In this document: piece after piece, positions 1 through 26,835 of the stretch
How positions within the stretch are numbered: the stretch's first letter is position 1
Layout: every line of letters starts with the position of its first letter
Origin: a virus
Strand: one strand, 5' to 3'
IMG/VR virus record: IMGVR_UViG_3300021090_000094
Span: 1 to 26,835 of that record
DNA: 26,835 nucleotides
Notes under the pieces: generated by a model
Databases searched by the model: none
What the model saw: the letters and a program-made list of their open reading frames with translations, nothing else
Told to the model about the DNA's origin: nothing
Position numbers and translations under genes: made by a program

Positions 1-1881
1 GTAGCCATCTGAATATTCTTTATAAACAGGCAGGTCCTTTGTGGAAGCCTGCTGCGCCTTCTCCATTTCCTTCGCCACGCGCTTATCGTTCTCGGCAGTT
101 TCCTTTACTGCACGAACGAGATCGTAGTCCTTCAACTTTGCCGGATCGACATTCTGACGGAGATAGTCGCCGACGTGGGAGAGATAGTTCGGAATGGCTG
201 ATATATCCTCAGACGTTCTGTAGATAAGTTCGTCTGGGGGCGTACGGAATGGAATTTCAGAGGGCGGGTAAGTATCAGCCTTACGAGTTCTTATAGACTT
301 ATCCCAAGCATCTCCCCAAGAGACTGTACCCTGTCCAAACGGAATCTCCACATCCTTCAGCGGATCTCTCTCCGTCCCGGCGTACTTGTTAAGGTAGTTG
401 CGGATGGCTTTGTCTGACCAGGCGTGAAGCGGAGCCTGCTTCTCTTCAATAAGTTTACGCGAGGCTTCAAATGCTTGAATGCCGCCTTGTACGTCTATTT
501 CTCCGACTCCACGAGCAAGAGCGTCTTTCAGTGGCACACTAAGCCTCTCCACCGCCTCCGGGTGCCACATTCCTCCAGGTGCCTTCACTGCTCCAGCTTG
601 CTTCATCTTCGATGGAACAGCCTCTCCTCTCCCTATAAACGGAAGCACGAAGCTCAGTCCACTAGCCGCCCCTAGTGTCGCTCCCCGCAGCGTCTCATCA
701 TCCAGTGTAGCTCCCGCGACTGCCCCCAGCCCAGCCGCCGCGAGCATCAGCAGCGCCTCTGGAGACGCCCGGCCTTCCTGCGCCGCGTTCTTCAGCGCTA
801 CTAGCTCCGCCGGCGTCCTACTCGCCCCCGGCTTCTCCAGAATCCTCTGTGCCTCCGGCCTCGACATCTTCTCCGTCTGTCGCACATTGAAGTCCTCAAC
901 CCTCTTCTGCCACACAGCTTCGTCTGCCTTGGCTCGTGCTTCAATCTGAGGATCGACGTAAGTTCTCGGCGGCATCTCATTCAAGCGTTGCTGATAGTCC
1001 GCCTCATTTCGCGTTCTTTCGTCCGCCTTAAAGATCGACTCCTCAATCGTACCAAAGTCACTCCCCGGAGCCGGTTCCTTAAATGCCGCCTTTAGATCCT
1101 TCGCTTTCTGAACATGACGTTGAGCCTGTTCACGCGGCGGCACAACCCCAAGCATATCATTGATCTGTTGCTGTACTGGAACTCGCGCGGCGAATTCCTC
1201 AGGGCTCATAGAAACCGGCGCTTCTTCAGCCGCCTTCGTATCAGCTTTCTGCCGCTCTACCTCAACCGCCTCGCGCATTCGCTTAGCAGTTGTCGGGTCA
1301 ATGCCGCCAGCTTTCTTCCCTCCAAACCCCGCTGCCGAGGCCATCAGCGTCTCAGCCAGCATGGGAACTGCATCGCGGCTGATCCTTCCACCTGACACCT
1401 TCTCCGCCCAGCTCCCCGCTTCCTCCAGCCCCGTGGCGAGCTTCTCCATACCCTTCGTCGTGGCGGCTTCCTCATAGGCCTTACCCGAGCGGAACAGGTC
1501 TAGTACCTTCTTCAGCGGATTCATAAGCGGCTCGCCGAACTCTCGTCCTGCTTCTCGTCCCGCTCCGTAGGCGATGCTCGCCGGCTCCCCTCTTGCAAAG
1601 GCCTGGACAGTTCCTCCAAGCTGCGCTCCAACTCCGACCATGAAGCCGGGAACGCTGAGTACCAGATCTGCCAATGCCGCCGCCTCACCACCTGCGGCCT
1701 TCAGCTCAGTAATCGTCTTATCCATCATCCCGGCGTAGTCAGGCCCATTGCCCTTAGGTGCTCCACTAAACTCATCAAAGCTCAGGATCGCAGGGGTCGA
1801 GATAGCCTCCGACCTGGGGGGAAGAGAGGGTTCGGCACTGCTCCCCGCCCCTGCGAAATCTTCGAAGCTAAGTTCGGGCAT
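1..1881 (-). CDS. Large candidate DNA-ejection (internal virion) protein, 3' end outside window
   Basis: An uninterrupted minus-strand frame runs from the ATG at 1881 to the left edge, giving 627 codons without a stop. The protein is alanine-, glutamate- and lysine-rich with long helical stretches. A short motif occurs twice near the N terminus: LSFEDFAGA (residues 4-12) and LSFDEFSGA (33-41). Around residues 375-420 lie two glycine/alanine-rich hydrophobic segments (LLMLAAAGLGAVAGATL, then GLSFVLPFIG) that could insert into a membrane. The last 130 residues read as a folded domain with KYAGTERDPLKDVEIPFG and YLSHVGDYLRQNVDP, which I recall from very large phage virion proteins, but I cannot name the domain. 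It is the last gene of the window after two other ejection candidates, 2 bases from the previous stop. The order (head, gp4, gp10, ejection proteins) and composition support an internal virion protein injected with DNA. The function is inference; the reading frame is certain. Confidence 0.8.
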   Translation of the reverse strand, partial: MPELSFEDFAGAGSSAEPSLPPRSEAISTPAILSFDEFSGAPKGNGPDYAGMMDKTITELKAAGGEAAALADLVLSVPGFMVGVGAQLGGTVQAFARGEPASIAYGAGREAGREFGEPLMNPLKKVLDLFRSGKAYEEAATTKGMEKLATGLEEAGSWAEKVSGGRISRDAVPMLAETLMASAAGFGGKKAGGIDPTTAKRMREAVEVERQKADTKAAEEAPVSMSPEEFAARVPVQQQINDMLGVVPPREQAQRHVQKAKDLKAAFKEPAPGSDFGTIEESIFKADERTRNEADYQQRLNEMPPRTYVDPQIEARAKADEAVWQKRVEDFNVRQTEKMSRPEAQRILEKPGASRTPAELVALKNAAQEGRASPEALLMLAAAGLGAVAGATLDDETLRGATLGAASGLSFVLPFIGRGEAVPSKMKQAGAVKAPGGMWHPEAVERLSVPLKDALARGVGEIDVQGGIQAFEASRKLIEEKQAPLHAWSDKAIRNYLNKYAGTERDPLKDVEIPFGQGTVSWGDAWDKSIRTRKADTYPPSEIPFRTPPDELIYRTSEDISAIPNYLSHVGDYLRQNVDPAKLKDYDLVRAVKETAENDKRVAKEMEKAQQASTKDLPVYKEYSDGY

Positions 1882-1883
1882 GA

Positions 1884-3089
1884 TTATTCTTCGTCCTCTC
1901 CGTCCTCATTCTGGTCCCCATTACCAGAAGATAACGGGCGCCTGCCTGCCTCAGACACTTCAAATCCATTCCCAGTCCACTTACCTACCATGCCCTGAGT
2001 ATTGGTGTAGTAGCGACCTGTCTTTAGATCTCCTTGATTCTTCGGAATTACCATCGCAGTAGCCGGCGACTTGCCCGCTCCACGGTACTGTGTCTTCACT
2101 CCAATCTTGCCAATTACAGGAATAGTCAGCCCCGCGGTATCCGCGAAGTCGCCGGCTTGCCGCGCGTTGTTATACGCTTGCTGAATAGCAATCGACGCAT
2201 CCAGCGCGGGGTTGGCTCTGCGTAGCGCCCGTGCTTCAGCCGCGATGTCATAGGCCGCATCGTTCAGATCAGTCGGCCCGAGACCAGTAAAGTCGCGGCC
2301 CAACAGCCGCTTCGCGGCGTCTAATTCTCCCTTTACTGGACCTGATACTCCTCTCCCTCCTCCAGACTTAGCCAGCCGTTCTTCCCGTTCTCTCGCCAAT
2401 TCCAATCTCCGTTCCTGAATTCCTCTCAGCAGATCATGTTGAGTTATCCGTCTATCTCTAAATGCCTTCAGATTAAGTCGAGTGAGCTCTTTATCCTTCA
2501 GATCCAGTTCTTCTTTCACCGTCAGCGCGCTATCCTTAATGCTGCTTACGATCTCTGGGCTATAGGGCAGATTTGCATAAGGACTCGGCTTACCTGTCTG
2601 GAACATGAAGAGTGCATTGGCGCGAGTCCAGGAATCTTGATCCGTAGCTCCACCAAGTAATTGACCTGTCAGATCAGCATTAGCTCGTTGAGCGTCGATG
2701 ATCGCTTTAGCCCTCGTCGCGGACGAGTTAGCCGCTGAAGCCTCTCGCTGCCGAACTAAGGCCGCGTCTTTCGCCAGCCCTGTGCCTTTCACTACTAGAC
2801 CCGCGCCGAAGGCACCTCGTGCCCACGCGTCTAATTGATCCGCCATAGACGTAGGCATCCCGCCTATCGACCCTTGCATCGACGATTGCATCAGCGCGGC
2901 CATTCGCTTCTCTGCGTCCAGCGCCATTTCATCCTTCGTCGCTTCAGCTTCAATCTTCCGTTGTTGCGCCGGCTGCATTGCAATCCGCCCAAGCGCCTCT
3001 ACTGCACTCGCATGAGCTTTACTCGCCTCGCGCTGATCCTTCTCATAAGCTCGAATCCCGCCAGTCAAACCGAAGAATTCTTCAGGCAT
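1884..3089 (-). CDS. Candidate internal virion / DNA-ejection protein, coiled-coil rich
   Basis: A 401-residue protein whose ATG follows an AGGAG box at a good distance (AGGAGTCTCAA then ATG). The N-terminal 100 residues are helical and charged, with a run of Gln, Met and Ala. Residues about 190-240 form a strongly charged predicted coiled coil (many RxxELxxE patterns). Residues 240-300 are again helical (AAKRLLGRDF, DAAYDIAAEARALRRANP). The C-terminal 100 residues are beta-like with Gly and Thr and end in a very acidic tail (DQNEDGEDEE). There is no signal peptide or clear membrane span. It lies between two other ejection candidates, nine bases after the upstream stop. Helical, coiled-coil proteins at the end of P22-like tail modules are usually ejected with the DNA, so this role is inferred from position and composition only. 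Confidence 0.75.
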   Translation of the reverse strand: MPEEFFGLTGGIRAYEKDQREASKAHASAVEALGRIAMQPAQQRKIEAEATKDEMALDAEKRMAALMQSSMQGSIGGMPTSMADQLDAWARGAFGAGLVVKGTGLAKDAALVRQREASAANSSATRAKAIIDAQRANADLTGQLLGGATDQDSWTRANALFMFQTGKPSPYANLPYSPEIVSSIKDSALTVKEELDLKDKELTRLNLKAFRDRRITQHDLLRGIQERRLELAREREERLAKSGGGRGVSGPVKGELDAAKRLLGRDFTGLGPTDLNDAAYDIAAEARALRRANPALDASIAIQQAYNNARQAGDFADTAGLTIPVIGKIGVKTQYRGAGKSPATAMVIPKNQGDLKTGRYYTNTQGMVGKWTGNGFEVSEAGRRPLSSGNGDQNEDGEDEE

Positions 3090-3098
3090 TTGAGACTC

Positions 3099-4466
3099 CT
3101 AGCTGAAGAGACCCATCGCGGCGTACCCGAGGGATTTCAGAGACTGATTCCGCATCTGATTAGCCGCGATAGTACCTTGTAGCTCCGTAGCACTAGGTTG
3201 CGCTAGTGCAGTCAATCGTGCAAGTTCAGTATCGTATTGCTTGCCGCCATAGTCCCGCAGCGCCACCATCATATTCCCAGAGCCGAGATATCCCTGCGAG
3301 GCCATCCTCCGTTCCACAGCTTGCAACCCCGCCTTGTATCCCGGCAGCGAAGTCACGCGGCTCGGATCGGCTTGAAGGGCGGCGGCGTCACTAACCGCCT
3401 GCGTCCTCATCGGCGAGGCTGCCTGAGCAAGTTTCTCCAACTGTCTCGCCTTATTCATCCCGTAGATTCCCGAGACCGCATTAAGCCCCTGCATTCCAGT
3501 CTTCAGCATCCCTCGTTTCTTCATCCAGTCAAGGAATTGCTGGTAATAGCTCTGCCCCGCAGGCTCAGCGCCGAAGGTAGCGCCCCCCGGCCCGCCTGGA
3601 CCGGCTTCCCCTCCGAAGGCGCCTTGGAGGTCTGCGCCTTGAAAGAGGTCTTCAGAGAATACTCCTGAATTAGCCCCACCACTATCAAACACTGGTTCAA
3701 AGCCCCCCTCTGGGAGAGAGAACTGAATTGACGAACTGTTCGGCGCAGCCCCAATTCCTTCTCCGCCAGCAGAGGGAATGAAGCTTCCAGAGAAAGAGGC
3801 AGTAGTACCCACACTTTCCGCCGCTGGCGCCCCTGCTGATAGTTCCGCCGACAGCCCTTCACCGAAGGCGGCTTCACTTCCTCCTCCCGCTGCTGTTGCC
3901 GCTGCTCCGCCGGCTGCTCCGCCGAACGCGCCGCCGACCAGTGCCATTATTCCAGCCTCCAACTGCCCAGCATGCCGCGACTCGCGTTGCCTCACATCTG
4001 CTGAGTGTTGCCCGGCGGTCCAATACTCCGAGCCCTCGCCGAACCCCGCCAGCACTGACCCAATGCCCGGATTATCCTTCGCAGCTAGCTGCGCAATCTG
4101 AAACACCGGGATCATCCAGTTCTGAAACTGCGAGCTCCCGTTCGGGTTCGACTGCGCGAAGGCGGCTTGATACGGCTGCCAATCGAAGTCGTCTGGCAGT
4201 CCGGCGGCTTTACCTATACTCTGTAGTGTTGCGTCCATATGCCGAGGATTAGCCCCAGCATACAGAACATCTTGCAAACTCTTTCCAGGACTGTAATCGA
4301 ATCCTTGAGTATAACCAAGTTCGCTCTGCCCTTGCCCAATATAGCCGCCGCCTTGTGGGTCTTGGAGCGCTCCAATGAACGTTCCAGACTGTGGGTCTAT
4401 CTGATATCCGCTAGGCGCGACGGTCTGTCCCTGTGCCCAGTTCATCATTGTCTGTGCATCAAGCAT
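3099..4466 (-). CDS. Candidate DNA-ejection protein with glycine-zipper segment
   Basis: I place the start at the ATG at 4466, preceded by CAGGAGCCTCAG, giving 455 residues. A longer in-frame extension to 4724 would overlap the upstream gene in another frame and has no such box. The N-terminal half is Gln/Gly/Tyr-rich. Residues about 174-196 are almost pure Gly, Ala and small hydrophobics (LVGGAFGGAAGGAAATAAGG), a glycine-zipper pattern typical of proteins that insert into membranes. Residues 200-330 are low-complexity Gly/Ser/Ala/Pro. The C-terminal 130 residues are helical (LPGYKAGLQAVERRMASQG, then ATELQGTIAANQMRNQS), a pattern I recognise from many podophage virion proteins of this position. 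Function as an ejection (gp7/gp20/gp16-like) protein is inferred from composition and place after the gp10-like gene; there is no direct similarity to P22 sequences that I can see. Confidence 0.8.
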   Translation of the reverse strand: MLDAQTMMNWAQGQTVAPSGYQIDPQSGTFIGALQDPQGGGYIGQGQSELGYTQGFDYSPGKSLQDVLYAGANPRHMDATLQSIGKAAGLPDDFDWQPYQAAFAQSNPNGSSQFQNWMIPVFQIAQLAAKDNPGIGSVLAGFGEGSEYWTAGQHSADVRQRESRHAGQLEAGIMALVGGAFGGAAGGAAATAAGGGSEAAFGEGLSAELSAGAPAAESVGTTASFSGSFIPSAGGEGIGAAPNSSSIQFSLPEGGFEPVFDSGGANSGVFSEDLFQGADLQGAFGGEAGPGGPGGATFGAEPAGQSYYQQFLDWMKKRGMLKTGMQGLNAVSGIYGMNKARQLEKLAQAASPMRTQAVSDAAALQADPSRVTSLPGYKAGLQAVERRMASQGYLGSGNMMVALRDYGGKQYDTELARLTALAQPSATELQGTIAANQMRNQSLKSLGYAAMGLFS

Positions 4467-4521
4467 CTGAGGCTCCTGAGTTCTATACGTTAACTGCGTT
4501 AGCTTCCACGAGCTACACTCT

Positions 4522-4947
4522 TTATGCTGTAACCAGTGCAACCCACGCTCCGGCTTCCTTGTGGTAGATAACTGTATTTCCGGCCTTTGTCCCGTCGGAG
4601 CGGAAGTAGAAATCCCCATCGCTCCCATCAGTATTGTTAGGAGCACCACTGCCAGCATAGAGATCGGCGGCTGTCTGCGCCACTCCCGCTGGTGTCGTTG
4701 GTCTGTGTCCACCATCTGTGCCAATCGTCTCCTGTTGAAGCTGTGTTAGGTGGTAACGTTGAGAAGAGCTGCCGCCCTGAATAGAAGTTAAACTATTATG
4801 CAGCAATGCTGTTCCACCACTTTCATTTAGTATTTGTGCAAGATCCAAGAACCACTTCAGCCAGACAGGATTGAACTTAGCCTTCTGGGTCTGAGGATTA
4901 ACAATGACGATCTCAGCCCAAGTAGGAGGAGGTTGAAGGCTGGCCAC
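4522..4947 (-). CDS. Small tail/neck-associated protein
   Basis: A 141-residue protein starting at GTG. The upstream gp10-like gene stops in TAG overlapping this start (TAGTG), so translation is probably coupled. The N-terminal part has FNPVWLKWFLDLAQ, a helix I know from small podophage proteins beside the tail hub. The C-terminal part (residues about 95-138: DLYAGSGAPNNTDGSDGDFYF, then TVIYHKEAGAWVAL) is a short beta module often found in phage tail-fibre and fibre-attachment proteins. This suggests a virion part near the tail, perhaps an adaptor for a fibre. No catalytic motif is visible. After it lies a 55-base gap, and the next gene has its own strong ribosome binding site. Confidence 0.75.
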   Translation of the reverse strand: MASLQPPPTWAEIVIVNPQTQKAKFNPVWLKWFLDLAQILNESGGTALLHNSLTSIQGGSSSQRYHLTQLQQETIGTDGGHRPTTPAGVAQTAADLYAGSGAPNNTDGSDGDFYFRSDGTKAGNTVIYHKEAGAWVALVTA

Positions 4948-6350
4948 TATAATACTCCTAAATCCATCTGTAACTCCACCGCTTGAATCCGCGGCATCCT
5001 AATTGGCTTCTTATGCCGGAAGTTATGTACACGGCGGACGAAGGTTCCACAATTGTCCAACGTAGGATTCTTCTTGCTTAAATCAAGCTGGCGATAGTTC
5101 GTCCACTTCTTCGGATTGTAGTCGTGGTCGTTCACCCGCACGTCTAAAGTGCTACCGACCTGCTGATCGCTTACGAGGCGGAGCTGCGAGAGTATCTTCC
5201 GGCGGCGGGTCCCACCATCGAAGTTCGGAGTATAGATATCCACCGTAATCAGATCTCCATCATCCGTTGTGTAGGAACTATCCGCAAGATAAATCCTCCC
5301 ATTCGATTCGTGCTGGAGTAGATGTTGCAGACTTGCACCCACACAGGAATCCACAATCGGCAGATAATTCCCATTCACATCCGTCCATTGACTCCACCGC
5401 CGCTCGTCCATATCGAAGGCGAGTGTGAGATTGCTCTCCTTAAACGTCAGGATATAGAACCTATGACCTTCCAGTTTGAGGGTCCAGGAATAGATCGTCG
5501 TCAGAGTAATGTTATTCAGCAGCCGCTCTATAGGCTTAGTCGATACTACTTCCGCCTTCAGTCCCTCTAATAGAATCACCTCCGGCGATCCCTCTTTCGT
5601 CTTACCTAGCCAAAGAAGTGCTCCATCAAGCTGACGGACGGAATCGGCGGATAGACAGCCCCAGTTCACCTTCGCACCTTCGACTCGGCCCAATGGAGAG
5701 CCGGCGGAGTTGCCCGCGTCGTAGAATATCTCCGTCGTCCATTCCTTAAGCGCAACAACGTAGACGAGTTGCTTGTTCAGCGCGGTTCCTAAGTCTGGCT
5801 CGATCTGCACTAAGATATCGTTGAGTGAATCCCAGTTAACTGGATCATTGATGTCGTCACCAAGAATGTGAGCTGAGGGCGTCATAACGTAGGTAGTACC
5901 ATCAAGATACGCCCACCCTTTGACGAAGGCGGCTGGGAACTGTGCGTCGTTAATCAGTACTAGTCCGGCGCCTGCATCGTAGTTATAGGCGAATAGGCCA
6001 TTTCCGAATTGTAGCTTCGGCGTAGCGCCCATGCAGGAATCGAAGCGATACACTCCATTCGCGGTATTGACTGTCCCTGCTAAAGCTACTCCATCCTTAT
6101 ACACTTTATCCGCGAAGATGGAATAGATATTCCCCTTCCAGTTAAAGATCCCTCTCCCCGTAGCATTAGCCGCCGGCGGCCTGGAATCCTCATCCATCCC
6201 CGGGCGCTCGTAGATCCAGGTCTCTTCCCCCTTCTTCTCCATATACGCATTTACTAACTTCGCGTCGTAAGAGGTAGAGTCGCCTCGGTTCTCCGGCTCA
6301 ATTACGAGAGGGAGACGCTTAGGAAGTTCTATCGTCTGCGTCTGAGGCAT
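4947..6350 (-). CDS. P22 gp10-like packaged-DNA stabilisation / tail hub protein
   Basis: 467 residues. The fold appears all-beta, with repeated strand-turn blocks such as RGIFNWKGNIYSIFADKVYK, FVKGWAYLDGTTYVM and GHRFYILTFKESNLTLAFDM. This fits the propeller-like architecture of P22 gp10, which plugs the portal channel after packaging and forms the tail hub with gp4. The N-terminal line (NRGDSTSYDAKLVNAYMEKK, then ERPGM) is the usual opening of this family: a list of sample parameters, then a beta-propeller. The length is close to P22 gp10 (472). Its start overlaps the stop of the gp4-like gene (TAATG), as expected for proteins made together. I am confident of the family; the detailed role is taken from P22. 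Confidence 0.85.
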   Translation of the reverse strand: MPQTQTIELPKRLPLVIEPENRGDSTSYDAKLVNAYMEKKGEETWIYERPGMDEDSRPPAANATGRGIFNWKGNIYSIFADKVYKDGVALAGTVNTANGVYRFDSCMGATPKLQFGNGLFAYNYDAGAGLVLINDAQFPAAFVKGWAYLDGTTYVMTPSAHILGDDINDPVNWDSLNDILVQIEPDLGTALNKQLVYVVALKEWTTEIFYDAGNSAGSPLGRVEGAKVNWGCLSADSVRQLDGALLWLGKTKEGSPEVILLEGLKAEVVSTKPIERLLNNITLTTIYSWTLKLEGHRFYILTFKESNLTLAFDMDERRWSQWTDVNGNYLPIVDSCVGASLQHLLQHESNGRIYLADSSYTTDDGDLITVDIYTPNFDGGTRRRKILSQLRLVSDQQVGSTLDVRVNDHDYNPKKWTNYRQLDLSKKNPTLDNCGTFVRRVHNFRHKKPIRMPRIQAVELQMDLGVL

Positions 6351-7081
6351 TATCTAAATCCGCCTGTAGGATACCCTCGCTGCATATCAGGGGCGAAATT
6401 CGTTTGGCTATCTTCCACGTCCCAGTTTTCTAACATCGTGCGATACGATTGAGCACGTTGAGCACAGCGGTCCATGATCGCTTGAGGCTGGCCGGTAGAG
6501 ATATCATCAGCTAGTGCCCAGCGAAGGTACATTCGCCACTCTTCAGGGAAGGCCATAGTCTCGACTAGGCTGATCGGGTTGGCGGCTTGGATCTGCATTA
6601 ATAGATGTATTGCCCCATTAGCTGCCTCCGTCGTATCGGGGCAGAGCCAGAAAGTGACAGAGAGAGGCGTGGCTTTCTTATCCACGAAGTAGCTGTTTAC
6701 CGCCCCCTGATTCGCGGCGGCTGTACCAGCCTGCCCAAGGGTGAGATAGTCATTCCAAGCGAGCGCAGTGAGAGGCCGGCGAACGCTACCCGTAGTGAAC
6801 AGATAATAGCCTTGAATCACCCTTAATGGCTTCGTCATTACTACATCACCTGAGGGGCCGAAGGTATAAGTCGCCTGCCCCGCTACCAGCGGCACAGTAA
6901 TATCCTGATTCAGAAACAGCTTCAACCCCTGCGTCTGGCAGGTATTGATAACATCTCTCAACCTCCGCATGTTCGAGGCAAGTTGTTCCGGCGAGGGATC
7001 GTCCCCTTCTTGCAACTTTCCCGCGTCCATCATCGCGTCAGTAATGATCGCGTAGGGAGTGTTGATATCTGGAGTGGTCAT
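6350..7081 (-). CDS. P22 gp4-like head-completion (portal-tail adaptor) protein
   Basis: 243 residues. The opening helix (TPYAIITDAMMDAGKLQEG, then PEQLASNMRRLRDVINTCQTQG) and the following strand block (ITVPLVAGQATYTFGPSGD) are typical of the podophage tail-accessory family that includes P22 gp4. These proteins assemble under the portal once DNA is packaged and receive the gp10 hub. The C-terminal third is helical (MAFPEEWRMYLRWALADDI), which is also usual. It sits directly before the gp10-like gene with a TAATG overlap, matching the gp4-gp10 pairing in P22-like phages. P22 gp4 itself is shorter (166) and has a muramidase activity; I see no sign of such an activity here. Confidence 0.8.
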   Translation of the reverse strand: MTTPDINTPYAIITDAMMDAGKLQEGDDPSPEQLASNMRRLRDVINTCQTQGLKLFLNQDITVPLVAGQATYTFGPSGDVVMTKPLRVIQGYYLFTTGSVRRPLTALAWNDYLTLGQAGTAAANQGAVNSYFVDKKATPLSVTFWLCPDTTEAANGAIHLLMQIQAANPISLVETMAFPEEWRMYLRWALADDISTGQPQAIMDRCAQRAQSYRTMLENWDVEDSQTNFAPDMQRGYPTGGFR

Positions 7082-7393
7082 TTATAGGTCCAAGATTTGA
7101 TACCCGGTTGTGACATCTGGAGTCGGGCTCCAATCAGGTGTTACCGTAATAACCTTCGTCACCCCATTGTAGGTAGAGATTGCCCGCGTCTGCCCGCTTC
7201 CGGCTCCGGCTACTAGCTTAACTGACCAACCGCCTGGGAACTCAACAGGAGCGTCAAGGGCCAAGGTGATACTCGTCGCATCGCCCGTTTGTGCTGTACC
7301 AGCGTACATGACAACAGCGCTCCGCGGCTGCGCGCGTGCGGGCCGTTTATCAAAAGGCGCAGTTGCCTCAGTCCGCCGAGATCTATCGCTCAC
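7082..7393 (-). CDS. Small beta-rich tail/virion protein
   Basis: 103 residues, starting at GTG in a four-base overlap with the stop of the coiled-coil gene (GTGA). The first 28 residues are basic and look disordered. The rest contains the module VMYAGTAQTGDATSITLAL ... GSGQTRAISTYNGVTKVITV ... PDVTTGYQIL. This GxGxGQxRxIxxYNGxTK pattern is common in phage tail-fibre and baseplate-type proteins, where it forms a small beta domain. An ATG at codon 29 would give only the beta module, and I cannot decide between the two starts, although the GTGA overlap favours the longer form. It lies directly before the gp4-like gene with no spacer. Confidence 0.7.
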   Translation of the reverse strand: MSDRSRRTEATAPFDKRPARAQPRSAVVMYAGTAQTGDATSITLALDAPVEFPGGWSVKLVAGAGSGQTRAISTYNGVTKVITVTPDWSPTPDVTTGYQILDL

Positions 7394-7932
7394 GCGGTTC
7401 TCAGCATTTCAAGCTTACGTTTCAGCTTCTGTTCTGAGAGAACAAGTTCTCGTTCCCTCTTCTCCAATTCGTTCTCCAGCTTCTCACACGCTGCGTTACG
7501 CGTAGAAGCGTCCATTGCTTGCTGCGTTTTCTGCTTCTCTAACTCAGCTATTGCTTGACGTAGCTCAGACCACTTTTTGGTCAATTCTGTTCCATTCGCC
7601 TTCAGTTCCTCTTCCTTAGTCGCAGCCGCCCGTAGCCGCACTTCCGCGGCTTCCCTCTTCGCCTTCGCCTGTTCCAGTGTAGTGCTTGCTTCGGCGAGAA
7701 GAGCACTAGCGACGTCTACTGCTTGCGCAGCTTCTACTTTCGCTTCCTCTATCGTTTTAACAAGTCCAAGTTTCTCTTCTAATAGTCCACGCGCTTCCTT
7801 AAATTCTTTGATCTTCCCGTCAAACTTACCAGTGACCACTAGTTGCGCGGCGCCAACCGCTTCGTAGATTTCAAGAAGCAGCTCTGGACTAATGCTCTTA
7901 TGCTCGTGCTCTCTACGAGAACCTTCTCTCAT
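7390..7932 (-). CDS. Coiled-coil protein of unknown function
   Basis: 180 residues with an ATG preceded by AGGAGTTTAAG. After about 25 residues (EHEHKSISPELLLEIYEAVG) nearly the whole protein is a charged helix rich in Ala, Glu, Lys and Leu, with heptad-like spacing from residue 45 to the end. There is no Pro and almost no Gly after residue 50. There is no signal peptide, transmembrane span or catalytic motif. It overlaps the VW-repeat gene upstream (ATGA) and the beta-rich gene downstream (GTGA), so the three are probably made together. Such a rod in a tail accessory segment could be a fibre stalk or a spacer, but a scaffold-like or chaperone role is equally possible. I do not recognise a family. 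Confidence 0.75.
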   Translation of the reverse strand: MREGSRREHEHKSISPELLLEIYEAVGAAQLVVTGKFDGKIKEFKEARGLLEEKLGLVKTIEEAKVEAAQAVDVASALLAEASTTLEQAKAKREAAEVRLRAAATKEEELKANGTELTKKWSELRQAIAELEKQKTQQAMDASTRNAACEKLENELEKRERELVLSEQKLKRKLEMLRTA

Positions 7933-8150
7933 CTTAAACTCCTGTTGAAAGGTGCTTTAACGACTCGTCGCCGCCGGTGCCGCGCGAAGATGAAGCGCCA
8001 GGGTTCCGTTTTAAGCACGGTGATTGTGCTTACACCACTAATTGCTTCATCAGCAGCCGGTGGCGCTCCGCCCTCTGCCCAAACCCCATCAGCCCAGACT
8101 GTTGACGCCCAGACTCCTGCTTTCCATACTCCGTCTACTTGCAGGCTCAT
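7929..8150 (-). CDS. Small virion-type protein with VW pentapeptide repeats
   Basis: 73 residues. Residues 8-27 are four tandem five-residue units: VWKAG, VWAST, VWADG, VWAEG, with Trp at 9, 14, 19 and 24. I recall short phage proteins with this kind of VW-x-x-G opening in tail gene clusters, function unknown. After a small linker (GGAPPAADEA) there is a hydrophobic strand-like part and a very basic C terminus (FARHRRRRVV). The start overlaps the stop of the upstream gene by four bases (ATGA) and its own stop overlaps the next start the same way. The regular aromatic spacing suggests a stacked, solenoid-like or trimeric fold, but that is inference. The basic tail may be the true end or may reflect weak selection where the next ribosome binding site is embedded. 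Confidence 0.7.
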   Translation of the reverse strand: MSLQVDGVWKAGVWASTVWADGVWAEGGAPPAADEAISGVSTITVLKTEPWRFIFARHRRRRVVKAPFNRSLR

Positions 8151-9124
8151 ACGTTGAACGGCGTGACGCTGCCATCCCCGACTATTACCACGTCGTTGAT
8201 CTTCTGAATGTTTGCTAACACTTCCTCGGTCGCTGGATCGAAGTTATTTAACGCGGCAACAGCAGCCAATACTGCATCATCTGCGGTTCCGAGAGCAGTC
8301 GCCAATTCTGCATTCGTCGGCAGATCATCAACGCTGATTTGGCTAGAGCGAGCGTCGAGGATCAAATCTAGCCGCCCGCCGTTCACCCAATCTGTCTGCA
8401 ATTCGTTCGTGTCCACTAGGATTGCCGCGGTGTCCACCTTCATAGCGATGATGTCAGCGGCAACCGTTGCGCCCGCCGCTCCTGTGACTACCGCCCCGTA
8501 GATGGTGTTCGCATCAGCCACAGGATCCCCGATGGCCTGCCCGAAGGTGCCGCCCGTTTGATGCCCAGTCGCATCAAGATCCCACACTTGGCTGGCAACG
8601 GCTGTCAGCCCTGCGCCAGCCGCTCCAATAGTCGTTTCCAAGCCATCCACAAAGTTGTCGATAACCAGTATATCTGCGCTGATGGATGCTCCAGCGGGCG
8701 TACCGAGTTTCGGCTGCATGTCGGCGGTATCTGTCAGGATAGCGGCAGTGTCGGTCTTGATCGCGCCGAGGCCGTCCGTGCCGTTCGCCAAGTCCACGGC
8801 TGCTGCGCTGCGCGAGAGCGTGAATCGAAAGACAACTTCGCCGACCACGGACACACCGCCGACTGTGCCTGTCGTGATGACAAGATGATAATCTTTGCCT
8901 GCTTCAAATCCGTTTGCGCCTGAAGCAACCACCGTGACGAGATTCAATCCGGTTACGGTGTCATGGTCAACGCCCAGGGTGACTCCAGCCGTAATCTGCG
9001 TCACACTTTCATTCTCGTATGCCGATACAACCGGAGACCCGGCAAGCTGTGTCGGAGCACCCGTAGAAAACGAGCGCGTGGTAAATAGCGCGTAGATCGT
9101 GTCGGCTATGGTGTAGTCGCTCAT
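8147..9124 (-). CDS. Fibre/tail-type structural protein with internal repeats
   Basis: 325 residues, acidic, alanine- and threonine-rich. Residues 1-105 read as an immunoglobulin-like beta domain (SVTQITAGVTLGVDHDTVTGLNLVTVV, given here only as a region, ends with GEVVFRFTLS). The rest is a helix-rich repeat region with two copies of a unit: IKTDTAAILTDTADMQ and MKVDTAAILVDTNELQTDW. This combination of a beta domain followed by DTAAIL/DTNEL repeats is common in phage tail or capsid-surface proteins, where the repeats probably form a trimeric coiled coil. It overlaps its neighbours by four bases on both sides, so it belongs to the same operon block. A receptor-binding or surface role is inferred; no enzymatic motif is present. 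Confidence 0.75.
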   Translation of the reverse strand: MSDYTIADTIYALFTTRSFSTGAPTQLAGSPVVSAYENESVTQITAGVTLGVDHDTVTGLNLVTVVASGANGFEAGKDYHLVITTGTVGGVSVVGEVVFRFTLSRSAAAVDLANGTDGLGAIKTDTAAILTDTADMQPKLGTPAGASISADILVIDNFVDGLETTIGAAGAGLTAVASQVWDLDATGHQTGGTFGQAIGDPVADANTIYGAVVTGAAGATVAADIIAMKVDTAAILVDTNELQTDWVNGGRLDLILDARSSQISVDDLPTNAELATALGTADDAVLAAVAALNNFDPATEEVLANIQKINDVVIVGDGSVTPFNV

Positions 9125-10206
9125 GAGGCCAAGCCTCCTGCTCCCGCAAGGCGAAAGTTGTTTCCAACCATTTTGATGAACGCGGCTCCGCCAGCCAAGT
9201 CACCTGTAGAGAAGTTATCTATGGCGATGTCGTTCGTGGATACCACAGAGCCAAAGGCGGTGATCGCGGCTTTGCGATCTCCAGCGCCGCCAGTGAATGT
9301 AGTGTCCGTGGCCGTCATGACCGACACACCATTGTGGTAGCACGTCAGCGTCGAGCCATCGGTCTCAAATTTCAGGTCGCCGGATTCCCTCGTTGTGGTG
9401 TCGGTATCGAGGTTCGAATCGTCATCCCATCTGTAGATACGATTCGCAGGAGTTCCGACATTATTCGAGAACTCCGCTCCATAGCCGTCCCCGCCTCCGG
9501 GGAACGTACCTCCGCGCGCAGCCACCCCTACGGCTAATTGTCCACCGTTACGCACCCAATTCGTGATCGTGAACTGCACGAAGTAGTCAGCGGTGTCCAC
9601 GTCCACTGTCGAACCTTCAACGGGGAACGAACCTGCGACGATATTCACGCAAGCGGCGGCGTTGCTCACAATCGCCCACACGCTAGAATTTCTATCGGCC
9701 CAAGTGTTCGTGCCGCCTGAGAACGTGTCTCCCGTCAAATCTCCATCGGCGCGATTGAAATCATCCGTGTAGGTGACACTGCTATGGGCAACTCTTGCCG
9801 CCTGCGTCCAGAACAGCTTGCCCTTGTCCGGGCCAAGCAGGATCTCGAAACGCTGCCTGCGCTTCGATGGCCGCAGCGCGTTCCACTTACCAGCGCGCGG
9901 GGCCATGAGCAGCCCTGCGATCATCGCCTGCAGCCGGTCAGTTGGCTGAAACGTCCTATCCTCCAAAAAGTCCTGCAGCAACGCGCGCCGGTTCGCTGGC
10001 AGCGCGTCCTCTTTGGAATCCCCTAGCGTCTGCGCCCTTGGATCAGAAATCGTCGTCGGCGTCCAGATCAGCGCACGCCGCGCCGCACCACTGCCTAGCA
10101 GGATGTAGTTCCCGCCAAGGTCGAAGCCGAGCGGCGACCGCTGCATCCCGCCCTTGATGCGGTAGGACGGGCGAACGTCAACTAGCGGGACAATGGCGTA
10201 GGGCAT
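9121..10206 (-). CDS. Tail/surface protein with C-terminal jelly-roll (LamG/ConA-like) domain
   Basis: The start is the ATG at 10206, which shares bases with the stop of the LuxR-type gene (TGATG), giving 361 residues. The upstream in-frame extension to 10308 would lie inside that gene and is not supported. Residues 1-145 are a mixed domain with MPYAIVPLVDVRPSYRIKGG at the start and a basic helical part (RPSKRRQRFEILLGPDKGK). Residues about 146-350 form a beta-sandwich of the laminin-G/concanavalin type: DDFNRADGDLTGDTF, DYFVQFTITNWV, LKFETDGSTLTCYHNGVSV, IAIDNFSTGDL. Such domains in phage virions usually bind sugars or decorate the particle. It probably helps bind the host surface. The fold call is firm; the ligand is unknown. 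Confidence 0.8.
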   Translation of the reverse strand: MPYAIVPLVDVRPSYRIKGGMQRSPLGFDLGGNYILLGSGAARRALIWTPTTISDPRAQTLGDSKEDALPANRRALLQDFLEDRTFQPTDRLQAMIAGLLMAPRAGKWNALRPSKRRQRFEILLGPDKGKLFWTQAARVAHSSVTYTDDFNRADGDLTGDTFSGGTNTWADRNSSVWAIVSNAAACVNIVAGSFPVEGSTVDVDTADYFVQFTITNWVRNGGQLAVGVAARGGTFPGGGDGYGAEFSNNVGTPANRIYRWDDDSNLDTDTTTRESGDLKFETDGSTLTCYHNGVSVMTATDTTFTGGAGDRKAAITAFGSVVSTNDIAIDNFSTGDLAGGAAFIKMVGNNFRLAGAGGLAS

Positions 10207-10430
10207 CAACTTGTGCCGTGATCGAGGACGAACATGGCCACCGCTTGCGCCCGCGTCCTCGCGCCTAGCTTTTCGCACACCAGGCGCACGCGATGCCTGA
10301 CCGTGCAACGCGCCACGCCTAGACGCTTTGCTGTCTCGCCGTCACGCAGACCGTCAGCGATCAACCGCATGGTTTCCTTTTCCTTGTCGTTCAGCACCCC
10401 GACCCGCTCCATGCGCTCCCGGTCCAGCAC
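10206..10430 (-). CDS. Stand-alone LuxR/GerE-type helix-turn-helix regulator
   Basis: 74 residues, consisting of little more than one GerE-type DNA-binding domain: LNDKEKETMRLIADGLRDGE (13-32), TAKRLGVARCTVRHRVRL (33-50) and VCEKLGARTRAQAVAMF (51-67). The conserved positions of the family (L, KE, A-G, E, A--L-V, TV-H, KLG-R-R-QAV) are all there. There is no sensor, receiver or autoinducer domain. The start is uncertain: GTG at 10430, ATG at 10412 and GTG at 10397 are in frame, and the last overlaps the stop of the signal-peptide gene. Its stop shares bases with the next start (TGATG). It sits inside the late structural operon, which is unusual; it may act late in infection on phage or host promoters. 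The family is certain, the target unknown. Confidence 0.8.
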   Translation of the reverse strand: MLDRERMERVGVLNDKEKETMRLIADGLRDGETAKRLGVARCTVRHRVRLVCEKLGARTRAQAVAMFVLDHGTS

Positions 10431-11116
10431 AGGTAGCCCTTGCTCGGGCTCTCCACCCTGATCCCGCCGCTGGCGCTGACGTAGAGTCGCTGATCGTCGG
10501 TGTGCGGCTTGGCCACGCCCACATTGTTCCTATATGCTTGGCCGCCGACGAATGTCCAGATCACGCCAGCAGCATCCACCAACTGCGGTAGCGGGGGATT
10601 GGGGCATGTAGAGCAGATGCCGGTGTAATCCCCGGGCTTGCTAGCAACGGTGGTTGGCACCGGCGTCACTACCGGAGGAGGGGCTGGTGTAATCGGCCCA
10701 GAGATGCTTGTAGCCCCCACCGTCCATTGCAGCGTGCCAGCGCCAGTCACCGGATAGTCAAGTCTCACCGCGAGCGTGCGCCCGGCAGGCACGGTGATAG
10801 ATGGCAACAGTGACAGATCAACCGTGGTATTCGCAGTCCACCCGGCTTGCGAGGTCACTGAAAGACGCAGCCCCGACACCACCATCGGGGAGGTCTTTTG
10901 CCCAGGAAACACCGCCGACACCATGTTTAGCTGCAGGTTCGCCTTCTGCGCCTGCCCGGCGATTGCGGCAAAGCCAGTTGCCGTCGCCCGCAGCGGCACA
11001 ACTGTGGCCTGCACCATTTGTGTCTTGAACGACCACGGACTTTGCACCGGCATCGCGCCGGTCTGCGCCTGCGCCTGGAACGCGCAAAGCAACATCAGTG
11101 CTAGAAGATATCTCAC
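10391..11116 (-). CDS. Exported protein with Sec signal peptide, proline-rich linker
   Basis: 241 residues starting at GTG, with AGGAGG six bases upstream. Residues 1-18 form a clear Sec signal peptide: R2, hydrophobic core YLLALMLLCAF, and an AQA cleavage site. The mature protein has a beta-rich domain (about 25-138), a proline/threonine linker (about 140-160, PITPAPPPVVTPVPTTV) and a C-terminal domain with VDAAGVIWTFVGGQAYRNN and YVSASGGIRVESPSKGYLCW. Four Cys (168, 171, 230, 241) remain after cleavage and may form disulfides in the periplasm. The last domain resembles small modules at the end of phage or bacterial surface proteins. A signal peptide is unusual for a virion protein, so this may be a moron acting on the host envelope. 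It precedes the LuxR-type gene with a 40-base overlap to that frame. Confidence 0.8.
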   Translation of the reverse strand: MRYLLALMLLCAFQAQAQTGAMPVQSPWSFKTQMVQATVVPLRATATGFAAIAGQAQKANLQLNMVSAVFPGQKTSPMVVSGLRLSVTSQAGWTANTTVDLSLLPSITVPAGRTLAVRLDYPVTGAGTLQWTVGATSISGPITPAPPPVVTPVPTTVASKPGDYTGICSTCPNPPLPQLVDAAGVIWTFVGGQAYRNNVGVAKPHTDDQRLYVSASGGIRVESPSKGYLCWTGSAWSGSGC

Positions 11117-11126
11117 ATCAAACCTC

Positions 11127-11525
11127 CTAAACTTTCCGCACTTGAATAATCATTGAGCCTTGGTCGATAGAGGAAGTAAAGCCAGTTGTCGTGATCTGCA
11201 ACTGTCCCGTTCCGTCCATCCCAGAGTCATCCAGCAAGCGCCCAAAGGGACGGAAGTCAATCGGATGATTCGTTCCTTCGGAAATTACCCACTTGAAGGT
11301 CGGCGTGGTTAGGCCAGAAGCGAACTCGATACACGCGTCAAAGCCGGCGAAGTTATAGGCAACATAGTCTAGAGACAATCTCTCCTTAGGCCTCATCCCC
11401 AAAAGCGCCGGGTCAATCAGCGTATAGTCGTTAAGTTCTCCAGAAGCGCCGTCACTCTTCAGATAAACAGACACAATCGCCATACTCGGGCCGTTCAGCA
11501 GCGTCTTGATATTGACTGTATTCAT
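11127..11525 (-). CDS. Conserved phage virion-type protein, unknown function
   Basis: 132 residues with a strong site (AAGGAGATTGC then ATG). The protein is beta-rich with ELNDYTLIDPALLG, SLDYVAYNFAGFDACIEFAS, FKWVISEGTNHPIDFRPFGRL and GQLQITTTGFTSSIDQGSM as main blocks. I recall short phage proteins of this kind near capsid genes (opening with two strands then an Asp-Pro turn), but no function. There is no signal peptide or membrane span. It follows the 171-residue gene after 47 bases that contain a G-rich hairpin, and its own stop (TAG) lies within the ribosome binding site of the exported protein gene. A minor capsid or tail surface role is a guess from context. Confidence 0.7.
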   Translation of the reverse strand: MNTVNIKTLLNGPSMAIVSVYLKSDGASGELNDYTLIDPALLGMRPKERLSLDYVAYNFAGFDACIEFASGLTTPTFKWVISEGTNHPIDFRPFGRLLDDSGMDGTGQLQITTTGFTSSIDQGSMIIQVRKV

Positions 11526-11544
11526 GCAATCTCCTTGGAAAGGA

Positions 11545-11562
11545 GGGAGGGTCTCCCCTCCC
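11545..11562 (-). other. GNRA-loop hairpin between two virion genes
   Basis: On the minus strand GGGAGGG and CCCTCCC flank the tetraloop GAGA. The seven perfect pairs can be extended by a G-U and a G-C pair. The hairpin lies just before the ribosome binding site of the 132-residue gene and is followed by a pyrimidine run (TCCTTTCC), not a clean U-tract. It could be a weak terminator, an RNA-stability element or a processing site that sets the ratio of the two genes. Confidence 0.55.
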
Positions 11563-11572
11563 CCTTAGGTCG

Positions 11573-12088
11573 TTACTGCGCGATCTCTGCCCAAGTGACC
11601 GAGACAATTCCAACTGCCGCCGTGGTCAGATAGGAGAGAGACATTGCACCGCCAGGGAGAATAATCAGATCCCCATTCAGTGTCTCCTTATACTTCGCCG
11701 GCGTGATCGAGGAGGCGGCTACGACCTGACCGATCGCTCTCCACCAAAGGGGCGTGCTAGCGAGTGTTGAGGAGGCGTCGGCTTTACCTACACAGGTAGA
11801 GGATACATTACCAGCCGCCAGCGCGTTGTGGACCACCATCGGAGTCGTGTGCGTGGTCTCCGTTGGGCTAAGCGCGGTGTGGATGCAGATACCAACAGGC
11901 GCGGCGCCGGCGGGTGCGGTCGAGGGTGCGAAGGATATGCTCTTAAGCACCAGCAACTTCCCCGAGCCGTAGCTATTCGACAGCGAGAGCCCGGTACAGG
12001 TAGTGCTGACTGTTGAGAGGGTAACCGCCCCCGCTGAGCAGGCGGTATAGACGTTGCCGAGTCTTGCTTGTTCCAGGAACCAGTCCAT
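11573..12088 (-). CDS. Virion-type beta-rich protein, unknown function
   Basis: 171 residues with ATG preceded by AGGAGCATCAA. It opens with MDWFLEQARLGNVYTAC and continues as a Ser/Thr/Ala/Gly-rich beta protein (VTLSTVSTTCTGLSLSN, LLVLKSISFAPST, GDLIILPGGAMSLSYLTT). Three or four Cys are present (17, 31 and others). There is no signal peptide, so disulfides are not expected during synthesis. The composition and position after the beta-helix protein suggest a small virion surface or decoration protein. I do not recognise a named family. It is probably translated independently, since 22 bases separate it from the upstream stop. Confidence 0.65.
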   Translation of the reverse strand: MDWFLEQARLGNVYTACSAGAVTLSTVSTTCTGLSLSNSYGSGKLLVLKSISFAPSTAPAGAAPVGICIHTALSPTETTHTTPMVVHNALAAGNVSSTCVGKADASSTLASTPLWWRAIGQVVAASSITPAKYKETLNGDLIILPGGAMSLSYLTTAAVGIVSVTWAEIAQ

Positions 12089-12110
12089 TTGATGCTCCTA
12101 TGTGTAAAAG

Positions 12111-13097
12111 TTAGACTGCAAGCGGGTTGAGTACCGGCTGTTTATCGTGCGCGCCGGTGATCGAGCAGTAATTCTCCGCAAATCCCAGCTTGGTGCTGAG
12201 CGGAGCAATCAGCCCTGTTGCAGCGAGGTGCCAAGAATAATTATCGTAGACGAGGCCGGAGCTGGTAGTGCTGCCGCCGCTGAACAACTCACCCGCGGTC
12301 GTACCTGTGTTCAAGCTATAGGTACGATTACCGTAGATTCGCGCATTCTGCGCGGCGTTGGCGCCGAAGGCCCAGCCCAGAGCGACGTTGTTATTTACTG
12401 TCTTGTTGGAGATGAAGTTCTCGGCGAAGGTCGGGCGGTCGATCGCGGCTTGAGTAACCACAGCCGTATTTGCGGCTGGCGGGCTGGTCAGGTTCCTGAG
12501 CACCCTATTCCGCATAAACGTCAAGCCGTCGTTCTGATTAGCCGTAGTGCCGCCGACGAAACAGGCGATGAATCCGAGCGAGGCGCTGGAATCTCTGAAT
12601 TCGCAGTTCTCGATACAGAACTCCTTTGCCACTACTGCATTCGCGTTATTGAACGCGGCGGCTACGAAGGTAGTCGCTGCTCCACCAAGGAACAGGAAGT
12701 TCTGCCACGAGATGTTACTGGCAGACACCGCAATCGTGCTGGTTGTCAGTGACCAGGTGAGCGTCGGGCGATTAGCCCCACTACCAAGTCCGACAAGCGC
12801 AACGCCTGCGATGTCTAGCGTGATGAAGGAGGCTGCACTGATCGTCTCAGCATGTCCTGGCTTGACCATGATGATATCGCCAGTATTCGCTGAGCACTTA
12901 CCAATCGCAGCGTCGATAGTAGCCAGAGGCCGTTGATGGGTCCCAGGGTTCCCATCTGCTCCACCTGTACAACCTGGTAGCAGCGTAGTCCCGTTCCCGA
13001 CCCAGAATACTTGTCCTGGTTGGGCTTGCACCAGCGGCATACCGCGAACGGTGAACCCGTTAGCGAAGCCGTCTGGGAAATTCGAAGGCTTAAACAT
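12111..13097 (-). CDS. Right-handed parallel beta-helix virion protein
   Basis: The real start is the ATG at 13097, preceded by AAAGGAGCAATTGCG; the longer in-frame GTG at 13121 would put this box inside the gene. The protein then has 328 residues. After a short lead (QAQPGQVFWVGNGTTLLPGC) comes GTHQRPLATIDAAIGKCSAN, then TGDIIMVKPGHAETI, the usual first coils of a pectate-lyase-like beta-helix. Later rungs are visible as NISWQNFLFLGGAATT, FCIENCEFRDSS, LTFMRNRVLRN and ARIYGNRTYSLN, each with the Asn-rich turn typical of such solenoids. I see no catalytic Asp/Glu/Arg set that I can assign. Such proteins next to capsid genes may be surface or tail components. It starts the segment downstream of the hairpin cluster. 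Confidence 0.8.
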   Translation of the reverse strand: MFKPSNFPDGFANGFTVRGMPLVQAQPGQVFWVGNGTTLLPGCTGGADGNPGTHQRPLATIDAAIGKCSANTGDIIMVKPGHAETISAASFITLDIAGVALVGLGSGANRPTLTWSLTTSTIAVSASNISWQNFLFLGGAATTFVAAAFNNANAVVAKEFCIENCEFRDSSASLGFIACFVGGTTANQNDGLTFMRNRVLRNLTSPPAANTAVVTQAAIDRPTFAENFISNKTVNNNVALGWAFGANAAQNARIYGNRTYSLNTGTTAGELFSGGSTTSSGLVYDNYSWHLAATGLIAPLSTKLGFAENYCSITGAHDKQPVLNPLAV

Positions 13098-13120
13098 CGC
13101 AATTGCTCCTTTCAGAGACA

Positions 13121-13137
13121 CCCTGGATTCGCCAGGG
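13121..13137 (-). other. Hairpin in the 5' leader of the beta-helix gene
   Basis: CCCTGG and CCAGGG form a perfect six-base-pair stem with a five-base loop. It is transcribed just ahead of the AAAGGAG site of the beta-helix gene and could influence its translation or protect the 5' end of a processed message. Confidence 0.5.
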
Positions 13138-13145
13138 CACGATGG

Positions 13146-13161
13146 GGGCTAGAGACAGCCC
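13146..13161 (-). other. Small hairpin after the capsid gene
   Basis: GGGCT and AGCCC pair perfectly around a six-base loop. It follows an A-run (AAAAA) on the minus-strand RNA, so it is not a standard terminator by itself. It is one of four hairpins between capsid and beta-helix genes. Confidence 0.4.
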
Positions 13162-13166
13162 TTTTT

Positions 13167-13198
13167 GGAGGCCCGTTATCTTTCTATAACAGACCCCC
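13167..13198 (-). other. Long 13-bp hairpin between capsid and beta-helix genes
   Basis: On the minus strand GGGGGTCTGTTAT and ATAACGGGCCTCC pair along 13 positions, three of them G-U, around the loop AGAAAG. The stem is the strongest in the window. It is flanked by A and T runs on both sides rather than followed by a U-tract, so it may act as a bidirectional roadblock, an RNase processing site or a 3' stabiliser of the capsid message. Confidence 0.6.
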
Positions 13199-13200
13199 TA

Positions 13201-13224
13201 AAAGAAGCCCTCTCTCGAAGGCTC
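13201..13224 (-). terminator. Probable intrinsic terminator after the capsid gene
   Basis: Seven bases after the capsid stop the minus-strand RNA reads AGCC-TTCGAGAGAG-GGCT followed by TCTTTT. The stem is short (four to five pairs) and the U-run modest, so termination would be partial. Partial termination here would make capsid mRNA more abundant than the downstream accessory genes, as is common in phages. Confidence 0.5.
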
Positions 13225-13230
13225 CCCTTC

Positions 13231-14145
13231 TTACAGCGACCCAGCGATGCACCGCGGATCGGTCGCTCCTACGCTAAACCGCATGTACGTCGCGGCCATA
13301 GCGTTCTTCGTGCTGAAATCATTATCCTGATCGAACGAGGGGCGATCCCGCCAGAACATTGTCATTCCGTTCGGGCAGTTCGTTCGAACGTACCACTGAC
13401 TCGCTGAAGTGAAGTAGTGGTTTAGCTTAATACCCTTCGGAAATGCGTTCGTGGCCTTTAACACGTTGATGTTATTAGTCACTGCGTCGGATTGCAGTAC
13501 CGACTTAAGGATACGATTCGCATTGAACCACTCTTGACGAGGGATATGCAGGCTCTGCGGCATGATCGAGAGCAGCAGCCCTCTATCCGTCTCTGTGCCC
13601 ATGATCTGAATGCACATATCTTCCAGTGCTACTTCGCTCAGATCCGCACCCGGGTTCAGCTCGTTGCTGTACGTTCCTCCAGTCGTGTTGATGTGCGCCG
13701 TGTCGATCAGTGCTACACCATCGCCCGTAGTGAAGTACGTTGTGACAAAGGCGTTGTTGTAGATGAAGGCCGCCACGTTCTCAATCGTTTGATTGACTGA
13801 GAATGCGTTCGCCTTAGCGCGTCGCATTGAGATAACTTCGTACAGATTGTCCCGAAGCTCCTCAAAGGTAACGATGTAACCGAGCGCATAGGCTATAGGC
13901 GTGTATCGAGTCACTGGACCCTGGACTTCCGAGTCGTAGGTGATCGAGCCGCCTTGGACCTTAATTGGCGCGAGTCCGAAGCCCGTGATCTGGACATCTT
14001 CCTCGTAAGCCATATCCGAATCTTCCTGGTCGAAGAGATCGGGGTACTCTGCTGCATGGGCCTCGTACATCTGACCCCAGAACTCGTGCACTCCAGGCCA
14101 GAGTGCCTTTGGGTGTGACCCAGTAGTGATTACGCCGGCTGGCAT
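13231..14145 (-). CDS. Major capsid protein
   Basis: 304 residues with a strong AAGGAG site. The opening (GVITTGSHPKALWPGVHEFWG), the early DLFDQEDSDMAYEEDVQITGFG and the central E-loop-like part (IKVQGGSITYDSEVQGPVTRY) are typical of HK97-fold capsid proteins in small podophages. Later come a long helix-strand block (ALGYIVTFEELRDNLYEVIS, RRAKANAFSVNQTIENVAAF) and a C-terminal part with RDRPSFDQDNDFSTKNAMAA. The order scaffold, conserved virion protein, decoration-like protein, capsid is what is expected. There is no cleavable delta domain, in agreement with a separate scaffold gene. It is followed at once by a terminator and a hairpin cluster, which suits a highly expressed gene. Confidence 0.88.
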   Translation of the reverse strand: MPAGVITTGSHPKALWPGVHEFWGQMYEAHAAEYPDLFDQEDSDMAYEEDVQITGFGLAPIKVQGGSITYDSEVQGPVTRYTPIAYALGYIVTFEELRDNLYEVISMRRAKANAFSVNQTIENVAAFIYNNAFVTTYFTTGDGVALIDTAHINTTGGTYSNELNPGADLSEVALEDMCIQIMGTETDRGLLLSIMPQSLHIPRQEWFNANRILKSVLQSDAVTNNINVLKATNAFPKGIKLNHYFTSASQWYVRTNCPNGMTMFWRDRPSFDQDNDFSTKNAMAATYMRFSVGATDPRCIAGSL

Positions 14146-14157
14146 GATGGATTCTCC

Positions 14158-14763
14158 TTAGTAGCCGACTTGGCCGATGCGATAGCAGTGAAGGTTGATG
14201 AGAACCAGCCACTTCGCATGTTCGCCGAAGGCATTCCCCTGGCGTTGTGCCAGTCCAAGCAGCTTGAGCTGAAGCGTACCACCTGCGCCCTCGCCGCTGT
14301 TGTTTACTTCCCAGCCGGAAATATATCCGTTATTAACACCGGATACTAAGTCGGCGTTGAGGCCCACTTCGGCGGCTGCGAATGGCGTTCCTCCTGAGAC
14401 CTCTTGGATTTCAAAGATCACATTTGGATCGTCGCAGACCAGGACGTAGTAGTCCCGCGACTTGACTGCCGGGATTACAATGGGGCTCTCTTGTGGCACC
14501 CCGTAAGAACCACCGTAAATGGTGGCACCTGCACCTGAGACGATAGGACCAAGCGTCGAGTTGGTGGCGCCGGCGGTTGCCAGTGTAATCGTCGGTACAC
14601 CTTGTGCATCTGCACTCCCGGCCAGCACGACAGGATCGCCAATTGCATAGGCATTCGAGTCGTCTGTGTTGGGAATACAGTACACGCGGCCTCCCCCATT
14701 CCAGGGGGAACCATTCAGGTACTGTACTGGCGACAGTCCTGATGGGCGATCTACGTTAGCCAT
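14158..14763 (-). CDS. Capsid decoration-like protein
   Basis: 201 residues, with ATG preceded by GGAGATCAGC. It opens with MANVDRPSGLSPVQYLNGSP, a line I recall from small phage proteins just upstream of the major capsid gene. It continues as a beta-rich protein (AIGDPVVLAGSADAQGVPTI, RDYYVLVCDDPNVIFEIQEV, AKWLVLINLHCY). The two clear strand blocks separated by a Gly/Ala-rich part fit a decoration or cement protein that binds the capsid lattice. I have no direct proof of that role. It ends 12 bases before the capsid start, which has its own strong site. Confidence 0.75.
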   Translation of the reverse strand: MANVDRPSGLSPVQYLNGSPWNGGGRVYCIPNTDDSNAYAIGDPVVLAGSADAQGVPTITLATAGATNSTLGPIVSGAGATIYGGSYGVPQESPIVIPAVKSRDYYVLVCDDPNVIFEIQEVSGGTPFAAAEVGLNADLVSGVNNGYISGWEVNNSGEGAGGTLQLKLLGLAQRQGNAFGEHAKWLVLINLHCYRIGQVGY

Positions 14764-14790
14764 GCTGATCTCCAGATTGGTTGAGGTTGT

Positions 14791-15360
14791 CTATTTCACC
14801 TTGCGGCGGAATAGGTCCGGTACTTTCGATCGCGCTTTGTCTACGTAGCGGGCGGCTTGATCTTCAGGCCGTTCGCCGGGGGCTGCACCACCAACTGAAC
14901 CTTGGCGGTAGGCGGCAGTAAGCGCATCCGCAATCGAGTCGTTTCTTTTCTGGGAAAGCTCTGCATCTTCCTGATAGTGTTCCAGCTTCTGCTTCATCAA
15001 ATACATCCGTACGGCCTGACCGCCGCCGTCAATTTCGCTTCCTTCGACCACGCTAACCCGATCACCCAGGTCAGTATTACCATCTTTCCTCGCATCTCCG
15101 CCAAGACTGACATTATTAAGCTGAATCTCATCAGGAGTGACAAAGACGAAGCCTGCTCGCTCGGCCTGAGCCAGCCGTTGCGGAGTACCCCTGAACCAAC
15201 GAGTGTGATATCCGGGGATATCAGGTACTTCCAGTTTCCGCTGAGGGACGGAAAGGGGAATCCTTGTGCGCTCCGCTGTCGTCTTGCCGGGAGTGGTAGA
15301 AGGATTCTCCCTCTGCATTGTTTCCTTCGCCTTCGCTACTGCTGCGGTAAGATCAGTCAT
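14791..15360 (-). CDS. Conserved podophage virion/assembly protein, unknown function
   Basis: 189 residues with a clean AAGGAG site. A charged lead of about 45 residues precedes a conserved core: IPGYHTRWFRGTPQRLAQAE, RAGFVFVTPDEIQLNNVSLG, DARKDGNTDLGDRVSVVEGS and VRMYLMKQKLEHYQED. I know this pattern (GYHxRWF ... RAGY.FV ... DLGxRVS ... YLMK) from genes between scaffold and capsid in other phages, where it is unnamed. The C terminus is helical and basic. It begins three bases after the scaffold stop, so the two are surely co-expressed. It may be a minor capsid or assembly factor. Confidence 0.75.
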   Translation of the reverse strand: MTDLTAAVAKAKETMQRENPSTTPGKTTAERTRIPLSVPQRKLEVPDIPGYHTRWFRGTPQRLAQAERAGFVFVTPDEIQLNNVSLGGDARKDGNTDLGDRVSVVEGSEIDGGGQAVRMYLMKQKLEHYQEDAELSQKRNDSIADALTAAYRQGSVGGAAPGERPEDQAARYVDKARSKVPDLFRRKVK

Positions 15361-15363
15361 GAC

Positions 15364-16206
15364 TTACTCCTTGTAATATTGTTCAGTGTAAGACGCGCGC
15401 CACGAGGCGACGTCTTTGTGCTTGCGGCTTGGGCCGACGACCTTGGCGGCGAACTTGTCGCAGGCAGCCTTAGCGTCGGCGGGGAGATCGGCGTAGGTCT
15501 TGCCGGCGGTGCCGCTCGTAGCCCCTCTATTACCCCCACCGTTTCCAGCGGAAACCTTAGTCGTCCCACTAGGCCGTCCACCGTATTCTGCTTCCACCTT
15601 CTCGGCGACCAGATCGAGGAAGGCAGGGCCGGTTGCTGTCTCACCTGCCGCGCGAAGCTCTTGCTGAATCACTCCAGCTAGCGCTACCTTCCGCGGGTTG
15701 CTAACGAAGTCTTGATTCTTCTGGAACCAAGCTTGGACCTCGGGAGAGATAGCGGGGCGTTCAACAATGGGCGGCTTACGTTCTTCCTCCCCACCTGCCT
15801 CTTTATTCGCCGCGTTCAATTGACCAAGCTTATCCGTAAGCTCAGCCACTGCTTCGTGATCGCCCTCTCTAGACGCCACGGTCAATTCTGCCTTAAGTTC
15901 CTTCCGCGCCTGTTCCACTTGTTCCTTCACATCGTCGGCGTGTGAAGCTTCAAGTGTTTCGATCGTTGTCTGGGCAGCTTTGAGCGCACCAGCGAGACCG
16001 TCAAGCTTGGAATTGAGGTTGCCGACTTGACTGAGCAACCGTTCATTGTTCTTTTGCATTATAGGCAAGATCTGCCGCCCTTTTTCCACAAAGGCGGGCG
16101 CCTCGACCCAATGGGACTCGTCTCCCTTAAATTCCGCTTTCGGCAACCAGCCCATTGCTCTGGCTTCCTTCTCCGCCTGTTGCTGTACTTCTGCTTCGTC
16201 AGCCAT
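15364..16206 (-). CDS. Scaffolding protein
   Basis: 280 residues with a GGAG site. The N-terminal part has the familiar opening KEARAMGWLPKAEFKGDESHWVEA (residues about 13-36, cited in pieces: AMGWLPKAEF and SHWVEAPAFVEKGRQILP). This is followed by a long coiled coil (residues about 50-150, rich in Glu, Lys, Ala, Leu) and then a PAISPEVQAWFQKNQDF helix. The C terminus is Gly/Ser-rich then basic (AAKVVGPSRKHKDVASWRAS), like the capsid-binding tail of phage scaffolds. The GWxPKxEF--D---W--A---V--G lead is typical of podophage scaffolds. It lies between the GroES-like gene and the capsid block. No protease motif is present. Confidence 0.85.
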   Translation of the reverse strand: MADEAEVQQQAEKEARAMGWLPKAEFKGDESHWVEAPAFVEKGRQILPIMQKNNERLLSQVGNLNSKLDGLAGALKAAQTTIETLEASHADDVKEQVEQARKELKAELTVASREGDHEAVAELTDKLGQLNAANKEAGGEEERKPPIVERPAISPEVQAWFQKNQDFVSNPRKVALAGVIQQELRAAGETATGPAFLDLVAEKVEAEYGGRPSGTTKVSAGNGGGNRGATSGTAGKTYADLPADAKAACDKFAAKVVGPSRKHKDVASWRASYTEQYYKE

Positions 16207-16209
16207 GAC

Positions 16210-16524
16210 TTACTCCTCGATTTGACAGAATATATCTCTGTCGTTGACGAGCCGATAAAGCTTTCCATCTTTCGGCCCCTGGGCTACATAGCCCGCCATC
16301 TTAGTTACAATCACCTTATCGCCCGGCTTAGCGCGTGGTTCTTTCTCATCTTCCCAAGCGGAACTTCCAGCTTCGATCACAAGTGCTCTTTGCTCCATGA
16401 TAGAGGAGTTCCTCCGCACGCTGTCTGGAATATGAATCGTGCTGGCTTGAAGCTCCTCCAGCTCAATCATCTGTACCAGCACCGCGCGGCCCTTAGGCCT
16501 CAATCCACTCAGATTCTCAGCCAT
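16210..16524 (-). CDS. Phage-encoded GroES-like (Cpn10) co-chaperonin
   Basis: 104 residues. The layout follows the Cpn10 fold: LRPKGRAVLVQMIELEE (first strands), TIHIPDSVRRNSSIMEQRA (mobile-loop region then strand), LVIEAGSSAWEDEKEPRAKP, then PGDKVIVTKMAGYVAQGPKD and the closing LYRLVNDRDIFCQIEE, which matches the common end of GroES (Y-LV-E-DI-A-IE). The hydrophobic I-x-I-P of the mobile-loop edge is present. Phages such as T4 (gp31) supply such a cap to fold their capsid protein with host GroEL; a similar role here is inferred. It lies between portal-side genes and scaffold, and its start overlaps the preceding gene by eight bases with an AAAGGAGAG site. Confidence 0.8.
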   Translation of the reverse strand: MAENLSGLRPKGRAVLVQMIELEELQASTIHIPDSVRRNSSIMEQRALVIEAGSSAWEDEKEPRAKPGDKVIVTKMAGYVAQGPKDGKLYRLVNDRDIFCQIEE

Positions 16525-16768
16525 CTTCCATCTCTCCTTTTAGTTGCTCGAAGTTCATCTCTTGAAGGAACTTATATGCCTGGGCCTGCCCGATTGCGGC
16601 GGCGTTCCTTAGCATCTGTTCATCCTTTGATAGTTCTAGCACAATGCCATCCTCCCATCTATCCTTCAGCTCCTGTCGCTTGCGCCGAAGAGCCTCGCGA
16701 ATTACCTCCGTTACCGGGTCTTCCAGCCATGAGAGAAACATCTCCTCCGTTACGTTCAGCTTGGGCAT
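16517..16768 (-). CDS. Small conserved protein overlapping the portal gene end
   Basis: 83 residues with ATG preceded by GGAGCTAAGAG, the best local start. It overlaps the last 110 bases of the portal gene in another frame. The protein is helical: KLNVTEEMFLSWLEDPVTEV, REALRRKRQELKDRWEDG, LELSKDEQMLRNAAAIGQAQ. I recall small genes of this type directly after phage portal genes, with the FxxWLExPVTxxxxxAL opening, without a function. The C terminus overlaps the next start by eight bases. Because the portal tail is low-complexity there (Gly, Ser, Asn), selection probably favours this frame. Confidence 0.8.
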   Translation of the reverse strand: MPKLNVTEEMFLSWLEDPVTEVIREALRRKRQELKDRWEDGIVLELSKDEQMLRNAAAIGQAQAYKFLQEMNFEQLKGEMEDG

Positions 16769-18761
16769 CTCTTAGCTCCATTATCTTAATCGCAGCGTCG
16801 ATTCGTTTCATAAGCACTTCATCCTTGGATTTCAACATTCCAAGCATTGCGTTGAGCATTCCTACTTTACGATCCTGAACATCGCCGGCTGTATCAAGCC
16901 GCGCTTGCTCAAGATCACCCATGATCTTCATGATTTCAGCGTTATTCATCCGCTGCTCTTCCATCAGCGCCATGACGAACTTCTGCTTCTCAAAGCCGAG
17001 CCAGAGGTTCTCGGTTTGGGCCTTGAGCTCAGCGATGGAGAGCTTGATGTCCTTCGGCATGCCAGTTTTCTTGATTCCAGGGTAGATCTGGTCGATCCCG
17101 TCGATCTTGATAGCCTTGAGGTAGCGGCGTTCTACAGCTTCAACATCGTACCCAGGAGTCTGCATGGCGGCAGCTTTTAGCATCTGCGCCTGCGCCATTT
17201 GCATCTGTTCGGAGGTTACATTCGGGTCGGCGGCAGGGGCGACTTCATCTGGGTTGCCAAGATAATCCTCTCTCAGCACCACGACGCCCTGACCAAAGGA
17301 TTTCCTCCGCGGCATGTGGATACCGTTGAGGATATAGCCCTTCTTGAACTCCTCTTTCATACAGCGCCAGACTCGCTTGAATACGCCGGAGTAGATCCGT
17401 GAGCCTTCTTGGATCATTGAGCGGGTGGTCTCGGCGGGAGTGTTCTGTCCAGTAGATTCTCCCACCATTGGATCGGTAGTTCCACTAATCCGCTGGACGT
17501 AGTTGATTAAGAGGCTCAGTAGCTGGAACAGGACTGCGTTCGGCTCTCTAACCGGAAGGGGGACAAGAGATTTACTGAGATCCTCGCCGCCCGAGTCCAC
17601 ACGCTGCCAGCCAAAGGGCTGGAATGTGTAGGTGCCGCCGCGAAGCTTCGCGCCACGCCCGAGGAAGCCGCCGGCTGTAATACTCATCGTCCCGGCGTCT
17701 ACGAGTTGGTTGATGATGGAGTTCGTTGATTCGTTAAGCGGACCGAGTAGTACCCCAAAGCCCACATCATATATCCCTCCATCTGGCGATGGAATGAAGG
17801 AATACTTAGTGAAGTATTGCAGCGCACGGATGGAGATAATCTCCCCGCTCTTCGTCCGTTCTATATCTTCAGGTCGGTCAAAGCCAGTAACGATGCGGAG
17901 GACACAGCCAGTTGTCTGCTCAACTGTGATGATATAAGGCTCTGCATACCCATCATTATCCAGATCGAGATCAACGTGCTGTTCCAGACCTATAAACGGC
18001 GTAGTCTGATCCGTCTGTGGAGGGGTCATGCCTCTGCGATTGTCCCTCTGAGCCTCACTCGCACCTGTAGGCGCCGGGGCAGGCTGTTGATACCAAGCTT
18101 CTTCGCTGATATCCCGAAACACTTTACGCTTAATCCTCGAATGGATCTCATTGCGGAAGAAGGGGATGATGTGGGTCTTACGGGGGCAGGACTCTACGCT
18201 CTTCGCGTAGTAGTCCAGAACCAGGTCCTGCGCCAGAACGGTCTCGTCTACCTTATGGCCCTTATCGGCGTCGTAGTAAGACTTCGTGAATACCGTTCCG
18301 ACGATTGGGAGGTTGATTAAGAGCCTATCCTTCTCTTCCTCCCAAGCCTTATCTTCCTCCAGCACCTGCCAGCTCATGTGCATGGAGATGCGCTGAGCGC
18401 GGGCTGTTTTCTCTCCTGTAGGATCGTCGCCGATGATCCTACACTTTACTAGCTCGGCGCCGACTAACAGCGCAGGATAGGCGCGGGAGTGGAAGCTAAG
18501 AGCCGCGATGGTAATTAGAGGAAAGGCGATATTCGAGCACCCCGCCCAAGGGAAATTCTTATCCCGCTGCACCTGCATAGCAAGGTCCATTGCGCTTTGC
18601 GTGCGGCGCTCCCACTTCGCGCGGGAGGCTTTGTCGAGCTTGAATCCATCGCTTACACATGTGCCAATGCGATCAAGGTCGGTCTTGGAGAAACGATCAC
18701 AGAGGTTCGGGGACTTAATCACATCGTCATCGAGGGTGATATACTGGTCGAGGGTGAGCAT
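16659..18761 (-). CDS. Portal protein
   Basis: 700 residues, long like the P22-type portals (725). The protein has the opening LCDRFSKTDLDRIGTCVSDG, then RDKNFPWAGCSNIAFPLITI (the W-G-SN--FPL signature of these portals), and later VGFGVLLGPLNESTNSIINQ, ISGTTDPMVGESTGQNTPAE and MIQEGSRIYSGVFKRVWRCM in the clip-to-stem region. The C-terminal 130 residues are helical (ELKAQTENLWLGFEKQKFVM) and may form part of a barrel. The final 40 residues are Gly/Asn/Ser-rich and overlap the next gene. It follows TerL by two bases with AGGA upstream. Twelve copies form the channel for DNA packaging in the family. Confidence 0.88.
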   Translation of the reverse strand: MLTLDQYITLDDDVIKSPNLCDRFSKTDLDRIGTCVSDGFKLDKASRAKWERRTQSAMDLAMQVQRDKNFPWAGCSNIAFPLITIAALSFHSRAYPALLVGAELVKCRIIGDDPTGEKTARAQRISMHMSWQVLEEDKAWEEEKDRLLINLPIVGTVFTKSYYDADKGHKVDETVLAQDLVLDYYAKSVESCPRKTHIIPFFRNEIHSRIKRKVFRDISEEAWYQQPAPAPTGASEAQRDNRRGMTPPQTDQTTPFIGLEQHVDLDLDNDGYAEPYIITVEQTTGCVLRIVTGFDRPEDIERTKSGEIISIRALQYFTKYSFIPSPDGGIYDVGFGVLLGPLNESTNSIINQLVDAGTMSITAGGFLGRGAKLRGGTYTFQPFGWQRVDSGGEDLSKSLVPLPVREPNAVLFQLLSLLINYVQRISGTTDPMVGESTGQNTPAETTRSMIQEGSRIYSGVFKRVWRCMKEEFKKGYILNGIHMPRRKSFGQGVVVLREDYLGNPDEVAPAADPNVTSEQMQMAQAQMLKAAAMQTPGYDVEAVERRYLKAIKIDGIDQIYPGIKKTGMPKDIKLSIAELKAQTENLWLGFEKQKFVMALMEEQRMNNAEIMKIMGDLEQARLDTAGDVQDRKVGMLNAMLGMLKSKDEVLMKRIDAAIKIMELRDAQAERNGGDVSLMAGRPGNGGNSRGSSAQATGAEG

Positions 18762-18763
18762 GC

Positions 18764-20239
18764 TCAGTATCCTGTCACCAGCGAGCGACCGTCGCGGCCT
18801 GGACCTCTACGCCGACGATTCATCTCTCGAATGCTAAGTTCCTCTTCCTCCATGAAATCTTCATCCTCTACCACCGCTGCATAATTCTCGAAGCCGATGG
18901 CGAGGAGGGAAGTGGAGTCGAACTGATCATCCAGCCGCGCCTGAGAGGCGCCCGTAAAGCGGAGGAGTTCGGCTTCATATCCAGGATACCATTCAGCATT
19001 CTTATCAAAGCGTACCATCCCCGCGCGCATGCGTTTTTGTAGAGTGCGGCCCCGGGAGGCTTTATCCTTGATCGAGGGGATCTCAAAGATGTTGATTATA
19101 ACATCTCGAAGCTGCATCTCGTTAAACACCATTGTCTTGACTGCATTCCAGATCACGCCGGCTTCTACGAAGAATATCTCAGGCTGCCAGCGGGTCTGGA
19201 TGGAGAACATTTCCTCGATCCAGTCAGGGGAGTCCCAACGATCCACTCGCTGGTCGATGATGTGGGTGAGGTTGAGGGAGCACTTGCCGCCGATGGTGAA
19301 AGAGGTTCGGTTGCCGATGTCGGCCTTAGAGACTGCGAAGTCGGCGGCTGCGTAGATCCGCTTCTGCCGCTCATAGTCCGCGGGCTGCATGGGGAGGAAG
19401 TCACCCTTGCGGAGGTAAGCTTCAGCATTGTCTTGGGGATCGTTGAGGAATTCTTGGGAATAGCCGCCCGAGTCACCATCCTCAATGAACTCGTGCCTTC
19501 GCCCGCGAAGGCGCTTCTCATCCCAGGCTTCAGGCCAGAGGATTTGAGAGAAATCGTCGAAGGAATGATGGGCCTTGAAGAACAGTGAACGCCATGTCTT
19601 ATTCTTCTGCAGCCGGGCGAGGAGAGAATCTTCGTGGAGGATTGTCCCGTGAACCCGGATGCGACCGCGGCGGCTGAGCGCTTGGCGGGCGGCCCGGAAG
19701 AACCAGCGACGGAACTTAGATCTCCGGTCCTTGTTCTCTACTTGCTCATCATCCTCCATATCGTCGCAAACGAGGAGATTAGGCCGCTTCCCGTTCCACA
19801 TCTTGCCGCGAATCTTCTGCTCAGCGCCGCGGGCGAGGATGCGGAATCTATGCCCATCGTCCATCTTGACGATCAGATCAGTCTGTGAGTCCCTCTCTAC
19901 CTCAGAGACCCCGAATTCCTCTCTCAAATCATCGTTCTCCCTTACTTCCTCCACGATGTTCGAGAGTTGCTCAGCCGCGTTCTCCTCCGTAGAGCCGATA
20001 AGGATTACGTAATCGCTCACGCGGAACATTACTTCCGCGAGGATGAATGCGAAGGTGAAGGCTGTGGACTTAGCGTGGTCTCTGGGGGCGACGAGATCGA
20101 CTTGAGAGTAATCTGAAACGTACAGTTCCCAGCCAGTTCGATGAAACTCAGGTGTGGGGACTAATGCATCGTAGCGAGGGGAGAGGAAAGTCCCCGCGAA
20201 GGATTCTATGATCTCGGCTGTGAGCTTAATCGGTCTCAT
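18764..20239 (-). CDS. terL: Terminase large subunit
   Basis: 491 residues. The ATPase part has a Walker A variant APRDHAKST (51-59), Walker B PNLLVCDDMEDDE (153-165) and a motif-III-like HGTILHEDSL (197-206). The nuclease part starts with YAAADFAVSKADIGNRTSF (D300 as first metal ligand) and continues with IFFVEAGVIWNA. Length and order are normal for the family, which cuts concatemeric DNA and drives it into the procapsid through the portal. Its ATG overlaps the upstream stop (TAATG). The RDHAKST type of P-loop, with His in the middle and no Gly before Lys, is usual in many podo- and siphophage terminases. The packaging strategy (headful or cos) cannot be decided here. Confidence 0.92.
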   Translation of the reverse strand: MRPIKLTAEIIESFAGTFLSPRYDALVPTPEFHRTGWELYVSDYSQVDLVAPRDHAKSTAFTFAFILAEVMFRVSDYVILIGSTEENAAEQLSNIVEEVRENDDLREEFGVSEVERDSQTDLIVKMDDGHRFRILARGAEQKIRGKMWNGKRPNLLVCDDMEDDEQVENKDRRSKFRRWFFRAARQALSRRGRIRVHGTILHEDSLLARLQKNKTWRSLFFKAHHSFDDFSQILWPEAWDEKRLRGRRHEFIEDGDSGGYSQEFLNDPQDNAEAYLRKGDFLPMQPADYERQKRIYAAADFAVSKADIGNRTSFTIGGKCSLNLTHIIDQRVDRWDSPDWIEEMFSIQTRWQPEIFFVEAGVIWNAVKTMVFNEMQLRDVIINIFEIPSIKDKASRGRTLQKRMRAGMVRFDKNAEWYPGYEAELLRFTGASQARLDDQFDSTSLLAIGFENYAAVVEDEDFMEEEELSIREMNRRRRGPGRDGRSLVTGY

Positions 20240-20553
20240 TACGGCTCGTCGGGGATGATGGCTAAGAGGCCGACTTGCTGAAGCACCTGACTCAGGGACG
20301 TTGTAGCCGCGCAGATCAGTTCGTAAATCACGCCCAGAGTCCCCGCAGTAATATTCTGAGAGACCACCGCGCCTGATGTCGAATCCGCGCCAGATAGGAT
20401 CGCGGAAGGCGAAGCGTCCGTGCCCGAATAGACCGTGGCTGTAACAGTCGCGGAACTAATCGTTTCGCCGACTGCGAGATTGGAGCTGAAATCGAAGGAG
20501 TAAGTCTTCGTCTCGCCGACCAGCTTAGGAGGAAGGTCCGCACGGGTACTCAC
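20239..20553 (-). CDS. Small beta-sandwich protein (fibre-tail adaptor-like)
   Basis: 104 residues, starting at GTG overlapping the upstream stop (GTGA). The sequence has the pattern LVGETKTYSFDFSSNLAVGE, TISSATVTATVYSGTDASP and AGTLGVIYELICAATTS, a single immunoglobulin-like beta-sandwich. I associate the Y-FD-S--L--GETI pattern with small phage proteins annotated as fibre-tail adaptors, often found near terminase or head genes. There is no signal peptide. Its place between terminase subunits is unusual for a tail part and may mean a head-surface role. The family is a moderate guess. Confidence 0.7.
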   Translation of the reverse strand: MSTRADLPPKLVGETKTYSFDFSSNLAVGETISSATVTATVYSGTDASPSAILSGADSTSGAVVSQNITAGTLGVIYELICAATTSLSQVLQQVGLLAIIPDEP

Positions 20554-20783
20554 GCGTTAAGTTCCCTCTTTGCGCGCTTAAGCCCATCGCGATAGAGGCG
20601 CTCGGATGCGGCGGTATTACCCTCCATGCCGGCGGCTTCCATTTGCTTCAGTGAAGCAAGGCCGAGGGCCTTAGCACGGAGGAGGAAAAACTCGACAGTT
20701 CCGTCCTTGGGCTGGGAAGGGGTGCCCTGATTGAAGGCGCTTACCTCGGCCTGAAGCTGCTCGATGGCGAGACGGAGGCTCAT
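20550..20783 (-). CDS. Small helical phage protein, unknown function
   Basis: 77 residues: SLRLAIEQLQAEVSAFNQG, DGTVEFFLLRAKALGLASLK, then NTAASERLYRDGLKRAKREL. It is all-helical with two basic ends. The start overlaps the stop of the 21-codon gene upstream (TAATG) and its stop overlaps the next start (GTGA), so it is part of a tightly coupled run between the terminase subunits. I do not recognise a family. It may be a small adaptor or DNA-packaging accessory, but this is only position. Confidence 0.7.
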   Translation of the reverse strand: MSLRLAIEQLQAEVSAFNQGTPSQPKDGTVEFFLLRAKALGLASLKQMEAAGMEGNTAASERLYRDGLKRAKRELNA

Positions 20784-20848
20784 TAGTATCCTTTACCGCG
20801 CTTCCGACGAGGCGATCTCCGTGGGGGCATGGGGCCTCTCTTAGCCAT
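20783..20848 (-). CDS. 21-residue strongly basic micro-protein
   Basis: This short frame encodes 21 residues beginning MAKRGPMPPRR and ending in KRGKGY; nearly half are Arg or Lys, with three Pro and no acidic residue. Its ATG overlaps the stop of the upstream gene (TAATG) and its stop overlaps the next ATG in the same way, so ribosomes can pass from gene to gene. Such precise fitting on both sides is strong evidence for translation, although the product might be mainly a bridge. The composition suggests binding to nucleic acid. No family is known to me. Confidence 0.6.
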   Translation of the reverse strand: MAKRGPMPPRRSPRRKRGKGY

Positions 20849-21036
20849 TACGCAGCTCTCTTCGTCAGCATTACGTTGTCGTTATCGAGAAACAGCCTCG
20901 CTGTGAAACGACTTGCCAACTTCTTCGGGCCGTGCCGGCGCAGGAATTTTACCTGTCTCTCTAGCCACAGAAGCAATTGTCGGCGACCTACTTCGCTATT
21001 CGCTCCATGAACCACAAGTGTCGCTTTGCGTTTCAT
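20848..21036 (-). CDS. Small basic protein, unknown function
   Basis: The start is placed at the ATG at 21036, overlapping the upstream stop (ATGA), giving 62 residues; a GTG two codons earlier is less likely. The protein is basic: KRKATLVVHGANSEVGRRQ, LLLWLERQVKFLRRHGPKK, ASRFTARLFLDNDNVMLTK. It could bind nucleic acid, but there is no recognised motif. It belongs to the chain of coupled small genes between the terminase subunits. Confidence 0.65.
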   Translation of the reverse strand: MKRKATLVVHGANSEVGRRQLLLWLERQVKFLRRHGPKKLASRFTARLFLDNDNVMLTKRAA

Positions 21037-21221
21037 GAGCACCCCGCCATCTTCGCGTGCATCCGCACTGGTTCAGCATCAGTCGGCTTGCAGTCCTCTT
21101 GGCACTGTTCCGGGCTCATAGACATCAGCGCCCGGTCCTTGTACTCACCGCCGTAGGCACTATCAGCCGCGGGCGCCGGCTTGCTGGACGATTTCTGTGA
21201 CTTGTACGCCATCTTTGGCAT
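21033..21221 (-). CDS. Small protein overlapping the terminase small-subunit end
   Basis: 62 residues, with ATG preceded by AAAGGAACCTCG. It overlaps the last 59 bases of the upstream gene in another frame. The sequence is Lys/Ser/Pro-rich at the start (YKSQKSSSKPAPAADSAYGG) and continues as YKDRALMSMSPEQCQEDCKP and VRMHAKMAGCS. Three Cys are present (two in CxxxC). The ribosome site supports translation; function is unknown. Confidence 0.65.
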   Translation of the reverse strand: MPKMAYKSQKSSSKPAPAADSAYGGEYKDRALMSMSPEQCQEDCKPTDAEPVRMHAKMAGCS

Positions 21222-21747
21222 CGAGGTTCCTTTCTATACGTTGAGGCATTAAGGCAACCAGCCGCTGGGCTAGTCGTTCGAGACGATCTTGGGCGGCGGG
21301 CGGGGGAGGCGGAGCATTGCCGCCGATCCCGAGGGCTTTAGCGCCGAGTTCGGCGGCCCTAAGTGCCACATTATCACTTACCTGCGCGCCATTGAGCTTA
21401 GTCTGTAGCACATCAAGCGAGCGGATCACCAGCGCGCGGAAGCGCTCTTCTATCGTCGCGCGGATAAACGGATCAATCACCTCTTCCCGCCTTAGTGCCA
21501 TCTTTGCCTGAAACGCGTCGGAGGCGAGGATGTTAGAGATCCAGCCGGGAGTGTAGCCGAAGTGGGCGGCGAGCTTGTTCTGATCGAGCTGCGGCTGCTC
21601 GATAATCAAGTCTATCAAGGCATCATGGGTATAACTGCACTTTTGCAACACTCCCATCGTCGGCGCGTGGGAGGGCTCGCGGGCTTTCCCCACCAGTTCC
21701 TCTACCAGTCGATCGCCGGCTCTTAAAGCTTCGCCCGTAGGTGCCAT
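21163..21747 (-). CDS. terS: Terminase small subunit-like DNA-binding protein
   Basis: 194 residues if the ATG at 21747 is used. A helix-turn-helix is visible at about 38-76: SYTHDALIDLIIEQPQLDQN, KLAAHFGYTPGWISNILASD. It is followed by a long helical part (FIRATIEERFRALVIRSLDV, NVALRAAELGAKALGIGGNA) and a proline run (PPPPPAA), then a C-terminal helix. This order (HTH, oligomerisation helices, C-terminal tail) and the place at the head of the late operon fit a small terminase, which recognises the packaging site. The start is uncertain: the -10 box lies only five bases before the ATG, so the message is leaderless or a later start (GTG at VGKAREP or ATG at MGVLQKC) is used. Confidence 0.75.
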   Translation of the reverse strand: MAPTGEALRAGDRLVEELVGKAREPSHAPTMGVLQKCSYTHDALIDLIIEQPQLDQNKLAAHFGYTPGWISNILASDAFQAKMALRREEVIDPFIRATIEERFRALVIRSLDVLQTKLNGAQVSDNVALRAAELGAKALGIGGNAPPPPPAAQDRLERLAQRLVALMPQRIERNLDAKDGVQVTEIVQQAGARG

Positions 21748-21752
21748 CGTGC

Positions 21753-21761
21753 ATTATACCA
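21753..21761 (-). promoter_or_regulatory. Extended -10 promoter for the late operon
   Basis: The minus strand reads TGGTATAAT, a perfect -10 hexamer with the TG extension. No good -35 box lies 16 to 18 bases upstream, as is usual with extended -10 promoters. Transcription would start at or next to the ATG at 21747, giving a leaderless message. The same core with one change (TGGTATGAT) occurs before the gene at 24317. Confidence 0.6.
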
Positions 21762-22049
21762 CAACTGTCCTCTCAGGCATAGAGCGGGCGGCGGAACGAT
21801 GTTCTGGGCCAAATGGACCCCTATTATGGAACGATAAGAGGAGCCCGATTCCCCCAGGGCCAAAAAATGAGAAACTGCATTAAGCACTATTTCGCGTGGA
21901 GTAATTTTCCCCCCACCCCCTTGATTCGGGGCTAGGGGTCGGGTCAGTCGGGCGGGGACGACAGCCGGGCGGCGGGGGATGGTGTATGCTGCGGCGCGGC
22001 ATGATCGTGTATGCGTCGGGCTGCAGCGACACGTTGGGCCGCGCACCGG

Positions 22050-22067
22050 ACTGGTGCATTAACCAGT
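22050..22067. promoter_or_regulatory. Palindrome, possible operator
   Basis: ACTGGT and ACCAGT are perfect inverted copies around six bases (gcatta). The 18-base size with two half sites about one helical turn apart (centre to centre 12) fits a dimeric repressor site. The protein binding it is unknown. Confidence 0.45.
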
Positions 22068-22079
22068 TGATGATTCGAC

Positions 22080-22097
22080 GTGTCGGCGGCTCGACAC
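22080..22097. promoter_or_regulatory. GTGTCG palindrome, possible operator
   Basis: GTGTCG and CGACAC flank six bases (gcggct). Further single half sites GTGTCG lie at about 22203-22208 and, reversed (CGACAC), at about 22027-22032. Repeated half sites in a control region suggest a regulator binding here, but the arms are short. Confidence 0.45.
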
Positions 22098-22147
22098 ATT
22101 CATCCTCCCATCCAGTTCATTTATACCCCCATCAATATGACTGAACT

Positions 22148-22181
22148 GCCCAGAATTGTCACATTCGGCCCAGAATTGTCA
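22148..22181. repeat. 14-base direct repeat, two copies 20 bases apart
   Basis: GCCCAGAATTGTCA occurs at 22148-22161 and again at 22168-22181, an exact match with start-to-start distance of 20, about two helical turns. Two sites on the same face suggest cooperative binding of a regulator or replication protein. Only two copies are seen. Confidence 0.6.
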
Positions 22182-22282
22182 ATGAGTGACGTTGGCGGGC
22201 ATGTGTCGAGAACCTGACGGTAATGTAATCAATCAGTTACGATGGTGGGAACTAGGCACGGGGATTGCATGTCTATTAGGTG

Positions 22283-22298
22283 CGGGCAATGGTGCCCG
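22283..22298 (+). other. Leader hairpin before the first early gene
   Basis: CGGGCA and TGCCCG form a perfect six-base-pair stem with a four-base loop (atgg). It ends seven bases before GGAGG, the ribosome binding site of the gene at 22316, and might modulate initiation. Confidence 0.45.
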
Positions 22299-22315
22299 GT
22301 TAATGGAGGCTTGAT

Positions 22316-22876
22316 ATGGCCGTAAAAGCCATGAAGGAGAATCAACACGTTCAGCCGGTTGTGGATGTGGAGAAGGGTACGGTGACGTTCAACGTCAAAG
22401 GGCACGATCCGATCGTTCTGCATATGGAGCGGTTGCACCCCGAGATCGTCAAACGGGCGGCGATGGTGGGAATGGCGCAGGTTCGGATTGTCGATGCGGC
22501 GGCTGTGGGGATGGCAGATGACGATGGGAATATCGTTCCCGAGGCCGAGCGGATTGACATGAAGGCCGAGAGGATGGCGGCACTCGTGGAACACTACGAG
22601 ACTGGTACGAGCGAATGGTCAAGGGTGCGGGAGGGTAGGGGCGGTGGGCGGTCAATCACCATCGAAGCCATTGCGCGCATTAGGGCCATTCCCTACGACG
22701 ACGCGAAGGCGATGGTGCAACGGCACGCCGATACGATGCACAAAGGCGATACAAAGACAGCCCTCGCGCATCTGCGGCAGGGTGCGAAGGTGGGTGCGGC
22801 TATCAACGCGATCCGGGCGGAACGCACGCCGAAGGGGAAAGTCGATGCAGATGCGGCGTTGGAGGAGTTGAAATAA
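22316..22876 (+). CDS. Conserved phage protein, unknown function (first early gene)
   Basis: 186 residues with GGAGG then ATG. The sequence opens MAVKAMKENQHVQPVVDVEK and has GTVTFNVKGHDPIVLHMERL and HPEIVKRAAMVGMAQVRIVD, a strand-helix core I recall from phage early regions. A central stretch has MADDDGNIVPEAERIDMKAE. The C-terminal half is helical and basic: SITIEAIARIRAIPYDDAKA, MVQRHADTMHKGDTKTALAH, AINAIRAERTPKGKVDADAA. The basic, helical half could bind DNA. There is no known enzyme motif. It is the first plus-strand gene after the divergent control region, so it is probably early expressed. I give no function. Confidence 0.8.
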   Translation: MAVKAMKENQHVQPVVDVEKGTVTFNVKGHDPIVLHMERLHPEIVKRAAMVGMAQVRIVDAAAVGMADDDGNIVPEAERIDMKAERMAALVEHYETGTSEWSRVREGRGGGRSITIEAIARIRAIPYDDAKAMVQRHADTMHKGDTKTALAHLRQGAKVGAAINAIRAERTPKGKVDADAALEELK

Positions 22877-22892
22877 GCATCGGCGCATTACA

Positions 22893-22914
22893 GAGCGGTC
22901 CCGTAAGACCGCTC
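22893..22914 (+). other. Perfect 8-bp hairpin after the first early gene
   Basis: GAGCGGTC and GACCGCTC form a perfect eight-pair stem with loop ccgtaa, 16 bases after the stop. No U-tract follows; instead the ATG of a 39-residue frame starts one base after it. It may be a 3' stabiliser, a protein binding site or a lid on translation of the next frame. Confidence 0.6.
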
Positions 22915-22915
22915 G

Positions 22916-23035
22916 ATGATGCGTCAATGGTGGCGCGGACTGGGGGGCTTAATGATGATGGTACTGATCACTTGCGTACTCGCGGGCTGGGTTCTTGCAC
23001 AGCCGATTATTTGGCTAATCAGGAAGATGGGCTGA
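22916..23035 (+). CDS. Tiny single-span membrane protein (39 aa)
   Basis: The frame encodes 39 residues: basic, Trp-rich N terminus (MMRQWWRGLGG), then a hydrophobic span (LMMMVLITCVLAGWVLA) and a short basic end (WLIRKMG). There is no good ribosome binding site, because the start lies against a strong hairpin, so translation may be low or controlled. The charge pattern does not give a clear topology. Holin-like or host membrane functions are possible but not shown. This is a prediction from hydrophobicity and frame alone. Confidence 0.45.
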   Translation: MMRQWWRGLGGLMMMVLITCVLAGWVLAQPIIWLIRKMG

Positions 23036-23059
23036 GGGGGCGGGAATGGGAGAGGGCTG

Positions 23060-23074
23060 GGAAAGGCCCTTTCC
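23060..23074 (+). terminator. Possible terminator hairpin
   Basis: GGAAAG-gcc-CTTTCC is a perfect six-pair stem with a three-base loop, followed by TGTTTG. It ends the run of the first two plus-strand genes and could stop transcription weakly. The U-tract is poor. Confidence 0.45.
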
Positions 23075-23097
23075 TGTTTGCGCTGGTACAGTGAGAT

Positions 23098-23262
23098 ATC
23101 ATCATCATCATATCACCATACGGAACGCAAACGAGCGCGGAGGCTTGTGGGCTAAGACTTTATTTAGTAATATTTTTTTTAAGAATACTATTCAATCCCA
23201 AGGAGGTCTCAGTTTCCTTCCCTTTTCGTATTCCGTATGATGATCAGATGATGATGATGATG
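23098..23262. repeat. Inverted repeat of ATC/GAT triplets around an AT-rich core
   Basis: The left arm has four ATC units then AT (23098-23111) and CATACGGAA (23117-23125). The right arm has TTCCGTATG (23231-23239) and five GAT units (23247-23262). Both parts of each arm are complementary in the same order with a small unmatched gap, so the arms of about 30 bases can pair. Between them lie 105 bases with an AT-rich tract (TTTATTTAGTAATATTTTTTTT near 23158-23179, named here in part only) and a polypurine AAGGAGG. No gene is supported in it. It could be an origin, a partition-like site or a structured RNA. Confidence 0.6.
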
Positions 23263-23278
23263 TGTTTACATCCCTTTG

Positions 23279-23307
23279 TTGACTCTATCACCAGCTTATG
23301 TTAAGCT
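23279..23307 (+). promoter_or_regulatory. Possible promoter with overlapping palindrome
   Basis: TTGACT (23279-23284) is followed after 17 bases by TAAGCT (23302-23307), a poor -10. The -10 lies in the palindrome AGCTTA-tgt-TAAGCT (23293-23307), which could be an operator. The gene at 23341 with GAGGAG upstream follows directly. The -35 is convincing, the rest less so. Confidence 0.4.
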
Positions 23308-23340
23308 CCATTAAGTACACGAGCAGACGAGGAGAGGCAA

Positions 23341-23763
23341 ATGAGTACTAAGTTCTCCAGCCGGAATCACCGGGCAGCAAAGCTGACTGAGGCGTTGGTG
23401 GAGCAAATGAGAGCACGATATGCCGCCGGTGAAGTGACGCAAGGAGATCTAGCGCGAGAGTACAACGTCTCTGTAGTGCAGATCGGGCGGATAGTTCGAG
23501 GCGAGTCTTGGGCTACGAATAGAGCTATTACTCCAAGAGACCAGGATATTGCTGCAAGCGCAGCGAGGATGTTTGCGGTCCAGCAAGAGGTTAATGCGCG
23601 GCGCGCGGCAGGGGAACCCTTTGAGCCGCCCGTTATCCCGATAGCGCCTGAGCCTCAGCCTGCTGGTAGCGCACTTGCAAAGATGCAGACGGAGATACAG
23701 AAACGCAGGGATGGAGATGCAGATCACATGCTCAACGAACTAACCGGAGATAAAGATGCTTAA
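23341..23763 (+). CDS. Helix-turn-helix phage protein
   Basis: 140 residues with GAGGAG upstream of ATG. Residues about 12-56 carry a helix-turn-helix: AAKLTEALVEQMRARYAAGE, VTQGDLAREYNVSVVQIGRI, VRGESW. This is the simple HTH known from phage regulators and from DNA-binding parts of HNH homing enzymes; here no nuclease part is present. Residues 60-90 are helical. A proline-rich linker (about 93-112) leads to a charged helix (LAKMQTEIQKRRDGDADHML). It may be a regulator of the early genes. The start is well supported and the end overlaps the next small frame by eight bases. Confidence 0.75.
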   Translation: MSTKFSSRNHRAAKLTEALVEQMRARYAAGEVTQGDLAREYNVSVVQIGRIVRGESWATNRAITPRDQDIAASAARMFAVQQEVNARRAAGEPFEPPVIPIAPEPQPAGSALAKMQTEIQKRRDGDADHMLNELTGDKDA

Positions 23764-23866
23764 AGAACTGTTGTTCGAGGCGCTTTGGGTGATTGTTATT
23801 CCTTGCTTAATGATCGTAATCGGTGCGAATATAGCGAGGCACTATGGAGAAATCAATGACAAGTGA
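23756..23866 (+). CDS. Tiny single-span membrane protein (36 aa)
   Basis: The frame starts inside the end of the HTH gene (eight-base overlap) and encodes 36 residues: MLKELLFEALW, a hydrophobic span VIVIPCLMIVIGANIA, then RHYGEINDK. ACCGGAGATAAAG lies upstream of the ATG, giving a GGAG site with good spacing. The stop lies within the beginning of the next gene. The span with short ends is typical for small phage membrane proteins; whether it is a holin-like or host-modifying peptide cannot be told. Confidence 0.6.
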   Translation: MLKELLFEALWVIVIPCLMIVIGANIARHYGEINDK

Positions 23867-24245
23867 GCCAGTAGAAGAGGTAGCCGCGCCTGAAATGAGC
23901 GAAGAGGACATTAAGTGGGTGAAGGGTGTTCATGAGCCTCTTCAACCTGTAGCGAAGCGCCATGGGAAGTCGCTCTTTCAAATCGTAATCCAAGCCGGGA
24001 TGATTAGCGAAGCACTAGGGAGGATCGCGGCGCAGGGGAGAGGGAATCGGGCGATTGGGCAGGGAGTGATGGTGCTACTCGGCGCGACAGATGATCTCTG
24101 TAAGCGCGCACTTGCTGGAGGGGGGCATACACTACCACAGTTCATTGAGTGCAAAGGGGATATTGAGCGAGTGATCGCCCTAGCGAGCGCGGTCCATAAG
24201 CCAGGAGATAGAATATCCACCGGAGGGATCATTTTAGACTCGTGA
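23856..24245 (+). CDS. Small phage protein, unknown function
   Basis: I choose the ATG at 23856 (129 residues) because GGAG lies seven bases before it; an ATG at 23844 has a weaker site. The sequence opens acidic (MTSEPVEEVAAPEMSEEDIK), then VHEPLQPVAKRHGKSLFQIV, IQAGMISEALGRIAAQGRGN, and ends with ECKGDIERVIALASAVHKPG. It is mainly helical, soluble, without a known motif. It overlaps the 36-residue membrane protein by 11 bases, so the two may be expressed together. The function is unknown. Confidence 0.7.
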   Translation: MTSEPVEEVAAPEMSEEDIKWVKGVHEPLQPVAKRHGKSLFQIVIQAGMISEALGRIAAQGRGNRAIGQGVMVLLGATDDLCKRALAGGGHTLPQFIECKGDIERVIALASAVHKPGDRISTGGIILDS

Positions 24246-24272
24246 TCCCTTCGACATGCAATCGAATGAATG

Positions 24273-24281
24273 TGGTATGAT
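24273..24281 (+). promoter_or_regulatory. Extended -10 promoter of the accessory run
   Basis: TGGTATGAT is an extended -10 with one change from the consensus. Together with flanks (TGTGGTATGATG) it resembles the TGTGGTATAATG of the late promoter on the other strand. A TCGACA lies 19 bases upstream, which is far for a -35. The gene at 24317 follows after a small hairpin and AAGGAGG. Confidence 0.5.
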
Positions 24282-24288
24282 GGAATAT

Positions 24289-24303
24289 GCGCGGCCTACG
24301 CGC
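24289..24303 (+). other. GC hairpin in the leader of the gene at 24317
   Basis: GCGCG and CGCGC flank gccta, a five-pair GC stem two bases before AAGGAGG. It begins about the expected transcription start (seven bases after the -10), so it may be the first element of the message and either stabilise it or serve as an operator. Confidence 0.45.
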
Positions 24304-24316
24304 TAAGGAGGCTCAA

Positions 24317-24577
24317 ATGACCACAAAGCACACACCCGCAACGCCGCTGCCTTGGAGAGTACCGATCACTTACAAGCCGAGCGATGGCCTAGAACTACTC
24401 GGGGCGGACGACTTCTGCGTCACCAGTTTCGACACGGAAGAATGCCCACAAACGACAGGCGATGCGCTTTACATCGCCCACGCCTGCAACTCGTACCCGA
24501 AGCTGATTGATTTCGTGCGCAGTCGCGCCGGTCGTACCGATGCCGACGCCCTCCTGCGCTCGCTCGGGGAGGCATAA
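24317..24577 (+). CDS. Small phage protein of the HTP-LPW type
   Basis: 86 residues, with AAGGAGG before the ATG at 24317; an in-frame ATG at 24287 lies in the leader and is not supported. The sequence opens MTTKHTPATPLPWRVPITYK, and later has DALYIAHACNSYPKLIDFVR. This pattern (HTPxPW ... N/D-A-YI--A-N-YP-L) is widespread in small phage early proteins of unknown function. The protein is short and soluble. It starts a run of coupled small genes; the next gene begins at the stop. Confidence 0.75.
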   Translation: MTTKHTPATPLPWRVPITYKPSDGLELLGADDFCVTSFDTEECPQTTGDALYIAHACNSYPKLIDFVRSRAGRTDADALLRSLGEA

Positions 24578-24691
24578 ATGGAATCCTTCATCGAGAACCT
24601 TTACCTTCTCTTCCTCGGCGGCGCAATAGCTTGCTTTCTCGCCGCCGGTGCCGCGTGTGCCTGCGACTTCATCGAGAAGCTGTGGCCGTGA
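24578..24691 (+). CDS. Tiny single-span membrane protein (37 aa)
   Basis: The frame starts directly after the stop of the upstream gene, with GGGGAGG at good spacing, and encodes 37 residues: MESFIENLYLLFLGG, AIACFLAAGAACACDF, then IEKLWP. The central 20 residues are hydrophobic and hold three Cys close together (CxxxxxxxCxC). The stop overlaps the next start (TGATG). The tight fit on both sides supports a real gene. It could work with the secreted protein that follows; function unknown. Confidence 0.65.
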   Translation: MESFIENLYLLFLGGAIACFLAAGAACACDFIEKLWP

Positions 24692-24927
24692 TGTTAAGCG
24701 TTCGGTTAAGCGCTCTCATGCTGGCGTTATTCATCGCGGTCTCACAAGCCGCCCCGTTGCTACAGCCACGTCAAGCTGAACTCTCCCCGCCGTGGCCCCT
24801 ATGCACCGCCACGCGCTGGGGCAACTGGCCGGATCGCGTGCTCTGGCGCAGATGGGTGATCGCGCAGCAGGCAGATGGAGGACACTGGAAGCACGCCTGC
24901 GCATATGACAGCGGGACATATCTCTAA
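24691..24927 (+). CDS. Small secreted protein with signal peptide
   Basis: The ATG at 24691 overlaps the stop of the small membrane protein (TGATG), giving 78 residues. Residues 1-20 are a signal peptide (MLSVRLSALMLALFIAVSQA) with a likely cut before or after APLL. The mature part is about 57 residues, Trp-rich and basic: LSPPWPLCTATRWGNWPDRV, LWRRWVIAQQADGGHWKHAC, AYDSGTYL, with two Cys that may form a disulfide. This looks like a periplasmic protein acting on the host envelope, perhaps with the membrane protein encoded just before. It lacks a lipobox, so it is not an Rz1-type spanin. Confidence 0.7.
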   Translation: MLSVRLSALMLALFIAVSQAAPLLQPRQAELSPPWPLCTATRWGNWPDRVLWRRWVIAQQADGGHWKHACAYDSGTYL

Positions 24928-24976
24928 CGCGCTCGCCCGCCGTAGCCATCCTGGCTTGAAGGAATGCGTACTTCCT

Positions 24977-24993
24977 GAGCGCGGCGAGCGCTC
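24977..24993 (+). other. GC hairpin in a 113-base gap
   Basis: GAGCGC and GCGCTC pair perfectly around ggcga. It lies in the gap between the secreted protein and the Cys-rich protein gene. There is no U-tract after it, so termination is doubtful; it may be an RNA-processing or regulatory structure. Confidence 0.4.
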
Positions 24994-25040
24994 TGGTAAC
25001 GGTGCGGTAAGGTTCTGCACGAATACATAGGAGAAATGAG

Positions 25041-25316
25041 ATGCAAGGCTACTGGATCACGTTCACCGATGGCTCGGCTGGTTACTGCCAAGGGCAAAAT
25101 CCATACGACGCCAAGAAGATCGCGGAGAAAATGACCGGCAAGAAAGTGCCAGGAGACGAGTTCAAGCCGGAATTACTAACGCTGCCATATCCTGCCAGCC
25201 CAGTGATTTGGCAATTCGATCATCCAGTGAGCGGAAAGTGCCCGACGTTCTGTTACACCCCGAATATCTGCAAGGGGAAAACGTCGTGCCCGAAGAACCA
25301 CGCTTGCGATGATTGA
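25041..25316 (+). CDS. Cys-rich conserved protein
   Basis: 91 residues with AGGAG before ATG. It opens MQGYWITFTDGSAGYCQGQN, continues with PYDAKKIAEKMTGKKV and LPYPASPVIWQFDHPVSGKC, and ends in a Cys-rich tail: CPTFCYTPNICKGKTSCPKN, then HAC. Six Cys in all, five in the last 25 residues, suggest metal binding or an iron-sulfur-like cluster. I recall this family (GYW-TFTDG--GYC-G-N-YDA) from phages and bacterial genomes without a function. It starts a run of three small genes with similar GAGG-type sites. Confidence 0.75.
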   Translation: MQGYWITFTDGSAGYCQGQNPYDAKKIAEKMTGKKVPGDEFKPELLTLPYPASPVIWQFDHPVSGKCPTFCYTPNICKGKTSCPKNHACDD

Positions 25317-25354
25317 CCGCCTAGCTTCGCGCAACTACTGAGAGGGGAAAGGAC

Positions 25355-25528
25355 ATGGAACCCGGATACAAACTGGTGCTTGACGTGTGGCTCATGTGGC
25401 GTTGCGTTGAATGCGACCACCGCCAAGAAACCGTCAAGGATGAGGAGTGGCCTTATCACTGCAACAAGACGATGAAGTTGCAGCCGATGCGCCAATTCGT
25501 TGTAGAGCCAGAAGTAGCGCCAGTTTAG
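25355..25528 (+). CDS. Small zinc-ribbon-like protein (57 aa)
   Basis: 57 residues with GGGGAAAGGAC before ATG. The sequence has MEPGYKLVLDVWLMWRCVEC, then DHRQETVKDEEWPYHCNKTM. The pair CVEC and the later HC are placed as in a small zinc ribbon with one unusual ligand (Cys, Cys, His, Cys). The tail ends in acidic/hydrophobic residues (FVVEPEVAPV). The function is unknown; binding of nucleic acid or protein is possible. Confidence 0.65.
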   Translation: MEPGYKLVLDVWLMWRCVECDHRQETVKDEEWPYHCNKTMKLQPMRQFVVEPEVAPV

Positions 25529-25545
25529 GTAAGAGGAGAAATAGG

Positions 25546-25650
25546 ATGAAGCCACTACAGGACGACATGGACGCGCAACGACGGGCACAGGAGTTCATCA
25601 AGCTATGTGGGGGCCACAAGGTAGGCTCCTCTGATGTGGATCGTCGCTGA
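25546..25650 (+). CDS. 34-residue helical peptide
   Basis: The start is the ATG at 25546, preceded by AGAGGAGAAATAGG; the in-frame upstream part overlaps the zinc-ribbon gene and is not supported. The peptide reads MKPLQDDMDAQRRAQEFIKL and ends CGGHKVGSSDVDRR. It is mostly one amphipathic helix with a single Cys. The site is strong, so translation is likely. No function can be given. Confidence 0.55.
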   Translation: MKPLQDDMDAQRRAQEFIKLCGGHKVGSSDVDRR

Positions 25651-25670
25651 TCGTGTGGCAACACGTTCCA

Positions 25671-25886
25671 ATGACTAATGCGGCGAAGCGCAAGCAGCCA
25701 TTGACCGAGCGCGCAAAGGTGCGCCGCCGCTTTCCACAGGCATACGCCTACCAGTGGGGGCCGAGGGACTGGAACATCTACGCATCGCAACACGGGGCGC
25801 TGGCGGGTATTGACATCAGCGGCTCGCGCTCGTCGCAGAAAGCAGCGTGGCTGTTCGCTGCGCTCGGTCTTCGCAATTACAGCTAG
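25671..25886 (+). CDS. Small basic protein, unknown function
   Basis: The start is uncertain: ATG at 25671 (71 residues) or GTG at 25653 (77 residues); neither has a good ribosome site. The sequence is MTNAAKRKQPLTERAKVRRR, then FPQAYAYQWGPRDWNIYASQ and GIDISGSRSSQKAAWLFAAL. A basic first third is followed by an aromatic-rich part. It follows the 34-residue peptide by 20 bases and is followed by the SPFH-like gene. No family is recognised. Confidence 0.6.
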   Translation: MTNAAKRKQPLTERAKVRRRFPQAYAYQWGPRDWNIYASQHGALAGIDISGSRSSQKAAWLFAALGLRNYS

Positions 25887-25910
25887 ATCAACGAACGAGA
25901 GGAGAAACAC

Positions 25911-26360
25911 ATGAGCAATCGCTACTGGGACGACAAAGCGCAAGACCTGCTGTGGTGGCCGGTGATTCGCGACACCTTGCTGACGATCACGGTGCTGGTC
26001 GCCGTCGGGATGTACGGCTACCCGCAGTACCACGTCTGGAGCCAGGGGCTTGTTGGGCAGGCCGAGCTGCGCCGTGCCGAGCAGAACCGGCAGATCAAGA
26101 TTCAGGAAGCTATGGCGCACGAAGAGTCCGCCAAGCACTTGGCGCGCGCAGAAGTCGAGCGCGCAAAAGGCGTGGCCGAGGCCAACAAGATCATCGGGGA
26201 AGGGTTGAAGGGCAACGAGGAGTATTTGCGCTACCTCTGGATCATGTCGCTGGAGCACGTTGCCGCATCGTCGAATGGCTCGACGGTGGTGTATGTGCCG
26301 ACCGAGGCGAATCTGCCGATCCTCGAAGCTGGTCGGTTCAAGCAGAAAGCGCCCCAGTGA
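25911..26360 (+). CDS. SPFH/prohibitin-like phage membrane protein
   Basis: 149 residues with GAGGAGAAACAC before ATG. Residues about 20-38 are a membrane span (DTLLTITVLVAVGMYGYP). Residues 48-100 form a charged helix (ELRRAEQNRQIKIQEAMAHE, AEVERAKGVAEANKIIGEGL). The part 104-138 (EYLRYLWIMSLEHVAASSNG, TVVYVPTEANLPIL) matches the end of prohibitin/stomatin/HflC-type proteins, where this A-G-A-A--I--GL ... YL-----L pattern is typical. The SPFH domain proper is missing, so it is a membrane anchor fused to the C-terminal part of such proteins. It may interact with host HflKC/FtsH or stomatin-like complexes; this is inference. Confidence 0.7.
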   Translation: MSNRYWDDKAQDLLWWPVIRDTLLTITVLVAVGMYGYPQYHVWSQGLVGQAELRRAEQNRQIKIQEAMAHEESAKHLARAEVERAKGVAEANKIIGEGLKGNEEYLRYLWIMSLEHVAASSNGSTVVYVPTEANLPILEAGRFKQKAPQ

Positions 26361-26545
26361 CGGGCCGCGATACCCCACCGAGCGAAGCGCCACAGCCGCC
26401 GATGTTCGACGACGAGTGGTACGACGACGACCAGGAACCTGACCGCACCTGCAAGAACTGCGGCGGCACCGGAGGCGAACCCTATGACGACTACATCACC
26501 CCTTGCGAGGAATGCGATGGCGAAGGCTACTACTGGTGGCTCTGA
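26357..26545 (+). CDS. Small DnaJ-type zinc-finger protein
   Basis: 62 residues from a GTG at 26357 that overlaps the upstream stop (GTGA); an ATG at 26402 is the alternative. After an acidic lead (MFDDEWYDDDQEPD) come two CxxCxGxG units: CKNCGGTGG and CEECDGEG, as in the zinc-binding part of DnaJ. The end is aromatic (YYWWL). One zinc held by two such units is the minimal finger; many phages carry such short proteins. It may bind unfolded proteins or nucleic acid. Its coupling to the SPFH-like gene suggests they are made together. Confidence 0.7.
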   Translation: MTGRDTPPSEAPQPPMFDDEWYDDDQEPDRTCKNCGGTGGEPYDDYITPCEECDGEGYYWWL

Positions 26546-26546
26546 C

Positions 26547-26795
26547 ATGACCAAGCGCCGTGGCTTCAACAAGTTGAAGGCCGACATCGTGAAAGCCGAG
26601 GGCGCGATGGAGAAGGCGCTGGCACGCGCATTTCCGAATGGCACGCGCATCCGCTGCAACATCATGTACGGCCAGGTCAACCCGAGCACCGGGGAAATCA
26701 TCGGCCACGAAGGCGGGCGCAACGCCTACCTGATCGTGCGCCTAAACAGCCGCAAGCAGGAAGTCCGTCGCGTTCCAGTGGAGAACATCCTATGA
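26547..26795 (+). CDS. Small basic phage protein, unknown function
   Basis: The start is set at the ATG at 26547, one base after the upstream stop, giving 82 residues. The in-frame upstream part overlaps the zinc-finger gene. The sequence is MTKRRGFNKLKADIVKAEGA, then MEKALARAFPNGTRIRCNIM and YLIVRLNSRKQEVRRVPVEN. A helix is followed by a small beta-barrel-like part; it may bind nucleic acid. The stop overlaps the next start (ATGA). Confidence 0.6.
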   Translation: MTKRRGFNKLKADIVKAEGAMEKALARAFPNGTRIRCNIMYGQVNPSTGEIIGHEGGRNAYLIVRLNSRKQEVRRVPVENIL

Positions 26796-26835
26796 CCGAT
26801 CCGCGCGATGAGGCAGGCAGCAGAGCGAGAGCAGC
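26792..26835 (+). CDS. Start of a further gene, cut by the window edge
   Basis: An ATG overlaps the stop of the previous gene (ATGA), and the frame stays open to the window end: MTDPRDEAGSRARA. Only 14 codons are seen, so nothing can be said about the product. Confidence 0.4.
   Translation, partial: MTDPRDEAGSRARA

Follow-up and report, generated by a model that had tools for sequence, protein, structure and literature searches.

The window analysed here, 26,835 nt of IMG/VR virus record IMGVR_UViG_3300021090_000094 (positions 1 to 26,835), belongs to an uncultured tailed phage. Within an accessory block that has the major capsid gene on one side and the head-closure genes on the other, it carries a gene for a stand-alone GerE/LuxR-type helix-turn-helix (HTH) protein (10206..10430, minus strand; 74 aa from GTG 10430). 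This gene is accessory cargo and no fixed part of the late programme, and it was most likely acquired recently. Taken as one statement, that it encodes a captured bare GerE regulator, made late and acting as a constitutive dimer on host NarL/LuxR-type promoters, we consider the proposal about evenly poised between right and wrong.

The translated open reading frame, (M/V)LDRERMERVGVLNDKEKETMRLIADGLRDGETAKRLGVARCTVRHRVRLVCEKLGARTRAQAVAMFVLDHGTS, matched the GerE family (PF00196) in a Pfam profile search with 32.6 bits (E 6.1e-8), above the curated cut-off of 23.5 bits. The match covers profile positions 2-56 of 57, corresponding to protein residues 12-66, and a search of the whole record (26,835 bases) returned it as the sole GerE domain. 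This profile search, which the initial annotation had suggested, bears out its reading of a complete GerE domain without a sensor; the strand, which it omitted, is minus. There are 11 residues N-terminal of the domain and eight C-terminal, so that the 74-aa protein has no space for a sensor. An autoinducer-binding N-terminal domain is absent from it, with no such Pfam match, as is a phospho-receiver N-terminal domain, and since these defining domains are missing the protein is neither a LuxR quorum-sensing receptor nor a response regulator. Structure prediction had been suggested as well, and the AlphaFold model (single-sequence input; mean pLDDT 74.7, mostly 70-90) shows helices at residues 15-29, 31-39, 41-55 and 60-71 plus a weaker N-terminal helix, that is, the four-helix GerE fold with its helix-turn-helix and C-terminal dimerisation helix. 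The best Foldseek matches in the PDB were DNA-binding domains of the LuxR/NarL family (RhlR, LiaR, VraR, GerE, and NarL), with weak E-values (0.05-0.9), a consequence of the short length and moderate confidence of the model. By its profile match and predicted fold, the protein belongs to the GerE domain family. Aligned with NarL (1je8), the protein has TVRHRVR in its recognition helix where NarL has TVKVHVK. The recognition-helix lysines are known from the NarL-DNA complex, and the arginines in their place would keep the charge needed for DNA contact. The 74-aa protein presumably binds DNA and dimerises. Two other identities were considered and rejected. A match to phrog_3282 'sigma factor' (E 2e-8) spans only the common HTH stretch, is also obtained with other GerE solos, and is set against a Pfam result that puts GerE far above sigma region 4. 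For a defence role, there was nothing but a weak CARF-model match over the HTH.

The GerE gene is closely fitted between its neighbours. Its stop codon TGA (10208-10206) shares bases, as TGATG, with the ATG of the following gene (9121..10206, minus strand), as the initial annotation had described, and its 5' end overlaps the preceding gene for an exported protein (10391..11116, minus strand) by 40 nt from GTG 10430 or by 22 nt from ATG 10412. The latter and GTG 10397 are the other available starts; the domain stays whole from either, with GTG 10397, internal to the ORF, falling right at the domain start. ATG 10412 is preceded by a weak start signal (gggagcgcATG), whereas the exported-protein gene has a strong one, aggaggtttgatGTG, with the Shine-Dalgarno sequence aggaggt before its GTG. 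Because of this difference in start signals, translation of the GerE gene is likely coupled to that of the exported-protein gene, its putative upstream partner. No signs of decay were found in the GerE gene, the ORF being intact and the domain conserved.

Both neighbours had been assigned at first sight, one as an exported protein and the other as a jelly-roll surface protein. In the former, the 241-aa exported protein, an N-terminal signal peptide was recognised by eye, MRYLLALMLLCAFQAQA-Q. It had no family match in Pfam, PHROG, and further family searches and no relatives in the phages or plasmids searched; its matches were one at a contig end in IMG/VR (locus L002) and one of 26 residues in a Ruminococcus MAG. 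The jelly-roll is not confirmed, since the 361-aa virion-operon protein of 9121..10206 gave no Pfam, PHROG, NCBIfam, or PDB match, and the homologue scans found no relatives of it. Positions 10995-11069 of the exported-protein gene are identical to L002:4676-4750 (75 nt at 100%), at the end of that phage contig, where an identical mature N-terminus is preceded by a signal peptide of unrelated sequence and a large portal-like protein, recognised by eye, lies upstream. This match reflects either mosaicism with a sharp junction or a fork in the assembly. A chimeric assembly, raised by the shared 75 nt, was rejected as a source of the GerE gene, which has no part in that stretch and is joined to both neighbours by overlaps.

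Next, we considered the operon as a whole. The large terminase subunit TerL (18764-20239), a weak portal match (16659-18761), head closure protein Hc3 (4947-6350), and weak scaffold and capsid matches all lie on the minus strand with the GerE gene. Therefore, the operon is the late operon, in agreement with the initial annotation. As no minus-strand promoter- or terminator-like site was found in 9000-14200, the GerE gene is probably read with the operon, and its protein would appear late, together with the other operon products. Being made from the operon itself, the protein might also act on it as a feedback switch that, bound within the operon or close to the late promoter, either boosts late transcription or shuts it off. 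Such a late regulator is possible, though we think it rather unlikely. It is kept alive by GerE solos that adjoin terminase or late genes in other phages and by an operator-like inverted repeat upstream of the late operon (22113-22148, CAGTTCA-N22-TGAACTG), which sits beside a minus-strand promoter-like site (22182-22155) reading towards the operon. The repeat had no match in 100 shuffles, but it carries little weight because it is absent from all 112 loci and was noticed after looking. Moreover, the GerE gene lies inside the late operon and not ahead of it, and the conserved head genes run in relatives without GerE. In the same upstream region, at 22041-22330, TGACAATTCTGGGC occurs twice in direct orientation with a spacing of about 20 nt, and the copies overlap the promoter-like sites.

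Relatives of the phage were collected from IMG/VR with the major capsid protein homologue (13231..14145, minus strand), the anchor of the comparison, which gave 80 relatives at 69-84% identity; searching with the Hc3 protein returned five loci. Gene order is the same in MW202796.1, a complete circular genome of 43.8 kb whose annotation names the terminase, connector, and major capsid protein. Those loci with both the capsid gene and the downstream border gene (6350..7081, minus strand; phrog_12985, matched in 63 loci) were taken as spanning relatives, 57 distinct loci in total. The interval between the two genes ranges from 0.9 to 8.7 kb in these loci (median, 1.9 kb) and is 6.15 kb in the window. 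A comparison of related phages for the same gene at the same place, as had been proposed, found it in 0/57 spanning loci. No GerE domain above the cut-off was found in any of 88 records, nor did Pfam detect any other HTH among 126 representative interval proteins. Three relatives gave weak GerE matches, of 11-12 bits and within frames of 196-1531 aa, which were judged to be chance. The 42% identity of a short ORF at L012:3751-3960 in a mixed alignment was dismissed as meaningless, because the proteins combined there are not related and Pfam detects no HTH in the ORF.

The accessory block comprises seven genes over about 4 kb (7082..11116, minus strand), namely, the exported-protein and GerE genes and the ORFs starting at 9121, 8147, 7929, 7390, and 7082. 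It is missing in loci L028 and L035, which have a clean junction at which orthologues of the upstream border gene (11127..11525, minus strand; also found in L012, L031, L040, and L041) and of the 6350 gene abut. In L028, the former stops 5 nt ahead of the latter; in L035, the two overlap by ATGA. The initial annotation had named relatives lacking the gene at a clean junction, together with decay of this copy, as evidence against its reading; such relatives were found, decay was not, and the status of accessory cargo follows from this. Absence from collinear relatives with a clean junction and a base composition unlike that of the genome are shared with morons. However, a promoter and terminator of its own, which mark the classic prophage morons, were not seen for the GerE gene, and accessory cargo is therefore the safer term. 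The block need not have entered in a single step, because ORFs 8147 and 7082 have relatives in L042 and L006, which lack GerE. Within 7082-9124, both of these ORFs match one 573-aa protein of L006, and ORF 8147 also matches a 571-aa protein of L042. Since the two match a single L006 protein, the corresponding gene seems to have been split or recombined here. The 180-aa protein of 7390-7932 has weak SMC/JetC-like matches, which probably reflect only the composition of a coiled coil.

As seen in the relatives, the capsid-to-6350 interval is a variable slot in which the genes differ from locus to locus and include those for lysozyme, holin, and endonuclease VII. With such cargo in the slot, position says little about membership of the particle. 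This bears on the idea that the GerE protein is a minor component of the virion, packaged into the particle and delivered along with the genome to act as the next infection begins. Its position among particle genes is the one point in favour of this idea, the protein has no structural-protein match, and we regard such a role as very unlikely.

To investigate the origin of the gene, composition was compared with a background of equal-length fragments of the record's other genes. Together, the exported-protein and GerE genes have a GC content of 62.8%, versus 55.8% for the record, and a GC3 of 0.72-0.74. No background fragment reaches the GC or the low codon score of the exported-protein gene; for the GerE gene, 6.3% of the fragments reach its GC and 2.3% its codon score, and for these 207 nt, taken alone, the case for foreign composition is weak. 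By tblastn, the GerE protein is 46-49% identical to regulators encoded on plasmids or megaplasmids of actinobacteria and Paracoccus, and its best E-value against annotated phage records is 5e-3. Single-protein scans of viral contigs and genome contigs found no relatives; in IMG/VR, an alignment-based scan yielded seven loci, the best of them L101-L103 (50% over 54 aa). Because the best protein matches are bacterial regulators and those in annotated phage records are weak, the gene probably derives from a bacterial NarL/LuxR-type regulator, with or without passage through temperate phages. A fragment of such a regulator could be a selfish or neutral passenger, carried along with the exported-protein gene and without function for the phage. 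Its sporadic presence, the lack of a conserved relative at this site, the atypical codon usage, and the weak start signal are consistent with a passenger; nevertheless, the ORF is intact, the domain is complete and fitted by overlaps to both neighbours, and compact phage genomes normally shed useless DNA. We consider a mere passenger unlikely.

The proposal of a host-directed regulator can be set out in steps. An accessory gene from a bacterial NarL/LuxR-type regulator would retain only the DNA-binding and dimerisation domain, would be transcribed with the late operon, and would be translated in coupling with the exported-protein gene ahead of it. Because the protein has no receiver or ligand domain, it would, once made, bind DNA constitutively as a dimer, and its activity would track its synthesis, as is the case for Bacillus GerE. 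Its targets would be those host promoters on which NarL/LuxR-type regulators normally act, and late in infection it might activate, block, or compete for them. Since collinear relatives do without GerE, it is not needed to run the late operon, and because the operon runs without it, host promoters are the likelier target and the phage's own late promoter the next; we infer a host target on these grounds. Of the two functions raised in the initial annotation, switching on its own operon is thus weakened by the status of the gene as accessory cargo, and interference with host regulation is the likelier, although unproven. Counted against host targets are the solos beside packaging genes in RHph_Y25, L107, and PGB, which point to late-gene control for those proteins. 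A narrower version, in which a bare host-type NarL/LuxR domain made with the virion proteins is a late competitor at host regulator sites, a captured dominant-negative, appears quite doubtful to us. If the host-directed proposal is true, a host signalling regulator has been cut to its DNA-binding half and placed in a virion operon, where the timing of expression replaces sensing. It also suggests that GerE solos should be sought as optional cargo adjoining tail genes.

The initial annotation held that late structural operons seldom contain a transcription factor, which is partly right: phage GerE solos are already in public records, from Rhizobium, Vibrio, and Nostoc phages and others, and several adjoin late genes. 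The 67-aa solo of Rhizobium phage RHph_Y25 (EVC10_067) lies beside the terminase, about 2.5 kb upstream; that of locus L107 (92 aa) precedes a phrog_38 terminase by about 1.3 kb; and that of Vibrio phage vB_VpaS_PGB (WVH05558.1, 101 aa) lies beside packaging genes. The closest viral relative, in L101, is between a tail-fibre gene and an integrase, which is a usual cargo spot, and the viral structure library BFVD has entries named 'Transcription regulator LuxR, C-terminal'. These solos, with those of Nostoc phage N1 (AND75511.1) and L106, resemble the window protein in having one GerE domain in 67-128 aa and no sensor, and in several cases in lying near late genes. They differ in being only 30-50% identical and in adjoining terminase, tail-fibre, or integrase genes, whereas the window gene is overlapped on both sides inside a virion operon. 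The new element is therefore its place, as optional cargo overlapped on both sides, and through the window the scattered phage solos gain an example from a late operon. Our search found no literature directly on phage GerE solos and no function for them.

Among bacterial proteins, Bacillus subtilis GerE (PDB 1fse) is likewise a 74-aa stand-alone domain, governed by its own synthesis and not by a signal; it differs in being a bacterial sporulation regulator, and the sequence match is weak (E 7e-4). Response regulators of the NarL/DesR type have the DNA-binding domain in common with the window protein (DesR, E 9e-7; NarL, E 2e-4) but also a receiver, which is lacking here, and with it phosphorylation control. 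Phage LuxR receptors and XRE-LuxR-smORF modules also place a LuxR-type DNA-binding domain on a phage; they contain an acyl-homoserine-lactone domain and trigger the induction of temperate phages with an XRE partner (PMC6456758; PMC10432266). In contrast, the window protein has no ligand domain and is encoded in a late operon, and the layout of an adjacent XRE gene and a counter-oriented small ORF is absent, both neighbours being same-strand exported-protein or virion-operon genes. Two further observations were made in passing. Bordetella phage PBb001 (L100) has an unannotated GerE-domain ORF at 4001-4159 (46.6 bits), near lysozyme and tail-collar genes, and L104 and L105, on contigs classed as viral, encode longer regulators (254-282 aa) in which the GerE domain is C-terminal and the N-terminus looks receiver-like by eye.
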